Assembly: GCF_001423885.1 (NCBI RefSeq)
Contig: NZ_LMPP01000001.1
Location: 434,001-498,000, forward strand
Origin: Rathayibacter sp. Leaf185
GTDB taxonomy: Bacteria; Actinomycetota; Actinomycetes; Actinomycetales; Microbacteriaceae
Length of the DNA: 64,000 nt
Direction: 5' to 3'
Shown: one piece after another, positions 1-64,000 of the stretch
How the letters are laid out: each line of letters starts with the position of its first letter
Numbering within the stretch: position 1 is the first letter of the stretch
Notes under the pieces: model-generated
Seen by the model: the letters and a program-made list of their open reading frames with translations, nothing else
Told to the model about the DNA's origin: nothing
The model's database searches: none
Position numbers and translations under genes: made by a program

Positions 1-261
1 GCTGGCGAGCGCCCGCTCCGTCTCGGCCTCGAAGGCGTCCAGCGCCTCCTCGACGGCGGCGCGGTCGAGACGCGCCTCCTCGGCGACCCCGTCGACGATC
101 TCGTCGGCGACGCGGACCAGGGCGTAGACGTCCTCGACGCGCTCTCGCACGCCGGGGCCGAGAAGCCGCGTGGCGAGCCCGAACGAGGTCGAGTAGCGGC
201 GGATGACCTGCGCCGACGCCTCGTGGGCGACGCGGTCGTACAGTTCGCTCTGCCGGCTCAT
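1..261 (-). CDS. crtB: Phytoene synthase (N-terminal part, cut by window edge)
   Basis: The visible 87 N-terminal residues match squalene/phytoene synthases, which join two geranylgeranyl diphosphates head to head into phytoene, the first committed carotenoid step. The region around YSTSFGLATRLL and the first Asp-rich motif DEIVD (residues 53-57, Mg-diphosphate binding) are present. The ATG at 259-261 gives the usual start MSRQSELYDRV. It lies 67 bases downstream of the prenyl diphosphate synthase on the same strand, so the substrate-making and substrate-using enzymes are probably one operon. The C-terminus, including the second Asp-rich motif, lies outside the window. Confidence 0.9.
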   Translation of the reverse strand, partial: MSRQSELYDRVAHEASAQVIRRYSTSFGLATRLLGPGVRERVEDVYALVRVADEIVDGVAEEARLDRAAVEEALDAFEAETERALAS

Positions 262-328
262 CGTGCCACCGTACGGGGGGAGGCGGCGGCGAGCGGCATC
301 GAGCAGGACGTCCGCGCGTGGCGGGCGC

Positions 329-1399
329 TCATCGGGTGCGCTCCACCACGCTGGCGACGAGCGGGCGGACCTCGGCGCGGAACGCCTCCGGGACCGCGGG
401 CACCGAGAGCGCCTGCCAGGCGCGGCTCGCGAAGTCGTTCGCGAGGTTCTCGGCGTAGCTGCGGGCACCGCACTCCACGAGGATGCGCCTCACGCGCTCG
501 GCGGTCTCTCCACTCAAGTGCTCGTCTCCGATCAGGTCCTCGATCTCGGGCCAGCAGTCGGTCCCCGCCGCGTGCGCGATCAGGACGGTCCGCTTGCCCT
601 CGCGGAGGTCACCCAGCGTGGTCTTGCCGGTCAGACCCTCCTCGCCGAACACCCCGAGCAGGTCGTCGACGATCTGGTAGGCGATGCCGATGAAGCGCCC
701 GAACTCCCCCAGCGCCGCGACGACCTCGTCATCGGCACCGGCGAGGATCGCGCCGGCCTGCAGCGGCGCCTCGAACGAGTACACGGCGGTCTTCAGGCGC
801 TCCATCTCGAGCACCTCGTCGACCGAGGGCATCCCCGGCATCAGCGAGAAGTCGACATCGGCCAGCTCGCCGGCGGCGGAGGCGAAGACCGCCTCGTCGA
901 GCAGGGTCAGCAGGCGCGCGCGCACCCCGTCGTCGGCGCCGACGCCCTCGACGAGCCGGTGGGCGCCGGTGAGCGCGAGGTCGCCGGCGATCACGGCGAC
1001 GGAGGTGCCGCGGTGCTCGGCGATCGGGATGGAGAGGCCCGCCGTCGTCGCCTCGTCGCGGTAGCTGCCCGAGACGTTGGGGCCGCCGCGCCGGACGAAG
1101 TCGCGATCGATCACGTCGTCGTGCACGATCAGGGCGGTGTGCAGCAGCTCGAACGCGGCGCCCAGGTGGGCGGCCGCCTCCGGGTCCTGACCGCCGAGAG
1201 CCTCGTACGCCGAGAGGACCATCAGGGGGCGGAAGCGCTTGCCGCCGCGGGTGTTGGCCTCCAGCGTCTGCCAGAGCGTGAGGTATCGCGGGCCCAGACG
1301 TCCGGCGCGAGCGCGGGCGAGGGAGAAGAAGCGGTCCAGCACAGCGTCGACGTGCTCCTGCCGTCGCCGGGAGAGAACTACGGAGTCTCGCGTATCCAC
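329..1399 (-). CDS. crtE: Polyprenyl (geranylgeranyl) diphosphate synthase
   Basis: This 356-residue trans-prenyltransferase probably makes geranylgeranyl diphosphate for carotenoids. The first aspartate-rich motif is HDDVID (D94, D95, D98), followed by RRGGP. The second is the actinobacterial form IVDDLLGVFG, followed by TGKTTLGDLREGKRT. The start is GTG at 1397-1399 and there is no Shine-Dalgarno sequence in front of it, so a leaderless or nearly leaderless transcript is possible. The gene is divergent from idi and upstream of crtB, which supports a carotenoid role rather than a menaquinone one. Exact chain length (C20 or longer) cannot be read from the sequence. Confidence 0.9.
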   Translation of the reverse strand: MDTRDSVVLSRRRQEHVDAVLDRFFSLARARAGRLGPRYLTLWQTLEANTRGGKRFRPLMVLSAYEALGGQDPEAAAHLGAAFELLHTALIVHDDVIDRDFVRRGGPNVSGSYRDEATTAGLSIPIAEHRGTSVAVIAGDLALTGAHRLVEGVGADDGVRARLLTLLDEAVFASAAGELADVDFSLMPGMPSVDEVLEMERLKTAVYSFEAPLQAGAILAGADDEVVAALGEFGRFIGIAYQIVDDLLGVFGEEGLTGKTTLGDLREGKRTVLIAHAAGTDCWPEIEDLIGDEHLSGETAERVRRILVECGARSYAENLANDFASRAWQALSVPAVPEAFRAEVRPLVASVVERTR

Positions 1400-1493
1400 G
1401 ACCCGAGGCTAACAAACTCGGTTCTCTAGCAATAAGCCGGCTGAGTTACGACGGCGTGCTTGACTTACGGTCATGACTTCGGGAGGAATCGCG
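1400..1493. promoter_or_regulatory. Divergent promoter region between crtE and idi
   Basis: This short spacer must hold the promoters for both the crtE-crtB operon and idi. It is AT-richer than its surroundings (around TAACAAACTCGGTTCTCTAG). A weak inverted pair AACTC (1415-1419) / GAGTT (1443-1447) flanks the centre. A TTGACT element occurs at 1460-1465. Carotenoid operons of related actinobacteria are often controlled by a MarR-type repressor at such a spacer; no such regulator gene is next to this one, so an operator here is inference. Confidence 0.4.
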
Positions 1494-2024
1494 GTGCTGA
1501 CGGACCAGATCGAGCAGGTCGTGCTGCTCGATGAGACGGGCGGCGCCATCGGCGTCGCCGACAAGGCGACCGTGCACGATGCCGCCACTCCCCTGCACCT
1601 CGCGTTCTCGTGCCACGTGTTCGCTCCGGACGGCGCGCTGCTCGTGACCCGGCGCGCACTCGAGAAGCGCACCTGGCCGGGCGTGTGGACGAACTCGTTC
1701 TGCGGGCACCCCGCCCCGGGCGAGCGGATCGAGGACGCGGTGGTGCGCCGCGCTGAGCGCGAACTCGGTGCCCGACTCGAGTCGCTCGAGGTCGCGCTGC
1801 CCGATTTCCGCTACCGCGCCGTCGACGCCTCAGGCGTGGTCGAGAACGAGATCTGCCCGGTCTACACGGCGACGCTGTCGAGCCGCGAGGCGCTGGACCC
1901 GCAGGCCGACGAGGTCATGGACTACGAGTGGGTCGACCCGGAGGCGACGCTCGCCGCCGTGCGCGCGGCCCCCTGGGCGTTCTCGCCCTGGCTCGTGCTG
2001 CAGCTCCCGCGCCTGCTCGGCTGA
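1494..2024 (+). CDS. idi: Isopentenyl-diphosphate delta-isomerase, type I
   Basis: This Nudix-fold enzyme interconverts isopentenyl and dimethylallyl diphosphate, balancing substrates for the prenyl synthase encoded divergently. Seen are the active-site cysteine region TNSFCGHP, the Nudix-like segment with RRAERELG, and the catalytic Glu region ENEICPV. The frame is open from an ATG at 1473, but the GTG at 1494 has a strong Shine-Dalgarno sequence (GGGAGGA, 1481-1487) at good spacing, whereas the ATG has none, so the GTG is chosen (176 residues). The length is normal for the family. Confidence 0.92.
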   Translation: MLTDQIEQVVLLDETGGAIGVADKATVHDAATPLHLAFSCHVFAPDGALLVTRRALEKRTWPGVWTNSFCGHPAPGERIEDAVVRRAERELGARLESLEVALPDFRYRAVDASGVVENEICPVYTATLSSREALDPQADEVMDYEWVDPEATLAAVRAAPWAFSPWLVLQLPRLLG

Positions 2025-2030
2025 GCGCGC

Positions 2031-2615
2031 TCAGTCGCCGTAGACGTCGGTGCGGTGGAAGTTGAGCGACGAGCGCGAGGCTGTCGGGCCTCGCTGACCC
2101 TGGTAGCGCGAGCTGTACTCGGCGGACCCGTACGGCTTCTCGGCGGGCGAGCTGAGGCGGAAGAAGCACATCTGGCCGATCTTCATGCCGGGCCAGAGCA
2201 TGATCGGCAGCGTCGCGACGTTGCTGAGCTCGAGCGTGACGTGCCCGGTGAAGCCCGGATCGATGAAGCCCGCGGTCGAGTGGGTCAGGAGACCGAGCCT
2301 CCCGAGCGAGCTCTTGCCCTCGAGACGCGCGGCGATGTCGTCCGGCAGCGAGACCTCCTCGTAGGTCGAGCCGAGCACGAACTCGCCGGGGTGCAGGATG
2401 AACGCCTCGCCCGCCGGCGTCTCGACCAGCCGGGTCAGCTCGGGCTGATCCTCGGCCGGGTCGATGTAGGGGTAGCGGTGGTTGTCGAACAGCCGGAAGA
2501 ACCTGTCGAGGCGCACATCGACGGACGACGGCTGGATCATCGAGGGGTCGTGCGGCGCGAGCCCCACCCGCCCGGAGGTCAGTTCGGACTTGATGTCGCG
2601 GTCGGAGAGCAGCAC
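2031..2615 (-). CDS. dcd: dCTP deaminase
   Basis: This 194-residue dUTPase-fold protein deaminates dCTP on the route to dUMP/dTTP. The start [12 protein letters not shown], the conserved core [17 protein letters not shown] (catalytic Glu/Ser region) followed by IDPGF, and the C-terminal [10 protein letters not shown] are all canonical. Actinobacterial members are often bifunctional, releasing dUMP directly; the sequence is compatible with that but does not prove it. The gene lies convergent to idi (6 bases apart) and divergent from the tRNA-Gly gene. Confidence 0.95.
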
Positions 2616-2696
2616 GAGGCGATCCTAGCCGCGGGCCCGTTCGGCGCCCCGCGCGCGCCTTGCTACGATGGCGGAGTGCGCCTTCACCGGCGCCGC

Positions 2697-2770
2697 GCGA
2701 GTGTAGTTCAATGGCAGAACTTCTGCTTCCCAAGCAGATAGCGCGGGTTCGATTCCCGTCACTCGCTCCA
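2697..2770 (+). tRNA. tRNA-Gly (anticodon CCC), CCA encoded
   Basis: A full cloverleaf can be drawn. The acceptor stem GCGAGTG (2697-2703) pairs with CACTCGC (2760-2766). The D-arm holds TAGTTCAATGGCAGAAC. The anticodon stem TCTGC/GCAGA carries the loop TTCCCAA, giving anticodon CCC (Gly, codon GGG). The T-arm is CGGGTTCGATTCCCG. The discriminator is T2767 and the CCA end is encoded at 2768-2770. Confidence 0.97.
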
Positions 2771-2864
2771 CAGATCGAGGCCGTCTCCACTGATCGAGGC
2801 CGACACGCCGGGCTGATCGGCAACGAGACGCTGATCCGCGGCCGACACGGTGCAGGCTGGACGC

Positions 2865-3515
2865 GTGAGCGAGCTGGTCCAGATCCCGTCGCCGGGCGTC
2901 GCCCTCGAGTTCGGGCGCCCCGGTCGCCCGGTCGTGGTCGTGCTGCACGACCTGTACGGCCGACTGCCCTGGATGGAGCCGTTCAGCGAGGCCGTCGCCA
3001 AGCACGGGTACCACGTTCTCGTCCCCGACCTCTACGACGGCTGGGCGACGCTGGCCCCCGAGGACGCCCGCGACCTGGCCGCGATGGCCGCGCAGGACCG
3101 CGCCCTCGCCTCCGTCACCGACGCGGTGCGCTCGGGAGTGGCGGCGGGCGCCGCGCGCAGCGCGATCATCGGGTTCGGATTCGGCGGCCGGCTCGGGCTG
3201 CTCGCAGCGGCCACCGGGCTGGTCGACGCGGTCGTGGCCTACTACGCGACCCTGGGACACGACGAGCACACGCTCGTCCCGTGCCCGACCCTCCTGCACT
3301 ACGCGCAGCGCGACGAGTGGCCGGAGGGGGACGATCCGGAGTCGTTCGTCGGCCGGCTCAAGGAGGCGGGGACTCCCGTCACGACGCACACCTACGCCGA
3401 TGCGGGGCGGCACTTCGCCAACGGGAACCTCCACGACGCGATCAAGCCCGCCGCCGCGGCCCTGGCCTACGCACGGACCCTGTCGTTCCTGAATCCGCAG
3501 CTGATCGACTACTGA
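2865..3515 (+). CDS. Dienelactone hydrolase-family protein lacking the catalytic Cys
   Basis: This is a single alpha/beta-hydrolase domain of the DLH family (216 residues): HDLYG (28-32), PDLYDG, QRDEW with the family's Asp, and AGRHFAN with the His. Where family members have the nucleophile in G-x-C-x-G-G, this protein has G-F-G-F-G-G (residues 103-108, codon GGA at 3177-3179), so the nucleophile is absent and hydrolase activity is doubtful. The frame opens at a GTG at 2850, but the GTG at 2865 gives the start MSELVQIPSPG expected for the family. It starts about 95 bases after the tRNA. Function unknown; it may be a non-catalytic binding protein. Confidence 0.75.
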   Translation: MSELVQIPSPGVALEFGRPGRPVVVVLHDLYGRLPWMEPFSEAVAKHGYHVLVPDLYDGWATLAPEDARDLAAMAAQDRALASVTDAVRSGVAAGAARSAIIGFGFGGRLGLLAAATGLVDAVVAYYATLGHDEHTLVPCPTLLHYAQRDEWPEGDDPESFVGRLKEAGTPVTTHTYADAGRHFANGNLHDAIKPAAAALAYARTLSFLNPQLIDY

Positions 3516-3525
3516 CGACCGGCGC

Positions 3526-4044
3526 TCAGCCGTCGACGTCGTGCAGGTGGTGCACGACGTCGTGCAGGTAGTAGCGCGCCATCGTCGCGACGGTGAACAC
3601 GGCGCCGTCGCTGCGGCGCCCGGGACGGGACCACTGATCGCCCGACACTCCCTCGAAGGCGGCTGCGATCAGCTCGGCCTCGTGGATCAGCTCCCGCCCG
3701 ACGAGCGCGGGGTCCTGCTCGGAGTAGCGGTCCTCGACGGCGGTCACGTCCTGGTCCCAGTTGGGGAAGAGCGGGTCGTCGTCGGCGAGCATCAGCCCGA
3801 GGCGGCGGCGGTAGATGCGATGCACATCACGGACGTGCGCCGCGTACTCGAGCGGTGACCACGTCTCGTCGTCAGGGCGCCCGGCGGCGTCGTCGCGCTC
3901 GAGGACGTACGGCCAGGCGGCCGCGTTCTCGCGGAGGAGATGGGGGACATCGACGGGGTCGACGAGCGAGGCGTCGAAGCCGCACTCGAGGCAGGGGCGC
4001 TCGGCCGCCCACGTCCAGTCCTTGGTGTCGGGAACGATCGGCAT
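3526..4044 (-). CDS. DinB-like domain protein
   Basis: This 172-residue protein has a short N-terminal segment with CLECGFD, then a four-helix DinB-type domain. Candidate metal-binding histidines are in EYAAHVRDVH and in the C-terminal YYLHDVVHHLHDV. DinB/DinB_2 proteins are often thiol-dependent (mycothiol or bacillithiol) transferases or detoxification proteins; the substrate is not readable here. The ATG at 4042-4044 (MPIVPDTKDWTW) is the natural start. It is convergent with the DLH-family gene. Confidence 0.8.
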   Translation of the reverse strand: MPIVPDTKDWTWAAERPCLECGFDASLVDPVDVPHLLRENAAAWPYVLERDDAAGRPDDETWSPLEYAAHVRDVHRIYRRRLGLMLADDDPLFPNWDQDVTAVEDRYSEQDPALVGRELIHEAELIAAAFEGVSGDQWSRPGRRSDGAVFTVATMARYYLHDVVHHLHDVDG

Positions 4045-4118
4045 GGCTCCAGGGTAGAGCGGAGCCGCGGGAGGAGACGGCACGGGACGGCCACGCACCA
4101 CCTCGTGCCTGCCACGTC

Positions 4119-5396
4119 TCAGCAGCGCGGGTGGGCGGTGAGGACGGCGTTGCGCTCGCTGTCGATCGTCCAGGGCAGCGCGGGCACGCCCTCGGCTCCG
4201 GCGGCGGCCGCCTGCGAGACGGCGATCGCCGCGAGACCGCGCGCCACCTCCGCCGCGAAATCCGCGCCCGGCGTCGAGCTGTTGAACGACACTGCGACGG
4301 TGAGACCCGACTCCGGATCGGAGTAGGCGGCGGTGACGAAGCCCGGCGCGACTCCGGAGAACCCGCGCAGCGGACCGGCCTGGTGACCGCCGAGACCGGC
4401 GAGCAGCCAGGTGGGGCGCCCCGGGCCCTGGGGGACGGCGTCGGCCCAGACGGCCTCGGCGGCGGGATCGGAGGCGAGACCGAAGGCGAGGCGGCGCAGA
4501 TCCTCGAGATCGGTGACCGCGCCTCCCGCGGCGCCCAGTGCCGACGGCGATGCGGCTCCGACGTCGCGGCGGACGTCGCACCTCAGACCGCCGTCGGCGG
4601 CGAGGCCCGCGGAGTAGCCGCGCGGAGCGGGCGCGGGCAGGTCCAGGACTCCCGCCGAGGGAAGGCTCGTGCTCCTGAGTCCGTAGCGCGGCACGACGTA
4701 CTCGGCGTAGAGGTCGGCGACGCTCCGCCCGGTGGCCTCCGAGACGACGAGGCCCGCGAGCAGCGGACCGGTCGGGGAGTCGGACCACGCCGCGCCGGGG
4801 GCGGCGATCGCCGAGCGGACCTGGGCCGCCGAGACGAGCTCCATGGTCGGCCACTCGCGGATCGGGTTCTGGATCACGGTCGGCCACAGCGCCGCCCGGA
4901 AATCCGCGAGACCCGAGGTGTGCGAGCAGAGCTGACGGAGAGTCAGGCCGTCGATGCCGGGGAGCGAGGTCAGCGACTCCCCCACGTCGGCGTCGAGGTC
5001 GACGCGGCCCTCCTCGGCGAGCGCGACGACGACGTCGCAGGTCATCGCCTCGGTACCGCCCGTGCCGAGCCGCAGGTGGACATCGGTGGTCAGAGGAGTC
5101 GGGTCGGCGTCGCCGACGGTTCCGATCGCGGTCTCCCAGCCGCCCGCCCACGGCGACCAGACGCCCGCGACAGCCCCGGTCGCGCCTGCCGCGCCCTGCG
5201 CCTCGCCGAGGAAACCCGAGAGGGCGACGGCCAGCTCATCGGGAACGGGGCCCGCCGGGGCGTCGGGAACCGAGGAGGCGGTGCCGCCGGTGCAGCCGGT
5301 GAGCGCCAGGACCAGAGCGGGGACGAGGAGCGCGCGGAGCCGCGTGGCCGTCGCTCGCCGGGCCTTCGGTCGCACAGCCTCTACTCGCACAGCCAT
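4119..5396 (-). CDS. Beta-lactamase-like lipoprotein with degenerate active site
   Basis: This 425-residue exported lipoprotein has a basic N-terminus, a hydrophobic core and the lipobox LTGC (C35). The rest resembles serine beta-lactamase/D-Ala-D-Ala carboxypeptidase-type (class C, PBP4*) proteins, including AEEGRVDLDADV, LTLRQLCSHTSGL, and a late GGHQAG where family members have H/K-x-G. The catalytic S-x-x-K tetrad aligns to GGTE (residues 113-116) and the Y-x-N motif to WSD (204-206), so both key motifs are lost. It is probably a non-catalytic surface protein. The ATG at 5394-5396 starts the signal peptide. Confidence 0.75.
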   Translation of the reverse strand: MAVRVEAVRPKARRATATRLRALLVPALVLALTGCTGGTASSVPDAPAGPVPDELAVALSGFLGEAQGAAGATGAVAGVWSPWAGGWETAIGTVGDADPTPLTTDVHLRLGTGGTEAMTCDVVVALAEEGRVDLDADVGESLTSLPGIDGLTLRQLCSHTSGLADFRAALWPTVIQNPIREWPTMELVSAAQVRSAIAAPGAAWSDSPTGPLLAGLVVSEATGRSVADLYAEYVVPRYGLRSTSLPSAGVLDLPAPAPRGYSAGLAADGGLRCDVRRDVGAASPSALGAAGGAVTDLEDLRRLAFGLASDPAAEAVWADAVPQGPGRPTWLLAGLGGHQAGPLRGFSGVAPGFVTAAYSDPESGLTVAVSFNSSTPGADFAAEVARGLAAIAVSQAAAAGAEGVPALPWTIDSERNAVLTAHPRC

Positions 5397-5596
5397 GCCC
5401 CTCGAATCCCCCCGGATGCCTTCTGGAATCCCTCCACTGTACGGGCGCGGCTCGAGCGGCTGCGCGGACGAGGCACGGCGCGGGACATTCGTGTCCGGAC
5501 CGTGACGCGGATCGCGCGATCGCCAAACCGGAGGGGCACGGGCTCCGAAGAGAGGATGTGCGGCGCGAGGGCGCCGGTTCGAGGAGGACAGAGACC

Positions 5597-6010
5597 ATGA
5601 CCGGATCACCCAACCGTCTGATCGCCTCCGTCTTCGGCGCGGTCTACGTCGTCGTCGGGCTGCTCGGCTTCGTCGTCACCGGCGGCGTGCAGTTCCTCGC
5701 CACCGACGGCGGTCTGCTCCTCGGGATCTTCGAGGTCAACCCGTTCCACAATGTGGCGCACCTGCTCATCGGCGGTGCGCTGCTGATCGCCGGGCTGTCG
5801 ACAGCGTCGGCCGCGAAGACCGTGAACACGACGGTCGGAGGGGTCTACCTGCTCCTCGGAGTGGTCGGGTTCTTCCTCGTCAACACCTCGCTCAACGTGC
5901 TCGCGCTGAACACCGCGGACCACTTCCTGCACCTCGCCAGCGCGCTCGTGCTCCTCGGCGCCGGACTCGGCCTCGAGAAGCGGACGGGATCCCGCGCCGC
6001 GACCGCATGA
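5597..6010 (+). CDS. DUF4383-family small membrane protein
   Basis: The 137-residue protein has four predicted transmembrane helices (about residues 10-30, 45-65, 70-95, 103-125). It has the typical DUF4383 features NPFHNVAHLLIG and NTADHFLHLASA, with conserved histidines at membrane edges. The start is ATG 5597 behind the ribosome site GAGGAGG (5581-5587). The biochemical role of the family is not known. A hairpin terminator follows at once. Confidence 0.8.
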   Translation: MTGSPNRLIASVFGAVYVVVGLLGFVVTGGVQFLATDGGLLLGIFEVNPFHNVAHLLIGGALLIAGLSTASAAKTVNTTVGGVYLLLGVVGFFLVNTSLNVLALNTADHFLHLASALVLLGAGLGLEKRTGSRAATA

Positions 6011-6014
6011 CACC

Positions 6015-6030
6015 GGGCGGTTCGCCGCCC
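6015..6030 (+). terminator. Hairpin with TTCG tetraloop
   Basis: The stem GGGCGG (6015-6020) pairs with CCGCCC (6025-6030) around the very stable loop TTCG. It begins 4 bases after the stop of the DUF4383 gene. There is no T-run, as is usual for actinobacterial terminators. Confidence 0.55.
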
Positions 6031-6038
6031 CCACAGAC

Positions 6039-6078
6039 TCCGTCCGCCGTGGGCCCGCCGTTTTCCGCGGCGGACGGA
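6039..6078. terminator. Second inverted repeat (11-bp stem)
   Basis: TCCGTCCGCCG (6039-6049) pairs perfectly with CGGCGGACGGA (6068-6078) over an 18-base loop that contains TTTT. It lies between two same-strand genes and may be a second terminator or a leader structure for the next gene. Confidence 0.4.
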
Positions 6079-6164
6079 CTGAACGGCCCCGGACGACACG
6101 ATGCGGTGTGTCGATCCGGGGCCTCCTCTCTTCCCGATCGCCCCGAGCCGGCAGGAGCCGTGAC

Positions 6165-6653
6165 ATGACCAGCGTCGCCCGCTGCAACGCCGCCTTCGCC
6201 GCCCTCGGTGCCGGACTCGTGCACGTCTCGTCGGCCGCGGGCGGCACCGGCCCTTCGGTCGTCCCGCTCGCGATCCTCGGGGCGGCCGAGCTCGCCTGGG
6301 CCCTCGCCGCCCTGGGGCTCGGCCGCTTCGCTCTGCCCCGGACCGCTCTCGCGGTCGCAGCCGCCTCGGTGGCCGGCCTGGTGATCGCCATCGCGGCGGG
6401 ACTCCTGCGGGACCCGCTGCCGAGCATCGCCGCCGGGCTGCTGCAGCTCGCGGCAGCAGGCATCGTCGCCTGGTCGCTGCGACCGCGGCGCACCTCGGAG
6501 CGGACGGTACCCGTCTCGCGAGCAGTGATCGGTCTGCTCGCCGGGGCCCTCGCGGTCTCGGCCCTGGCGACTCCGGCTCTCGCGGCCACCTCGGGAGGCA
6601 CCGGCGACATGGGCGGCATGATGAGCGTCGTCGACGGCGGCCACGCGCACTGA
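6165..6653 (+). CDS. Hypothetical membrane protein
   Basis: This 162-residue hydrophobic protein has about five membrane segments: roughly residues 5-22, 32-52, 58-80, 85-105 and 125-145. The short C-terminal tail is rich in Gly, Met and His (GDMGGMMSVVDGGHAH), which could bind metal such as copper; that is inference. No family is recognised. The start is ATG 6165 behind GCAGGAG (6151-6157). Confidence 0.6.
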   Translation: MTSVARCNAAFAALGAGLVHVSSAAGGTGPSVVPLAILGAAELAWALAALGLGRFALPRTALAVAAASVAGLVIAIAAGLLRDPLPSIAAGLLQLAAAGIVAWSLRPRRTSERTVPVSRAVIGLLAGALAVSALATPALAATSGGTGDMGGMMSVVDGGHAH

Positions 6654-6700
6654 GGACGCCGGGTGCCGAGATCGCTCTGGTACGCACCGGTCGCCTCGGC

Positions 6701-6719
6701 TAAGGTAAGGCCAACCTAA
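6701..6719. promoter_or_regulatory. DtxR/IdeR-type iron box
   Basis: The 19-base near-palindrome TAAGGTAAGGCCAACCTAA matches the DtxR/IdeR consensus (TTAGGTTAGCCTAACCTAA) at 15 of 19 positions, including the full right half. It sits 20 bases before the GTG of the heme oxygenase-like gene. Iron-loaded DtxR-family repressors bind such sites, so this gene is predicted to be induced by iron starvation. Confidence 0.85.
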
Positions 6720-6739
6720 GTAGTTGGACGGAGGCGACC

Positions 6740-7387
6740 GTGTCGAACGTGATCCCGTTCTCGCAGGCCCTCCGCGAGCGGATCGGCCAGTCGGGAGCCG
6801 ACGACGAGGGCGCCGCCTTCATGACGGCGCTGATGACCGGCTCCGGGAGCCGCGACGACTACGTCGCGATGATCTCGCAGCACTACTTCGTCTACGAGGC
6901 CCTCGAGGCCGTCGCCGACACGATGGCCGACGATCCGGTCGCCGCCGTCTTCCTGACGCCCCAGCTGACCCGCCTGCCGGCGATCGCCGAGGACCTGCGC
7001 TTCCTCGTCGGCGAGGACTGGCGGGAGCGGATCGCTCCCCTTCCCTCGACCGCGGCCTACGTGCACCGGATCAGCACCGTGGCGAACGGCTGGAGCGGCG
7101 GCTTCGTCGCCCACCACTACACGCGCTACCTCGGCGACCTGTCGGGGTGCGCGATCGTGCGCACCCTGCTGCAGCGCCGCTTCGGCTTCGAGACGAACGG
7201 CGTCGGCTTCTTCCTCTACGGAGAGATCGCCGCGCCGTCCGCGTTCCGTGCGGTCTACCGCGAGCAGCTCGACGCGGCGGGCTGGGACGACGCCGAGCGC
7301 GACCGCGTGATCGCCGAGGTGGCGGAGGCGTACCGGCTCACGACCGAGCTGTTCCGCGACCTCAACCGCTCGCGGATCGCGGCCTGA
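6740..7387 (+). CDS. hmuO: Heme oxygenase-like protein without the proximal heme His
   Basis: This 215-residue protein has the biliverdin-forming heme oxygenase fold: AAFMTALMTG, QHYFVYEALE, and the distal-helix motif HHYTRYLGDLSG. Heme oxygenases open heme to biliverdin, CO and iron. The proximal His ligand, normally within the first 25 residues (T-x-x-x-H-x-x-x-E), aligns to G19 (GGA, 6794-6796), and the second Gly of the distal GDLSGG is Cys. The start is GTG 6740 behind GGACGGAGG. The iron box just upstream shows it belongs to the iron regulon. It may use another ligand or serve as a heme carrier; degraded function is also possible. Confidence 0.8.
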   Translation: MSNVIPFSQALRERIGQSGADDEGAAFMTALMTGSGSRDDYVAMISQHYFVYEALEAVADTMADDPVAAVFLTPQLTRLPAIAEDLRFLVGEDWRERIAPLPSTAAYVHRISTVANGWSGGFVAHHYTRYLGDLSGCAIVRTLLQRRFGFETNGVGFFLYGEIAAPSAFRAVYREQLDAAGWDDAERDRVIAEVAEAYRLTTELFRDLNRSRIAA

Positions 7388-7390
7388 GGC

Positions 7391-8701
7391 TCAGCTCCGG
7401 TCGGTCGGCGCAGTGTCGGCGACCGCTGCGGGCTCGGCCCGGCGCTCGGACATGAAGCGCAGCACGTCCTTGTCGACGATGATGTCGCTCGGCCGCAGCG
7501 GGCGGGTGAGGTAGAGGCCCTCGAGGCTCGTGATGCGGCTGAGCGCGACGTAGGTCTGGCCCGGCGCGAAGGCGCGCTGACCGAGATCGACGACGGCGGC
7601 ATCGTAGGTCTTGCCCTGCGATTTGTGGATCGTGACGGCCCAGGCCAGCCGCAGCGGGAACTGCGCGAACTCGGCGACGATCTCGCGGGTCAGCTTCTTG
7701 GTGGCCGCCGAGTACGAGTAGCGGTAGCGCTCCCAGGTCGCGGGCTCGACCTCGTGCACCTCGCCGTCGACCTCGACCCAGACGGTGCCGGCCACCTTGG
7801 TGACCCGGCCGATGGTGCCGTTGACCCAGCGCTGCTCCGCGTCGTTGCGGAGGAACATGACGTGCGCGCCGATCTTGAGCTCGAGGTTCTGGTCGGCCGG
7901 GTAGGTGCGGCCGCCGAAGTCTCCGCTGATCTCGGCGGTGGCCGTCTTGAGCGGACCCTTCAGTCGGGCGAGCGCAGTCTGGTTGATGCGGTTCACGGTG
8001 TCGTTGCGGGTCGCGAGGGTGATCGCGTCGTTGTCGGGCGGGGTGCGCGCGCCGGAGGCGTTGAGCACGTCGGCGATCTCCTTCGTCACCATCCCGAAGC
8101 GCACCGCGTTCAGCATCCACTTGAAGCGCTCGTCGCTCTGGCGGTGGATCCTGCCGAGCTCGATGATCCGCAGCGGCGCCTCCTGCCAGACCAGCGCGTC
8201 GAAGAACCAGAGCGAGCGGTAGCGGTCGGCGAAGTAGGCGCGCTCCTCCGGGTCGCCGGGGACGGGGGCGAGCTGGAACGGATCGCCGAAGAGGACGACC
8301 TGGACGCCTCCGAACGGCTCGGAACGGCGCTGCCGCGCCTGCCGGAGGCTGCGATCGATGCCGTCGAGCAGATCGGCGTTGACCATCGAGATCTCGTCGA
8401 TCACGAGGGTGTCGATGGTGTTCAGGAGCTTGCGCAGCTCGGGGGTCTGATCGAGATCGGAGTCGGCGATGACGCCGATCGGCAGGCGGAAGAGCGAGTG
8501 GATGGTCTGCCCGCCGACGTTGAGCGCGGCGACTCCGGTGGGTGCGCAGATCACGATCTGCTTCTCGGTGTTCCAGCTCAGGTGGTTGAGCAGAGTCGAC
8601 TTGCCGGTGCCCGCGCGACCGGTGACGAAGAGGTGCTCGCGGGTGTTCTCGATGAGGTCGAACACCCGCTGCTGCTCGTCGGAGAGGGTCGGGTTCGTCA
8701 C
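7391..8701 (-). CDS. PIF1/RecD-like AAA-family DNA helicase
   Basis: This 436-residue single-chain superfamily 1B helicase has Walker A GRAGTGKST (about residues 28-36), Walker B VIDEISMV, the motif FGDPFQLAPV (motif III), and the C-terminal UvrD_C_2-type segment LAWAVTIHKSQGKTYDAAVVDL with YVALSRI. Such proteins unwind DNA with 5'-3' polarity and act in replication and recombination. GTG 8699-8701 (start MTNPTLSDEQQ) is chosen because the longer upstream frame is low-complexity Gly/Pro. It is convergent with hmuO (3 bases apart). Confidence 0.85.
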   Translation of the reverse strand: MTNPTLSDEQQRVFDLIENTREHLFVTGRAGTGKSTLLNHLSWNTEKQIVICAPTGVAALNVGGQTIHSLFRLPIGVIADSDLDQTPELRKLLNTIDTLVIDEISMVNADLLDGIDRSLRQARQRRSEPFGGVQVVLFGDPFQLAPVPGDPEERAYFADRYRSLWFFDALVWQEAPLRIIELGRIHRQSDERFKWMLNAVRFGMVTKEIADVLNASGARTPPDNDAITLATRNDTVNRINQTALARLKGPLKTATAEISGDFGGRTYPADQNLELKIGAHVMFLRNDAEQRWVNGTIGRVTKVAGTVWVEVDGEVHEVEPATWERYRYSYSAATKKLTREIVAEFAQFPLRLAWAVTIHKSQGKTYDAAVVDLGQRAFAPGQTYVALSRITSLEGLYLTRPLRPSDIIVDKDVLRFMSERRAEPAAVADTAPTDRS

Positions 8702-8787
8702 CGGTCCACTGTACCCAGCCGACCCGCGAGCACCGCCTCCTCCCCAGGCTCCGCCACCGTCGGGGGCCTGTGGAGGAGGCGTGCGGC

Positions 8788-9624
8788 TCACACGTCGCGC
8801 AGGCGGGTCACGATCAGCGCCGGGATCCAGACGACGGCGACCCAGGCGAGCGAGGCCAGGACGGCCTCGGGACCGCTGATCAGCCCCTCGCCGGGCAGGC
8901 TGGTGAGCGTCAGGCCGAGGTTCGAGAGCAGGAAGCGGCTCGCCTCGTCGATCCACTCCGCCTGGAGCAGCGCGCCCGCGATCGACGCGACGATCGGCAG
9001 GACGAACAGGACGCCGACCGAGATGCCGATCGCCGCGGCCGTGCTGCGCAGGAGCGCCGCGACTCCGACCGCGAACGCGCCGATCACAGCGAGGTAGAAC
9101 GCGCCACCGAGCAGGCTCTGGAGGACGCCGTCGGCGATCAGCGACGCCTCGGCGCCCTTCGCGGCGAGCATCGGCGCGATGATCAGGAACGAGCCGACGC
9201 AGGTGACGACGCCGACCAGGAAGGCAGCGACCGCGACCACGGCCCCGCGGGCGAGGAGCGAGGGCAGGCGGCGCGGCACGGCGGTGTAGGTCGAGCGGAT
9301 CATCCCCGTCGAGTACTCGCCCCCGATCGTGAGCGCGCCGAGGACGGCGATGACCAGGCCGACGAACTGGAGGTGGACGGTCGCCCCACTGGCCACGAGC
9401 GCCGGGCCGCCGAGCATCATCGCGGTGTCGGCCGTGAAGCTCGCGCCGAGGGTCAGGGCGAGAGCGAGGGCGAGGACGACGGAGACGCCGATCGACCACC
9501 AGGTCGAGCGGACGGTGATCAGCTTGAGCGCCTCGGAGGCGACGATGCCGCCCGTCCGGAGCCGGACTCGCTCGAGATCGGCGCGGCGGGCAGGTGCCTG
9601 AGCGGCGGGGGTGAGGGTGGTCAT
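8788..9624 (-). CDS. ABC-2 type transporter permease
   Basis: This 278-residue permease has about six membrane helices (first around residues 40-60, last around 255-275). The family's Gly-rich segment GGEYSTGMIRSTYTAVPRR lies after the second helix. It forms the membrane half of an exporter with the ATPase encoded just upstream; the ATGA overlap (9621-9624) implies translational coupling. The substrate is unknown; this pair type is often linked to lantibiotic/antibiotic immunity or lipid export. Confidence 0.85.
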   Translation of the reverse strand: MTTLTPAAQAPARRADLERVRLRTGGIVASEALKLITVRSTWWSIGVSVVLALALALTLGASFTADTAMMLGGPALVASGATVHLQFVGLVIAVLGALTIGGEYSTGMIRSTYTAVPRRLPSLLARGAVVAVAAFLVGVVTCVGSFLIIAPMLAAKGAEASLIADGVLQSLLGGAFYLAVIGAFAVGVAALLRSTAAAIGISVGVLFVLPIVASIAGALLQAEWIDEASRFLLSNLGLTLTSLPGEGLISGPEAVLASLAWVAVVWIPALIVTRLRDV

Positions 9625-10547
9625 CGTGCGGCTCCTTCCAGGGGCTGTGCGGCGGGGGTGGAGTACTCGAGCGCGTCGGCGGTCATCGCGGTGTACGCGT
9701 CCTCGAGCGAGCGGGTCAGCGGTGTCAGCGCGTGCAGGACGATGTCGCTCCCGTGCGCCAGACGCCCGATGGCCGGCGCGTCGAGGCCGTCGACCTCGAG
9801 ACCGCCATCGACCGACGACACGCGCGCGCCGTTCGCGGTCAGCAGCTCGGCGAGCGGATCCGCCTGCGGCGACGCGACGTGCACGCGAGGACGCGCCTCG
9901 GCGAGGAAGTCGGCCAGGGGCGCATCGGCGAGGATCCTGCCCCGCCCGAGGACGATGATGTGGTCGGCGGTCTGCGCCATCTCGCTCATCAGATGGGACG
10001 AGAGCAGCACGCAGCGACCCTCGGCCGCCTGCGAGCGCACGAAGTCGCGGACCCAGCGCACCCCCTCCGGATCGAGTCCGTTGACCGGCTCGTCGAGCAG
10101 GAGCGTCTGCGGGTCGCCGAGCAGGGCCGTGGCGATGCCGACCCGCTGACCCATGCCGAGCGAGAAGCCGCCGACGCGCTTGCGGGCGACGCTCTCGAGA
10201 CCCACGAGCTCGATGACCTCCTCCACCCGCGAGCGCGGGATGCGGTGGGTCGCGGCGATGACGCGCAGGTGGTCGCGGAGCGAGCGGCCCCGGTGCGCGG
10301 CCTTCGCGTCGAGCAGCGCACCCACCTCGCGCAGCGGCGCCGCGTGCTCGGCGTAGGGACGGCCGTTCACGCGAACCGAGCCGGCCGTCGGCCGGTCCAG
10401 CCCGACGATCATCCGCATCGTGGTCGACTTGCCGGCACCGTTGGGTCCGAGGAACCCGGTGACCCTCCCCGGCTCGACCGTGAAGTCGATCCCGTCGACC
10501 GCGGTCTTCCTCCCGAACGTCTTGGTCAGACTGCGCGCCTCGATCAT
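9621..10547 (-). CDS. ABC transporter ATP-binding protein
   Basis: This 308-residue ABC ATPase of the drug/bacitracin-exporter type has Walker A GPNGAGKST, signature SLGMGQRVGIA, Walker B LLLDEPVNGLD and the H-loop LLSSHLMSEM. A C-terminal extension of about 90 residues follows. The ATG at 10545-10547 (MIEARSLTKTFG) has the ribosome site GGGGGAG directly in front; an in-frame ATG 18 bases further upstream lacks one. It energises the permease that overlaps its 3' end. Confidence 0.9.
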   Translation of the reverse strand: MIEARSLTKTFGRKTAVDGIDFTVEPGRVTGFLGPNGAGKSTTMRMIVGLDRPTAGSVRVNGRPYAEHAAPLREVGALLDAKAAHRGRSLRDHLRVIAATHRIPRSRVEEVIELVGLESVARKRVGGFSLGMGQRVGIATALLGDPQTLLLDEPVNGLDPEGVRWVRDFVRSQAAEGRCVLLSSHLMSEMAQTADHIIVLGRGRILADAPLADFLAEARPRVHVASPQADPLAELLTANGARVSSVDGGLEVDGLDAPAIGRLAHGSDIVLHALTPLTRSLEDAYTAMTADALEYSTPAAQPLEGAAR

Positions 10548-10673
10548 GCGCTCCCCCTTCATCACGCCGTCGCGGCCGCTCGCGTCACTCGCGGGGCCCG
10601 TCGTACGGCGCGGCCAGCTTAGGAACGACTGAGAGGTTCCGGAGAAGACCCGGGGGTGCTCTCGGGGAGGAAT

Positions 10674-10687
10674 GGGGGATAACCCCC
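10674..10687 (-). terminator. Hairpin downstream of copD-ctaG fusion
   Basis: GGGGG (10674-10678) pairs with CCCCC (10683-10687) around a 4-base loop, 21 bases past the end of the minus-strand membrane gene. On the transcript it is followed by ATTCCTCC, a weak T-content tail. Confidence 0.4.
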
Positions 10688-10707
10688 GCTCCGCGAGCGG
10701 TGCGGCG

Positions 10708-12762
10708 TCAGCCGCGCTTCTGGAGCGACGCCAGGCGGTCGTTGTAGGCCGAGAGCTCGGCCTCGCCGGTGCGGTCGGCCTGACGATCGCGGCGCTTGGT
10801 CTCGCGCTCGTCGGAGCGGCTCCACATCATGGCGACGACGATCGCGAGGGCGAGGGTGGGGATCTCTCCGATGCTCCACGCGATCCCCCCGGCCGCCTGC
10901 TGGTCGGCCAGCGCGTTCGTGCCCCAGCCCATGGCTCCGTACCAGTCGGCGAGGAGGAGGCCCGTGCCCGTCATCAGGGCGAGGCCGAAGAAGGCGTGGA
11001 ACGCCATCGTGCCCAGCAGCAGGAGCAGGCGCATCGGGTAGGGCACGCGGTGGACGCTCGGGTCCACTCCGATGAGCACGCTCACGAAGAGGTAGCCGGT
11101 GATCAGGAAGTGCACGATCATCCACTCGTGACCGATGTGATCGGTCGTCGCCCAGCGGAACAGCGGCGAGTAGTAGAAGCCCCAGAGCGAGCCGACGAAC
11201 AGCAGCGCGGCGACGATGGGGTGCGAGATCACGGTCGCGAAGCGCGAGTGCACGGCGAGCAGGACCCACTCGCGCGGGCCGCGGGAGCCGTCGGTGCGGC
11301 GATGGACGGCCCGGGCGATGAGCGTCACGGGGGCGGCGGGCACGAGCAGGAGCGGTACGGCCATCGTCAGGACCATGTGCGAGAGCATGTGCGCGCTGAA
11401 GAGGTACTTCTCGTAGGCGTTGACCCCGCCGTTGGTGATGTACGCGAGCAGGAGCATGCCGGCGATCCACAGGACCGTGCGGTGCAGCGGCCAGCGGTCG
11501 CCGCGGCGGTGCAGGCGGACGACACCGGCGACGTAGAAGGCGATGCCGAAGGCGCAGACGAGCAGCCAGACGAGGTCGACGTTCCAGAGGGTGACGAAGT
11601 TCAGGGCGCTCGCGGGCGGCGGCAGCTTCTCGCCGGTCAGCAGCTCGGCGGGAGTCGGATCCGTGAGCTGCGTCGCGGCGATCTGGTCGACGGGGGTCGC
11701 GGTGCGGGCGAGGGCCGCGGCGACTCCGGAGGCGATGCCCATGAAGGCGAGCTCGGCGGCGACCAGCCACCAGAAGCTGCGGCCCCCGGCTCCTCCCGCG
11801 GTGCGCATCCGCGCGATCAGGACGCGCCGCTGCAGCACACCGAACAGGCCCAGCGCGATGAGGACCGCGACCTTCACGAGCACGAGGACGCCGTAGCCGG
11901 TCAACAGGTTGTCGAGCGTGGCGAGGCGGAGCTCGGCGCTGATGTAGCCGGACGCGGCGACCACGACGAAGCTGACCAGCGCGAGACTCGAGTAGCGCTC
12001 GATCACGGGCAGGAGGCGCGCGCCGGCGAGCAGCGGTCGCAGCACGATGATCGTGACGAGACCGCCGAGCCAGACCGCCGCGAAGACGAGGTGCAGGCCG
12101 AGCGCGGTGACGGCGGCGTCGTGCCCGCTCGCCCCGGCCGCGTGGCCCTGCTGCGCCATCGGCAGCAGCGTGAGCAGCGCGACGGCGGTGACGAAGACGA
12201 GCGCGGTGCGGTTGCGCACGGCGAAGCAGAGCACGGTGACGACGGCGGCGAGGAGAGTGGTGATGAGCCAGGCCTGGCCGACGGGGATGCTGCCGATGAA
12301 GTAGCTGAGCTTGGTGCCGAAGTCGCGGTCGAGGCTCAGCGGGGTCTGCGTGACGTTGAGGAAGGTGAAGAAGCCGGTGACGGCGGCCGCGGCGGCGAAG
12401 AAGGCGGCGCTCGCGGCGGCGACGTCGAGGGCGACGGTGAACTCGGTCCGCTGCTCGGTGGCCGTGGCGGGCTCGGGCTCGCGGACCGGAGCACCCGCTC
12501 CCACCAGTGCGCGCGCCTTCGTGCCGGTGACGACCCGCGGGCTGAGCGCGAAGAGGCTCAGGACGAGAGCGCCGATCATCCCGGCGGCGCCGAGGTTGAC
12601 GGCGAGCTTCGCGAGCGGCAGCCCGTAGCGCACGACGGGGCCCGGATCGCTGATCGCCTGCGCGTCGGCACCGCGTCCGAACGCCAGTGCCGCGAGGAGC
12701 GCGACGAGGGCGGCGCCGACGAGGAGCAGCGCCGGGCCGAGCATCCGGACGGTTCGATTCAC
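10708..12762 (-). CDS. CopD-CtaG fusion: copper resistance / cytochrome c oxidase assembly membrane protein
   Basis: This 684-residue polytopic protein has about 14-15 helices. The N-terminal half resembles CopD (copper uptake/resistance, with FGTKLSYFIGSIPVGQAW and GLHLVFAAVWLGGLV). The C-terminal half resembles caa3-type CtaG (LLLAYITNGGVNAYEKYLFSAHMLSHMVLTM, FHAFFGLALM, His-rich membrane edges). This fused architecture is common in actinobacteria and is thought to deliver copper to cytochrome oxidase. The C-terminal tail is charged and cytoplasmic. The start is GTG 12760-12762. Confidence 0.88.
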   Translation of the reverse strand: MNRTVRMLGPALLLVGAALVALLAALAFGRGADAQAISDPGPVVRYGLPLAKLAVNLGAAGMIGALVLSLFALSPRVVTGTKARALVGAGAPVREPEPATATEQRTEFTVALDVAAASAAFFAAAAAVTGFFTFLNVTQTPLSLDRDFGTKLSYFIGSIPVGQAWLITTLLAAVVTVLCFAVRNRTALVFVTAVALLTLLPMAQQGHAAGASGHDAAVTALGLHLVFAAVWLGGLVTIIVLRPLLAGARLLPVIERYSSLALVSFVVVAASGYISAELRLATLDNLLTGYGVLVLVKVAVLIALGLFGVLQRRVLIARMRTAGGAGGRSFWWLVAAELAFMGIASGVAAALARTATPVDQIAATQLTDPTPAELLTGEKLPPPASALNFVTLWNVDLVWLLVCAFGIAFYVAGVVRLHRRGDRWPLHRTVLWIAGMLLLAYITNGGVNAYEKYLFSAHMLSHMVLTMAVPLLLVPAAPVTLIARAVHRRTDGSRGPREWVLLAVHSRFATVISHPIVAALLFVGSLWGFYYSPLFRWATTDHIGHEWMIVHFLITGYLFVSVLIGVDPSVHRVPYPMRLLLLLGTMAFHAFFGLALMTGTGLLLADWYGAMGWGTNALADQQAAGGIAWSIGEIPTLALAIVVAMMWSRSDERETKRRDRQADRTGEAELSAYNDRLASLQKRG

Positions 12763-12812
12763 CCGGCAAGCCTACGTTCTCGCGCCTGACCGGGAGCCGC
12801 GACGGCGGAACG

Positions 12813-12844
12813 ACGACGGCCCCGGCGAGTGCCGGGGCCGTCGT
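12813..12844 (-). terminator. Strong GC hairpin after HU gene
   Basis: A perfect 14-bp stem, ACGACGGCCCCGGC (12813-12826) with GCCGGGGCCGTCGT (12831-12844), closes a GAGT loop. It lies 32 bases past the stop of the HU gene and before the start of the copD-ctaG gene, so it ends the HU transcript. Confidence 0.75.
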
Positions 12845-12876
12845 TCGTCGGTCGCGATGCGCGGCCGGGGGCGCGA

Positions 12877-13164
12877 CTACTTCGCGGCGGCCTTGAGCTT
12901 GGTGCCCGCCGAGACCTTGACCGAGTGGCCGGCGGCGATCTGGATGGTCTCACCGGTCTGCGGGTTGCGGCCGGTGCGCGCGGCGCGGGACGTGCGCTCG
13001 ACGGCGATCCAGCCGGGGATGGTGACCTTCACGTCGTTGGAGACGGAGTCGGCGAGGGTGGTGAAGAGCGAGTCGAGGACGCCGTTGACGGCGGCCTGGC
13101 TCTGGCCGGAGTCCGCGGCGATCTTCGCGACGAGCTCGGTGCGGTTGAGCGACTTGTCAGCCAT
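12877..13164 (-). CDS. hup: HU-family nucleoid protein
   Basis: This 95-residue histone-like DNA-bending protein begins MADKSLNRTELVAKIAADSG. The beta-arm region carries RTSRAARTGRNPQTGETIQI, with the proline that intercalates DNA, and the chain ends SAGTKLKAAAK. HU acts as a dimer that compacts the nucleoid. The ATG at 13162-13164 has a clear ribosome site GGGAGGA. The gene is monocistronic, with its own 3' hairpin and a 275-base upstream gap that must hold its promoter. Confidence 0.95.
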   Translation of the reverse strand: MADKSLNRTELVAKIAADSGQSQAAVNGVLDSLFTTLADSVSNDVKVTIPGWIAVERTSRAARTGRNPQTGETIQIAAGHSVKVSAGTKLKAAAK

Positions 13165-13439
13165 TGGAGTGTCCTCCCAGGACGTTCGCGCTGTTGAGAA
13201 CAGCTGGTTGTGGTGGATCGTCCTCGGCCGGGGACAGACTCCCTCGACCGGTCGGACCGTCCGTAACCTACCAGCCCGATCCCCGAATCCTCGCGAATCA
13301 CGCCCCACGAAGCCCGGAAACACGGCGATGCGCGCCCGATCGGACCAGGTCCTCCTCCACAAGGGGGCCGTTCGCGGGCCCATCCACCGAACGCGCGCAG
13401 ACCGGCCCGCGGGACGCGACGCCTCGCGAGGATCGGGCC

Positions 13440-13796
13440 ATGTCGATCCTCTCCCTCGCCCCGGACCCCCTCCTCCCACCCCCGCGCAGCACCGCGTCAC
13501 CGGCCACGGGCCGGATGCCGCAGGAGCCGGGACTCGCGGCACTCACCCTCGGGCTGCTCGCCCTGGTCTCGGCGGTGCACCCGCTCTGGGCCCTCCCGTC
13601 CGTGGGCTTCGGCGTCGCGGGCGCGATCCTCGGAATCGTGGCCCTGCTGCACCGCGGCGAGCGCCGTCGGGGCGCGGTCGGGCTCCTCTGCGCGCTGCTC
13701 GGGCTCGCGATCGCCTCGGTCACGGTGCCCGCCGCGATCGGAGGCGCGGCCGAGGTGCTCACGTGGCTGGCGGCGCTGCGGCCGGAGGCGGCGTGA
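13440..13796 (+). CDS. Small membrane protein (DUF4190-like)
   Basis: This 118-residue protein has a proline-rich N-terminus (about 25 residues) and then three hydrophobic helices around residues 28-48, 52-72 and 80-108, separated by RGERRRG. The layout resembles DUF4190-type membrane proteins of unknown function; the match is by eye only. ATG 13440 has GAGGA upstream. Confidence 0.55.
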   Translation: MSILSLAPDPLLPPPRSTASPATGRMPQEPGLAALTLGLLALVSAVHPLWALPSVGFGVAGAILGIVALLHRGERRRGAVGLLCALLGLAIASVTVPAAIGGAAEVLTWLAALRPEAA

Positions 13797-13904
13797 CGAT
13801 GCGTGCTGTGACGACCCGCGCTGGGGTGCTGCGCGGCGAGGGGTCAGTCGGCGTCGCTACACTCTCGGCGGCGTGCGCCCGAGCCCGCCGGAGGGACGGC
13901 CACC

Positions 13905-15179
13905 ATGACGCAGACGACGAACGACTGGATCTCGACCGCCATCTGGTGGCAGGTGTATCCGCTCGGCTTCACCGGCGCGGAGGCCACGGCGTCCGAGGGC
14001 CCGGGGCCGACCGGCGAACCGCGGCACCGCCTCCCCTCGCTCCTCCCCTGGCTCGACGACCTGCTGGCGCTCGGCTGCAACGGGCTGCTCCTCGGCCCGG
14101 TCTTCTCGTCGATGACGCACGGCTACGACACGATCGACCACTTCACGGTCGATCCGCGCCTGGGCGACGAGCACGACCTCGACGAGCTGATCGCCGCGTG
14201 CCGGCAGCGCGGGATCCGCGTGCTGTTCGACGGAGTCTTCAACCACGTCGGCCGCGACCACCCGTGGTGGCGCGAGGCGGTCGCCGCGGGATCCGGATCG
14301 GCCGCTGCGGCGCGGTTCTCGCGAGGGTCGTCGGCGCGGGAGGTGGACGGCCTGCTCGTGGACGTGTTCGAGGGGCACGAGGCGCTCGTCGAGCTCGACA
14401 CCGCGAACCCCGAGGTCGCCGCCTACATCTCGTCGGTGATGGCCCACTGGCTCGAGCGCGGGATCGACGGGTGGCGGCTCGACGCGGCGTACGCGGTCGA
14501 TCCGGGCGCCTGGCGCGCGGCGATCGATCCGCTGCGCGAGCGCTTCCCCGGCGCGTGGTTCGTCGGCGAGGTCATCCACGGCGACTACTCGGCGTACGTC
14601 CGCGAGTCGGGACTCGACTCCGTGACCCAGTACGAGCTGTGGAAGTCGGTGCGGTCCTCGATCGAGCAGGGCAACCTCTTCGAGCTCGACTGGACACTGC
14701 AGCGCCACGGCGGATTCCTCGACGAGTTCCTGCCACTCACCTTCATCGGCAACCACGATGTCACGCGTCTCGCGAGCGCGATCACCGACAGCCGGCACCA
14801 CGGGCACGCGACGGCGATCCTCGGCTTCGTCGGCGGAGTGCCGAGCGTGTACTCCGGCGACGAGCGCGGGCTCGAGGGTGTGAAGGAGGAGCGTGCGGGA
14901 GGCGACGACGCGATCCGTCCCGAGTTCCCGTCCGACCCGGGCGAGTGGCCGCGCGGCGACTCCTACCGCACCTACCAGGAGGTCATCGCGTTCCGGCGGC
15001 GGCACCCGTGGCTCGCCGAGTCGCGGACGCGAACGGTCGACCTCTCGAACACCGCCGCCCTTCTGGTCGCGGACGGACCGGACGGCGAGACGGCGAGGCT
15101 CGCGCTGAACCTCGGCGACGAGCAGGCGACGGTCGGCGGTGTCACCGTCGGCCCGCACGAGTGGGTTCTCCTCGACTGA
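13905..15179 (+). CDS. Alpha-amylase-family glycoside hydrolase (GH13)
   Basis: This 424-residue enzyme carries all four GH13 regions: DGVFNH (I), GWRLDAAYAV with nucleophile D193 (II), WFVGEVIHG with acid/base E222 (III), and FIGNHDV with D285 (IV). It hydrolyses or transfers alpha-glucosidic bonds; the exact substrate (maltodextrin, trehalose, isomaltose type) is not determined. No signal peptide is seen, so it is cytoplasmic. It is short for the family, with a minimal C-terminal beta domain. The start ATG 13905 follows GGAGGGACGG. Confidence 0.88.
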   Translation: MTQTTNDWISTAIWWQVYPLGFTGAEATASEGPGPTGEPRHRLPSLLPWLDDLLALGCNGLLLGPVFSSMTHGYDTIDHFTVDPRLGDEHDLDELIAACRQRGIRVLFDGVFNHVGRDHPWWREAVAAGSGSAAAARFSRGSSAREVDGLLVDVFEGHEALVELDTANPEVAAYISSVMAHWLERGIDGWRLDAAYAVDPGAWRAAIDPLRERFPGAWFVGEVIHGDYSAYVRESGLDSVTQYELWKSVRSSIEQGNLFELDWTLQRHGGFLDEFLPLTFIGNHDVTRLASAITDSRHHGHATAILGFVGGVPSVYSGDERGLEGVKEERAGGDDAIRPEFPSDPGEWPRGDSYRTYQEVIAFRRRHPWLAESRTRTVDLSNTAALLVADGPDGETARLALNLGDEQATVGGVTVGPHEWVLLD

Positions 15180-15276
15180 CGGGACGGCGGGCGGTCCCCT
15201 ACGCTCGGGGCAGGCGATCCGCGCCACGCCCGCTTCCCCCGGCGGGGTGCCTGCGGACATGCAGTCAGGAGTGGAC

Positions 15277-15615
15277 ATGTCGGCGAAGCGGCAGGACGGG
15301 GCGACCGGGCTGGGCGAGGCGCTCGCCGCTCCCGCGGACCCGGCGGGCGACCCCGGGCCGGGCGAGCGCAGCGGGCTCTCGAGCCGCATCGCCGAGGACA
15401 TCCTCAGCGGCACGGGCGACTTCGGTGCCGAGGGATCCGGTGCCGAGGAGTTCGGCGCGGAGCTCTACGGAGCACCGGCGTCCGACGCTCCTGCAGGCGA
15501 CGCCGCGCCGATCGACCTCCGGGCCGTCGAGATCGACGACCCCGCACGCGCTGTCGGAGACGACCCGGACCATCCGATCCACGGCTCGTTCGCGCAGGAG
15601 TTCGAGGCGCGCTGA
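15277..15615 (+). CDS. Small acidic, probably disordered protein
   Basis: This 112-residue protein is rich in Gly, Ala, Asp and Glu with no predicted membrane segment or recognised domain. The middle has imperfect repeats around FGAEGSGAEEFGAELYGAP, and the C-terminus DDPDHPIHGSFAQEFEAR looks more conserved in character. ATG 15277 has AGGAG (15267-15271) at 5-base spacing; the in-frame ATG at 15259 lacks one. Function unknown. Similar small acidic proteins recur elsewhere in this window. Confidence 0.6.
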   Translation: MSAKRQDGATGLGEALAAPADPAGDPGPGERSGLSSRIAEDILSGTGDFGAEGSGAEEFGAELYGAPASDAPAGDAAPIDLRAVEIDDPARAVGDDPDHPIHGSFAQEFEAR

Positions 15616-15631
15616 CCCCGATCCCTCCGGA

Positions 15632-17527
15632 TCAGACCGCTCTCGGGTCCACTCCGGCGGAGTCGTCGCCCGCCGACAAGGCCTGCCCGAGGAAGCGCAG
15701 CAGCCTGAGCAGCAGCAGCTCCTTCGACTCCGACCGTCGGTACTCGTGACCCTCTCCCTCGAGCCGCAGGTACTCGACCGGCCGGCCGAGACCCTCCAGC
15801 GCCGCGACGATCTGCTCCGCTTCGCCGATCGGCACGTTCGTGTCGAGCTCGCCGTGGACGACGAGGAGCGGCACGTCGATGGCCGAGGCGCTCCCGAGCG
15901 GCGAGAGGCGCTCGAGCAGCTCGGCGTCGTGCTCGGGGTGCCCGTACTTGGTGACGGCGGCCGAGGCGATCCACGGCTCGGTGTCGCGGTAGAAGGTCAG
16001 CAGGTCGGACATGCCGCAGATGTCGACCCCGGCGGCGAACACCCCGGGCGAGAAGGCGAGCGAGGCGAGGGTCAGGTAGCCGCCGTAGGAGCGGCCGGTC
16101 ACCGCGATCCGGGCCCGGTCGGCGATGCCGGCATCGACCAGGAAGTCGGCGGCCGCGAGCACGTCGTCGAACGCTCCGGTGCGCTTCTCGACGTCGTCGG
16201 CGTGCACGAAGTCGCGGCCGAAGCCCGAGGAGCCGCGGGCGTTCGGCGCGAAGACGGTGATTCCCGAGGCCGCGACGGCCTGGTGCTGCGCCGCGAACGT
16301 CGGACGCTCCTGCGACTCCGGGCCCCCGTGCAGGCTCAGCATCGCCGGGCCGCCCTCGGGCACCCCGGGAGCGCGGTAGAGCCAGCCCGAGAGGGCGAGC
16401 CCGTCGCGGCCGGCGAAGCGCTCGAGGGTGGGGACGACCAGCGGCCCGGTGGGCAGGGCCGGGACGTGGGTGAGGCGCGACCACTCGTGGGTCGCGGTGT
16501 CCATCCGCCACAGCTCACGGGGGCGCTCCGGACCCTCGACGCCGAGGACCACGCTCCCGCCGTCGCGGGAGAGCACGGGAGTCGTCGCCACGAGCCCCGG
16601 CAGACCCTTCACGGGGACCCGCTCGCCGGTGGTGGTGTCGAAGAGCTCGATCTCGCTCGAGCCTGCGACGTTCCAGACGAGCAGGAGCAGGCGGCCGGCG
16701 TCATCGGCGTCGAGGCCCTCGAGCTCGGCGTCGTCGCGCGCAGCGAGCCGGCGGATGCGTCCGCGCCAGCCGTCGGGGCCCAGCGGCATGGCGACCAGCT
16801 GGCGCCGAGGGAGGTCGACGTCGGTCGCGAGGTACGCGACGATCGGGCTCTCGTTGTCGTTGAGCGCGGAGGGGCGCAGCAGCGCGACATCGGTGGATCC
16901 GGTGCCCGAGTCGGGCAGCAGGGCGTGGTTCTCGTTGGTGAGGCGGTCGACGACGACGCAGTACTGGTGACCGCGCTGGCCGTCGCGCACGACCACGAGG
17001 CGCTCCTCGACCGAGAGGTCGAGCACCGAGATCAGGTCGCCGTCGACGAGCGGACGACGCTCGCCCGACACCGGATCGACGAGGAACGAGCGGGTCGGCT
17101 GCTCGGGCTCTGCCGAGGGCACGGTCACCACGACGTGGTGCCCGCTGCGCGTCCACGGGCCGAGCTCGGCGTGGGCGTCGCGGGAGCCCGCGATGCGCCG
17201 CGCGTCCGAGCCGTCGGGGCGCACGACCCAGACCTGGGTGCGGACGCCGCCGTCGGTCGCGACCAGGCAGGCGAGCCAGGCGGAGTCGGCGGACCACGAG
17301 ACGGAGAGGACCGGATCCTCGGTGAAGCGGATGCAGTGCGCGGCGGGCGGCTCGCCCTCGGAGGCGACATCCTGCACCCACACCTCGGGCGAGCCACCAC
17401 GATCGCTGATGAAGGCGGTGCGGGCGGCATCCGGAGTCATGGTGGGGCCCCAGCTGCCCCAGGCGTGGGCGAGCTCGAGGCCGAGCCGCTCGGCGGCGGC
17501 CAGCCGGTCGGGTGCGAGGAGGGTCAT
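15632..17527 (-). CDS. S9-family prolyl oligopeptidase-like serine peptidase
   Basis: This 631-residue cytoplasmic peptidase has an N-terminal beta-propeller (about residues 20-370, with TolB-like repeats such as AFISDRGGSPEVWV) and a C-terminal alpha/beta-hydrolase domain. The triad is visible as Ser in GRSYGGYLTL, Asp in VHGELDTNVP and His in GEGHEYRR. It cleaves small peptides. It is downstream of the amidotransferase and amidoligase genes on the same strand (81-base gap), so it may process or degrade their peptide product; that link is inferred from position. The start is ATG 17525-17527. Confidence 0.88.
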   Translation of the reverse strand: MTLLAPDRLAAAERLGLELAHAWGSWGPTMTPDAARTAFISDRGGSPEVWVQDVASEGEPPAAHCIRFTEDPVLSVSWSADSAWLACLVATDGGVRTQVWVVRPDGSDARRIAGSRDAHAELGPWTRSGHHVVVTVPSAEPEQPTRSFLVDPVSGERRPLVDGDLISVLDLSVEERLVVVRDGQRGHQYCVVVDRLTNENHALLPDSGTGSTDVALLRPSALNDNESPIVAYLATDVDLPRRQLVAMPLGPDGWRGRIRRLAARDDAELEGLDADDAGRLLLLVWNVAGSSEIELFDTTTGERVPVKGLPGLVATTPVLSRDGGSVVLGVEGPERPRELWRMDTATHEWSRLTHVPALPTGPLVVPTLERFAGRDGLALSGWLYRAPGVPEGGPAMLSLHGGPESQERPTFAAQHQAVAASGITVFAPNARGSSGFGRDFVHADDVEKRTGAFDDVLAAADFLVDAGIADRARIAVTGRSYGGYLTLASLAFSPGVFAAGVDICGMSDLLTFYRDTEPWIASAAVTKYGHPEHDAELLERLSPLGSASAIDVPLLVVHGELDTNVPIGEAEQIVAALEGLGRPVEYLRLEGEGHEYRRSESKELLLLRLLRFLGQALSAGDDSAGVDPRAV

Positions 17528-17608
17528 GCGACCATCCTTCTGCACCGGCCCGCACGCGTGTTGCGCGGCGGGCGAACGGGACGCGACGGTTCGGCACCGG
17601 GCGACGGC

Positions 17609-19390
17609 TCAGCCGACGCCGTGCTCCTGGAGCCACATCTCGAGCAGGGCGAGCTGCCAGAGCTCGTTCGAGCCGAGGCGGGTGCGGGTGGCGTTCGGGT
17701 CGGCGAGGAGGGAGTCGACGGTGGCCGGGTCGAAGATCGCGCGGTCGCGGGCCGACGGATCCGTGAGCGCCGCGCGGACGCGCTCGAGGTACGGCCCCTC
17801 GAGCTGGCGGATCGCGGGTACCGGGAAGTAGCCCTTCGTGCGGTCGATCACCTCATCCGGGACGATGCCGCGCACGGCGCGCTTGAGCACGCCCTTGCCG
17901 CCGTCGGCGAGCTTGAGCTCGGGCGGGATCCGGCCGACGAGCTCGACGAACTCGTGGTCGAGGAACGGCACACGGGCCTCGAGCCCCCACGCCATCGTCA
18001 TGTTGTCGACGCGCTTCACCGGGTCGTCGACGAGCATCACGGTCGTGTCGTTCCGCAGCGCCGCATCGACCGAGGTGTCGGCGCCGGGGCGGCCGAAGCG
18101 CTCGGCGATGAACGCCGTCGCCGCATCCTCGCCGCGCCACTCCGGCGTCAGGAGCGCCTGCAGCTCGGGGAAGCGCCGGTCGAAGAAGACCGACGCGTAC
18201 GCCTCCGCCGCCCCCTCACGGGGGACCCCGGCGAGCGGCGGGTACCAGTCGTAGCCGCCGAGCACCTCGTCGGCGCCCTGCCCCGACTGCACCACCTTCA
18301 CGTGCTGAGAGACGTCCTCACTCAGCAGGTAGAAGGCGACCGCGTCGTGGGACACCATCGGCTCGCTCATCGCGGCGATCGCGCAGTCGATCCCGGGCAG
18401 CAGGCGCGCGGAGTCGATCGCGATGCGGTGGTGGTCGGTGCCGAACCGCTCGGCCACGAGACCCGAGTACTCGAACTCGTTCCCCGACTCCCCGCCCGCC
18501 GAGTCGAAGCCGATCGAGAAGGTCTGCAGGCCCGTCTGACCGGCCTCGGCGAGCAGCGCGACGACGAGGCTCGAGTCGATGCCGCCCGAGAGCAGCACCC
18601 CGACGGGCACATCGGCGACCATGCGGCGCTCGACAGCCGTCCGGAACGACGCGATGAGCGCCTCCTGCCAGTCCCTCTCGGACCAGTCGGCGCGGGAGGG
18701 ATCGCGCGCGAACACCGGCTCCCAGTAGACGTGGTCACGGCTCGTGCCGTCCGGCTCGATCACGCGCACCGTCGCGGGCGGCAGCTTCGTGACGCCGGTG
18801 AGGATGGTGCGCGGTGCCGGCACGACCGAGTGGAAGCTCAGGTAGAACATCAGCGCTGTGCGGTCGATCGAGGTGTCGGCGACTCCGCCCGCGAGCAGCG
18901 CCTGCACGGTCGAGGCGAAACGGAGGCGCTCGGGCGTCTCGTCGAGGTAGAGCGGCTTGATGCCGAGGCGGTCGCGCGCCATCACGACGCGGCCCGAGAC
19001 GTGCTCGACGATGACGAACGCGAACATCCCGAGGAACCGGTCGACGCAGTCGACGCCCCACTCGGCGTACGCCTTGCCGATCACCTCGGTGTCGGAGTGC
19101 GAGAAGAAGCGGTGCCCCTTGCCCTCGAGCTCGGCGCGCAGCTTCTCGTAGTTGTAGATGCAGCCGTTGAACACGATCGAGAGGCCCAGCGCCGGATCGA
19201 TCATCGGCTGGGAGCCGGCGGCCGAGAGGTCGATGATCGAGAGCCGCCGGTGTCCGAGCGCGACCGGGCCGCGGGCCCACAGCCCGTCCCCGTCGGGACC
19301 GCGGTGCGCCATGCACCCGGTCATCCGCTCGACGGCGCCCGCATCGGCGCGCCGCCCGTCGAACCTGATCTCGCCGCCCAGCCCGCACAT
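17609..19390 (-). CDS. Asparagine synthetase-like glutamine amidotransferase (N-acetylglutaminylglutamine amidotransferase type)
   Basis: This 593-residue protein has the two AsnB domains. The N-terminal Ntn glutaminase has nucleophile Cys2 (MCGLGGE) and HRGPDGDG. The C-terminal ATP-pyrophosphatase has LLSGGIDSSLVVAL and GYDWYPPLAG/GQGADEVLGG. The enzyme activates a carboxylate with ATP and amidates it with ammonia from glutamine. Its neighbour is an amidoligase/ATP-grasp fusion ending only 3 bases before the ATG. The closest described context is the two-gene synthesis of N-acetylglutaminylglutamine amide, an osmolyte. The likely target is therefore a small peptide, not aspartate; this is inference. 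Confidence 0.87.
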   Translation of the reverse strand: MCGLGGEIRFDGRRADAGAVERMTGCMAHRGPDGDGLWARGPVALGHRRLSIIDLSAAGSQPMIDPALGLSIVFNGCIYNYEKLRAELEGKGHRFFSHSDTEVIGKAYAEWGVDCVDRFLGMFAFVIVEHVSGRVVMARDRLGIKPLYLDETPERLRFASTVQALLAGGVADTSIDRTALMFYLSFHSVVPAPRTILTGVTKLPPATVRVIEPDGTSRDHVYWEPVFARDPSRADWSERDWQEALIASFRTAVERRMVADVPVGVLLSGGIDSSLVVALLAEAGQTGLQTFSIGFDSAGGESGNEFEYSGLVAERFGTDHHRIAIDSARLLPGIDCAIAAMSEPMVSHDAVAFYLLSEDVSQHVKVVQSGQGADEVLGGYDWYPPLAGVPREGAAEAYASVFFDRRFPELQALLTPEWRGEDAATAFIAERFGRPGADTSVDAALRNDTTVMLVDDPVKRVDNMTMAWGLEARVPFLDHEFVELVGRIPPELKLADGGKGVLKRAVRGIVPDEVIDRTKGYFPVPAIRQLEGPYLERVRAALTDPSARDRAIFDPATVDSLLADPNATRTRLGSNELWQLALLEMWLQEHGVG

Positions 19391-19393
19391 GCG

Positions 19394-21907
19394 TCAGCGC
19401 CCCACGATCCAGGTGTCCTTGGCGCCGCCGCCGCGGGAGGAGTTGACGATCATGCTGCCCTCGGCCGCCACGCGGGTCAGCGCGAGATCGGCGAGGCGGA
19501 CGTCGGACGGCCCCGTCCCCGTCACGAAGACGAAGGCGCGGAGGTCGACGTGCCGGGGCTGCAGCTCGGTGCCCGAGAAGGAGGGCAGGGACGACAGGCG
19601 GACGACCTCCTGTGCGACCCACGCCTCCGGTTCGGCCGCGATCTCGGCGCGCCTCTCGGCGACGCGCACGGCGGCGGCGGAGGGGCCGATCATGACTCCT
19701 CGACCGCCGTAGCCGTCGACGGGCTTGGTCACCAGCTCGCCGACGCGCTCGAGCACGATGCGGCGCTCGGCCTCGTCCTCGGGGCGGTAGGTCGGCACCG
19801 ACTCGAGCAGCGGGCGCTCGTCGAGGTAGTAGCCGATCAGCTCGGGCACGGCGCAGTAGAGCGCCTTGTCGTCGGCGACGCCGTTGCCGGGAGCGTTGGC
19901 GAGGAACACGTGGCCGGCCGCGGCGACCTCGAGCACCCGCTGACCGATCGCGTTGTCGTCGGCGACCAGGTCGGCCAGCTCGACGTCGAGTCGGAGGTAG
20001 AGGGCGTCGACGACGACGCCGTCTGCACGCACGCGACCTCCCTCGACGACGAGATCCCCGGCCTCGAGCAGGGGGAGACCCGCGCCCTCGGCGAGGCGCT
20101 TGTGCTCGAACCAGGCCGAGCTCGATGCGCCGCTCGAGAGCAGAGCCGCAACCGGCTCGGAAACGGCCGGATCGACGCCGTGCAGCAGCGTGCGCCGCAG
20201 CTCGGCGAACGCACTCGACGGGTCGAGCAGACCCTCCGGCCGGGGCAGCTCGGGCAGGAGGTCGTCGACGAGGGAGCGGATGCCCATCGCATAGGCGAGC
20301 CCGCTGGGGTTCCGGAGGTTGTCCTCGAGCACGCGCCATCCGCCGAATTCGTTCCGGACGAGATCGAAGCCCATCACGGCTCCGCGGACGGTGCCCGGTG
20401 GGAGCCGGGTCCCCTCGTCCCGCCAGCCCGCCGAACCGCGGAGCGTCCTGACGACGCCGTCGCGCTCGGCCCGCTTGTCGCCGTACGCGTCCTGGAGGAA
20501 GCACTCGAGCGCACGCGCCCGCTGCTCGAGGCCGGCGGCCAGCTCGGTCCACTCGTGCGCCTGCAGGATCCGCGGCACGAGATCGACCGGGAAGGGCCGG
20601 TCCTCGTCCTCCAGGCGGAAGGTGATGCCGGCCGCCTCGACCAGGCGGTCGCGCGACTCGTGCAGCTCGCCGAGACGCTCGGGACCGAGCCCGCGGAAGT
20701 GCTCGAGGATCGGCTGGTAGGCGCTGCGCGGACGGCCTCCGGTCGCGACGGCCTCGTCTCCCGCGCGCACCCGGTAGGTGCGGAGGCTCGGCGCGGGCAG
20801 GATAGGTCCGCTCGCCGGCCCGTGGGTCTCGGCGATCACGGAGTCGACGACGGCGTCGAGGGTGCCGCGCTCGGCGTAGACCGCCCGCTGGCGATCGGCG
20901 GAGTTGCCCCGCGCGATGAGCGCCTCGGCCAGATCGCGGACCTGCTCGAGGTCGCCGAGCTCGTCGAGGGCGGGCTGGAGGCGCGCGATCATGCTGCGCA
21001 GCGCCTCCGCCGCGGGGACGGGCCGGGGGTGCTCGGTGTGGTCGAGGAGCTGCCCGGCGAGCCCGCCGCGCGCAGCCTGCCAGGTGGCGGCGCGCTGGAT
21101 CGGCGGCGGCGTGTGCCGGAACGGGCGGCCCGCCTCGATGTCGAGCTCGGCCGATCGGACCAGTCCGCGGAAGAGACCGGCGACGAGCACCGCGTCGTCG
21201 ACGATCGGCATCGCGTCGCAGACCCGCAGCTCGAGGGTGGGGGCGTGCGAGGAGGGCCGCACGTCGAAGTAGGCCATCTTGGAGTCGGCGATGACACCGG
21301 TCGCGATGAGGTCGTCGAGGAGGCGGTCGTACTCCGCCGCGGAGGCCAGCGGCCCGGTCGCACCCGCGCTCGGCCAGCGCTGCCAGATGATCGTGCGGAT
21401 GCTCGCGTAGCCCGTGTCCTGGCCGTTCCAGTACGGGCTGCTCGCGCTCGCCGAGAGCAGCACCGGCAGGTCGCGCGCGATCCGCTGCGAGATCTGGACG
21501 GCGAGCTCGCGATCCGAGACGCCGACGTGGATCTGGGTGCCGCAGATCAGCTGCTCGTCCACGAGCATCCGGTACTGCTCCTGCATCCGCCCGTACCGGC
21601 CCGTGCTGGTGAGCTCGAAGTCCTTGTGCTCCGAGCGCGGGGCGGTGCCGACGGCGGCGATGCCGATGCCGTCGGGAGCCGCCGCATCGATGACCGCCTT
21701 GCGGAGGGTGATGAGCTGCTCCCGCAGGCCGTCGAGCGAGTCGACGACCGGGGTGTTCGTCTCGACCGTCGTGCGCTGCAGCTCTGCCGAGAAGTTCTCT
21801 CTCGGCAACCGCGCGAGCACCTGGGGGGCGTGCGCGGAGAGCTGCTTCGTCTCGAGGTCGATCAGGTGGAGCTCTTCCTCCGCGCCGAGTGTGAGTTCTG
21901 CGCGCAT
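19394..21907 (-). CDS. Carboxylate-amine ligase (GCS2/YbdK) fused to circularly permuted ATP-grasp domain
   Basis: This 837-residue two-domain protein combines two peptide-bond-forming folds. Residues about 1-370 are a glutamate-cysteine ligase 2 (YbdK-like) domain: LGAEEELHLIDLETKQL, CGTQIHVGVSD, LELRVCDAMP. Residues about 390-837 match a circularly permuted type-2 ATP-grasp: MGFDLVRNEFGGWRVLEDNLRNPSG, NAPGNGVADDKALY, VTKPVDGYGGRGVMIGPSA, and the terminal SSRGGGAKDTWIV. Both folds join carboxylates to amines using ATP. It is directly upstream of the AsnB-like gene and 70 bases downstream of a Na+/H+ antiporter. The product is unknown; a short gamma-glutamyl-type peptide, later amidated, is a reasonable guess. 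Confidence 0.88.
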   Translation of the reverse strand: MRAELTLGAEEELHLIDLETKQLSAHAPQVLARLPRENFSAELQRTTVETNTPVVDSLDGLREQLITLRKAVIDAAAPDGIGIAAVGTAPRSEHKDFELTSTGRYGRMQEQYRMLVDEQLICGTQIHVGVSDRELAVQISQRIARDLPVLLSASASSPYWNGQDTGYASIRTIIWQRWPSAGATGPLASAAEYDRLLDDLIATGVIADSKMAYFDVRPSSHAPTLELRVCDAMPIVDDAVLVAGLFRGLVRSAELDIEAGRPFRHTPPPIQRAATWQAARGGLAGQLLDHTEHPRPVPAAEALRSMIARLQPALDELGDLEQVRDLAEALIARGNSADRQRAVYAERGTLDAVVDSVIAETHGPASGPILPAPSLRTYRVRAGDEAVATGGRPRSAYQPILEHFRGLGPERLGELHESRDRLVEAAGITFRLEDEDRPFPVDLVPRILQAHEWTELAAGLEQRARALECFLQDAYGDKRAERDGVVRTLRGSAGWRDEGTRLPPGTVRGAVMGFDLVRNEFGGWRVLEDNLRNPSGLAYAMGIRSLVDDLLPELPRPEGLLDPSSAFAELRRTLLHGVDPAVSEPVAALLSSGASSSAWFEHKRLAEGAGLPLLEAGDLVVEGGRVRADGVVVDALYLRLDVELADLVADDNAIGQRVLEVAAAGHVFLANAPGNGVADDKALYCAVPELIGYYLDERPLLESVPTYRPEDEAERRIVLERVGELVTKPVDGYGGRGVMIGPSAAAVRVAERRAEIAAEPEAWVAQEVVRLSSLPSFSGTELQPRHVDLRAFVFVTGTGPSDVRLADLALTRVAAEGSMIVNSSRGGGAKDTWIVGR

Positions 21908-21977
21908 GGGGTTACCGTACGACGCCCATGTTTCGGGCAGCTACGGGGTTGCCCGCTCCCTGACCGCGTGGATGCGG

Positions 21978-23642
21978 TCAGCGGGCCGTGCGGCCGCGCA
22001 GCTCGATGTCGATCTGCGAGGAGTCGAGGGCGGCGAGCACCGACTCGAGCACGTCGGCGTCGAAGGTGCCGTCGTCGCGCGCATCGAGCAGGGCCGAGCG
22101 CTGCGCGTCGATGACCGAGAGGCGGTGCCGCTTGGCGCTCTCGAACGACTCGGTGCTCCTCTCCTCCGGCGCGGGAGGCGGGGCGTCGATCGCGTCGGCG
22201 CTGGTCCTCAGGAGGGCGAAGATGCGCGTGCGCTCGTCCGCCCGGGCCCTGTCGACCGCCTCCTGGTCGACCTTCGGGGCGATCGTGCGGAGCAGCGGCC
22301 CGATGGTGCCGCCCTGCAGCACGAGCGAGAGGGTCGCCACCGCGAAGGCGATCAGGACGAGGACGGAGCGCTGCGGAGTGTCCTCGGGCAGTGTCTGCGC
22401 GGCCGCGACAGTGACGGCTCCGCGCATCCCGGCCCAGACCACCGCAGTGCCCTCCCGCCAGCCCAGCGGTGCGTGGACGAAGTACTCCATGTCGGCGAGG
22501 ATCCGCCTGAGCCGCACGGAGAAGCGGTCGAGGTCGCGCTCGGAGCGCTTCCGGCCGCGCTGCGAGTCGAGCGTCTCCTGCCGGCCCTCCGGTGTGGCCA
22601 GCTTCTCGTGCAGATCCTCCACGCGCGGCCGCATCCGCTCCCGGAGCCGGGATCTGCTCGACAGGACGCCGAGCAGCGGCGCCACGTAGATCGCGCGGAC
22701 GAGGATCGTGAGCAGCAGCGCGCCGACCGCGACGAGGACCGCCGGCCAGACGCCCGCATGATCCTCCTCGACGCTCGTGACGATCGCCCGGATCTGCAGC
22801 CCCATGGTCAGGAACACGGCGCCCTCGAGCACCAGCTCGACCGTGCGCCAGTTCTGCGAGTCCGAGAGGCGGTTCTGCGGCGAGAGCTCGCGCGGGGCGC
22901 GGATGCCGGTGACGATTCCGGCGACGACAGCCGCCACCAGACCGGAGGCGCCCAGCAGCTCGGCCGGCACCGAGGCGAGGAACGGCACGGTGAACGACAG
23001 GATCGTGTTGACCGTCGGATCGCCGATGCGCTGCCGCACGACCAGGTTCAGCCAGCCGACGAGGGCGCCGATCGCGACCGCGACGGCCACCGAGTAGGCG
23101 AACGAGCCGACGGCTCCCCAGAACGAGAATCCGGCCGCGGCGGCGACGATCGCGGTGCGCAGCAGCACCAGGGCGGTCGCGTCGTTGAGCAGGCTCTCGC
23201 CGTCGAGCATCGCCACGACCCTCCGCGAGACGGTCGTGCCCTTGACGATCGAGGTGGCGACGGCGTCGGTCGGGCTGACGATCGCGCCGAGCGCGACTCC
23301 CCAGGCGAAGCCGAGATCGGGGACGGCGAGGAGGAAGAACACGCCCAGCGCGAGCGAGGTGCCGACCACGAGCAGCACCGACAGCCCGCTGATCGCGCCG
23401 AACTCGCGTCGGAAGTTCATCGCGGGCATCGCCACCGCGCTCGAGTACAGCAGCGGCGGCAGCACCCCCTGCAGGATCCACTCGGGCTCGATCTCGACCG
23501 CCTCGACGCCGGGAAGGAGGCCGGCACCGACTCCGATCGCCACGAGCACGAGCGGCGAGGCGATGCCGAGGCGGGGGCCGACCAGCGTCGCGGCCGCGAT
23601 CACGACGAGCGCCGTCACGATCACGACGAGGAACTGGGTCAC
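21978..23642 (-). CDS. Na+/H+ antiporter (CPA1 family)
   Basis: This 554-residue antiporter has about 12 membrane helices and a C-terminal cytoplasmic tail of about 150 residues. Typical CPA1 signatures are LPPLLYSSAVAMP, GAIVSPTDAVAT (ion-binding Asp) and DGESLLNDATALVL. It exchanges sodium for protons in pH and salt homeostasis. The start is GTG 23640-23642, overlapping the stop of the upstream YbaK gene by 4 bases, which implies coupling. Its place directly before the amidoligase genes suggests a shared salt or osmotic theme. Confidence 0.88.
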   Translation of the reverse strand: MTQFLVVIVTALVVIAAATLVGPRLGIASPLVLVAIGVGAGLLPGVEAVEIEPEWILQGVLPPLLYSSAVAMPAMNFRREFGAISGLSVLLVVGTSLALGVFFLLAVPDLGFAWGVALGAIVSPTDAVATSIVKGTTVSRRVVAMLDGESLLNDATALVLLRTAIVAAAAGFSFWGAVGSFAYSVAVAVAIGALVGWLNLVVRQRIGDPTVNTILSFTVPFLASVPAELLGASGLVAAVVAGIVTGIRAPRELSPQNRLSDSQNWRTVELVLEGAVFLTMGLQIRAIVTSVEEDHAGVWPAVLVAVGALLLTILVRAIYVAPLLGVLSSRSRLRERMRPRVEDLHEKLATPEGRQETLDSQRGRKRSERDLDRFSVRLRRILADMEYFVHAPLGWREGTAVVWAGMRGAVTVAAAQTLPEDTPQRSVLVLIAFAVATLSLVLQGGTIGPLLRTIAPKVDQEAVDRARADERTRIFALLRTSADAIDAPPPAPEERSTESFESAKRHRLSVIDAQRSALLDARDDGTFDADVLESVLAALDSSQIDIELRGRTAR

Positions 23643-24178
23643 GAGACGAGGCCGAGCCCGGCGATCACCTCGGCGCCGGCGAGCCGGGCGAGCACCGCCC
23701 CCGGGAGCACGATCTTGGACCGGCGGACGCCGCTGCCGATCACGACGGCGGGCCGCTCGAGCACGCGCGCGTCGATCAGGAGGCGCCAGCCACTGGGCAG
23801 GCCGATCGGCGTGATGCCGCCGAACTCCATCCCCGACTCGGCGACCGCCCGCTCCATCGGGAGGAACGACGCCTTGCGGACGTCGAGCAGCCTCCGGACG
23901 GCTCCGTTCACGTCGGCGCGGGAGTCGGCCAGCACGACGCACGCCGCGATCCGCTCCTCGCCCGCACGGGATCCGGCGACGACCACGCAGTTGGCCAGGT
24001 CGCCGTCGTCGAGTCCGTAGCGCTGCTTCGTGACCGCCGTGTCGGAGTCGGCGGCGTCGATCTCGACGACCTCCAGCTCCCCGAGCAGGCCGTCGCGCTC
24101 GGCTCCGGCGCGGACGGGGTCGGCGAGCAGGTCGAGGTGCTCCGACGCGGGCACGGTGGTCAGCGAGCCGAGGGTCAT
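23639..24178 (-). CDS. YbaK/EbsC-family (aminoacyl-tRNA deacylase-like) protein
   Basis: This 179-residue YbaK-fold protein belongs to the group that removes wrongly attached amino acids from tRNA. Visible are NCVVVAGSRAGEERIAACVVLADSRADVN, the expected RKASFLPMERAVAESGMEFGGITPIGLP segment, and VVIGSGVRRSKIVLPG. The conserved glycine-rich GGITPIG loop is intact. The exact substrate (Cys-tRNA-Pro or other) cannot be assigned. The ATG at 24176-24178 is the natural start. It overlaps the antiporter start by 4 bases. Confidence 0.82.
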   Translation of the reverse strand: MTLGSLTTVPASEHLDLLADPVRAGAERDGLLGELEVVEIDAADSDTAVTKQRYGLDDGDLANCVVVAGSRAGEERIAACVVLADSRADVNGAVRRLLDVRKASFLPMERAVAESGMEFGGITPIGLPSGWRLLIDARVLERPAVVIGSGVRRSKIVLPGAVLARLAGAEVIAGLGLVS

Positions 24179-24237
24179 GCGGTCTCCGTCAGTCCGGGGT
24201 GGGGGGCGGCTCCCATCGTCGCGCACTCGGGGACGTC

Positions 24238-25218
24238 TCAGGAGGTGTGCGCGACCGAGGCGGGACCGAGACGCCCGGCGTGGACGTCGTCGAAGAAGTC
24301 GGGACGGAGGACGAGGCGCTCGATGTCGTACCAGCCCGAGGTCCAGCCGTCGCCGAGCGGGTTCTGCGGATCGAGGAGGACGTGCCCCGGAGTGGACCCG
24401 CGTCCGAGCGCGGCCGCGATCGTGCGGTCGGAGTCGTAGAGCGCGTGCTCGATCAGGGGCGCGAAGACCTCGTGCACGGCGAACGCCTCGGGCGTTCCGA
24501 GGAAGACGGGGACCAGCTCCTGCCCCTCGCGCAGCCCGTTCGGCCACCAGCGGAACCGCGCGACGAGCTCGTGGCACGAGTTGCAGTCCGGCGAGAAGAA
24601 GACGAGGTGGGTCGGCGGCTCGGCGAACTCGGCCAGCAGGATGCGCTGGCCGGGGAAGGTGCTGAACGCGAGGCCGTCGGTGTGGTCGGCAGGGGTGGAG
24701 GGCGCGGCCCGGCGGTCGCGGACCAGCACGAGCACGACCGCGACGAGCGCGGCGGCGAGACCGGAGGCGACGGTCGACGCGAGGACCGGGCCGAGCAGGG
24801 CGGCGGGGGCGGGACCCGCGAGCCCCGCGAGGGCGAGGGCCAGGAGGAGCGCGTTGCGCGCGACGGTCCGGCCCGTCATCCGCGTCTCGCCGAGACCGCC
24901 GAAGCACTCGCAGTCGACCGGCTCCGGCGCCCGCGAGGCGCGGACCGCGACGACGAGGAACACGGCGTAGACGAGAGCCGCGGCCGCGAGCCCTGCGCGG
25001 TGGAGCGGAAAGGGGGCCAGCACGACCGCCGTGCCGAGGAGGATCTCGCCGAACGGGAAGACCCGGGCGAACAGCGGACCCCGGGCGAGCAGCGCCGGGA
25101 GGCCGAGGGCGGTGAGGCTGTCGCGGAACGCCGCCCCCCGACCGAGCTTGAGCGCCCCGCTGACCACGAGGACCGCGCCGGCGAACCAGCCGGCGAGCGC
25201 CGTCACCACCTCGAGCAT
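24238..25218 (-). CDS. MauE/DoxX-like membrane domain fused to thioredoxin-like domain
   Basis: The 326-residue protein starts with a four-helix MauE-like membrane domain (about residues 5-150, with VVSGALKLGRG, FPFGEILLG and CECFGGLGE). A fifth helix and a thioredoxin-like region follow, with the redox pair in FFSPDCNSCHELVARF and a cis-Pro-like GSTPGHVLLD. MauE and MauD (thioredoxin-like) help mature methylamine dehydrogenase disulfides; here both functions are on one chain and no mau structural genes are nearby. It is likely a quinone-linked or general thiol oxidoreductase of the envelope. The start is ATG 25216-25218. Confidence 0.8.
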   Translation of the reverse strand: MLEVVTALAGWFAGAVLVVSGALKLGRGAAFRDSLTALGLPALLARGPLFARVFPFGEILLGTAVVLAPFPLHRAGLAAAALVYAVFLVVAVRASRAPEPVDCECFGGLGETRMTGRTVARNALLLALALAGLAGPAPAALLGPVLASTVASGLAAALVAVVLVLVRDRRAAPSTPADHTDGLAFSTFPGQRILLAEFAEPPTHLVFFSPDCNSCHELVARFRWWPNGLREGQELVPVFLGTPEAFAVHEVFAPLIEHALYDSDRTIAAALGRGSTPGHVLLDPQNPLGDGWTSGWYDIERLVLRPDFFDDVHAGRLGPASVAHTS

Positions 25219-25307
25219 GGGTCTCCCGTTCTGCCTGTCCTCGAGCACGGTATCCCAGGCTCGACGAGCCCTCGTCCGGGCGGCGGCAAACGACGGCGGG
25301 CGGGCGC

Positions 25308-25637
25308 TCAGGCGGTGGTGAGGTACACCTTGCGGAGCGTCTCGGTGACGATCCAGCGGGTCCGGGCGCCCTCGGCGAGCCGCACGATCACTCCCGGCTC
25401 GAGCTCGACGACGACATCGGCGATCTCGATGCGCCCGCGTCCCGAGACCACGACGAACACCTCCTCCGCCTCGGTGTCGCGCGCCTCGCCCGGCGCCATC
25501 TCCCAGACGCCGATCTCGAGGCCGCCGAGGGTTCCGAGGGGCTGCAGAGCGGTCGCGGGCGCGGCCTCCCCCGCATCCAGCGGTTCGAGGGCGACGTCGG
25601 CGATGCGGACGGCGGTGTGGTGGGCGAGGAGCGGCAC
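25308..25637 (-). CDS. Cupin-domain protein
   Basis: This 109-residue single cupin barrel resembles the Cupin_3 (ureidoglycine aminohydrolase-like) group: GVWEMAPGEARD, EEVFVVVSGRGRIEI and LEPGVIVRLAEGARTRWIVTETLRKVYL. It follows the FAD oxidoreductase by 20 bases in the same operon; such cupin/oxidoreductase pairs are common in amine or polyamine catabolism loci. Function beyond that is not determined. Confidence 0.78.
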   Translation of the reverse strand: MPLLAHHTAVRIADVALEPLDAGEAAPATALQPLGTLGGLEIGVWEMAPGEARDTEAEEVFVVVSGRGRIEIADVVVELEPGVIVRLAEGARTRWIVTETLRKVYLTTA

Positions 25638-25657
25638 GGCGGATCCTTCTCAGCGGG

Positions 25658-27079
25658 TCAGGAGTCGAAGCCGAGCCCGAGGGCGTCGAGCGACTTCAGG
25701 AGGAGGTTGCGCCGGCCTCCGTCGTGATCGGCGCGGTCGAGCGACCAGCGGGTCGCCTGGATGCCGATCGACGCGAACGGCTCGGGCGGGAAGGGCAGGG
25801 GCCTGTTCCGCACCATCTCGAGCTCGGTGCGCTCGGTGCGCTCGCCGGCGAGCAGGTCGAGCATCACGTCGGCGGCGAAGGCCGTGGTGCCGACTCCGAG
25901 TCCCGTGTAGCCCGCGGCGTAGGCGACCCGGCCGCCGAGGGCGGTGCCGTAGAACGCGGCGAACTGCGTGCTGGTGTCGATCACTCCCGCCCAGCGATGG
26001 CTGAAGCGCACGCCCTCGAGCTGCGGGAAGGTGGTGAGGAAGTGCGAGGCGAGCGCGCGGTGGGTCTCCGGTCGCTCCTCGTACGCCGAGCGGATCCGCC
26101 CGCCGGGGTGGTAGACGGCGTCGTAGCCGCCCCACAGGATGCGGTCGTCGGCGGTGCGCCGGTAGTAGTGGAACTGGTTGGCGACGTCGCTCAGCCCCTC
26201 GCGGCCCTCCCAGCCGATCGCGGCGAGCTGCGCCGCGTCGAGCGGCTCGGTCATCAGCACGTAGTCGTAGACGGGGACCGTCATCAGGCGTGTCCGCGCG
26301 AGGAGCGACGGGAAGGCGCTGGTGCCGAGGATCACCTGCGCAGCCGTGGCACTGCCTCCGTCGGTGCGCACCGTGACGCGGGCGCCGGTGCTCTCGAGGC
26401 CGAGGACCCGGCTGTTCTCGTGGATCTCGACGCCCAGCTCCTCCGCGATCCGCGCGAGCTCGCGGGCCAGCTTGCCGGGGTGCACGAGAGCGCACTGCTC
26501 GGCGGGGGCGGCGAGGCCCGCGAGGAAGGTGGGCGAGTCGACGACCCCGCGCACCTCCGTCTCGTCGAGGAACCGGCCGCCCGCGACACCGTCGCCCTCG
26601 GCGAGCCACTCGACCTGGTGCTCCTCGACCGCGACTGCGAGCGACCCGGTGCGCTCGAAGTCGCAGTCCATCCCGTAGCGGGCGATCGTCTCCTGGATGC
26701 CGTCGAGGTTCTCGACGCCGAGGCGCTCGAGGTCCTCGAACTCAGCGGGCCAGCGGGCGAGTCCGTTCTCGCGGCCGTGGGTGAGGCTCGACTCGACGAA
26801 GCCGCCGTTGCGGCCGGAGGCGGCCCATCCGATCGAGCGCGCCTCGAGCAGGATCACGCGGCGGCTCGGGTCGCGCTCCTTGGCGCGCAGGGCGCTCCAG
26901 AGACCGGAGTAGCCGCCGCCGACGATCACGAGATCGGCGGTCGCAGGGCCCGAGAGCGGGGCGCGGGGCGCGGGGGCGTCGTCGAGCCAGAAGACTCCGC
27001 GCCGCGAGCCGGCGAGCGAGTCGGTGACGAGAGAGGGCGAGGGGGCGCGACGTTCGAAAACCGTTGTGCTGAGCGGCAT
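25658..27079 (-). CDS. FAD-dependent amine oxidoreductase (DAO family, PuuB-like)
   Basis: This 473-residue oxidase begins its FAD-binding Rossmann fold with DLVIVGGGYSGLWSALRAKE, followed by WAASGRNGGF, a signature of gamma-glutamylputrescine oxidase-type enzymes. The C-terminal AGYTGLGVGTTAFAA closes the FAD site. The likely reaction is oxidative deamination of an amine or modified polyamine, giving aldehyde, ammonia and H2O2; the substrate is unknown. The ATG at 27077-27079 lies 5 bases from an inverted repeat that may be its operator. It is co-transcribed with the cupin gene. Confidence 0.85.
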   Translation of the reverse strand: MPLSTTVFERRAPSPSLVTDSLAGSRRGVFWLDDAPAPRAPLSGPATADLVIVGGGYSGLWSALRAKERDPSRRVILLEARSIGWAASGRNGGFVESSLTHGRENGLARWPAEFEDLERLGVENLDGIQETIARYGMDCDFERTGSLAVAVEEHQVEWLAEGDGVAGGRFLDETEVRGVVDSPTFLAGLAAPAEQCALVHPGKLARELARIAEELGVEIHENSRVLGLESTGARVTVRTDGGSATAAQVILGTSAFPSLLARTRLMTVPVYDYVLMTEPLDAAQLAAIGWEGREGLSDVANQFHYYRRTADDRILWGGYDAVYHPGGRIRSAYEERPETHRALASHFLTTFPQLEGVRFSHRWAGVIDTSTQFAAFYGTALGGRVAYAAGYTGLGVGTTAFAADVMLDLLAGERTERTELEMVRNRPLPFPPEPFASIGIQATRWSLDRADHDGGRRNLLLKSLDALGLGFDS

Positions 27080-27083
27080 GGTG

Positions 27084-27107
27084 CCTCTATTAGGTCATCG
27101 ATTGAGG
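27084..27107. promoter_or_regulatory. Inverted repeat, possible operator between the oxidoreductase and AI-2E exporter genes
   Basis: CCTCTAT (27084-27090) and ATTGAGG (27101-27107) form an imperfect palindrome over a 10-base spacer. A nested ATCG/CGAT pair surrounds ATTGAGG. On the minus strand TAATAG within the site fits a -10 element, with TTGCCT about 19 bases upstream as a -35. A repressor bound here would cover the promoter of the FAD oxidoreductase-cupin operon. No regulator gene is adjacent. Confidence 0.4.
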
Positions 27108-27217
27108 CGATAGGCAACCGGATCCGTCGAAATGCCTCGCCCGGTCGGGAGGGGTCGCGGGAGCTCCAGGCCCGTGTCGCCCCTCCGCTCTACACTGCGG
27201 AGGGGATCGGAGGGGTC

Positions 27218-28315
27218 ATGAGACGACGCGCGGCGCGCGACCGGGCCACGGCCCCGGTGGCACCGGTCCCCGTGGCGCCCGAGCCGGAGGTGACGCCCGG
27301 GATCCGCATCGCCGCGGCCTGGAGCTGGCGGTTCCTCGCCGTCGCCGCGGTCCTCTACCTCGTCGTGCGGCTGGTCTCGCTGATCCCCGTGGTCGTCGTC
27401 CCCGTGCTGATCGCCCTGCTGCTGACCGCACTGCTCACTCCGCTCCGCGATCGCCTCGAACGACTGCGCTGGCCGCGCTGGCTCTCGGTCGTCGTGTCGC
27501 TCCTCGCGATGCTGCTGGCGCTGCTCGGCCTGATCGGGCTCGTCGTCGTGCAGTCGCGCGCCGGCTTCAGCGGGTTCGGGCAGCGGCTCCTCGACTCGGT
27601 GGACGACGTGGAGGCGTGGCTGCAGGGCCCGCCGCTCTCGTTCTCGGACGTGCAGCTCGGCGACTGGGCTCAGCAGGCGGTGTCGTGGGTCGACACGAAG
27701 GCGGCGACCATCGCCTCCGGGGCGCTCGCGGTCGGCTCGCAGGTCGCCGAGCTCGTCGCCGGCGCTCTGCTCACCCTGTTCTCCCTGATCTTCCTGCTGC
27801 TCGACGGGCGGCGGATCTGGGAGTGGATCCTCCGCCTGCTGCCCCGGCGCGCCCGCCCCGCGCTCGAACGGGGCGGCGCAGCCGGCTGGCGCACGCTGAG
27901 CCAGTTCGTGCGGGCCCAGCTCGGAGTCGCGGCGATCAACGCGATCGGGATCGGCATCGGCGCTCTGGCGCTGCAGCTGCCGCTGGTCGTGCCGATCGCG
28001 ATCGTGGTGTTCCTCGGGTCGTTCGTGCCGATCCTCGGGGCGATCGTGACGGGCGCGCTCGCGGCCCTCGTCGCGCTCGTGTTCAGCGGGCCGGTCGCCG
28101 CGCTCGTGATGATCGGCGTGGTCGTCCTGGTGCACCTGCTCGAGGGGCACGTGCTGCAGCCGCTGATCCTCGGGACCGCGGTGAAGGTGCATCCGCTCGC
28201 CGTCGTGCTCGGCGTGGCGACCGGCCTCGAGGTGGGCGGCCTGGCCGGGGCGCTCTTCGCCGTGCCGGTGATCGCGACGCTGAACTCGGCGATCACCGCG
28301 ATGCGGGCGCCGTGA
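27218..28315 (+). CDS. AI-2E-family transporter (PerM-like)
   Basis: The 365-residue membrane protein has the PerM/AI-2E exporter pattern: two to three N-terminal helices (residues 30-110), a soluble stretch with DSVDDVEAWLQG, then a helical C-terminal core with QLGVAAINAIGIGIGALALQLPL, FLGSFVPILGAIVTG and HLLEGHVLQPLILG. Family members export small molecules or ions; despite the name few have been tied to AI-2. The start is ATG 27218 behind GGAGGGG. Confidence 0.85.
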   Translation: MRRRAARDRATAPVAPVPVAPEPEVTPGIRIAAAWSWRFLAVAAVLYLVVRLVSLIPVVVVPVLIALLLTALLTPLRDRLERLRWPRWLSVVVSLLAMLLALLGLIGLVVVQSRAGFSGFGQRLLDSVDDVEAWLQGPPLSFSDVQLGDWAQQAVSWVDTKAATIASGALAVGSQVAELVAGALLTLFSLIFLLLDGRRIWEWILRLLPRRARPALERGGAAGWRTLSQFVRAQLGVAAINAIGIGIGALALQLPLVVPIAIVVFLGSFVPILGAIVTGALAALVALVFSGPVAALVMIGVVVLVHLLEGHVLQPLILGTAVKVHPLAVVLGVATGLEVGGLAGALFAVPVIATLNSAITAMRAP

Positions 28316-29169
28316 GCGCGTTCGATCCGGAGGCGCTGCCGGGATCGGTGGTGCTGCCGGCACTCGCTTGCCCGGTCTGCGGCGGTGCCCTCGCACCGGA
28401 TGCGCTGCCACGCCCCTCGATGCTCCGCTGCGCCCTCGGGCACAGCGCCGACATCGCTCGGCAGGGCTACGCGTCGCTCCTGCGGGGGCGTCACGCGACC
28501 TCGGGCGACACGGCGGCGATGGTGCAGGCGCGGTCCGACCTGCTCGGCTCCGGGCACTACGGGCCCATCCAGGCGGCGGTCGCGGAGGCGGTGCCCGACC
28601 GCGCGCGGCTCGTCGTCGATCTGGGCTGCGGCACGGGGGCGTACCTCGCGGCGGTGCTCGACGCGCGGCCCGGGGCGTGCGGGCTCGGGCTCGATCTGTC
28701 GGCGCCCGCCGCTCGGCGGGCGGCACGGGCGCATCCGCGCGCCGCGATCGCGACGGCGGACCTGTGGCAGCCGCTCCCCCTCGCCGACGCGAGTGCCGAC
28801 GCGCTCCTCACCGTCTTCGCACCGCGCAACGCCCCCGAGATGCTGCGCGTGCTGCGGCCGGGCGGCGTCGCGGTCGTCGTCACGCCGCGAGAGCGGCACC
28901 TGCACGAGATCCGCGCCGGACTGAGGATGCTCGGGATCGACGCGGGCAAGGCGGAGCGGCTCGACGAGCAGCTGGCGGGCTTCACGCTCGCCGATCGCCG
29001 CGAGCTCGACTACACGGTGTCGATGACGCGGGACGAGCTGCGCGCGGAGGTGCTGATGGGGCCGAGTGCGCACCACGTCGATGCGGCGTCGCTCGAGGCG
29101 GCGCTGACGGGGCAGGCGGACGTGACCGGGGTGACGGTGGCGGTGACCGTGTCGGTGTTCACGAAATAG
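28312..29169 (+). CDS. rRNA (guanine-N1)-methyltransferase-like protein (RlmA type)
   Basis: This 285-residue SAM-dependent methyltransferase has an N-terminal zinc-ribbon (CPVCGGAL, then C...GH near residues 42-46), the SAM motif VVDLGCGTGAYLAAV and FAPRNAPEMLRVLRPGG. This combination marks RlmA-type enzymes that methylate G745/G748 of 23S rRNA hairpin 35. GTG 28312 overlaps the stop of the AI-2E-type gene by 4 bases. Some relatives give macrolide tolerance; that is not shown here. Confidence 0.82.
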   Translation: MSAFDPEALPGSVVLPALACPVCGGALAPDALPRPSMLRCALGHSADIARQGYASLLRGRHATSGDTAAMVQARSDLLGSGHYGPIQAAVAEAVPDRARLVVDLGCGTGAYLAAVLDARPGACGLGLDLSAPAARRAARAHPRAAIATADLWQPLPLADASADALLTVFAPRNAPEMLRVLRPGGVAVVVTPRERHLHEIRAGLRMLGIDAGKAERLDEQLAGFTLADRRELDYTVSMTRDELRAEVLMGPSAHHVDAASLEAALTGQADVTGVTVAVTVSVFTK

Positions 29170-29177
29170 GGGCCTCG

Positions 29178-30653
29178 TCAGTAGCTCTCGCGGTGGCGCT
29201 CCTGGGCGACGACCGCGTCGCGGTCGGCGAGGCGGCGGAGGCCGGCGAGGGGCTGCGCCATCCGGTGGTTGCCGCGGAGGACCGGCTCGACGCGGTCGAG
29301 GAACGCCCAGTAGCCGGCGGTGACCGGGCAGGCGTCCTCCCCGAGCCGCACCTTCGGGTTGAAGCGGCAGCCGCCGCAGTAGTCGGACATCTTGTTGATG
29401 TACGCGCCGCCCGAGGCGTAGGGCTTGGTCGCGACGATGCCTCCGTCGGCGTGCTGCGACATGCCGATCACGTTCGCCGGCATCACCCACTCGGTGCCGT
29501 CGACGAAGACGTCGACGAACCAGTCGTTGAGCTCCCGCGGGTCCCAGCCGCGCTGCAGCCCCCAGTTGCCGAGCACCATCAGCCTCTGGATGTGGTGGGC
29601 CCAGCCGTGCCGGTTGACGTCGTCGAGGGTCTCGTGGAGGCAGTTCGCCTCGATTCCCCCCGGGTCGAGGGTGAGCAGCGCCTCCGGGAGCGGGGTCTTC
29701 GCGCCCAGCGCGTTGCTGCGCTCGCGGTAGTCGGGGCCGAGGTGCCAGTAGAGATGCCAGACGTAGTCGCGCCAGCCCATCACCTGCCGGACGAAGCCCT
29801 CGACGCCCGAGAGCGGAGCGCCTCCGGAGGCGTACTCGGCCTCGGCCGCGTCGACGACGGTGCGCGGGTCGAGGAGCCCGAGGTTGAGCGGGGCGCTCAG
29901 CAGCGAGTGCGCCATGGTCCAGTCGCCCGAGAGCATCGCGTCCTCGTAGGTGCCGAAGTCGCCCAGGCGCGACGACACGAAGTCGGCGAGCGCCGCCTCC
30001 GCCTCGGCCGGAGTCGCGGCGAAGCGGCGCGGGCCGTCCTCGCCGACCAGCCGGATAGCGCCTTCGCGCTCCCATCTCGCGAGGTCGGCGCGCACCTCCT
30101 CGTCGATGTCGTCCTCCTCGGGCCACCACGGATCGGGCAGGCCGAGCCGCGACGCGCCCTTGGGCGGCGGGTTGCGGTTGTCGTGGTCGTAGTTCCACTT
30201 GCCGCCCTCCGGCTGATCGCCGCGCATCAGGACGCCCGTGCGCTCGCGGCTCCAGCGGTAGAAGTCCTCGAGCAGGAGGCGGGAGCCGGCCCGCGAGAGG
30301 GCCCACTCGCGGAAGTCCTCCTCCTCCGTCACGAAACCGCGACTGGGCAGCACGCTCATGCCCAGCCTGCGGGCCAGACGGCGGCCACCGCGGGTCGGCG
30401 GATCGATGACCTCGAGGTCGTCGCGCCCCGCGAGCCCCTCGGCGAAGGTCTCGGCACGGACGTACTCGACGCGGTCGCCGAGCTCGCGGCCGCGGTGCCG
30501 CAGGGCCGAGAGCAGCAGCTGCGCCTTCGCCCGGTGCATCGGGCGCCGCGCGAACGCCGAGCGGGCCTCGACGAGCAGCATCGGCCCGCCGTCGTCGAAG
30601 AGGGGGCCGAGCTGTCCGATGACACTCCAGCGGGTTCGGGTCGGTGCGCTCAT
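29178..30653 (-). CDS. Iron-sulfur bacterial cryptochrome/photolyase (PhrB-like)
   Basis: This 491-residue protein matches the deoxyribodipyrimidine photolyase-related (FeS-BCP) group that repairs (6-4) photoproducts with FAD, a lumazine antenna and a 4Fe-4S cluster. The family cysteines are present in GGIEANCLHETL and SDYCGGCRFN..GEDACPVT. Other marks are GKWNYDHDNR, GWRDYVWHLYW, and NVIGMSQHADGG. ATG 30651-30653 is the natural start. The gene is convergent with the methyltransferase (8 bases). Confidence 0.92.
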   Translation of the reverse strand: MSAPTRTRWSVIGQLGPLFDDGGPMLLVEARSAFARRPMHRAKAQLLLSALRHRGRELGDRVEYVRAETFAEGLAGRDDLEVIDPPTRGGRRLARRLGMSVLPSRGFVTEEEDFREWALSRAGSRLLLEDFYRWSRERTGVLMRGDQPEGGKWNYDHDNRNPPPKGASRLGLPDPWWPEEDDIDEEVRADLARWEREGAIRLVGEDGPRRFAATPAEAEAALADFVSSRLGDFGTYEDAMLSGDWTMAHSLLSAPLNLGLLDPRTVVDAAEAEYASGGAPLSGVEGFVRQVMGWRDYVWHLYWHLGPDYRERSNALGAKTPLPEALLTLDPGGIEANCLHETLDDVNRHGWAHHIQRLMVLGNWGLQRGWDPRELNDWFVDVFVDGTEWVMPANVIGMSQHADGGIVATKPYASGGAYINKMSDYCGGCRFNPKVRLGEDACPVTAGYWAFLDRVEPVLRGNHRMAQPLAGLRRLADRDAVVAQERHRESY

Positions 30654-30855
30654 CCGGGTCACGCTAGGCGGCGGGGCGGATCGTCGCCAGGAGTTGCGGA
30701 GACCGCGCCCGCCAGGACCTGTGAGGGCCGACCGGCACGGATGTGCAGCCGCAACACCTTGCACCGCCCGCCCGGATGCAGAATCGTCAGTCAGGCAGAA
30801 CCCCTGAAAGGGGCGCGCCCGAGCGCGCCGCTCCGCAACGAAGCGAGGACCCCGC

Positions 30856-31146
30856 ATGGCACACGACGACGAGACCCCCGAGACCGACAGCGCCGCCCGA
30901 CGCGGTCGCCACCTCGCGGACGAGAGCGCGCACACCGACACCGTGCACACCGACACCACCGAGTCTCCGGACGGCGAGTACACCGCGACCGACGGTGTCT
31001 CGCACACGGCGAGCGACGAGCAGGGCAGCTACGTCGACACCTCGGTGCACGAGGAGGAGAGCTCCGAGAAGGGCAGCTACGTCGACACCGACACGGCCGG
31101 TGCCGACTCCGACATCGAGGGCGAGTACACCGACCGCGACGAGTGA
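30856..31146 (+). CDS. Small acidic protein with G-x-Y repeats
   Basis: This 96-residue, highly acidic, Thr/Ser/Asp-rich protein has no hydrophobic segment. It contains four related blocks: GEYTATDG, GSYVDTSVHEE, GSYVDTDTAGA and GEYTDRDE, each with one tyrosine in an acidic surround. No family is recognised; it is probably disordered. ATG 30856 follows GCGAGGA. Upstream lies a 200-base gap that holds its promoter. Confidence 0.6.
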   Translation: MAHDDETPETDSAARRGRHLADESAHTDTVHTDTTESPDGEYTATDGVSHTASDEQGSYVDTSVHEEESSEKGSYVDTDTAGADSDIEGEYTDRDE

Positions 31147-31150
31147 GCCG

Positions 31151-32371
31151 CTAGGCGCGGAGGCGCAGGAGGCGGTAGGCCGCTCCGATCGCGAACACGG
31201 CGGCGCCCGGGACGATCGACTCGATCGGCAGCGTGACGACGAGGACCACGCAGCCGATCGCCCCTCCGACCGCCACGGCGCGGGGATACCGGCGGAACGG
31301 CGGCTCCTGCCGGAGCGCGGACAGATTCGCGACCAGGTAGTAGAGCAGGACGCCGAACGACGAGAAGCCGATCGCCCCGCGCAGGTCGACGGTGAGCACC
31401 AGCGCGATCACGACGACGCCCAGGGCGATCTCGGCACGGCGCGGCACGCTCCTCACCGGGTCGATGTGGGCGAGGGCGCGCGGCAGGTCGCCCTCCCGCG
31501 CCATGGCGAGTGCCGTGCGGCCGATGCCGGCGATCAGGGCGAGCAGCGCGCCGAGGCTCGCCGCCGCCGCGCCCGCGCGGACGACCGGCCCGACCCACGG
31601 CCAGGCCGCCGACGCCTCGACCAGCGGCTCGGTCGACTCTGCCAGCCCCTCGGGGTCGAGCGAGGCGAGCAGCGCCGCGCCGACCACGGCGTAGACCAGC
31701 ATCGCGAGCGCGAGGGCGCCGAGGATCGCCCGCGGGATCGTGCGGGAGGGATCGCGCACCTCCTCCCCCATCGTCGCCAGGCGCGCGTAACCGGCGAACG
31801 CGAAGAAGAGCAGACCGGCCGACTGCAGCACGCCGTACGCATCGAACGGTCCGGGAGCCGTGAGCACCGGAGGCGGACCGCCGACGAGGGAGGCGGCGAC
31901 CGCCAGCGCGAGCACCACCAGCACGACCGACACGATGATCCGCGTCGCGCGCGCGGTGCGGGTCACTCCGAGAGCGTTCACCGCGACCAGCGCCGCGACG
32001 GCGAGCGCCGCGACCGGCTTCTCCCACCCGGGAGGCGCCGCGTAGGCCGCGAAGGTCAGCGCCATCGCCGCGCAGCTCGCGGTCTTTCCGACGACGAAGC
32101 CCCAGCCCGCGAGGAAGCCGGGCCACTCGCCCAGATGCTCGCGGCCGTAGAGGTAGGTGCCGCCCGAGCGGGGGTGCTGCGCGGCGAGCTGCGCCGAGGA
32201 GGAGGCGTTGGCTCCGGCGACGAGGGCTGCGAGTGCGAGGCCGACCAGGAGCCACGACCCGGCCGCAGCGGCGGCCGGGGCGAAGGCGGAGAAGAGCCCG
32301 GCGCCGAGCATCGAGCCGAGCCCGATGAACACAGCGTCGCCGGTGCCGAGTCGGCGCTGCAGATCGGTCAT
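31151..32371 (-). CDS. APC-superfamily amino acid/amine permease
   Basis: This 406-residue permease has about 11-12 helices and the family start GDAVFIGLGSMLGAGLFSAFAPAAAAAGS, in which the G-S-M-L-G-A-G motif forms the unwound substrate site of helix 1. TYLYGREHLGEWPGFLAGWGFVVGKTASCAA fits helix 3. The substrate is likely an amino acid or amine. The start is ATG 32369-32371. It is convergent with the acidic-protein gene and divergent from the two-component system. Confidence 0.85.
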   Translation of the reverse strand: MTDLQRRLGTGDAVFIGLGSMLGAGLFSAFAPAAAAAGSWLLVGLALAALVAGANASSSAQLAAQHPRSGGTYLYGREHLGEWPGFLAGWGFVVGKTASCAAMALTFAAYAAPPGWEKPVAALAVAALVAVNALGVTRTARATRIIVSVVLVVLALAVAASLVGGPPPVLTAPGPFDAYGVLQSAGLLFFAFAGYARLATMGEEVRDPSRTIPRAILGALALAMLVYAVVGAALLASLDPEGLAESTEPLVEASAAWPWVGPVVRAGAAAASLGALLALIAGIGRTALAMAREGDLPRALAHIDPVRSVPRRAEIALGVVVIALVLTVDLRGAIGFSSFGVLLYYLVANLSALRQEPPFRRYPRAVAVGGAIGCVVLVVTLPIESIVPGAAVFAIGAAYRLLRLRA

Positions 32372-32413
32372 CCGCCGTGTCTAGCGCACGCAGGCGAACA
32401 GCAGGCGTCGAGG

Positions 32414-32430
32414 CTTCAGGCGGGCTTCAG
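32414..32430 (+). promoter_or_regulatory. Direct repeat CTTCAG-N5-CTTCAG (response-regulator site)
   Basis: CTTCAG occurs at 32414-32419 and 32425-32430, an 11-base period that puts both copies on one face of the helix, as OmpR/PhoB-type regulators bind. The same arrangement occurs at 34497-34513 before the PepSY gene. It lies about 65 bases before the response regulator, so the system probably controls itself. Confidence 0.65.
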
Positions 32431-32494
32431 CGGGGTCGCGGCTAGCCTGGACCGAGCCGCGCGGGGCGCGCGCGCCGAGCCTCGGGAGGGCGCC

Positions 32495-33166
32495 ATCCGC
32501 ATCCTGGTCGTCGACGACGAGATCAACCTGCTGCGCGCGCTCGAGACCGGGCTCGAGGCCGAGGGCTTCGCCGTCGACACCGCGACGACCGGCACCGACG
32601 CGCTCTGGCTCGCGAGCGAGGCCGACTACGCCGCGATCGTGCTCGACCTGATGCTGCCCGACATCAGCGGGTTCCGGGTCTGCGAGCGGCTGCGCGCCGC
32701 GGAGGACTGGACGCCGATCCTGATGCTGACCGCGAAGGACGGCGACCTCGACCAGGTCGAGGCGCTGGACACCGGCGCCGACGACTACCTCACCAAGCCG
32801 TTCTCGTTCCCGGTGCTGGTGGCACGGCTGCGCGCGCTGATCCGCCGCGGCGCCGCCGAGCGCCCGACGGTGCAGGTGGTGGGCGACCTCGTCCTCGATC
32901 CTGCGGCGCGGCGCGTCGAGCGCGGCGGGGTGGCGATCGCGCTCACCGCGCGCGAGTTCAGCGTGCTCGAGTACCTGGTGTCGCGGGCCGGCGACGTCGT
33001 CTCGAAGCGCGACGTGCTCGGTGCCGTCTGGGACTTCGACTTCGACGGCGACCCCAACATCGTCGAGGTCTACATCCGCACCCTCCGCAACAAGATCGAC
33101 CGGCCGTTCGGCGTCGACACCATCCGCACGCAGCGCGGGGCGGGCTACTCACTGGTGGCGCCGTGA
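32495..33166 (+). CDS. OmpR/PhoB-family response regulator (candidate ATC start)
   Basis: This 223-residue response regulator has a receiver domain with acidic pocket D7-D8, phosphoacceptor D51 (VLDLMLPD) and K101 (LTKPF). The C-terminal winged helix holds LTAREFSVLEYL, DPNIVEVYIRTLRNKID and TQRGAGYSLV. No ATG, GTG or TTG lies in frame near the expected N-terminus. The codon at the usual start position (before RILVVDDE) is ATC at 32495-32497, well spaced from GGGAGGG (32484-32490). Either ATC is used as a start, or the base differs from the true sequence. It partners the kinase that overlaps by 4 bases. Confidence 0.88.
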   Translation: MRILVVDDEINLLRALETGLEAEGFAVDTATTGTDALWLASEADYAAIVLDLMLPDISGFRVCERLRAAEDWTPILMLTAKDGDLDQVEALDTGADDYLTKPFSFPVLVARLRALIRRGAAERPTVQVVGDLVLDPAARRVERGGVAIALTAREFSVLEYLVSRAGDVVSKRDVLGAVWDFDFDGDPNIVEVYIRTLRNKIDRPFGVDTIRTQRGAGYSLVAP

Positions 33167-34467
33167 GGAGGCGCTCGCTGCGCGCCAGGATCGTGCTCGC
33201 GGCCACGGCCGTGGTCGCCCTCGCGGCGGTGCTCGGCGGGGTGGCGTTCGTGCTCGTGCTCTCGTCGGTGCTCGCGGCGAACGCGGCGACGTCGGCCGAG
33301 GCGGAGGCGGAGCGGATCGGCGCACTCGTCGAGAGCGGCGGCGCCGACGCGGTGCGCGCCTCGGAGGGCGTGGTGCAGCTGGTCGTCGGCGGGCGCGTGG
33401 TGGCGGCGGGCGAGGACGCCGAGGACCTCCCTCCGCTCGCGACCGACGAGGTGGACGAGCCGTTCACCGCGACCCCCGAGGACGAGGATCCCGTCGTCGT
33501 GGCGACGCAGGAGCTCGACGACGGCTCGCTCGTGGTCGTCGGCGTCCCCGACGAGGGCCGGGCGGAGGCGGTCGCGACGACGAGCACGCTGCTCGCGGTG
33601 GCCGTGCCGCTGCTCGTGCTCTTCGTCGCCGTCGTCTGCGCGGTGGTCGTCGGGCGGGCCCTGCGTCCCGTGGACCTGATGCGGGCCGAGGCCGATGCGG
33701 TCACCGCCTCCGCCCTCGACCGTCGCGTGGCGGAGCCCGGTTCGGGCGACGAGATCGACCGGCTGGCGCAGACCCTCAACCGGATGCTGGAGCGGCTCGA
33801 GAGCGCGCAGTCGCGGCAGCGGAGGTTCGTGTCGGACGCGTCGCACGAGCTGCGGTCGCCGGTGGCGGCACTGCGCCAGACCGCGGAGGTGGCGCTCGCG
33901 CACCCGGACCGGCTCGACTCCGCTCGGCTCGCCACGACGGTCGCCGAGGAGTCGGTGCGGATGGGCGGGCTGATCGAGGGGCTGCTGCTGCTCGCACGCG
34001 CCGACGAGGCGCGGCTGGCGGTGCTCGCCGCGCCGGTCGACCTCGACGACCTGGCGCTCGGCGAGGTGCGGCGGCTGCGCGACTCCGGAGTCGCGATCGA
34101 CGCGGGCGGCGTCTCGCCGGTGCAGACCGTGGCCGACGGCGCGCTGCTCGGGCGGGCGCTGCGAAACCTGGTCGACAACGCCGTGCGCCACCGGCACGCA
34201 CGGCTGGCGGTGGCGACGCACGCCGACGGCGCCTGGGCGGTGCTCGCGGTCGACGACGACGGGCCGGGGATCCCGGTCGAGGAGCGCTCGCGGGTGCTGG
34301 AGCGGTTCGTGCGGCTCGACGAGGGGCGGGCGCGCGACGCCGGAGGGTCGGGGCTGGGGCTCGCGATCGTGGCCGAGATCGCGGCGGCCCACGGCGGCTC
34401 GGTCGAGGTCGGCGCGTCGCCGCTCGGGGGCGCGCGGGTGACGCTGCGGGTGCCGCTCGAGCGCTGA
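33163..34467 (+). CDS. Sensor histidine kinase
   Basis: This 434-residue membrane kinase has TM1 at about residues 10-36, an extracytoplasmic acidic region (about 37-140, with EGVVQLVVGGRVVAAGED), TM2 at about 142-164, a HAMP segment, the phosphoacceptor H228 in SDASHELRSPVAALRQ, and an ATPase domain with NLVDNAVRH (N box), DDDGPGIP (G1) and GGSGLGLAIV (G2). GTG 33163 overlaps the regulator's stop by 4 bases. The signal is unknown; the PepSY gene downstream suggests envelope sensing. Confidence 0.92.
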   Translation: MRRRSLRARIVLAATAVVALAAVLGGVAFVLVLSSVLAANAATSAEAEAERIGALVESGGADAVRASEGVVQLVVGGRVVAAGEDAEDLPPLATDEVDEPFTATPEDEDPVVVATQELDDGSLVVVGVPDEGRAEAVATTSTLLAVAVPLLVLFVAVVCAVVVGRALRPVDLMRAEADAVTASALDRRVAEPGSGDEIDRLAQTLNRMLERLESAQSRQRRFVSDASHELRSPVAALRQTAEVALAHPDRLDSARLATTVAEESVRMGGLIEGLLLLARADEARLAVLAAPVDLDDLALGEVRRLRDSGVAIDAGGVSPVQTVADGALLGRALRNLVDNAVRHRHARLAVATHADGAWAVLAVDDDGPGIPVEERSRVLERFVRLDEGRARDAGGSGLGLAIVAEIAAAHGGSVEVGASPLGGARVTLRVPLER

Positions 34468-34496
34468 AGCGGGCGGGGGGACCTGGGCGCGCGGCG

Positions 34497-34513
34497 CTTC
34501 AGGGGGGCTTCAG
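34497..34513 (+). promoter_or_regulatory. Second CTTCAG-N5-CTTCAG direct repeat
   Basis: CTTCAG at 34497-34502 and 34508-34513 repeats the 11-base period seen before the response regulator gene, and flanking bases are also alike (GGCTTCAGCGG in both). It lies about 60 bases before the PepSY gene. A single inverted copy, CTGAAG, is at 34464-34469. It is the predicted binding site for the adjacent response regulator. Confidence 0.65.
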
Positions 34514-34571
34514 CGGCCGCGGGCGAGAGTGGGCGCGGCGTCGACGAGCGGCGCCGGAGACGGAGCTCATC

Positions 34572-35126
34572 ATGCAGAAGAAGACGAAGATCATCGCGGG
34601 GATCGCCGGAGTGATCGTGCTGGTCGGCGCCGGCACGGGGATCGCCTACGCCGCCACGGACGGCTTCGAGGGCTCGGACCGCCTGACCGGCTCCGACCTC
34701 GACCGCGCGAGCGAGGCCGCGATCGCCGAGATCGGCGGCGGGACCGTGACCTCGGCCGAGCGCGACGACGAGGGCGCCACCGGCTACGAGCTGGAGCTGC
34801 TCGGCGACGACGGCCTCGAGTACGACGTGCGGCTCGACGACTCCTTCGGCGTGATCGTCGTCGACGCGGACGACGACCGCGATGCTCCGGCGGCAGCCCC
34901 TGCACCCTCCGGAGCGGCGGCGGTCGACCCCGACGACCTCACCGGCGACGAGTTGGCCCGCGCGAGCGAGGCCGCGCTCGCGGCGGTCGGCGACGGCACG
35001 GTGACGGAGGCGGAGCGCAGCGACGACGCCGACCACGCCTTCGACGTCGAGGTGACTCGCGCCGACGGGACCGACGTGGACGTCGACCTCGACGCCTCCT
35101 TCGCGGTCATCGCCACGCGGGACTGA
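34572..35126 (+). CDS. Exported protein with two PepSY repeats
   Basis: This 184-residue protein has an N-terminal membrane anchor or signal (KKTKIIAGIAGVIVLVGAG) and two homologous PepSY modules. The first has LTGSDLDRASEAAIAEIGGGTVTSAERDDEG; the second has LTGDELARASEAALAAVGDGTVTEAE. They are joined by an Ala/Pro linker (about residues 100-115). PepSY modules bind or inhibit proteases at the cell surface. The gene lies just after the kinase and behind the shared direct repeat, so it is the likely output of the two-component system. Confidence 0.82.
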   Translation: MQKKTKIIAGIAGVIVLVGAGTGIAYAATDGFEGSDRLTGSDLDRASEAAIAEIGGGTVTSAERDDEGATGYELELLGDDGLEYDVRLDDSFGVIVVDADDDRDAPAAAPAPSGAAAVDPDDLTGDELARASEAALAAVGDGTVTEAERSDDADHAFDVEVTRADGTDVDVDLDASFAVIATRD

Positions 35127-35147
35127 CGCGGGCGCGAGCGGCGGGGC

Positions 35148-35746
<599 letters not shown>

Positions 35747-35750
<4 letters not shown>

Positions 35751-37009
35751 GATCGGATGCTCTCGCGCAGGCGCTGCAGGTGGTCGCCGAGCTCGCCGTC
35801 GACCGCGGGCAGCGGGGTCTGCTGGTCGCCTCCGAGCAGGATGACCGCGAGCCCGATCGCGATCGCGACCAGTGCGAGCAGCAGGACGAGGAGCCACGGG
35901 TTCGGTCCGCGGCGCCGCGGCGCGGGCGGGGCCGACCGGGTCGGGGCGGAGTCCGAGCGGAGCGGGCGCAGCTCGGCCGTCGGCTGCACACCGGTCGCGG
36001 CGGGGAGCAGCCGGGTCGCGGGGATCGCCTCCGTGGCGCGGGTCGCCTCCGGGAGCAGCTCGGTCGCGGCGCCCGTCATCGGCGTCGCCTCGGTCGCGGG
36101 CTCGGCCGGGCGGGGCACGTCCGGGACGATGATCGCCGTCGGAGGGCCGTCACGACGCGGGTCGATCAGCCTGCGGGCCGACTCGGCGACCTCGATCGCG
36201 GTCGGACGCTCCTCCGGCTCGCGATGGGTCATCGAGTTCAGGAGCGAGGTCCAGCCGCCGCCGAGCGACTCCGACACCTCGGGATCGCGGAGCAGGCGCG
36301 CCATCGTCACCTCGATCGCCGACCCGGTGAAGGGACGGCGACCGGTCAGCGACTCGAGCAGCACCAGACCGAGCGAGTAGATGTCGCTCGCAGAGGTGAG
36401 CGGATCGCCGTGCGCCTGCTCGGGACTGAGGTAGGCGGCGGTGCCGATCAGGGTGCCGGGCGAGGTGATGCGGGTGGCGTCGATCAGGTACGCGATGCCG
36501 AAGTCGGCGAGCTTGGGCCGGAACTCGCGGCTCGTGAGCGGACTCGGCACGAGGAGGACGTTCGACGGCTTGACGTCGCGGTGGACGACTCCGGCCGCGT
36601 GGACCGTGTGCAGGGCCTCGCCGAGATCGGCGGCCATCGATGCGACGTCGTTCGGCGCGACCGGTCCGGAGGCGAGGCGCTCGGCCAGGCTCGGACCCTC
36701 GGCGAGCTCCATCACCATGTAGGCCTGGCCGCCGGTGTCGTCGCCGCCGTCGTCGGCGTCGTAGAGGGTGACCAGGGCCGGGTGGTTGAGGGCCGCCAGC
36801 AGCCGGATCTCGGACGACTTGCGCTGCAGATCCTGCGCATCGTCGATGCCCGGCGCGAACATCTTCAGAGCCACGGAGCGGCCGAGGATCTCGTCGCGAG
36901 CCCGGTAGACGGTCGCCATGCCGCCCTTGCCGATCAGCTCCTCGATCGTGTAGCGATCGCCGACGGTCGTGCCGACCACGCGCGTCTCGCCCGTTCGATG
37001 GGATGCCAC
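35747..37009 (-). CDS. Membrane-anchored Ser/Thr protein kinase (PknB-like)
   Basis: This 420-residue kinase has a Hanks-type domain (about residues 15-275): the Gly-rich loop IGKGGMATVYRA, VALKMF (ATP Lys), HRDVKPSNVLL (catalytic loop), LADFGIAYLI (DFG) and GTAAYLSPEQAHGD (activation segment). A Pro/Ala/Thr linker, one transmembrane helix (NPWLLVLLLALVAIAIGLAVILL) and a short external tail of about 30 residues follow, with no PASTA repeats. GTG 37007-37009 has the ribosome site AGGAGGAAC; longer upstream starts lack one. It is coupled to the lipoprotein gene, its likely extracellular partner. Confidence 0.9.
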
Positions 37010-37188
37010 GGTTCCTCCTCGCGCGGGTGCGGACAGCTGGCGCGCCCCCGCGTGCGACCTCCGCACCAGGGTAGTACGTCCTCCGTTCGGGGCGCAGTGC
37101 TCGACCGGGGGCTGGCGGAGCTGTCAAGCGGGTGCCGGGGTGCGTGGGCGCCCGTAGCGTGGAGAGCATCAGACGAAGGGTGACGACT

Positions 37189-37485
37189 ATGGACGACGCA
37201 GACCAGGGTTCGACGATCGGTGCTCCCGACGGGGCGGCTCCCGCCACCTCGACGAGCAGCGAGCAGGTGCAGAAGGACCGCGCGGAGTCGCCGGGCAGCG
37301 AGCGCGAGACCGAGGCGAAGCAGGACCAGGACCCGACGACCAGCCGGACGCAGACCTCGGGCTCGGCCGACGTGACGACGGTGCCCGGGACGGGCGGCCC
37401 GGACGACGTGGGGACCGTCGAGGTGGACCCCGACGAGGTGTCGCTCAACGGCAAGCCCTTCCCGGGTCACGCCGGCACCAAGTAG
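37189..37485 (+). CDS. Small hydrophilic protein, unknown function
   Basis: This 98-residue Ser/Thr/Glu/Asp-rich protein has no hydrophobic region. The middle (SEQVQKDRAESPGSERETEAKQ) is highly charged, and the C-terminus VEVDPDEVSLNGKPFPGHAGTK looks like a short conserved tail. No family is recognised. ATG 37189 is preceded by GAAGGG. It is convergent with the SRAP gene (8 bases). Confidence 0.55.
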   Translation: MDDADQGSTIGAPDGAAPATSTSSEQVQKDRAESPGSERETEAKQDQDPTTSRTQTSGSADVTTVPGTGGPDDVGTVEVDPDEVSLNGKPFPGHAGTK

Positions 37486-37493
37486 TTCCGCCG

Positions 37494-38189
37494 CTACGAC
37501 GCGAGCGGGGTCAGCAGCCCCGGGTCGTGGCGGTCGACCGTGCGGGAGTTGTTGACCCGGCGGTCGACCGGGTAGGCGGTGATCGTGGCGGCGACGGCGA
37601 CCGACGCGCGGTCGAGGGTGGCGAGCATCTCCTCCGTCGAGGCGAGCGGGGCGGGGTCCAGCCACTCGTCGCGAACGTCGGGCGTCAGGAACACCGGCAT
37701 CCGGTCGTGGACGTCCCCCGAGGCGTCGCGCGCCTCGCGGGTGATGATCGTGAACGAGACCCGCCACTCCTCCGCCACCTTGCGCGCCGTGTAGAGGCCT
37801 GCCGCCGCGAGGATCGGCTCGTCGCCGTGCAGGAAGAACGGCTGCTTGCCGTCGTCCCGCGCCTCCCACTCGTAGTAGCCGCGCATCGGCACGATCGCCC
37901 GCTGCTTGGCGAAGGCGCCGCGGAAGAGGCCGTTGGACGCGACCGACTCGAGTCGCGCGTTGATGGGCGACGGCCCCTTGCCCTTCGACCACGAGGGCGT
38001 GAAGCCCCACGAGGCGAGCTCGATCTCGCGCTCGAGGGCTCCGTCGTGCAGGCGCTCGCGCACGATCGGTGCGGAGTCGGTGGGGGCGACGCTGAAGTCG
38101 GGTGCCCAGTCGGCCGCCCGGCCGCCCGCCGCGACGAACTCGCGGATCAGCTCGTCGGTCTCGGAGTCCATCGCGAAGCGTCCGCACAT
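37494..38189 (-). CDS. SRAP-family protein (HMCES/YedK, abasic-site DNA crosslinker)
   Basis: This 231-residue SRAP protein shields abasic sites in single-stranded DNA by crosslinking through Cys2. The start is fixed by chemistry: ATG 38187-38189 gives MCGRFAMD, where Cys2 is exposed once Met is removed; an earlier in-frame GTG at 38198 would bury it. Family residues are present: NARLE (Asn), YYEWE (Glu) and HDRMPVFL (His). It is cytoplasmic, probably a single gene. Confidence 0.92.
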   Translation of the reverse strand: MCGRFAMDSETDELIREFVAAGGRAADWAPDFSVAPTDSAPIVRERLHDGALEREIELASWGFTPSWSKGKGPSPINARLESVASNGLFRGAFAKQRAIVPMRGYYEWEARDDGKQPFFLHGDEPILAAAGLYTARKVAEEWRVSFTIITREARDASGDVHDRMPVFLTPDVRDEWLDPAPLASTEEMLATLDRASVAVAATITAYPVDRRVNNSRTVDRHDPGLLTPLAS

Positions 38190-38199
38190 GCGGCACACC

Positions 38200-39081
38200 C
38201 TACGCCGGAGCGGCCTCGCGGACAGCCCCGCGGCGGCGCACGGTGGCGACGGCGAGGCCGGCGACCATCACCGCGCCTCCGATCAGCTCGCCGAGCGACG
38301 GCGCCTCGCCGAGGAGCAGCCACGCCGAGAGCACACCGACCACCGGCACCAGCAGGGTGAACGGCACGACCGAGGCGGCCGGGTACCGGGCGAGCAGCGA
38401 GTTCCAGATGCCGTAGCCGATCAGGGAGGCGAACACCGCGGTGTAGAGCGTGCTCAGCACCGCCATCAGCGAGAGACCCTGCAGGGCGGACGCGATCGCC
38501 GGTCCGCCGTCGACCACGAGCGAGAGCAGCAGGGCCGGCACGGGGACGACGAGTGCCGACCAGACCACGAGCGAGAGTCCGGAGGCGCCCTTCGCGCGCC
38601 GGGTCAGCACGTTGCCGATCGCCCACGAGAGCGCTCCGCCGAGGCAGACGACGAACGGCAGCCACGGCGCGACCGCCCCGTGCGAGAGGGCGACGACGAC
38701 GAGACCGGCCACTCCGACTCCGACGCCCGCGAGCTGACGGGGCGAGGGCCGCTCGCGGAGCACGACGGCGGCGATCAGCACCGTGAACACGATCTGCGCC
38801 TGCACCACGAGCGAGGCGAGGCCGGCGGGCATCCCGAGGGCGAGCGCGAGGTAGAGCAGCGCGAACTGGCCGAAGCTCATGAAGGCGCCGATCATCGCGA
38901 CGGTGCGCCACGGTGCCTCGGGGCGCTTGACGAAGAACACCGCGGGGACCGCGACCGCGGCGAACCGCAGCGCGAGGAACAGCAGCGGCGGCACATCCGC
39001 GAGGCCGACGTCGATGACGACGAAGTTCAGCCCCCAGAGCAGGACGACGAGGAGGGCGAGGAGGCTGTGCCGGCGGGTCAT
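38200..39081 (-). CDS. EamA-family (DMT superfamily) transporter
   Basis: This 293-residue protein has ten predicted helices arranged as two EamA repeats (about residues 5-135 and 145-285), starting LLALLVVLLWGLNFVVI. It resembles exporters of amino acids or metabolites (YdcZ/RhaT-like superfamily); the substrate is unknown. ATG 39079-39081 faces a LysR gene 73 bases away, the usual arrangement for a LysR-controlled exporter. It ends 10 bases before the SRAP start. Confidence 0.88.
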   Translation of the reverse strand: MTRRHSLLALLVVLLWGLNFVVIDVGLADVPPLLFLALRFAAVAVPAVFFVKRPEAPWRTVAMIGAFMSFGQFALLYLALALGMPAGLASLVVQAQIVFTVLIAAVVLRERPSPRQLAGVGVGVAGLVVVALSHGAVAPWLPFVVCLGGALSWAIGNVLTRRAKGASGLSLVVWSALVVPVPALLLSLVVDGGPAIASALQGLSLMAVLSTLYTAVFASLIGYGIWNSLLARYPAASVVPFTLLVPVVGVLSAWLLLGEAPSLGELIGGAVMVAGLAVATVRRRGAVREAAPA

Positions 39082-39154
39082 GCCCCGAGCCTCGCAGTCG
39101 GTGACCCGACAGCACCAGCGCGGGCTCCTACCGCCGACCCGGTAGCGTTGCTGC

Positions 39155-40048
39155 ATGATCGAGCCGTCGGCGCTGCGGGCCCTGATCGCGGTCCGCGACT
39201 GCGGCACTATCGCGGCGGCCTCGGAGGCGCTGGGCTTCACTCCCTCCGCCGTCTCGCAGCAGCTGAAGCGGCTCGAGCGGCAGTCGGGCGCTCCGGTCGC
39301 CGAGCGCTCGGGGCGCACCGTGTTCCTCACCGAGCACGGGCGCTCGCTGGCCGAACGGGGCGAGCGGCTGCTCGCCGAGCTCGAGGCGCTCGAGCACCTC
39401 GGAGTCGCGCCCGCGGAGGAGATCACCGGGACGCTCCGGATCGTCGCGTTCTCGACCGCGATGCGGGGGCTGCTGGTACCGGCGCTGGCCGGGATCCGGC
39501 AGCGCGCGCCCCGGTTGCGGCTGACGCTCGACGAGCTGGACCCGTGGGAGGCGTCGGGCCGGCTCGAGCGGGGCGCCGCCGATCTCGCGATCCTGCACGA
39601 CTGGCCGGGGCTTTCCCTCGACCTTCCTCCGTCGATCGAGACCGAGACCCTCCTGGAGGATCGCGCCGACGTGCTGCTGCACCGCTCGCATCCGCTGGCC
39701 GGCCTCGCCGATATCGCACCGAGCCGCCTCGCGGACGAGACATGGGTGAGCATCCCCGCGGGCGCCATCTGCCACGCGTGGCTGCTGCGCACGTTCGCCG
39801 GGACGGGTCGCCAGCCCGACATCGCCTTCTACGACGAGGACTTCAGCACGCACATCTCGCTCGTCGAGGCGGGAGCGGCGGTCGCGCTGGTGCCGCGGCT
39901 GGGCCGCGAGCCGCTCCCGGAGGACGTGGTCGCCGTCCCGGCCGTCGACCCGGTGTCGCGGCGGGTCGTCAGCGCAGCGTGGCGCCGCTCGAGCCACGCG
40001 AACCCGGCGCTGACCCTCGTGCTCGACGCGCTGCGGCCGCCGACCTGA
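39155..40048 (+). CDS. LysR-family transcriptional regulator
   Basis: This 297-residue regulator has an N-terminal winged helix (residues 1-60: LRALIAVRDCGTIAAASEALGFTPSAVSQQLKRLERQ) and a periplasmic-binding-fold effector domain (about 90-295). It is divergent from the EamA exporter, which it likely controls through the 73-base spacer (39082-39154). LysR regulators paired with EamA exporters often sense the exported amino acid. ATG 39155 is the start. Confidence 0.9.
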   Translation: MIEPSALRALIAVRDCGTIAAASEALGFTPSAVSQQLKRLERQSGAPVAERSGRTVFLTEHGRSLAERGERLLAELEALEHLGVAPAEEITGTLRIVAFSTAMRGLLVPALAGIRQRAPRLRLTLDELDPWEASGRLERGAADLAILHDWPGLSLDLPPSIETETLLEDRADVLLHRSHPLAGLADIAPSRLADETWVSIPAGAICHAWLLRTFAGTGRQPDIAFYDEDFSTHISLVEAGAAVALVPRLGREPLPEDVVAVPAVDPVSRRVVSAAWRRSSHANPALTLVLDALRPPT

Positions 40049-40124
40049 CCTCCGCCGCGAGTCTCCGCCCGGGGCGGGCGGCGCCCCGGGCGAGGCGTGC
40101 CCGAGCAGAGACTCGCGGGAGGCG

Positions 40125-42173
40125 TCAGCGGGTGGCCACCAGCATCGCGTGGCCGTCGGTCGTCGAGACGCGGACGGTGGCGTAGCCGTCGGACCAGTCG
40201 ACCTCGAGCTCGCGGCCCTCGGGCTGCAGGTGCACCGCGCTCGGGCGGGCCGGGAGGCGCAGCGACACCGGCACGTCGACCAGCGGGAAGGCGTCCTCGA
40301 CGACGTCGAGGCCGAGCTGGCCGGGGCCGTGCGCCGCGGTCGCGGTGGCCACCCGGGCGGCGACGAAGCTCAGCAGGTGCACGACGACCGCCTCCTCCGT
40401 CTCGACCACCGTGCTCTCGAGGTGCACCGGCCCGCCCGCACGCACGAGCGGCTCGGGCAGCAGGCGGTCGAGCACCGCGCGCACGAGGTCGCGGAACGCC
40501 GGCGCCCCGTGAGCACCGAAGGTCTCGAAGGCCGCGGTCGAGGACACGGCGACGGATCCGCTCACCGCGAGCGCGGACCAGGGCGACACCTCGCGGCGCG
40601 GCGGGGTGTACTCGTGGCCGCTGAAGTGGTCCCAGGTGCGCTCGAAGAGCGGCTCGACGACATCGACCAGCGACTCCGCCGGCGCCTCGGCGCGCATCCG
40701 CAGCGACGGCTCGTACTGCACGTGATCGAAGCCGTGCGTGCCGGCCACCCCGTCGCGCGGGCGGAGGAACACGTGGCTGAACGGCGACGCCCCCTCGAGG
40801 CTCAGCCCCGGGACGTCGAGCGATTCGAGCCCCGCGGTGCCGGAGCGGGCTCCGCGGCTGACGAACACCGCTCCTCCGGCGGCGATGCGCTCGCGCAGCA
40901 CGGAGGCGAGGGCCTCGTCGATCACCGTGGTCTCGGGGACGACGACGAGCGCGGCGGCACTGAGGTCGGCTCCGGGCGGCACGAGCACGAACTGCTGGCG
41001 CAGCTGCTGCAGCGCGCGGACGACGCCGAATCCGGCGGCTCCCGGGTCGTCGCCCAGCGCGGGATCGACGATCACCGCGATGTCGGCCTGCGGGACGCCT
41101 CCTCGCACGAACGGCTCGGAGGCGGCGATGTGCGAGTACACCGAGCCGATCAGCTCGTAGGTCACCGGGTTGAGGGCGCCGGAGGGGTGCAGCAGGTCGC
41201 CGACACCGCCGGTCATGCCCTGGGCGAGGATCTGCGAGCACTCGTACAGCAGCGCGGCGCGGGGCTTGAGGCCGCCGTTGTCGCCCCAGCTCTTGTAGAA
41301 GCGGCCGGTGTGGCTGAGCGTCGGCTTGTCGAGCGGCCGCACGAAGCGCGAGACGTAGGGGAAGTAGCTGTAGCCCCAGCCACCGGAGGGCAGTGCCTCG
41401 ATCTCGATGTGCCGGACGAAGCCCGACTCCTCGGCCAGGGCGGTCTTGGGACGGCTGTTGAACCAGACCCCGGAGGCGACGTCGGCGGCGAGATGCGGCT
41501 CGACCAGGTCGCGGAAGCGGCCCATGTAGGCGTGGGCGACCCGGCGCGCGTACTCCGCACGGTCGTCGGCGTCGGCCGGATCGAGACCGGCCGCGGTCAT
41601 GCCCGCCTTCGCCCACACGGAGGAGCTCGGCTGGTCCCAGCACATGTCGAGGAAGAGGCCGTCGAGCGGCGCGAACCGGTCGATCACGGCCTGCACCTGC
41701 TCGACGAGGAAGTCCTGGTAGGGGCTCGACATGTCGAGGATCTGCCAGCCCGCCTCGTAGGGCAGACCGGCGCCGAACTTCACCTGACGGCCGGTCGCGT
41801 CGAGCGCGATCCAGTCCGGGTGCAGATCGGCGGCGTACTCGTCGCACTGCACGCTGAGGTAGATCGGCGCGCGGATGCCGACCGCGTGCAGCGCGTCGAC
41901 CTGCTGCGCGAGCAGGTCGAGGTCGCCGGCGAGACCCGGGTGCCGCTCGGGGCGCCCCGTGTCGGTCTCGGAGCCGTCGGCGGTGCCGAAGTAGAGCCGT
42001 CCGTGGTGGCACTTGGCGAACACCGTCACGCTGTCGACCCCCGCCTCGACGAAGGTGCGCGCGAAGGCGTCCGGGTCGAAGGCGGCTCCGACGCCCTCGA
42101 CGTCGGGGCCGGTGTGGAAGTCGAGGTGCACCGTGCGGTGCGGGAACGCGTCGAGCGCAGTGGTGGAGGTCAT
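40125..42173 (-). CDS. Glycoside hydrolase-like protein (GHL6 / beta-galactosidase trimerisation-type)
   Basis: This 682-residue protein has an N-terminal TIM-barrel (about residues 15-345: VDSVTVFAKCHHGRLYF, APIYLSVQCDEYAA, LDGLFLDMCWDQPSS, GVWFNSRPKTAL, HIEIEALPSGGWGYSYFPY). It continues into a Rossmann-like trimerisation domain (about 350-590), as in GHL6/GH42-type proteins. Conserved Asp/Glu residues in FLDMCWDQ and IEIEALP are candidate catalysts. No signal peptide. It is the last gene of the fucose island's left operon, so it may act on fucosides imported by the ABC system; that is context only. The start is ATG 42171-42173. Confidence 0.75.
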   Translation of the reverse strand: MTSTTALDAFPHRTVHLDFHTGPDVEGVGAAFDPDAFARTFVEAGVDSVTVFAKCHHGRLYFGTADGSETDTGRPERHPGLAGDLDLLAQQVDALHAVGIRAPIYLSVQCDEYAADLHPDWIALDATGRQVKFGAGLPYEAGWQILDMSSPYQDFLVEQVQAVIDRFAPLDGLFLDMCWDQPSSSVWAKAGMTAAGLDPADADDRAEYARRVAHAYMGRFRDLVEPHLAADVASGVWFNSRPKTALAEESGFVRHIEIEALPSGGWGYSYFPYVSRFVRPLDKPTLSHTGRFYKSWGDNGGLKPRAALLYECSQILAQGMTGGVGDLLHPSGALNPVTYELIGSVYSHIAASEPFVRGGVPQADIAVIVDPALGDDPGAAGFGVVRALQQLRQQFVLVPPGADLSAAALVVVPETTVIDEALASVLRERIAAGGAVFVSRGARSGTAGLESLDVPGLSLEGASPFSHVFLRPRDGVAGTHGFDHVQYEPSLRMRAEAPAESLVDVVEPLFERTWDHFSGHEYTPPRREVSPWSALAVSGSVAVSSTAAFETFGAHGAPAFRDLVRAVLDRLLPEPLVRAGGPVHLESTVVETEEAVVVHLLSFVAARVATATAAHGPGQLGLDVVEDAFPLVDVPVSLRLPARPSAVHLQPEGRELEVDWSDGYATVRVSTTDGHAMLVATR

Positions 42174-42217
42174 TGCTGGTCCTTCGAGATCGAGGGTGGT
42201 CGGGGGCCGTCGCGGGG

Positions 42218-42973
42218 TCACCGCGGACGGACGCGCAGGGTCGTGACTCCGCCGTCGACCGACAGCGAGGTGCCGGTCGTGGATCCGGAGGTGGGGCTGG
42301 AGAGGTAGGCGACGGCGAGCGCGACCTCGTCGGGCGACACCATCCGGCCCGTCGCCTGGCGGGCGTCGAGGGCTCGGCGCTCGGCGGCCGGGTCGTCGAA
42401 GCCCTCGAGCATGCGCGCGACGAACGGGGTGTCGACAGTGCCGGGGCTGACGCAGTTGACGCGGATTCCCTCGCGGACGTGATCGGTCGCCATCGCGAGC
42501 GTCAGACCCCAGACCGCGCCCTTGCTGGCGGAGTAGAGGGCGCGCTGCGGGAGGCCGTTGAACGCCGCGATCGAGCAGAGGTTGACGATCGAGGCGGCGG
42601 AGGAGCGGCGCAGCAGAGGGAGGGCCGCGGCGCTGACCCGCGCGATGCCGACCACGTTCACGTCGAGCACGCGCAGCCACTCGGCCGAGTCGTTCTGCTC
42701 GACCGTGCCGACGGCGCTGATGCCTGCGTTGTTGACGAGCACGTCGAGCGCGCCGGCGGTGCGGGCGATCTCGTCGAAGGCGGCGGTCACGGCGGAGTCG
42801 TCGGCGACGTCGCAGCGGATCCCGGTGAGCCCGGCGGGGAGGTCGTCGACGGCGCGATCGAGCACGATCACGCTCGCTCCGCGGCGGGAGAGCTCGAGGG
42901 CGGTGGCCAGCCCGATGCCGGAGGCGCCGCCCGTCACCGCCGCGACGAGACCGGCGAACTCGCCGGCGCTCAT
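42218..42973 (-). CDS. SDR oxidoreductase, likely 2-keto-3-deoxy-L-fuconate dehydrogenase
   Basis: This 251-residue classical SDR has cofactor motif TGGASGIG, NNAGIS, catalytic YSASKGAV and the end segment SLSVDGGVTTLRVRP. In the non-phosphorylating L-fucose pathway an SDR oxidises 2-keto-3-deoxy-L-fuconate to the 2,4-diketo acid. It overlaps by 4 bases (ATGA) with the gene for the hydrolase that cleaves that product, which supports this role over L-fucose dehydrogenase. The start is ATG 42971-42973. Confidence 0.82.
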   Translation of the reverse strand: MSAGEFAGLVAAVTGGASGIGLATALELSRRGASVIVLDRAVDDLPAGLTGIRCDVADDSAVTAAFDEIARTAGALDVLVNNAGISAVGTVEQNDSAEWLRVLDVNVVGIARVSAAALPLLRRSSAASIVNLCSIAAFNGLPQRALYSASKGAVWGLTLAMATDHVREGIRVNCVSPGTVDTPFVARMLEGFDDPAAERRALDARQATGRMVSPDEVALAVAYLSSPTSGSTTGTSLSVDGGVTTLRVRPR

Positions 42974-43857
42974 GCCGTCGCCTGCTCGAACTCGTGGCGC
43001 GCGACTCCGAGGCCGTCGATCGACAGCTCGACCACGGCTCCCGCCCGCAGGTACGGCGTCCCGGGGAGCCCGAGCGCGACTCCGGCCGGGGTGCCCGTGT
43101 TGATGAGGTCGCCGGGGTGCAGCACCATGAACCGGCTGAGGTACCAGATCAGGTGCGCGACCGGGAACACCATCGATGCCGTCGTGCCGTTCTGGCGCTC
43201 GACTCCGTCGACCGAGAGGCGCAGCCCCAGGTCCTGGGGGTCGGCCACGGAGGCGGCGGGGAGGATCCACGGGCCCAGCGGATTGAACGTCTCGCAGCTC
43301 TTGCCCTTGTCCCACTGGCCGCCGCGCTCGAGCTGGAACTCGCGCTCGGAGACGTCGTGCGAGAGGACGTAGCCGGCGACGTGCGCGAGCGCATCATCGG
43401 GCGAGTCGAGGTAGCGCGCCGTCCGGCCGATCACGACGCCGAGCTCGACCTCCCAGTCGGTCTTCGTCGAGTCGACGGGGATGAGCACCGGATCGAACGG
43501 GCCGCCGATCGTCGAGGGGTCCTTCATGAAGACGACCGGCTCGGCCGGCAGCTCGGCGCCCGTCTCGGCCGCGTGATCGCGGTAGTTGAGTCCGATGCAG
43601 ACGATCTTGCCGGGCGCCGCCAGCGGGGCGCCGACCCGGAGCCCTGCCGCCCCCTCGAGCGGGGACAGCCGCCCCGCGGCGTGGGCGGCGAACACGTCGT
43701 CGAGGGTGGTCTCGCGCAGTGCGGCGGGTGAGACGTCCGGGAGGATCGGCCGCAGGTCGAAGGCGACGCCTCCGACGGACAGCACCGGCACCTCGGAGCC
43801 GCGCGGCCCGAGTCTCTGGACGACGGCGTGCGCCGGCGGGGTGTGGGGGTGGTTCAC
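42970..43857 (-). CDS. Fumarylacetoacetate hydrolase-family protein, likely 2,4-diketo-3-deoxy-L-fuconate hydrolase
   Basis: This 295-residue FAH-fold enzyme has GKIVCIGLNYRDHAAETGAE, the metal-binding Glu set in DWEVELGVVIG, Asp in GYVLSHDVSERE and the end region GDLINTGTPAGVALG. Enzymes of this type split 2,4-diketo-3-deoxy-L-fuconate into pyruvate and L-lactate, the last step of the pathway. GTG 43855-43857 follows the ribosome site GAGGAG. It is the first gene of a minus-strand operon facing the FadR-type regulator (51 bases apart). Confidence 0.85.
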   Translation of the reverse strand: MNHPHTPPAHAVVQRLGPRGSEVPVLSVGGVAFDLRPILPDVSPAALRETTLDDVFAAHAAGRLSPLEGAAGLRVGAPLAAPGKIVCIGLNYRDHAAETGAELPAEPVVFMKDPSTIGGPFDPVLIPVDSTKTDWEVELGVVIGRTARYLDSPDDALAHVAGYVLSHDVSEREFQLERGGQWDKGKSCETFNPLGPWILPAASVADPQDLGLRLSVDGVERQNGTTASMVFPVAHLIWYLSRFMVLHPGDLINTGTPAGVALGLPGTPYLRAGAVVELSIDGLGVARHEFEQATA

Positions 43858-43908
43858 GAGGACTCCTCGATCGGTGGCGGGGCGCGGATGCGCCGTTACA
43901 GTGGCGGG

Positions 43909-44715
43909 ATGAACGACAGTGGCGCGACGGGCGACGACGACACGACGGGGCAGGGACCGGCCGGGGCCGGCCGCGCGAGCACTCCGCGGCGCGGCGACAC
44001 CCGGGCGCCGTCGCCGCGCTCGCAGACCGACGTCGTGGTGGAGGAGATCAAGGCGAGGATCATCAGCGGCGAGCTGAAGCCCGGGTCGCGGCTGCCGATC
44101 GAGAAGGACCTCGCAGTGCTGCTCGGCGTCTCGCGCAGCCCCCTCCGCGAGGGCGTGCGCGCACTCGCGATGATGGGGGTGCTCGAGAGCCGGCAGGGTG
44201 ACGGCACGTACGTGACCTCGCTCGACGCCTCGCTGCTGCTGGCGCCGCTGGGCTTCCTGGTCGACCTGCAGTCCCCCGACGAGGCGGCGAACCTCGCCTC
44301 GGTGCGCCGGCTGCTCGAGGTGGAGGCGGCCGCTCGCGCGACCCTGCGCATCACTCCCGAGCAGATCACCGAGGCCGAGGAGCTGCTGGAGTCGATCGCC
44401 GGCATCGTCGACGCCCCCGTCGAGGGGCACCACGGCGAGATCATGGACGTCGACATCCGGTTCCACCGCCTGGTCGCCCGCGCGGCCGGCAACTCCGCTC
44501 TCGAGGCCCTGATCGAGGCGTTCGCGAGCCGCACCGTGCGGGCGCGCACCTGGCGCAGCCTCACCGAGCAGGGCGTCGTGCCGCGCACCCACCGCGAGCA
44601 CCACGACATCGTGCGGGCCCTCGCCTCCGGGGACCCTGATCGCGCCCGGCTGGCCATGTCGGTGCACCTGATCGAGGTCGAGGACTTCATGGCCGCCCAC
44701 CCCGAGGCCAACTGA
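43909..44715 (+). CDS. FadR-subfamily GntR transcriptional regulator
   Basis: This 268-residue regulator has a disordered N-terminus (about 40 residues), a GntR winged helix (VVEEIKARIISGELKPGSRLP..LGVSRSPLREGVRALAMMGVLE), and an all-helical FCD ligand domain. The FCD metal residues are visible in FHRLVARAAGN, THREHHDIVRAL and MSVHLIEVEDF. Such regulators bind sugar acids, so a fuconate-type inducer fits. Its location between the FAH/SDR operon and the fucosidase-transporter operon makes it the likely local repressor. The start is ATG 43909; the ribosome site is weak. Confidence 0.9.
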   Translation: MNDSGATGDDDTTGQGPAGAGRASTPRRGDTRAPSPRSQTDVVVEEIKARIISGELKPGSRLPIEKDLAVLLGVSRSPLREGVRALAMMGVLESRQGDGTYVTSLDASLLLAPLGFLVDLQSPDEAANLASVRRLLEVEAAARATLRITPEQITEAEELLESIAGIVDAPVEGHHGEIMDVDIRFHRLVARAAGNSALEALIEAFASRTVRARTWRSLTEQGVVPRTHREHHDIVRALASGDPDRARLAMSVHLIEVEDFMAAHPEAN

Positions 44716-44731
44716 GCGGACGGGACGGGAG

Positions 44732-44785
44732 GCACTGCAGGTCGGGTCGCTGAAGGGCGGCTCACTGCAGGCCGCGTCACTGGAG
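44732..44785 (-). repeat. 15-nt tandem repeat spanning the fucosidase stop codon
   Basis: On the minus strand the last codons CTC CAG TGA are followed by similar 15-base units: CTCCAGTGACGCGGC (44785-44771), CTGCAGTGAGCCGCC (44770-44756), CTTCAGCGACCCGAC (44755-44741) and a partial CTGCAGTGC. Unit 1 and unit 2 each carry an in-frame TGA. Confidence 0.8.
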
Positions 44786-46060
44786 GAAGATCTCGATGAC
44801 CGGCACCGCGACATCCGGTCGGACCACCGGCAGCGTGAGCGTGAGCGTCCCGGGAGCCTGGCCGCCGACACCCGTGGTGAGCGGCTTGACGTCGGGCGCG
44901 ATCTCGCGGAACGGGATCTCGGAGGCGTCGTTCAGCAGCTGCGCGTAGGCCACCCGCCCGGCGAGCCCCGGCAGGTGCACGTGCTCGAACGGCCAGGCGA
45001 ACAGGTGCAGGTAGAGCCGATCGCCGCGCTGGGTGTACCGGGAGTCGACCGGCGGCGTGAACTCCGATGCGCCGGCTCCGTAGATCGACCGCGCGTGCAG
45101 GTGCATCCACTCGCCGAACGCCGAGAGGGTGCCCAGCGCCACCGGGTCGAGCTCGCCGCGTCCGTTCGGGCCGACGTTGAGCAGCATGTTGCCGTTCTTC
45201 GAGACGCCGTCGATCAGCATCCGGATCATCAGCTCGGGCGCCTTGTGGTTGTGGTTGTCGCGGAAGTAGCCCCAGCTGCCGTTGATCGTCTGGCACGCCT
45301 CCCAGGCGACCGGCACGCCGTCGACCTCCATCGGCCTGTCGGGCTGGTACTGCTCGGGGGTGACGATGTCGCCGGGGATCTCGAGTCGGTCGTTGACGAC
45401 GATCTCGGGCTGCAGCTCGCGCGTCAGCTTCATGAGCTCCTGCGAACCCCAGTCGTCGGCGCCCTTGCCGCCCCAGACGGGGTGGTGGTGGTCGTTCGCG
45501 TAGGAGAAGTCGTAGAAGAGGTAGTCGATCCGCCCGTAGTCGGTGAGCAGCTCGCGGATCTGGCCGTGCAGGTACTCGCGGTACCGCGCCATGTCACGCC
45601 CCTCGTCGAGCGCGGCGATCTCCTCGGCGGTGTCGTCGCGCCGAGGGTGGCGGCCGTCGATCGTGAAGTCGGGGTGATGCCAGTCGAGCAGCGAGTGGTA
45701 GAAGCCGACCCGGAGGCCCTCGGCCCGCACCGCGTCGACGAACTCGCGCACGAGGTCGCGGGCGGCGGGCGTGTGCACCGCGGTGTAGTCGGTGAGCTTC
45801 GAGTCCCAGAGGCAGAAGCCCTCGTGGTGCTTGGTGGTGAGCACCACGTAGCGCATGCCGGCCTCGCGGGCGGCGCGCGCCCACGCCCTCGGGTCGTAGA
45901 GGTCGGGATCGAAGTAGGCGGCGTAGCGCTCGTACTCGGCGGTCGGGGTCTTCTCGAAGTTCATCACCCACTCGTGCCGGGCGGGGAGGGCGTAGAGGCC
46001 CCAGTGCACGAACATCCCGAAGCGGTCGTGGGTGAACCAGGGGGCGGGGGCAGACGTCAT
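44777..46060 (-). CDS. Alpha-L-fucosidase (GH29)
   Basis: This 427-residue GH29 enzyme begins at the barrel: FGMFVHWGLYALPARHEW, YVVLTTKHHEGFCLWDS, GFYHSLLDWHHPDF, and the nucleophile Asp in YGRIDYLFYDFSYAND. NGNMLLNVGPNGRGELD is the family's late-barrel motif. It removes terminal alpha-L-fucose. There is no signal peptide, so it acts inside the cell on imported fucosides. It lies downstream of the two permease genes (52-base gap) in one operon. The 3' end carries a small tandem repeat. The start is ATG 46058-46060. Confidence 0.92.
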   Translation of the reverse strand: MTSAPAPWFTHDRFGMFVHWGLYALPARHEWVMNFEKTPTAEYERYAAYFDPDLYDPRAWARAAREAGMRYVVLTTKHHEGFCLWDSKLTDYTAVHTPAARDLVREFVDAVRAEGLRVGFYHSLLDWHHPDFTIDGRHPRRDDTAEEIAALDEGRDMARYREYLHGQIRELLTDYGRIDYLFYDFSYANDHHHPVWGGKGADDWGSQELMKLTRELQPEIVVNDRLEIPGDIVTPEQYQPDRPMEVDGVPVAWEACQTINGSWGYFRDNHNHKAPELMIRMLIDGVSKNGNMLLNVGPNGRGELDPVALGTLSAFGEWMHLHARSIYGAGASEFTPPVDSRYTQRGDRLYLHLFAWPFEHVHLPGLAGRVAYAQLLNDASEIPFREIAPDVKPLTTGVGGQAPGTLTLTLPVVRPDVAVPVIEIFLQ

Positions 46061-46112
46061 CGTCGGAGGTCCTTTCGGAAGGAGGGGCGGCAGGAGGAGG
46101 GGCGGCCGGAGG

Positions 46113-47048
46113 TCACTTGCCGCCGAGGCCGCTCGAGAGCGCGATGCCCTTCACGAGGTAGCGCTGCAGCAGGATCGCGAGCCCGGCGGTCGGGATCATC
46201 GAGATGGTCGAGGCGGCCATGATCAGCTGCCACTGCTTGCCGCCCTGGCCGAGGAAGCTGTTGAGGCCCAGCGGCACGGTGGCGTAGGAGGGGTCGTTGA
46301 TCGCGATCAGGGGCCACAGGAAGCTGTTCCAGTAGTTGATGAAGGTGAAGACGACGAGCACGGCGATGGTCGGCTTGACGACCGGCACGATGATGCCGAG
46401 CAGGATGCGCAGGTGCGACGCGCCGTCGAGCTTGCCCGCCTCCTCCAGCTCCATCGGCACCGAGAGCATCGCCTGGCGCAGGAGGAACGAGCCGAACGCG
46501 GTGAACGCCCACGGCACGATGAGCGCCTGGTAGGAGTCGATCCAGCCCAGCTGCGTCATGAAGAGGAACATCGGGATGACCACGACCTCCTGCGGCACCA
46601 TCAGGGTGCCGAGGAAGACGAAGAAGATCCCGTCGCGGCCGCGGAACCGCAGCCGCGAGAACGCGTAGGCCGAGAGGACGCTCGTCACGACGACGAGCAG
46701 GGTGCCGAGGACCGACACGATCGCGCCGTTGAGCATGTAGGTGCCGAACGGCACGTAGCTCCACACGTCGGCGTAGTTCTGCCAGCGGATCTCGCTGCCC
46801 AGCAGCGACGGAGGCGAGGCGAAGACCTCGGCGCCGGGCTTGAGCGAGGTGGACACCATCCAGATCAGCGGCACCATGAACAGCAGCACGAAGACCGTCA
46901 GCAGCACCTGCGAGACGATGTCGGTGCGGCGGCGCCGGCGGTTGATCGCCGACAGCGACATCGCCTCCGAGCGGGCCTTCTCGCCCGCCGAGCGGGTGAC
47001 GGTGCGGCGGCGGGGGGCCGCGGCGACCGAGAGCGTGCGGTCACTCAT
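46113..47048 (-). CDS. Sugar ABC transporter permease (MalG type)
   Basis: This 311-residue permease has six helices and the EAA loop EEAGKLDGASHLRILLGIIVP that docks the ATPase. The N-terminal about 40 residues are cytoplasmic and basic. It forms the membrane pore with the MalF-type partner, whose gene it overlaps by 8 bases. The ATG is at 47046-47048. Substrate is likely fucose or fucosyl-oligosaccharides by context. Confidence 0.92.
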   Translation of the reverse strand: MSDRTLSVAAAPRRRTVTRSAGEKARSEAMSLSAINRRRRRTDIVSQVLLTVFVLLFMVPLIWMVSTSLKPGAEVFASPPSLLGSEIRWQNYADVWSYVPFGTYMLNGAIVSVLGTLLVVVTSVLSAYAFSRLRFRGRDGIFFVFLGTLMVPQEVVVIPMFLFMTQLGWIDSYQALIVPWAFTAFGSFLLRQAMLSVPMELEEAGKLDGASHLRILLGIIVPVVKPTIAVLVVFTFINYWNSFLWPLIAINDPSYATVPLGLNSFLGQGGKQWQLIMAASTISMIPTAGLAILLQRYLVKGIALSSGLGGK

Positions 47049-47985
47049 AGTGCACCAGCTTCTTCTGGGCCAGGAACATCAGGCCCGTGATCGCCAGGAT
47101 CATGACGAAGAGGATCACTCCGACCGCCGAGGCGAGCCCGAGGTTGAAGAACTGGAAGCCCGTTCGATAGAGGTACATCACCATCGTGGTCGTCGAGCTG
47201 CCCGGGCCTCCGTTGGTCAGGACGAAGGGCTGGGCGAAGACCTGGAACGAGGTGATCAGAGTCATCGTCGCGGCGAAGAAGATCGAGGGCGACATCAGCG
47301 GCATCTTGATGCTGAAGAACCGCCGGAACGCGCCGGCTCCATCGATGGACGCGCTGTCCATCAGGCTCTCGGGCACCGCCTGCAGCGACGACGAGAAGAT
47401 CAGCAGGTTGTAGCCGAAGCCCTGCCAGAGCGACATCAGCACGACGCAGAGCATCGCGGTCGAGGTGGAGCCGAGGAAGTTGGGAGCCGAGACGCCGAAG
47501 ACGCTCTGCCACAGGCCGTCGATCAGTCCGCTCGGGATGAGCATGATCTGCCAGACCGCGGCGTTGGCGACCATCGGCGTCACCACGGGGATGAAGAGCA
47601 GCACCCGGTAGACGTTCCCGCCGCGGATCCGCGGCGAGATCCACGCCGCGATCGCCATCGACAGCGCGAGGTTGAGCGGGACGTAGACGACGACGAACAG
47701 CAGCGTGTTCGCGATCGTCGTGAGGAACGCGGGATCGCGGGTGAGCAGCTGGACGAAGTTGTCGATCCCGGTGAAGGTCGGCGAGCCCGCCAGCGGCCAG
47801 ACGGTGAAGGCCACCGCGACCGAGGCGAGGATCGGCAGGGCGGTGAAGATCGCGAAGCCGCCGAGGCTCGGGGCGAGGAACGCCGCCGCAGCCGGGCCGT
47901 CACCGCGTCGTCGGCGTCGGGGGACCGGGGCGGGGGCCGGCTCGGGGATCGTCGCACCCCGGGGTGGGGAGGTGGCGAGTGTCAT
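47041..47985 (-). CDS. Sugar ABC transporter permease (MalF type)
   Basis: This 314-residue permease has six helices (first about 30-50) and the EAA loop PESLMDSASIDGAGAFRRFFSIKMP. It is the partner of the overlapping MalG-type gene. The gene begins 88 bases after the binding-protein gene, giving the order binding protein - MalF - MalG - fucosidase. No ATPase gene is in the island, so a shared ATPase (MsiK type) must energise it. Confidence 0.92.
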   Translation of the reverse strand: MTLATSPPRGATIPEPAPAPVPRRRRRGDGPAAAAFLAPSLGGFAIFTALPILASVAVAFTVWPLAGSPTFTGIDNFVQLLTRDPAFLTTIANTLLFVVVYVPLNLALSMAIAAWISPRIRGGNVYRVLLFIPVVTPMVANAAVWQIMLIPSGLIDGLWQSVFGVSAPNFLGSTSTAMLCVVLMSLWQGFGYNLLIFSSSLQAVPESLMDSASIDGAGAFRRFFSIKMPLMSPSIFFAATMTLITSFQVFAQPFVLTNGGPGSSTTTMVMYLYRTGFQFFNLGLASAVGVILFVMILAITGLMFLAQKKLVHYE

Positions 47986-48073
47986 GGCGCTCCTTCGCGT
48001 CGTAGCTCGAGGGTCGATTGCAGGGCAGCGAGACGGGGCGGGGCGCCGGTCGGCGACGCCCCGCCCCGCGTGG

Positions 48074-49315
48074 TCAGCCTGCGCTGCCGCTGCCGCTCTC
48101 GACGCTCTCGAGGAACGACTTCGGGTCGGTCTGCCCGTTGATCACCGAGATCGAGCCCTGCGAGAAGCTCAACCCGTCCTGCGTCCACGTCGGGGTGGAG
48201 AGGTAGGGGACGCCGGTCTTCAGCGACGCCTCCAGGGTGGACTGAGCTCCGTCGACGGCGGCCGAGTACCAGGTCGACTGCTCGGAGGTCCGGGCGGGGA
48301 ACGCCCGGCCCTCGGTGCCGAGGTAGGCCTGGGCGTCGGTGCCGGTGATGATCGCCAGCGCCTTGGCGGCGACCTCGGGGGTGCTGCACTTGGTGGTGAT
48401 GCCGAATCCGGAGCCGCCGATCGCGGTGGCCGCGCCCTCATCGCCCGTGGGGACGGTGACGATGCCGACGTCGAACTTGGCCTGGTCCTTCGCGTTGATC
48501 ATGTCCCAGGGGCCGGTCACGTACATCGCGGCGTTGCCGGCGAGGAACTGGGATCCGTCACTGGAGTCCGTGGCCAGCTGGGCGGCGACGCCCTGCTCGT
48601 TGACGAGGCTGGAGTACCACGCCATCGTCTTCTCCTGGCCGGCGCTGGTGAGGTTGAGCTTGCCGTCCTCGGTCGCGGCCTGGTCGCCGCCGATGGTGGG
48701 ACCCCACTGGTTCATCGCGTCGATCTGGTTCGTGGTCGCGAAGCCGTACTTGCCGTCCTTCGTGAGCGCCTTCGCGGCCGTCTCGAACTCCGAGAGAGTC
48801 CAGCCGTCCTTCGGGTTCTCGAGGCCGGCGGCGGCGAACGCGTCCTTGTTGTAGAAGACGACGTAGGGGCCGAGGTCGTAGGGGATGGCCATCTGCTCGC
48901 CGCCGGCCTGCAGCGCGGAGATGATCGAGGGGTCGAAGTCGGCGGTGTCGATGCCCGCCGCGTCGAGCTGGTCGCCGAGCGGGACGAAGTAGTTCGCGAA
49001 CTGCTGCACCCGCGCCATCTGGAGGCCGGCGATGCACGGGGCGTCGTTGCCCGCGAGGGTGGTGGGCAGCTTGGTCCAGTAGTCGGGCCATGCCGCGGTG
49101 GTCAGCTTGACGGTGATCGTCGGGTCCTTCTCGTGGACCATGTCGGCCAGCTTCTGCCAGGCCGCGGTCTCGACTTCGGATCCGGCCCAGACCGACCAGT
49201 TGATGGTGGTGTTGCCGTCGGCGTCGGTTCCTGAGGACCCTGCCGAGCTGCATCCCGAGAGCGAGAGCGCGAGGGCCGCGGCGATGGCCGCGAACCGGAG
49301 ATGCCTACGTGTCAC
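48074..49315 (-). CDS. Sugar ABC transporter substrate-binding lipoprotein
   Basis: This 413-residue lipoprotein has signal and lipobox ALSLSGC at about residues 16-22, followed by a Ser/Gly linker. The body is a two-lobed solute-binding fold of the carbohydrate (SBP_bac_1) type: TINWSVWAGSEVE, LAGNAAMYVTGPWD, IGGSGFGITTKC. It captures the sugar outside and passes it to the permeases encoded next. GTG 49313-49315 has the strong ribosome site GAGGAGGAAC. It is divergent from the second GH29 gene. Confidence 0.92.
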   Translation of the reverse strand: MTRRHLRFAAIAAALALSLSGCSSAGSSGTDADGNTTINWSVWAGSEVETAAWQKLADMVHEKDPTITVKLTTAAWPDYWTKLPTTLAGNDAPCIAGLQMARVQQFANYFVPLGDQLDAAGIDTADFDPSIISALQAGGEQMAIPYDLGPYVVFYNKDAFAAAGLENPKDGWTLSEFETAAKALTKDGKYGFATTNQIDAMNQWGPTIGGDQAATEDGKLNLTSAGQEKTMAWYSSLVNEQGVAAQLATDSSDGSQFLAGNAAMYVTGPWDMINAKDQAKFDVGIVTVPTGDEGAATAIGGSGFGITTKCSTPEVAAKALAIITGTDAQAYLGTEGRAFPARTSEQSTWYSAAVDGAQSTLEASLKTGVPYLSTPTWTQDGLSFSQGSISVINGQTDPKSFLESVESGSGSAG

Positions 49316-49521
49316 TGTTCCTCCTCATTGAGGTGTTCGTGGGGCTCCGGTGCGGGGCCTGCGAACGATGGTCATTGATCGAAATGGATCAGATGATTCT
49401 TCAGTGTGCGAGCCTCACACGCGCCTGTCAAGCGATTCTGGGCCCTGTTCAGCGCCTTTTCATCACGATTGATAGTATCTATTCAGTAAACGCCCGCCCA
49501 CCGCTCGATCGAAGGACGATG
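49316..49521. promoter_or_regulatory. Divergent promoter region between binding protein and second fucosidase
   Basis: This AT-richer 206-base spacer drives the transporter operon to the left and a GH29 gene to the right. An inverted repeat TGATC (49376-49380) / GATCA (49387-49391) over a 6-base spacer is a candidate operator. A TAGTAT -10-like element at 49473-49478 with TTCAGC about 18 bases upstream may serve the rightward gene. Control by the nearby FadR-type regulator is inferred. Confidence 0.45.
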
Positions 49522-51015
49522 ATGACCACATTCGACAGCCCGCTGCACCGCACCCGCCTCGCCGAGGTCGCTCGAGTGATCGAGGAGGGGCCGCTGGAGG
49601 CCTCGTGGGAGGCGCTCGCGACCACTCCGCCCGACTGGTACGTCGACGGCAAGTTCGGGATCTTCCTGCACTGGGGACCGTACGCGGTGCCGGCCTTCGG
49701 GTCGGAGTGGTACCCGCGGAACATGTACCGCGAGGGCACCCCCGAGTTCGAGCACCACCGCGCGACCTACGGCGACCAGGCGGAGTTCGGCTACAAGGAC
49801 TTCATCCCCTCCTTCACGGCCGACCGCTTCGATCCGGAGGAGTGGGCGCGCCTGTTCCGCCGGGCCGGCGCGCAGTTCGTCGTCCCCGTCGCCGAGCACC
49901 ACGACGGCTTCCCGATGTACGAGTGCTCGTTCACCCGCTGGAAGGCGACCGAGATGGGGCCGCGCCGCGACGTGGTCGGCGAGCTCGCCTCCGCCGTCCG
50001 CGCCCAGTCGATGGTCTTCGGGGCGTCGTCGCACCGCGCCGAGCACTGGTTCTTCTTCGACGGGGGCACCGCCTTCGACAGCGACGTCCTGCAGACCGCG
50101 AGCCTCGACCTCTACGGGCCGGCCCAGCGCGAGGAGTCGCAGCCGAGCAAGGAGTTCCTCGAGGACTGGCTGGTGCGCACGACCGAGCTGGTCGACTCCT
50201 ATCGTCCGCAGCTGATCTGGTTCGACTGGTGGATCGAGCAGCCCGCCTTCGAGCCGTACCTCCGGACCTTCCTCGCCTACTACTACACGCGCGCGCTCGA
50301 GTGGGACCGCCCGGTCGCGGTCAACTACAAGTACGACGCCCTCCCCGCCGGCACCGGTGTGTTCGACGTCGAGCGCGGCCAGCTCGCCGAGACGCGAGCC
50401 GACTTCTGGCAGACCGACACCTCGGTCTCGAAGAACTCGTGGAGCTACGTCGAGGGTCACGACTACAAGCGCACCGACGACCTCATCGCCGACCTGGTCG
50501 ACATCGTCAGCAAGAACGGCGCCCTGCTGCTCAACATCGGCCCGAAGGCCGACGGCACGATCCCGGCGGCCGAGGTCGAGATGCTCGAGACGATCGGCGC
50601 GTGGCTGTCGCGCAACGGCGAGGCGATCTACGGCTCCCGCCCCTGGCTGATCGCGGGCGAGGGCCCGACGAAGGTGACGGAGGGGGCGTTCACCGACACG
50701 CACCGCTCCCCGTACACGGCGGAGGACATCCGCTTCACCGCGTCGCGCGGGCACGTCTACGCGACGGTGCTCGCCCCGGTCGGCGCGACGGTGTCGATCA
50801 CGTCGCTCGGCTCCTCCTCCGGCCTGCTCCCCCGCGAGCTCGACGACGTCGCCCTGCTCGGGCACGCCGGGCCGGTCGTCTGGAGGCGGGAGGCGGGCGC
50901 CCTCGTCATCGAGGTGCCCGAGAGCGCCGTGGGCACTCTCGCCTCGTTCCGCGTGACTCCGCGGGTCGAGGCGACCCGGCCGCGGCGGATCGACCTCCTC
51001 GGGCTCGGCGACTAG
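49522..51015 (+). CDS. Second alpha-L-fucosidase (GH29)
   Basis: This 497-residue GH29 enzyme has FGIFLHWGPYAVPAFGSEWYPR, VVPVAEHHDGFPMYECSF, the nucleophile Asp in RPQLIWFDWWIEQP, and KNGALLLNIGPKADGTIP. A C-terminal beta-sandwich (about 390-490) follows. It is clearly different from the GH29 at 44777-46060 and has no signal peptide. Of two tandem ATG codons (49519, 49522) the second is better spaced from AAGGA (49512-49516). It ends at a strong hairpin terminator. Confidence 0.92.
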   Translation: MTTFDSPLHRTRLAEVARVIEEGPLEASWEALATTPPDWYVDGKFGIFLHWGPYAVPAFGSEWYPRNMYREGTPEFEHHRATYGDQAEFGYKDFIPSFTADRFDPEEWARLFRRAGAQFVVPVAEHHDGFPMYECSFTRWKATEMGPRRDVVGELASAVRAQSMVFGASSHRAEHWFFFDGGTAFDSDVLQTASLDLYGPAQREESQPSKEFLEDWLVRTTELVDSYRPQLIWFDWWIEQPAFEPYLRTFLAYYYTRALEWDRPVAVNYKYDALPAGTGVFDVERGQLAETRADFWQTDTSVSKNSWSYVEGHDYKRTDDLIADLVDIVSKNGALLLNIGPKADGTIPAAEVEMLETIGAWLSRNGEAIYGSRPWLIAGEGPTKVTEGAFTDTHRSPYTAEDIRFTASRGHVYATVLAPVGATVSITSLGSSSGLLPRELDDVALLGHAGPVVWRREAGALVIEVPESAVGTLASFRVTPRVEATRPRRIDLLGLGD

Positions 51016-51041
51016 AGCGGATCCCTCGCCGGTGGACGAGA

Positions 51042-51072
51042 ACCGCCGTTCCGAGCAACTCGGAACGGCGGT
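51042..51072. terminator. Bidirectional hairpin terminator
   Basis: A perfect 14-bp stem, ACCGCCGTTCCGAG (51042-51055) with CTCGGAACGGCGGT (51059-51072), has a 3-base loop CAA. It lies between the convergent GH29 and lactonase genes and can end both transcripts. Confidence 0.8.
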
Positions 51073-51117
51073 CGTCGTCCGGCGGCGAGGGTCGACCCGC
51101 GCGGCTCCGTCAGCGCC

Positions 51118-51999
51118 TCACGCCGAGGCGGCGAGGGCCCCCGCGACGAGCGACTCGTCGAGGCGGTAGAACTCGCGCGCCGTGCCGCCCCAGAGGCGGG
51201 CCGAGTCGGCCTCGCTCCAGTCGGCGGTCACCTCGTGCAGCGCCGCCCAGACGCGGGCGTAGCCGCCGGCCGTGAGCGACACGGGCCAGTCGCCGCCGTA
51301 CATCAGCCGCTCGGCGCCGAAGCACGCGAGGGCGTGCTCGACGACGGGGACGAGCTGCCCGGTCGTCCACGAGGCGGCGTCCCGCGTCGCCGAGTAGAGG
51401 CCGGAGACCTTCGCGACGACGCGCGGATTCTCGGCGGCACGGGCGATCAGGGAGCGCCACGGCTCGTCGGAGCCGAGCCCGATCGGCGGCTTCGAGAGGT
51501 GGTCGATGACGATCGAGAGCTGCGGATGGCGCTCCGCCAGGACCGGCAGGTGCGCGAGGTGCCGCGGCAGCACCGCGACGTAGTCGAACGGGACGCCGGC
51601 CGCCTCGAGCACGCCGAGGCCCTCGTCGACGTCGGGCCGGAGGATCCAGTCGGGGTCGGGCTGGTCGTGGATCAGGTTCCGGACGCCGACCACGTGCAGG
51701 TCGCGCCGCAGCTCGGCGAGGCGGTCGTGCGCCTCCTGGGGCCGCTCGAGCGGGACGTACACCACGACGCCCGCGATCTCGGGGTTCGCCGCCGCCACCC
51801 GCAGCATCTCGTCGGTGTCGGCGGCCTCGTCGGCCGACTGCACCAGCACGGTCGCATCGACTCCCGCGGCCCGCAGCTGCGGGCGGAGCTCGTCGAAGAA
51901 GATCGAGCGGTCGATCTCGGGCAGGTCGGGGCCCAGCCAGTCGTAGCGGGCCTTCGTCCTGTCCCAGACGTGCTGGTGGGCGTCGACGACGAGGCTCAC
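51118..51999 (-). CDS. Amidohydrolase, likely L-fuconolactonase
   Basis: This 293-residue metal-dependent amidohydrolase of the fuconolactonase group has DAHQHVW (metal His pair), [33 protein letters not shown] and the terminal metal Asp in MYGGDWPVS. It opens L-fucono-lactone to L-fuconate. GTG 51997-51999 overlaps the dehydratase stop by 4 bases, placing lactonase directly after the enzyme that uses its product. Confidence 0.88.
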
Positions 52000-53369
52000 G
52001 CGACTCCGACGCGGGTCGCGTGGGCCGAGTGCTCCTCGAGCGGCTCGACGGCCGCCGTGACGATCGGATGCGCGCGTCCCGCCCAGTAGCTGCCGGCGGG
52101 GAACGTGTACTCGTCGAGGGTCGACTCGAACATCTCGGCGCTGTAGCCCGGCGCTCCGGGCAGGCGGTAGGCGCCGTCCTCGACGATGCACGGCTCGACG
52201 AAGTGCTCGTGCAGGTGGTCGACGAACTCGGTGACGCGCCCCTCGAGACTGCCCGAGACGGCCACGTAGTCGAAGACCGAGAGGTGCTGCACCAGCTCGC
52301 ACAGCCCGACCCCGCCGGCGTGCGGGCAGACGGGGACCCCGAACTTCGCCGCCATCAGGTAGACCGCGACGATCTCGTTCACGCTGCCGAGCCGCGCGGC
52401 GTCGAGCTGGCAGAAGTCGAGCGCGCCGGCCTGGAACATCTGCTTGAAGAGCACCCGGTTCATCCCGTGCTCGCCCGAGGCCACGCCGATCGGCGCGACG
52501 GCCCGGCGCACGGCCGCATGCCCGAGCACGTCGTCCGGGCTCGTCGGCTCCTCGATCCACAGCGGGCGGAACTCGGCGAGAGACTGCACCCACTCGATCG
52601 CCTCCGGCACGTCCCAGACCTGGTTGGCGTCGATCATCAGGTCGGCGTCCCAGCCGATCACCTCGCGCGCGATGCCGAGACGGCGGTGGTCGTCGGCGCG
52701 GTCGGCGCCGACCTTGAGCTTGATGTGCCGGTAGCCCTGGTCGACCGCCTCCTGGCACAGGCGGCGCAGCTTGTCGTCGCTGTAGCCGAGCCAGCCGGCA
52801 GAGGTGGTGTAGCAGGGGTAGCCGTCGCGCTCGAGCTCGGCGATCCGCACGGCGCGGGTCGGCTCCTTGGCGCGGAGCAGCTCGAGCGCCTCGTCGCGCG
52901 TGAGGGCGTCCGAGAGGTAGCGCAGATCCGCCGCGTCGACGAGCTCCTCCGGGGTCATCTCGACCAGGAGGCGCCAGAGGGGCTTCCGGGCGACGCGGGC
53001 CGCGAGATCCCAGACCGCGTTCATCACGGCGGCCAGCGCGAGGTGGATGACGCCCTTGTCGGGCCCGAGCCAGCGCAGCTGCGAGTCGCTCTGCAGCGTG
53101 CGGTAGACCCCGCCCAGGTCGGTGACGAGCTCGCCGACGTCGCGCCCGATCAGGGGCGCGGCCCGCTGCAGGGCCGCCGCCACGCAGAGGTCGTTCCCGC
53201 GCCCGATGGTGAAGGTGAAGCCGAAACCCGACAGCTCGGGGTCGTCGGTGCGCAGGACGACGTAGGCGGCCGAGTAGTCGCCGTCCTTGTTCATCGCATC
53301 ACTGCCGTCGGCGCTGAGCGAGGTGGGGAACCTGACGTCGTAGGCGTCGACGGCGGTGATCGTGGTCAT
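51996..53369 (-). CDS. Enolase-superfamily dehydratase, likely L-fuconate dehydratase
   Basis: This 457-residue enzyme matches the fuconate dehydratase branch of the enolase superfamily: YRHIKLKVG (base Lys), [20 protein letters not shown] and [11 protein letters not shown] (three metal acids), and [13 protein letters not shown] (catalytic His). The capping domain residues [21 protein letters not shown] are typical. It removes water from L-fuconate to form 2-keto-3-deoxy-L-fuconate. The gene is overlapped by 4 bases on both sides. The start is ATG 53367-53369. Confidence 0.9.
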
Positions 53370-54406
53370 GAGGTGAGTCCTCTCGAGATGGCGGTGGTGG
53401 CCGCGGAGCGCGGCCGGGTGCCGTGCACCTCCGGGCGCAGCAGCCCTGCGCGGGCGAGATCGGTCCAGAGCGCCTCGGGCACGTCGACCGACGCGCGGCG
53501 GGCGTTCTCGACGGCCTGGGCGCGGTCGCGCTGCCCGACGACGACCGAGACGACGGCCGGGTGGAGCCAGGGGAACGCGAGCGCCGCCTCCGGGAGCGTG
53601 ACCCCGTGGCTCTCGCAGATGTCGGCCAGCGCGTTCGCGCGGGCGATCAGGGCCGCGGGGGCGGAGTCGTAGTCGTACTTCGCGTCGGCCGGCGGGCGGT
53701 CGCGCGAGAGCAGGCCGGAGTTGTAGACGCCGGCGATCACGATCCCGACCCCGCGCTCCTCGGCGAGGGGCATCAGGTCGTCGAGCGCGTCCTGCTCGAG
53801 CAGCGAGTAGCGCCCGGCGAGCATGATCACGTCGATGTCGCACTCGGCCACGAAGCGGGCGGGCAGCGCCGACTGGTTCATGCCGGCGCCGACCGCGCCG
53901 ATCACGCCCTCGTCGCGCAGGGCGATCAGCGCGGGGAGCGCCTCCGCGATCACCTGGTCGCCGAAGTCGTCGGGATCGTGGACGTAGACGATGTCGATCC
54001 GGTCGAGGCCGAGGCGCTCGAGGCTGGCCTCGAGCGAGCGCTTCACGCCGTCGGCGCTGTAGTCGAGCCGGCGGACGGTCGCGGCGGGGACGGCGAAGCC
54101 CTCGGTGTCCTGCTGCTCGGCGCCGCGCGGGTCGGGGTTCGGTTCGAGGAGGCGCCCGACCTTGGTCGAGATCGTGAACTCGCTGCGGGGGCGGCCGCGC
54201 AGCAGGGCGCCGAGGCGGCGCTCGCTGAGCCCGAGTCCGTAGTGCGGGGCGGTGTCGAAGTAGCGGACCCCGGCCTCCCAGCTCGCCTCGAACGCTCCGG
54301 CGACCTCGTCGTCGCTGGTCGGCCGGTACAGGTTGCCGAACTGGGCCGTACCGAGGCCGAGGCCGGTGACGGGAACGCCGTCACCGACGGTGGTGATGCC
54401 GTGCAT
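53366..54406 (-). CDS. Aldo/keto reductase, likely L-fucose (D-threo-aldose) 1-dehydrogenase
   Basis: This 346-residue AKR resembles D-threo-aldose 1-dehydrogenases: [39 protein letters not shown] (catalytic Asp/Tyr), [11 protein letters not shown] (Lys), [11 protein letters not shown] (His). It would oxidise L-fucose to the lactone, the first pathway step. It is the first gene of a three-gene operon with dehydratase and lactonase. ATG 54404-54406 follows GGAGGATCC. The 79-base gap upstream holds the promoter. Confidence 0.87.
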
Positions 54407-54485
54407 GGATCCTCCATGATCGCGAGAGATATGATGATTGAACACGCAAAGCGACACTTTCCGCAAGCTAGTGGCGAGTTCAGGC

Positions 54486-55703
54486 CTATTCAGCAGACAA
54501 GAGGCGATCGGCCTCCTCGACCGCGCGCGCGAGCCTCGGCGGGGCGTCCTCGCCGCTCCAGACGACGTCGTCGACGAGCCGGTTGAGCACCTGCACCAGC
54601 TCGGGCAGCTCGGGCACCATCGGCAGCGGGCGGGAGGCGCGGTGCGCCTCCTCGAACAGCGCCGACGTGCCCGAGACGGCCAGCACCCGCGGGTCGCGCC
54701 AGGTGTCGAGGCGCGTTCCGGAGGAGCCCGCCAGCGTCGTGCGCACATCGGCCTCGGCCGTCGCGAGCTCGCGCACCGCCGCCCAGGCGTCGCCGAGGGC
54801 CGGCGCGCCCGTCGTCACGGCGAGCGCCCAGAACGCGTTCACCACCGGCAGCGGTGAGCCGTCGGGCCTGGCGGGGGCGATGCCGACGCCGACCCTCCCC
54901 TCGACCGCGCTGCCCGGAGCCTGGGCCCGCTGCGCGTAGCCCGCCCAGTTGACCATCACGGCGATCCGCCCCTCGGCGAAGGCCGCGCCGCTGCCGACGC
55001 TGTCGAGCCCGTGAGCGTCCGGAGGCACGCGGCCGGCGACCACGAGATCGCGCAGCCAGGCGAGGGACGCGAGTCCCGGAGCGCCTCCGAACCCGGCCGA
55101 TCCGCGCTCGTCGAGCACATCGGCCCCGCGTATCCGGAGCTGCGTGACGAAGTCGTAGACGTTGTTGTGCCCGTCGGGGGCGCCGGCCAGCACCGTGCCC
55201 CAGAGCCCCTCGTCGGGTCGGGTGAACCAGGCCGCCTGGGCGTCGAACTCGTCCCAGCTGCGCGGAGGCGCCAGATCGTCCCCGGTCGCCGAGCGGTAGC
55301 CCTCGCGCTCGCGGGGCGCCCCGTAGAGATCGGTGCGCCAGACCAGCAGCGGAGGGCCGTCGTGGAAGGGGATCCCCCAGACCGAGCGGCCGCCGCGCGA
55401 CGGCACGTCGAACGAGACGACGTCGGTGAACGCGGGCGACCACGCCTCGGGCCAGCCGTCGATCGGTGCGTCGTCGAGCAGGTCGTCGAGGGGGCGCACG
55501 GCTCCGCTCTCGGCCAGCCGGGGCAGCCAGTCGGCGGGGACGAGGACCAGGTCGGCGCTGCCGTCGACGCAGACGTCGGTCTCGAAGAGGGCGTGCTCGA
55601 GCTCGGGGAGCCCGATCCAGTGCTCGTCGAGCCCGAGATCCTCCTGAGCGCGGATCGACGCCTGGAAGCCGTCGCCCGAGCGGCCCCAGAAGGAGGCGGT
55701 CAT
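54486..55703 (-). CDS. Solute-binding-protein-like protein without export signal
   Basis: This 405-residue protein has the features of carbohydrate ABC substrate-binding proteins: SADLVLVPADWLPRLAESGAVRPLDDLL, WGIPFHDGPPLLVWRTDLYG, GRIAVMVNWAGYA, VVNAFWALAVTTGAPALGDAWA. The chain begins MTASFWGRSGDGFQ with no signal peptide or lipobox. The ATG at 55701-55703 overlaps the aldolase-kinase stop by 4 bases, so the start is supported and the protein should stay in the cytoplasm. It is the last gene of the sugar-acid operon. It may be an intracellular ligand sensor or storage protein; that is inference. Confidence 0.78.
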   Translation of the reverse strand: MTASFWGRSGDGFQASIRAQEDLGLDEHWIGLPELEHALFETDVCVDGSADLVLVPADWLPRLAESGAVRPLDDLLDDAPIDGWPEAWSPAFTDVVSFDVPSRGGRSVWGIPFHDGPPLLVWRTDLYGAPREREGYRSATGDDLAPPRSWDEFDAQAAWFTRPDEGLWGTVLAGAPDGHNNVYDFVTQLRIRGADVLDERGSAGFGGAPGLASLAWLRDLVVAGRVPPDAHGLDSVGSGAAFAEGRIAVMVNWAGYAQRAQAPGSAVEGRVGVGIAPARPDGSPLPVVNAFWALAVTTGAPALGDAWAAVRELATAEADVRTTLAGSSGTRLDTWRDPRVLAVSGTSALFEEAHRASRPLPMVPELPELVQVLNRLVDDVVWSGEDAPPRLARAVEEADRLLSAE

Positions 55704-57328
55704 CGCTGCACCGGCTCGCTCGCCGTCAGCAGCGCCAGATCGGAGCGCCGCGGCAGGCCCTCCCAGTCGCCCGGAGCGAGGCACTGGAACGCGCCCACCG
55801 TCACCGCGGTCCCGAGGCAGTCCTCGGGCGGCAGGCCCTGCACGTACTCGGCGAGGTACCCGGCGACGAAGGCGTCGCCCGCACCGACCGTGTCGACCGC
55901 CGTGATCGGCAGGGCGGCCCGGCGCAGCTCCGCCCCGTCGACCACCGCGACGCAGCCGGCCGGGCCGAGCTTCACGACGGCGTGGCGCGGACCGAGGTCG
56001 GCGAGGGCGTGGGCGAGACCGAGCGGGTCGAGGCGGTGCGCATCCTTCTCGGCGCCGACCAGCAGCCGCGCCTCGTCCTCCCCCGCGAACACCAGGGTCG
56101 CCGCGCGCGCGACCTCGCGGTAGGCCTCGGCGGCGTCCCTCCCCCGCCAGAGCGTGGGGCGGTGGTTGACGTCGAACGAGACCGGGACTCCGGCCTCGAC
56201 GGCGAGGCGCACGGCCTCGAGCGCGGCCTCGCGCGCCGACTCCGACAGCGCGAGCGTGATCCCGGTCACGTGCAGGCAGGAGGCGCGGCGGACGAGATCG
56301 GCGGGGACGTCGGCGGGGCGGAGAGTGCTGCCCGCGCTGGCGCGCCGGTGGTAGGTGACGCGGGCGGTCGCCGGAGTCGGCCGCTCCTTGATCATCAGCG
56401 CGGTCGGCGCCTCGGCGTCGCGGCGGACGACCAGGTCGACGCCCTCGCCCCGCAGCTCGCGGAGCACCCGCTCGCCCGCGCTGTCGGCACCGAGCACACC
56501 GATCCAGGTCGCCTCGGCTCCGAGCCGCACGAGCGCGATCGCGACGTTCGACTCCGCGCCGCCGATCCCGACGTCGACGCTGCCGGCGTGCGCGAGCGAT
56601 CCGTGGGTGTGGAAGAGGGCGAGGGTCTCGCCGAGGGTGACGATGGGGCCGGCGGGCACGCGCGGCTCGACGGGCGTTCCGGCGGTGCTCTCGACCTCGG
56701 GACGTCGCACGCGCTCGAGTGCGGCCCGGGCGGTCTCCGCGAGCGCGGAGGCGTCGCCCGCGGCGATGTCGGCCCGCGACGCGAGCCAGCTGGCGCCGAC
56801 CGCGAGCACGAGCGGACTCGCGAGCAGCAGTCGCGCCTCCTCGACACCCACCCCGCCGCTCGGGAAGAAGCGGACGCCCGGGAATGGGCCGGCCAGCGCC
56901 TCCAGTGCGGGCAGGCCGCCCAGCACCGAGGACGGGAAGAACTTGAGCACCGAGAGCCCGAGGCCCACCGCGCGCTGGAGCTCGCTCGCCGTCGCGATGC
57001 CGGGCAGCGGGAGCACGCCGAGGGCGAGGCAGCGCTCGACGAGGCCGTCGTCGAGTCCGGGGCTGACGACGAACCGCGCTCCCGCCTCGACCACCCGGTC
57101 GACCTGCTCGAGCGTGAGGACGGTGCCGGCCCCGACGACGAGGTCACCGCGGAGGGCGAGGCGCCGCAGCGCCTCCAGCCCCGCCTCGGTGCGGAGGGTC
57201 ACCTCGACGGCGACGACGCCCGCCGCCACGAGGGCGTCACCCAGCGCGTCGGCGCGCTCGGCGTCGTCGATCACGACGACGGGCACGACGCCCGAGCGGG
57301 CCAGCGCGTCGATCGTCGCGTCGCTCAC
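55700..57328 (-). CDS. Fused KDPG/KHG aldolase and 2-keto-3-deoxysugar-acid kinase
   Basis: This 542-residue two-domain enzyme has, at residues about 1-205, an Eda-type class I aldolase (VEVTLRTEAG with Glu, VGAGTVL, Schiff-base Lys in LKFFPSS, FFPSGGV). Residues about 225-535 are a PfkB-family kinase (IGGAESNVAIALVRLG, GVLGADSAGERV, DTVGAGDAFVAGYL with the catalytic Asp). The kinase would phosphorylate 2-keto-3-deoxygluconate-like acids and the aldolase would then split the product to pyruvate and a triose phosphate, two consecutive steps on one chain. GTG 57326-57328 overlaps the SDR stop by 4 bases. Confidence 0.9.
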   Translation of the reverse strand: MSDATIDALARSGVVPVVVIDDAERADALGDALVAAGVVAVEVTLRTEAGLEALRRLALRGDLVVGAGTVLTLEQVDRVVEAGARFVVSPGLDDGLVERCLALGVLPLPGIATASELQRAVGLGLSVLKFFPSSVLGGLPALEALAGPFPGVRFFPSGGVGVEEARLLLASPLVLAVGASWLASRADIAAGDASALAETARAALERVRRPEVESTAGTPVEPRVPAGPIVTLGETLALFHTHGSLAHAGSVDVGIGGAESNVAIALVRLGAEATWIGVLGADSAGERVLRELRGEGVDLVVRRDAEAPTALMIKERPTPATARVTYHRRASAGSTLRPADVPADLVRRASCLHVTGITLALSESAREAALEAVRLAVEAGVPVSFDVNHRPTLWRGRDAAEAYREVARAATLVFAGEDEARLLVGAEKDAHRLDPLGLAHALADLGPRHAVVKLGPAGCVAVVDGAELRRAALPITAVDTVGAGDAFVAGYLAEYVQGLPPEDCLGTAVTVGAFQCLAPGDWEGLPRRSDLALLTASEPVQR

Positions 57329-58089
57329 CGGCCGAGCCACCCTCCGTCGACCGGCAGCGTGATGCCCGTGACGTAGGCGGAGGCGTCGCTCGCGAGGAAC
57401 ACGGCCGCGCCGCCGAGATCCTCCGCAGCCCCCCACCGTCCGGCGGGGATGCGCTCGAGGATCGACCGCGAGCGATCGGCGTCGCCCTGCAGCGCCGCGG
57501 TGTTGTCGGTCGCGATGTACCCGGGAGCGATCGCGTTCACGCGCACGCCGCGCGCCGACCACTCGTTCGAGAGCGCCTTGACCAGCCCCGCGACCGCCGA
57601 CTTCGAGGCCGTGTAGCCCGGGACGGTGATGCCGCCCTGGAAGCTCAGCAGCGACGCGGTGAACACGATCGAGCCCCGGCCGCGGGCGAGCATCGGCCCC
57701 GCCAGCGCCTGGGTGAGCGCGAACGGGCCCGAGAGGTTGACCTCGAGCACACGGTCCCAGAGCTCGAGCGGGTGATCGGCGGCGGGCACGCGCTCGATGG
57801 TGCCGGCGTTGTTCAGGAGGACGTCGATCGGCCGGTCGAGGCCGTTCAGGGCGGCGCCGAGGGCGAGGGTCGCCTCGCGGTCGGCGAAGTCGCAGGCGAG
57901 GCCGGTGAACTCCCGCCCCGCGGCGCGCACCCGCTCGCCGACCTCTCCCCCGTCGGGCGTCATCGCGGCGCTGACCCCGACGACGTCGGCTCCGGCGCGC
58001 GCGAGCGACTCGGCCATCGCGAGGCCGATCCCCCTCCGCGCCCCGGTGACGACGGCGAGGCGGCCGGTGAGGTCGAACGGGCCGCTCAT
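57325..58089 (-). CDS. SDR oxidoreductase (KduD-like)
   Basis: This 254-residue SDR resembles 2-dehydro-3-deoxy-D-gluconate 5-dehydrogenase (KduD): TGARRGIG, NNAGTIERVPAADHPLELWDRVLEVNL, catalytic Ser/Tyr/Lys in VFTASLLSFQGGITVPGYTASK, NAIAPGYIATDNT and the end GGWLGR. KduD makes 2-keto-3-deoxygluconate, the substrate of the kinase domain encoded next. It overlaps the aldolase-kinase by 4 bases and the upstream alcohol dehydrogenase by 1 base (TGATG). Confidence 0.87.
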   Translation of the reverse strand: MSGPFDLTGRLAVVTGARRGIGLAMAESLARAGADVVGVSAAMTPDGGEVGERVRAAGREFTGLACDFADREATLALGAALNGLDRPIDVLLNNAGTIERVPAADHPLELWDRVLEVNLSGPFALTQALAGPMLARGRGSIVFTASLLSFQGGITVPGYTASKSAVAGLVKALSNEWSARGVRVNAIAPGYIATDNTAALQGDADRSRSILERIPAGRWGAAEDLGGAAVFLASDASAYVTGITLPVDGGWLGR

Positions 58090-59114
58090 CAGGCGCTCGT
58101 TCCGGAGACGTCGATCAGGATCTTCATCGCCTGGCCGTCATCGAGGGCGGTGAACGCCTCCTGCACCGCGTCGAGAGGCTCGATGCGGGTGATCAGGAGC
58201 TCGGCGGGCACGACGCCGCGCGCGACGAGCTCGACGGCGGTCTCGAAGTCCGGGCGCTCGTAGACGCGCGCGCCGATCAGGGTGAGCTCGCGCCAGAACA
58301 CGCGCTGCAGGTCGATCGGGCGCGGCTCGGGGTGGATGGCGACCACGACGACGCGGCCGCGGACTCGGGCGAGCGAGGTGGCGCCGAGGACGGCGGCCGC
58401 CGCTCCCGAGACCTCGAACACCACGTCGGCGCCGGCGCCGCCCGTCCAGCTGTCGACCCACTCGACCTGGTCGACGGCCCGCGGGTCGAGCACCTCGAAG
58501 CCGAGCTCGGCGACGGCGGCGCGGCGGGTGGCGTCGAGCTCGATGACGACCACGTCGCCGCCGAACTCGCGGGCGGTGGTGGCGATGAGGACGCCGATCG
58601 GTCCTCCGCCGATGACGACGGCCTTCTCGCCGGGCACGAGACCCGAGCGGCGCACATCGTGGACCGAGACGGCGACCGGCTCGACGAGCGCGGCGTGGTC
58701 GAGGCGCAGCCCCTTGGGGAGGCGCACGAGCGTGCGGGCGGGCACGCTCCAGTACTGCTGCAGCGCGCCGGGCGAGTCGATCCCGATGAAGTCGAGGTTC
58801 TGGCAGATGTGCTCGTTGCCCGCGAGGCAGGCGGGGCAGGTGCCGTCCCAGTCGAGCGGCATCACGGTGACGCGGTCGCCGACCGCCCAGCCGTCGACGC
58901 CCTCGCCGAGGGCCGAGATCGTGCCGCTCATCTCATGACCGATGACGGCGTCCTGGGCGACGCGGCCGTCCATCGAGCCGTGGAAGATGTGCAGATCGGT
59001 GCCGCAGAGGCCGACGAAGCCGACCTCGATCTCGACGGATCCGGGCGCCGGAGCATAGCGGGGCTCCTCGGCCACCGCGAAGCTGCGGTCTCTCCTGTAC
59101 TGGACGGTGCGCAC
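58089..59114 (-). CDS. Zinc-dependent alcohol dehydrogenase (sugar-acid/polyol type)
   Basis: This 341-residue medium-chain dehydrogenase has the catalytic zinc site GLCGTDLHIFHG and GHEMSG, the structural zinc cysteines CPACLAGNEHIC, and the NAD fold VIGGGPIGVLIATTARE. It is close to L-threonine/L-galactonate dehydrogenase-type enzymes; the substrate is not assigned. GTG 59112-59114 has the strong ribosome site AAGGAG at good distance, better than the ATG at 59139-59141, so the shorter start is chosen. It is the first gene of the operon through 54486. Confidence 0.87.
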   Translation of the reverse strand: MRTVQYRRDRSFAVAEEPRYAPAPGSVEIEVGFVGLCGTDLHIFHGSMDGRVAQDAVIGHEMSGTISALGEGVDGWAVGDRVTVMPLDWDGTCPACLAGNEHICQNLDFIGIDSPGALQQYWSVPARTLVRLPKGLRLDHAALVEPVAVSVHDVRRSGLVPGEKAVVIGGGPIGVLIATTAREFGGDVVVIELDATRRAAVAELGFEVLDPRAVDQVEWVDSWTGGAGADVVFEVSGAAAAVLGATSLARVRGRVVVVAIHPEPRPIDLQRVFWRELTLIGARVYERPDFETAVELVARGVVPAELLITRIEPLDAVQEAFTALDDGQAMKILIDVSGTSA

Positions 59115-59234
59115 GCTGTCTCCTTCGACGGGCCGATTCATATTACGTATCAGCCTATATCGCCGTCGAGCGCACGCAAAAGCCGCCCCTGTCTCCGAAT
59201 GCTCATATCTTTGCCGCGATAGGACGGCGGCGGG
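59115..59234 (-). promoter_or_regulatory. Promoter region of the sugar-acid operon
   Basis: This spacer contains the AT-rich stretch around 59139-59160, unusual in this genome. Read on the minus strand it holds CTGATACGTAATATG, in which TAATAT could be a -10. TGATACGTAATA is a near-palindrome centred on TACGTA, a plausible repressor site. It should drive the genes from 59114 down to 54486. Confidence 0.4.
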
Positions 59235-59849
59235 TCAAGCAGAGGCGTGCTCGCGCGCCGCGACGCGGGACTTCGCCGACCAGAAGCGCATCAGCGCGCC
59301 GGCCAGCAGCGAGCCCGCTGCGCCCGCGGCGAGGTCGCCGAGGGTGTCCTCGTAGCCGACGAAGATCGACGCGTCGACGAAGCGGTGCCCCGCCCACTCG
59401 CCCCACTCCCACAGCACGCCCGCCGTCGTCCCGAAGCAGGCGCAGAGCACGATCGCCGGAGCGAGCGGGCCCCGGTCGCCGACGACCGCGGTCACGACCC
59501 CGGCGCGCGCCGCGACGATGTACGCCACCGCCGCGACCAGCCCGTTCAGCACGAAGTGCACGACGAGATCCCATGACGCCCACGCCTGGTACAGATCGAG
59601 CACGCTGCTCCAGGAGGCGACCAGCAGCGCGACGCCGAACGCCGCGTCGAGCGCGGGGCGGATCCCGAGGAAGCGCGGGATCACGAGCCCGATCGCCGCG
59701 AGGGCGAAGACCATCACGTCGACGAAGCCCCAGCCGATCCCGGCCGCCACCATGCTCGCGACGCCGGCCATCCGCACCCCGTCGGCGAACCACTCGCCCC
59801 GCGTGCGCGGCGGAGCGAGGAACGTCTCAACGAGGACGACGCCCCTCAC
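59235..59849 (-). CDS. Hypothetical membrane protein
   Basis: This 204-residue protein has about six hydrophobic helices. Conserved-looking polar residues lie inside or near membrane segments: LDLYQAWASWDLVVHFVLNG, GVLWEWGEWAGHRF, GYEDTLGDLAAGAAGSLL. The WEWGEW/GYEDTLGDL pattern occurs in a family of actinobacterial membrane proteins (DUF2238-like) of unknown function. GTG 59847-59849 overlaps the endonuclease-family stop by 4 bases, so they are coupled. Confidence 0.7.
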   Translation of the reverse strand: MRGVVLVETFLAPPRTRGEWFADGVRMAGVASMVAAGIGWGFVDVMVFALAAIGLVIPRFLGIRPALDAAFGVALLVASWSSVLDLYQAWASWDLVVHFVLNGLVAAVAYIVAARAGVVTAVVGDRGPLAPAIVLCACFGTTAGVLWEWGEWAGHRFVDASIFVGYEDTLGDLAAGAAGSLLAGALMRFWSAKSRVAAREHASA

Positions 59850-60676
59850 GATGAGGTGAAGCGCAGCAGCGCCTGGACCGGCTCGTGATCGGAGGCGGCC
59901 GCTCCGTCGTAGCGGACCGCGTTGATCCCCGTGGCGACGACCTCGAACGCACTCGCGCTCTGGACGAGCCAGTCGATGCGGCGTCCCGGCTTCGGCGGGC
60001 GGTAGTTCGAGTAGGTGCCCCAGGAGGGGGTGAGGTGGCGGCCCGCGACGACCCACGAGTCGGCGAGTCCGGCCCGGTCGAGGAGCGCGCGGTACGGAGC
60101 CGTCCCGGCGTCGGTGTTCGCGTCACCCATCACGATCGCGGGCCGGCCCAGTGCGAGCACCCGCTCGGCGAGCAGCTCGGCCGAGCGCAGCCGCGAGCGC
60201 CGCGAGAGGTGGTCGAAGTGGGTGGCGACGACGGTCAGATCGCGGTTGGTGCCGTAGTCGGTGAGCTCGGCGATCACGGCCGTGCGCGGGATGCGGTTGC
60301 CCCAGCTGCGCGAGCCGGCGACATCCGGCGTGTCGGACAGGGCGATCTGCGACCAGTCGCGCACGGCGAACCGGCGGCGATCGACGTACAGCATCACGCG
60401 CTCGCCGCCCCGATCGGCGTCGCGGCCGAAGCCCATCCCCTCGAACGACGCTCCGAGCGACTCGTGCACGAACGCGGCCTGGTCGGGCAGCGCCTCCTGG
60501 ACGGCGAGGATCGAGGGCTGCTCGGCCTCGAGCAGGCGGCGGATCAGTGGACGGCGGCGATCCCACAGGTCGACCGAGCGCGAGGTGAGCCGCGGCATCC
60601 TCCGCCGGATGTTGTACGTCATCACGTGCAGCCCGGGCGCCTCGGTCCGGCCGATCAGAGGCGTCGGGACGGTCAT
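59846..60676 (-). CDS. Endonuclease/exonuclease/phosphatase-family protein
   Basis: This 276-residue protein has the DNase I-like fold: VMTYNIRRRMP, ILAVQEALPDQ (metal Glu), VVATHFDHLSRRSR (His), VMGDANTDAG (Asp/Asn) and AASDHEPVQALL (terminal Asp-His). Members cleave phosphodiesters or sphingomyelin/inositol phosphates. No signal peptide, so it is probably cytoplasmic. The start is ATG 60674-60676. Confidence 0.85.
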   Translation of the reverse strand: MTVPTPLIGRTEAPGLHVMTYNIRRRMPRLTSRSVDLWDRRRPLIRRLLEAEQPSILAVQEALPDQAAFVHESLGASFEGMGFGRDADRGGERVMLYVDRRRFAVRDWSQIALSDTPDVAGSRSWGNRIPRTAVIAELTDYGTNRDLTVVATHFDHLSRRSRLRSAELLAERVLALGRPAIVMGDANTDAGTAPYRALLDRAGLADSWVVAGRHLTPSWGTYSNYRPPKPGRRIDWLVQSASAFEVVATGINAVRYDGAAASDHEPVQALLRFTSS

Positions 60677-60754
60677 GCTCCCACCCTAAACGGGTGCCGT
60701 CCAGTCACGAGGAGGCTTGCGGTGGCGGGCGCGCGCGGTCCTACGCTTCGAGAC

Positions 60755-61153
60755 ATGCCCCTCTCCTCCGCCCTCGAGGCCCTCAGCGACGAGTCCTTCG
60801 TCTCGCTCACCACGTTCCGCAGGACGGGCGCGGGCGTGTCGACCCCGGTCTGGATCGCCCGCGACGGCACCGAGCTGATCGTCACCACCCCGCGCAGGAG
60901 CGGCAAGGTCAAGCGTCTGAGGAACGACCCGCGCGTGACCCTCGTGCCCTGCGACCGCCGCGGCCGGGTGAAGGAGGGCGCACCCGTGATCGAGGCCGCG
61001 GCCCGCATCGTCTCGGACGAGGAGACGGTCGAGCGCCTCGGCGGTATCTTCGCCCGCAAGTACCGGCTCGAGTACCGCGTCTTCCTCTTCATCGAGGGGA
61101 TCGTGACGCGCGGCGACCGCACGCGGGTGATGCTGCGGATCTCGGACCGCTGA
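60755..61153 (+). CDS. PPOX-class (flavin/F420-dependent) oxidoreductase
   Basis: This 132-residue split-barrel protein of the pyridoxamine-phosphate-oxidase superfamily has SFVSLTTFRRTGAGVSTPVWIARDGTELIVTT, RSGKVKRLRNDPRVTLVPCD and the end RVMLRISDR. This type usually binds F420 or FMN and reduces or oxidises small molecules; substrate unknown. The start is ATG 60755. It is divergent from the endonuclease-family gene. Confidence 0.83.
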   Translation: MPLSSALEALSDESFVSLTTFRRTGAGVSTPVWIARDGTELIVTTPRRSGKVKRLRNDPRVTLVPCDRRGRVKEGAPVIEAAARIVSDEETVERLGGIFARKYRLEYRVFLFIEGIVTRGDRTRVMLRISDR

Positions 61154-61283
61154 GCCGCCCTACACCGCGGCGGGCCGGCTCCGGAAGGCCTGCCGCGCGG
61201 TGCGGGCGCGGGTCTACCGTGGCAGCGCCGGTGCGGATGCTCGCCTCCCGCGCGCACACCGGCGCACGCAGAAGGAGCACGTC

Positions 61284-61541
61284 ATGAGCATCGGAGCAGG
61301 AATCTTCCTCCTCGTCGTCGGCGCGATCCTCGCGTTCGCCGTCGATGTGCAGGTCGCCGGGATCGACCTGAAGACGATCGGCTACATCCTGATGGCGGCG
61401 GGCGTCGTCGGCCTGATCCTCGGCCTCGTGCTGATGACCCGGCGTCGCCAGGCGGTGTCGACCACCCGCTCGGCCGTCGACCCGGCCAGCGGTGAGCAGG
61501 TCACGCGCCGCACGAGCGAGAGCGACGGACCGCTGGTCTGA
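61284..61541 (+). CDS. Small membrane protein (DUF6458-like)
   Basis: This 85-residue protein has two hydrophobic helices (about residues 3-22 and 33-52). FAVDVQVAGIDLKTIGYILMAAGVVGLILG is the typical pattern of DUF6458-type actinobacterial proteins. A basic, then Ser/Thr-rich, tail follows. The role is unknown. ATG 61284 follows AAGGAG (61272-61277). Confidence 0.75.
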   Translation: MSIGAGIFLLVVGAILAFAVDVQVAGIDLKTIGYILMAAGVVGLILGLVLMTRRRQAVSTTRSAVDPASGEQVTRRTSESDGPLV

Positions 61542-61548
61542 GAACGAC

Positions 61549-61580
61549 GGAAGGGCGGGACGAGAGCGTCCCGCCCTTCC
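61549..61580. terminator. Bidirectional hairpin terminator
   Basis: GGAAGGGCGGGAC (61549-61561) pairs perfectly with GTCCCGCCCTTCC (61568-61580) around a 6-base loop. It separates the convergent DUF6458-like gene and the small acidic gene on the other strand. Confidence 0.8.
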
Positions 61581-61599
61581 GCACGTCTGCTCGTCGCGT

Positions 61600-61731
61600 C
61601 TACTCGTCGGCGTCGCCGCCCGAGACCGTGTCGGTGTCGCCGCCACCCGGGGAGGTGTCGGTCCCGGTGCCGTCCGGCAGCTCCTCGGTCTTCTCGACGT
61701 CGTCACCGGTGGTGCGCTCGTTCTGATCCAT
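61600..61731 (-). CDS. Very small acidic protein (43 residues)
   Basis: This short frame starts at ATG 61729-61731 with a very good ribosome site (AAGGAGAAGGCCACC) and ends at TAG 61600-61602, just before a hairpin terminator. The peptide begins MDQNERTTGDDVEKTEELPD and continues with Gly/Thr/Asp-rich sequence ending GGDADE. It is acidic and without hydrophobic residues in clusters. Start signal, stop and terminator together support a real gene. Function unknown; it resembles the other small acidic proteins of this window. Confidence 0.6.
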   Translation of the reverse strand: MDQNERTTGDDVEKTEELPDGTGTDTSPGGGDTDTVSGGDADE

Positions 61732-61828
61732 GGTGGCCTTCTCCTTCCGGCCGGCGACCTGCCGACCGTTCAACTCTCCTCCGCAGTCGCCGCTCGGGGC
61801 AGGGGGTGGCGGAGGCGAGCGCGGCGTG

Positions 61829-62263
61829 TCAGACCGCGTCGTCCCAGCCGAGATTCGCGGCGATGCGCCGGAGCGTCGCGACCGTCCGCTCGTGGTCCTC
61901 GTCGCTCACGCCCTCGGTGACCGCGGTGCGCGCCGTGCCGACCACTTCTTCGAGTCGGGCCGTCGCGACTCCGCCCTGCTCGGTGAGGGCGAAGACGTCG
62001 CCCTCGTCGGCGACCCAGCCGCTCTCGACGAGCTCGGCGAGGTGCTCGGCGACGCTCGACGGCTCCTCCGCGGGTGCTGCGGGCAGGAACGGCGCGAGTG
62101 CCCGGTCGAGCGCGCCCACCGCGGCGGGGCCGCGCCTGAGCAGTTCGAGCAGCTGCCACTGCATCCGGGTGACGCCGTGCTCGTCGAGTGTCCGCGCGAA
62201 GCGCTCCTCGATCAGCCGGTCGACGAGAGTGAGCCAGTATCCGATCGGTCGTTGATCAGTCAT
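61829..62263 (-). CDS. MarR-like transcriptional regulator
   Basis: This 144-residue winged-helix protein resembles MarR regulators: IGYWLTLVDRLIEERFARTLDEHGVTRMQWQLLELL, then SSVAEHLAELVESGWVADEGDVFALTEQG (recognition helix and wing). It is divergent from a hydrolase/DoxX-like operon starting at 62393, the probable target. The start is ATG 62261-62263. Confidence 0.8.
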   Translation of the reverse strand: MTDQRPIGYWLTLVDRLIEERFARTLDEHGVTRMQWQLLELLRRGPAAVGALDRALAPFLPAAPAEEPSSVAEHLAELVESGWVADEGDVFALTEQGGVATARLEEVVGTARTAVTEGVSDEDHERTVATLRRIAANLGWDDAV

Positions 62264-62392
62264 GCCGTCACGATACGCCGGGGTGTCGGAGGGGTACCGC
62301 GACTCGAGCGCACAAGGCCCTCTCGGGGGCGGCCGCGTTCCGCTTGACTGGGGGCTGTCGCGCCGATCGGCGGCGGCGACGAGGGAGGCGAC

Positions 62393-63283
62393 ATGGCGAA
62401 CCACCGTTTCGAGCTGCGATCCGGTCGCGGGATCGGCGTCTCGGCGGCCGGTGATCCGATCGCGGACCGGCTCGTCGTCTTCTGCCACCCCACCCCCGGC
62501 GCGGGCGGCTTCGACCCCGATCCGCTGATCACCGGCCCGTGGGGTCTGCACCTGCTGATCCTCGACCGCCCCGGCTACGGCGCATCCGATCCGGTCGACA
62601 CCGCTCACGCGAGCGTGCAGGACCGGGCCGACGACCTCGCCGAGTACCTGCGCCGCTCGGAGCGCACCGCGCGGATGGTCGAGGGCGCGCGATTCGGCAG
62701 CGTCGGCGTGGTGGGCTGGGGCTCGGGAGGCGTCTTCGCCCTCTCGCTGGCAGCCCGGCACCCCGATCTCGTCGACCGGCTCGCGATCGTCGGCACTCCG
62801 GCTCCGCCGCAGGCCGGTGTGCTGGTCCGCCCGACGGAGGCGTGGGAGCGCCGCGAGATCCTCGAGGGAGAGGACGCCGCGGCCATCGCGGGCGGCCTCC
62901 CCGACGGCGTCCCCGGCCTCGATGCCCTCGGCGTCGACGCCGACGATCCCGTGCTCACGAGCCACGGCGGGCTGCGCAACCGCCTGACGCGGATGCTCGG
63001 CGAGGGCTGGCGGCAGGGTCCGGGCGGTGCGGCGACCGATCTCTCGGCGCTGCGCGACGGGTCGTGGGCCGACGAGCTCGACCGGGTCACCGCCTCCGCC
63101 CTCATCGTGCACGGCGACGCCGACCCCGTCGCGAGCGCGGAGGACGGCCGCTGGTACCGCGGACGGCTCGCCGACGCGCGGACCGCGAGCGTCGACGGCA
63201 CGGGCCGCCTCGCCCTGGTGCGCGAGTGGCGGCGGATCCTCGACCACGTCGCTCCTCTGGAGCGCGGCGCGGAGGACCGGTGA
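62393..63283 (+). CDS. Alpha/beta hydrolase with substituted catalytic His
   Basis: This 296-residue alpha/beta hydrolase-fold protein has the oxyanion segment VFCHPTPGAGG, the nucleophile elbow VGWGSGG (Ser111), and the Asp strand ALIVHGDADPVA. Where the fold has its catalytic His (usually G-x-G-H-x-x), this protein has GTGRLALV with Arg272 (CGC at 63206-63208). The rest of the core is intact. It is either inactive or uses another base. GTG of the next gene overlaps its stop by 4 bases. The start is ATG 62393 after GAGGGAGG. Confidence 0.8.
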   Translation: MANHRFELRSGRGIGVSAAGDPIADRLVVFCHPTPGAGGFDPDPLITGPWGLHLLILDRPGYGASDPVDTAHASVQDRADDLAEYLRRSERTARMVEGARFGSVGVVGWGSGGVFALSLAARHPDLVDRLAIVGTPAPPQAGVLVRPTEAWERREILEGEDAAAIAGGLPDGVPGLDALGVDADDPVLTSHGGLRNRLTRMLGEGWRQGPGGAATDLSALRDGSWADELDRVTASALIVHGDADPVASAEDGRWYRGRLADARTASVDGTGRLALVREWRRILDHVAPLERGAEDR

Positions 63284-63654
63284 CCCGCGGGCCGCTCGGC
63301 GCCGGACCGCTCGCGCTCGCCTCGGCCATGGCGGTCTCGGGCGTCGTGCACCTCGTGCACCCGAGCACCTTCGACGCGGCCGTGCCGAGGGGGATGCCGG
63401 GTTCTGCGCGGGGCTGGGTGCTCGCCTCCGGAGTCGCCGAGATCGCCTGCGCGGCCGCGATGCTCTGGCCGCCGACGCGCGTGGCCGGCGGCCTCGCCTC
63501 CGCCGCGCTGATGGCCGCCGTGTTCCCCGCCAACGTGCAGATGGCCCGGGACGCCCGCCGCCCGCGCACCCGCGCGATCACGCTGCTGCGCCTGCCCCTG
63601 CAGATCCCGCTGGTGCTCTGGGGCCTCGAGGCGGCGCGCTCCACGGGGCGCTGA
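63280..63654 (+). CDS. Small DoxX-like membrane protein
   Basis: This 124-residue protein has four predicted helices: about residues 10-28, 45-65, 68-90 and 100-118. HLVHPSTFDAAVPRGMPG between helices 1 and 2, and the NVQMARD segment, are typical of DoxX-like proteins. It is coupled to the hydrolase gene (4-base overlap). Role unknown. Confidence 0.72.
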   Translation: MTRGPLGAGPLALASAMAVSGVVHLVHPSTFDAAVPRGMPGSARGWVLASGVAEIACAAAMLWPPTRVAGGLASAALMAAVFPANVQMARDARRPRTRAITLLRLPLQIPLVLWGLEAARSTGR

Positions 63655-63707
63655 GCGCCCGGCGCAACCCCGAGCGCGCGGCGCGATCGCGCTGCTACCG
63701 TCCTGGC

Positions 63708-63896
63708 ATGAGCGACCAGACGGCGGACGATCGCCGAGACCAGTTGACCAGTGCGCCCAAGGCGACCGAGGCCGATGCCGCTCCCCGCATCGACGTCTCG
63801 ACCACCGATGCGGGCGACACGCACATCGAGATCCGCGACGACGCCGCCGTGCGCCCGGGCCGCCTCGGCGAGGACGAGGACGGCGCGGATGTCTGA
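63708..63896 (+). CDS. Small acidic hydrophilic protein
   Basis: This 62-residue protein of mixed charge has no hydrophobic segment: MSDQTADDRRDQLTSAPK at the start, EIRDDAAVRPGRLGEDEDGADV at the end. It overlaps the following kinase-like gene by 8 bases, so they are probably one transcript. No family is recognised. Confidence 0.55.
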   Translation: MSDQTADDRRDQLTSAPKATEADAAPRIDVSTTDAGDTHIEIRDDAAVRPGRLGEDEDGADV

Positions 63897-64000
63897 GCGC
63901 CGCCGTGCCGCGATGGTCTACAACCCCGTCAAGGTCGACCTCGCGGCCGTGAAGGCCGCGGTCGCGCGCGCCGAGGAGGCCGCGGGCTGGGACGAGACGC
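63889..64000 (+). CDS. Diacylglycerol kinase-like protein (N-terminal fragment, cut by window edge)
   Basis: The 37 visible residues start MSERRRAAMVYNPVKVDLAAVK. AAMVYNPVKVD matches the first strand and NPxxG/K-type nucleotide loop of diacylglycerol/lipid kinases (DAGK_cat). The ATG at 63889 lies inside the 3' end of the small acidic gene. The rest is outside the window, so the assignment rests on this motif alone. Confidence 0.65.
   Translation, partial: MSERRRAAMVYNPVKVDLAAVKAAVARAEEAAGWDET

Follow-up and report, generated by a model that had tools for sequence, protein, structure and literature searches.

The three genes at positions 15,632–21,907 of the window, the 64,000-nucleotide stretch of Rathayibacter sp. 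Leaf185 DNA analysed here, probably encode an alternative version of the N-acetylglutaminylglutamine amide (NAGGN) pathway that makes a different amidated short peptide, probably an osmolyte; a probability of roughly 55% is assigned to this reading. NAGGN is a known dipeptide of osmotic stress. Because the amidotransferase encoded here, AsnO, belongs to the NAGGN amidotransferase family, the set is best regarded as a variant of that system and not as an unrelated one. The amide-capping enzyme has been retained, whereas those for assembly and cleavage of the peptide have been swapped; the soil and plant bacteria concerned therefore probably produce a small protective molecule other than the one that databases name.

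Gene layout and the fusion ligase

An earlier note on this DNA had described four genes here, and their positions, spacing and common minus strand were borne out. The ligase gene (19,394–21,907) is separated by 3 bases from the amidotransferase gene (17,609–19,390), which is followed, as the note had it, by a gene for an S9 (prolyl oligopeptidase family) peptidase (15,632–17,545; PF00326), and a CPA1-type cation/proton antiporter of 554 amino acids (21,978–23,642; PF00999) is encoded 70 bases upstream of the ligase. The peptidase comprises 637 amino acids when read from a GTG codon and 631 from an alternative start at position 17,527, which was preferred by a codon-based gene caller. The amidotransferase (593 amino acids) begins with MCG, contains SGGIDSS and is approximately 59% identical to AsnO of S. 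meliloti. Its description in the note as AsnB-like gave the type of gene correctly but was too loose, since the protein belongs to the NAGGN amidotransferase family TIGR03104 (943.2 bits, cut-off 570.1).

Pfam domains confirmed that the 837-residue ligase joins a GCS2 domain of the YbdK carboxylate-amine ligase type (PF04107, residues 7–280, 5.5e-49) to a circularly permuted (CP) ATP-grasp (PF14403/PF04174, residues 445–814), which covers the whole PF14403 profile (positions 1–374 of 374). The fusion also scored above the cut-off of the NF010041 subfamily (368.5 against 332 bits). In an AlphaFold2 model (mean pLDDT 85.9, pTM 0.83), the two halves resembled YbdK (1r8g) and the CP-ATP-grasp 3n6x in a fold search, with 1tt4 as a further PDB relative. 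The same search returned GshF (3ln6, 3ln7), in which a gamma-glutamyl ligase and an ATP-grasp are likewise joined, but its GCS is of another family, the ATP-grasp of the fusion is circularly permuted, and the fusion is partnered by an amidotransferase and an S9 peptidase. The TM-score of 3ln7 by query was low (0.32), and the GshF domain families differ from the GCS2 and CP-ATP-grasp found here, which places the fusion outside GshF. The motif GAEEEL, present in 59 of 64 fusions as called, agrees with the GhExE metal/ATP signature of YbdK/GCS2 ligases as far as this is set out in PMC2588565, and E528, D529, N530, K728 and R790 were invariant across 33 aligned rows, in agreement with a type 2 CP-ATP-grasp. 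The GCS2 half thus shares its fold and conserved residues with the YbdK carboxylate-amine ligases (1r8g, 1tt4), and gamma-glutamyl ligase activity is predicted for it. Unlike these ligases it is joined to a CP-ATP-grasp and linked to AsnO, and in a quick tree it formed a group apart from the other sampled Microbacteriaceae GCS2 proteins. The fusion is proposed to be a peptide ligase standing in for Ngg, the GNAT/ATP-grasp synthetase of NAGGN (PMC5563000), and AsnO is proposed to amidate the C-terminus of the peptide. Frankia has a divergent 'Ngg' with an identity under 15% (PMC5563000), and salt and PEG responses have been published.

Conservation of the set and the ligase partners of AsnO

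The fusion was present in 15 of 150 Microbacteriaceae genomes and in 5 of the 396 genomes of an Actinomycetota draw, and it adjoined AsnO in all 13 Microbacteriaceae genomes having both. The S9 peptidase followed AsnO in 37 of the 38 named loci with a readable flank, and GRSYGG occurred in 58 of 59 S9 proteins longer than 500 amino acids from the fetched loci, some genomes being counted twice. The 50 named loci, found with short exact patterns, represent close relatives only; the trio was also present in three genomes (f39) with fusions 46–48% identical. Glaciihabitans and Herbiconiux (L073, L074) are among the genera that carry the fusion. The ligase–AsnO–S9 arrangement is beyond chance, and the conserved adjacency rules out the fusion as an accidental neighbour of AsnO. 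Of the four genes whose co-conservation the earlier note had proposed to check, these three were kept together and the antiporter was not: apart from the window, it stood beside the set in 1 of the 50 named loci (for 3 of these, the upstream sequence is shorter than 1 kb), and a search of the closest named relative, L066, did not find it. It was therefore rejected as a member. At 212 bits against TIGR00831 (cut-off 279.6), its assignment is supported for the general family only. No further neighbour common across genera was seen in the gene-order tables. Six of 46 named fusion loci, and likewise two of the 15 family genomes (G147, G093), have no AsnO beside the fusion, and the ligase may therefore have an unamidated product as well; AsnO and S9 occur with no adjacent ligase in G444, Streptomyces NBC_01001 and Streptomyces NBC_01276.

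The set shares with NAGGN systems (AsnO TIGR03104, Ngg TIGR03103 and M42; e.g. in Sinorhizobium and Azospirillum) the AsnO family and a cluster that combines ligase and amidotransferase genes, often with a peptidase gene. It differs in having GCS2, with or without CP-ATP-grasp and with no acetyltransferase domain, for Ngg, and an S9 peptidase for the M42 of the cluster examined; of 40 Ngg rows, none had an S9 gene at a distance of up to 900 bases from AsnO. An ordinary NAGGN locus was rejected because Ngg is absent: the best TIGR03103 match in the window's genome reached 28.5 bits against a cut-off of 569, and none of the 16 Microbacteriaceae genomes with AsnO had a match above the cut-off. 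In the phylum draw, AsnO was found in 46 of 396 genomes, 32 with an Ngg match and 14 without. At E ≤ 1e-50, Ngg was not found in any of the 14 AsnO genomes lacking an Ngg neighbour, and in the same search it exceeded the cut-off in 30 of 396 genomes, all 30 with AsnO. GCS2, ATP-grasp or the fusion adjoined AsnO in 13 of the 14 Ngg-less genomes, and neither ligase fold did in the remaining one.

A GCS2–AsnO–S9 set with no ATP-grasp half was found in four Streptomyces-like genomes (f5, so called because their AsnO groups with that of S. fungicidicus), S. fungicidicus, Embleya and Nonomuraea. The four Streptomyces-like genomes gave no CP-ATP-grasp match at E ≤ 1e-15, and their GCS2, together with that of S. 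fungicidicus, grouped with the GCS2 of the fusion (support 93) in a quick tree, a kind of tree that here has long branches. Conversely, CP-ATP-grasp alone adjoined AsnO in four f18 genomes, with no GCS2 next to AsnO. Each half on its own can thus accompany AsnO, and the suggestion that two ligase folds build the peptide fits the fusion type but not these single-ligase sets. Three of the eight AsnO-adjacent GCS2 proteins in the tree (L019, L021 and L037, corresponding to G002, G120 and G270) fell outside the fusion's GCS2 group and may be chance neighbours of AsnO; G270 also counts among the five genomes with GCS2 in the phylum draw.

AsnO residues in relation to the ligase partner

The core residues of AsnO were unchanged whatever the type of partner. 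Of 242 columns conserved in Ngg-partnered AsnO rows, 211 were retained in 90% or more of the fusion-partnered rows. Glu375 and Tyr380, paired by hand with the Glu-Tyr dyad of PesC (PMC13060819), did not vary with the partner. A scan over all alignment columns brought out two positions at which the AsnO of this set differs from that of NAGGN systems. Of 33 non-Ngg rows, 29 carry Arg or Lys at residue 569 and 32 carry Gly at residue 573; the 20 Ngg rows all have Leu or Ile at the former position, and 18 of them have Arg at the latter. These counts leave out outgroups and AsnO proteins under 500 amino acids (that of the f18 locus L038 among them) and keep L019, L021 and L037 as GCS2 partners. Exceptions occur on both sides (L021; L044 and L049), and also among rows grouped by a 900-base neighbour rule. 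That rule places fusion loci with the ATP-grasp neighbours, and its counts therefore describe ATP-grasp-adjacent rows taken together. Independent contrasts were few, with one on well-supported branches and four on the best tree (the careful tree, from which the motif columns were left out), and repeated partner switching was borderline (AU p 0.044 and 0.065).

Candidate product and alternative explanations

We infer the substrates, order of steps, product and osmotic role as follows. The GCS2 half would couple an amino acid to a carboxylate that it activates, the gamma-carboxyl of glutamate being the likeliest, and the ATP-grasp half, where present, would add another residue or raise the yield, comparable to bifunctional glutathione synthetase. 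AsnO would then convert the C-terminal carboxylate to an amide, drawing the nitrogen from glutamine, and the resulting short peptide would be blocked and net-neutral. The S9 peptidase, occupying the place of M42 in NAGGN loci, would degrade this peptide once it is not needed. The simplest candidate would be gamma-glutamyl-glutamine amide or a one-residue extension of it; the charges of the alpha-amino and alpha-carboxyl groups of a gamma-glutamyl residue cancel, which would make an acetyl cap unnecessary. A precedent for a carboxylate-amine ligase followed by a second amide ligase is given by PumK, which adds Gln, and PumM of pseudouridimycin biosynthesis (PMC7955054), though that product is a nucleoside antibiotic, the relevant parts of the source mention no AsnO, and the likeness is one of description only. 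ABAGG of Micromonospora profundi was rejected as a relative, its chemistry, as far as PMC10513789 presents it, being unrelated. Synthesis of an amidated short peptide, as the earlier note suggested, by an unusual ligase is still the likeliest role. Literature searches yielded no account of a product of this kind; Iyer 2009 may already predict GCS2/ATP-grasp/AsnB neighbourhoods.

An unlikely alternative is that the product is NAGGN itself, with the fusion replacing the Ngg ligase step only and a GNAT encoded elsewhere acetylating glutamine. This would agree with the TIGR03104 score of AsnO, the 211 retained columns and weak TIGR03103 matches in other, distant stretches of the window's genome. 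It would also agree with the finding that 15 of 64 fusion loci, 13 of them distinct, carry a GNAT no more than two genes behind the set; every named one is from Curtobacterium, in which acetylation may therefore occur. These GNATs had no NCBIfam match at E ≤ 1e-8. Two GNAT queries found none beside the set outside Curtobacterium, which, with the absence of Ngg, the partner-dependent residues 569 and 573 and the different peptidase (S9 in 0 of 40 Ngg rows), argues against NAGGN. Somewhat less probable still is that the amidated peptide acts as a signal or secondary metabolite, being secreted or serving a purpose other than osmotic adaptation. The patchy spread (15 of 150 and 5 of 396 genomes), the occurrence of the set on a plasmid of Streptomyces fungicidicus (L116) and the proximity of two loci to an EamA transporter gene point in that direction, but the lack of a shared neighbour across genera beyond the three genes and the close relationship of AsnO to an osmolyte enzyme do not. 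The least probable of the three is a glutathione-amide-like product with a redox and not an osmotic function, for which the GCS half would form gamma-Glu-Cys, the ATP-grasp half would add a third residue and AsnO would amidate it. Glutathione synthetases, bifunctional ones included, are indeed among the fold matches, and glutathione amide is reported from purple sulfur bacteria in passages of PMC8877833 and PMC6336425. Against it stand the Streptomyces-type genomes with no CP-ATP-grasp match, the f18 sets with no GCS2 adjoining AsnO, the AsnO core matching that of Ngg-partnered enzymes, and a Pfam scan of a few neighbours in which neither a thiol reductase nor a peroxidase turned up.

Extending the preferred reading of an alternative NAGGN-type pathway, a broader and distinctly tentative proposal is that Actinobacteria possess a second, so far unrecognised family of dipeptide-amide compatible solutes. 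This would comprise gamma-glutamyl-glutamine amide in the Streptomyces type, made by GCS2 alone, and a longer form in the fusion type, the peptide-building module being swapped on a fixed AsnO whose residues 569 and 573 would read the new N-terminal half, in genomes mislabelled as NAGGN producers. If new, the product would represent a new class of compatible solute in Streptomyces and plant-associated Microbacteriaceae. The set also illustrates module exchange, in which a capping enzyme is retained and a ligase of a different fold takes over the building of the peptide. AsnO genes are named NAGGN amidotransferase regardless of partner, and since 14 of the 46 AsnO genomes of the phylum draw lack Ngg, the molecule it implies is probably the wrong one for approximately 30% of them. 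The residue pair 569/573 offers an inexpensive sequence test of the product to be expected.

Conservation of the gene set

In transcription order, a gene for a CPA1-type antiporter (21978-23642) is followed by the GCS2/circularly permuted (CP) ATP-grasp fusion (19394-21907, 837 aa), by an AsnB-type amidotransferase starting 3 bases after it (17609-19390, 593 aa) and by an S9 peptidase (15632-17545), all on the minus strand, as the earlier note had observed. A gene for a YbaK-type tRNA editing domain (23639-24178, same strand) shares a 4-base overlap with the antiporter gene. In a scan of named contigs, the nearest named locus was that of Rathayibacter sp. VKM Ac-2754, with 96% identity across the fusion. 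The amidotransferase scored 943 bits in a profile search against TIGR03104 (cut-off 570), the AsnO of the osmolyte N-acetylglutaminylglutamine amide (NAGGN). In annotated NAGGN loci, AsnO is accompanied by the GNAT/ATP-grasp synthetase Ngg, with an M42 peptidase also present in Azospirillum and Haematobacter. By the TIGR03103 test, Ngg is absent from the window's genome, where the top match reached 28.5 bits (cut-off 569).

Among 150 genomes of the window's own family, 16 carried AsnO over the cut-off (17 copies), none of them together with Ngg over its cut-off, and 15 carried the fusion at nearly or fully full length. The two occurred together in 13 genomes and adjoined by coordinates in every one. 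The fusion had no AsnO in two genomes (G147 and G093), and AsnO no fusion in three (G002, G040 and G120); a second AsnO copy in G068 likewise stood without it. Scanning named contigs with the window's fusion gave 50 loci, from Rathayibacter, Curtobacterium, Frigoribacterium, Frondihabitans, Naasia, Herbiconiux, Glaciihabitans, Glaciibacter, Microlunatus and others. The fusion was full length in 46, the rest being a contig end (locus L107), GCS2 only (L108 and L110) and a broken copy (L114). AsnO directly follows the fusion in 40 of these 46 (L097 is cut by the contig end). Where such loci have a readable flank (38), AsnO is in turn followed by S9 in 37, the exception being L080. Besides the window, the antiporter adjoins the set in one of the 50 loci (L067), three of which have less than 1 kb upstream, and the conserved unit is therefore the trio of fusion, AsnO and S9, without the antiporter. 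Of the co-conservation of four genes considered in the earlier note, the part concerning the trio thus stood, but the antiporter dropped out.

Six loci from Frigoribacterium, Naasia and Curtobacterium (L075, L076, L079, L082, L083 and L112) have a full-length fusion without an adjoining AsnO, and the ligase may act alone there; in L112, a GNAT gene directly follows the fusion. An unnamed GNAT gene lies at most two genes behind the trio in L017 (3281-4195) and 14 more loci, among named loci in Curtobacterium only. In the Naasia locus L108 (8001-11084), a GCS2 of the fusion group is followed by S9, with neither AsnO nor an ATP-grasp half seen.

Partners of AsnO across the phylum

In the phylum draw, AsnO exceeded the cut-off in 46 of 396 genomes, 32 of which had an Ngg match (30 over the cut-off and two split or cut; that of genome G490 lies on another contig). 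All 30 genomes of the draw with Ngg over the cut-off had AsnO too, and the 14 AsnO genomes outside the 32 had no Ngg at E<=1e-50. The AsnO loci of these 14 were all read: four are of the fusion type (the window and three genomes of family f39, at 46-48% identity), five have a stand-alone GCS2 (that of G270 from another GCS2 group), four, all of family f18, have a stand-alone CP-ATP-grasp, and one (G444) has no ligase beside AsnO. A fifth fusion genome of the draw, G463, has a contig that ends about 1 kb behind the fusion. The Streptomyces-type gene order is GCS2, AsnO, S9, which recurs on an annotated S. fungicidicus plasmid and, by tblastn, in Nonomuraea and Embleya; two other Streptomyces plasmids carry AsnO and S9 with no adjoining ligase. 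No CP-ATP-grasp was found at E<=1e-15 in the four Streptomyces-like genomes. Either half alone thus pairs with AsnO somewhere, and the fusion unites both.

The CP-ATP-grasp adjoins AsnO in the f18 loci L034, L035, L036 and L038, a further version of the set, and DUF1028 lies behind AsnO in the three f18 loci having flank. Two AsnO copies have no recognised ligase or peptidase alongside: that of L020 adjoins type II secretion genes and has Arg at residue 573, and that of L022 adjoins permease and nucleoside hydrolase genes and has Lys. The NCBIfam equivalog model TIGR03104 labels genes of the Ngg-free variant as NAGGN amidotransferase, a name that is probably too specific.

Residues and ancestry of AsnO and GCS2

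Across 53 AsnO rows of known partner, the catalytic and acceptor core is the same for every partner type (SGGxDSS, EPM, D349, SGQGADE375, Y380, R460, R473, R517 and K519). By spacing, we place the Glu-Tyr dyad of PesC (PMC13060819), matched by hand, at E375/Y380, and we would guess that D349 and R460 form a pair. The constancy of the core favours a C-terminal substrate residue that is unchanged across partners, i.e. glutamine. Around it, residues vary with the partner. Gly occupies position 573 in 32 of the 33 non-Ngg rows, L021 having Asn, and Arg occupies it in 18 of the 20 Ngg rows, with Asn in L044 and Gly in L049. At residue 569, 29 of the 33 non-Ngg rows have Arg/Lys, versus Leu/Ile in 20/20 Ngg rows. 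When genomes were added and the rows dereplicated at 85%, Gly573 was retained by 28 of 29 rows and Arg573 by 20 of 24. The CP-ATP-grasp rows, placed among the Ngg rows of the AsnO tree (support 84/98), also have Gly573. Because the columns were found in a scan and offer few independent contrasts, their variation with the partner is suggestive; it would fit an N-terminal half of the substrate that changed with the partner.

In a quick GCS2 tree, the fusion halves and five Streptomyces-type AsnO-adjacent GCS2 form one 31-row group (support 93), with 13 of the 18 rows outside it on a single long, fully supported branch; the AsnO-adjacent GCS2 of L019, L021 and L037 also fall outside. Stand-alone GCS2 from Agreia, Naasia and four more are nested within the fusion group, and so look like fusions that lost their ATP-grasp half. 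The partner label requires at least four changes on the AsnO tree. A tree forced to keep all Ngg-partnered rows together was barely rejected (p 0.044), and one forced to group the CP-ATP-grasp rows with those of the fusion and of Streptomyces had p 0.065; repeated partner switching of AsnO is likely, with borderline support.

Proposed product and role

Most likely, GCS2 would couple gamma-glutamate to glutamine, the ATP-grasp half, where present, would attach another unit, AsnO would amidate the peptide C-terminus and S9 would break down the product. A gamma-glutamyl peptide amide should have a net charge of zero even when it is not acetylated, and this would account for the set doing without an acetyltransferase. 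Both fusion halves retain their conserved residues, and the structural model of the fusion has two well-formed domains, with pLDDT below 50 at 98-119; in a fold search it matched YbdK and 3n6x, and glutathione synthetases more weakly. Precedent for such a ligase pair comes from pseudouridimycin, to which Gln is added by PumK and guanidinoacetate by PumM (PMC7955054).

An osmotic role of the set is suggested by kinship only. In Frankia, an asnO cluster is reported to have an 'Ngg' less than 15% identical to others, with the peptidase in between (PMC5563000), and FRAAL1888, called an NAGGN gene, is reported to be up-regulated under PEG (PMC5768760). Literature searches, whose coverage left out key older papers, found no description of AsnO paired with a GCS2 ligase. 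Stress genes lie near two relatives, OsmC by the set of the S. fungicidicus plasmid (L116, 3854-4294) and CsbD by a lone GCS2 of the fusion's group in Mycobacterium branderi (L121, 4011-4178).

Elsewhere in the window, 40125-54406 is likely a locus for fucoside use, with three alpha-L-fucosidase/GHL6 genes, a sugar ABC transporter (binding protein and two permeases), an FAA hydrolase and an aldo/keto reductase; G+C falls to 0.68 at 46001-50000.
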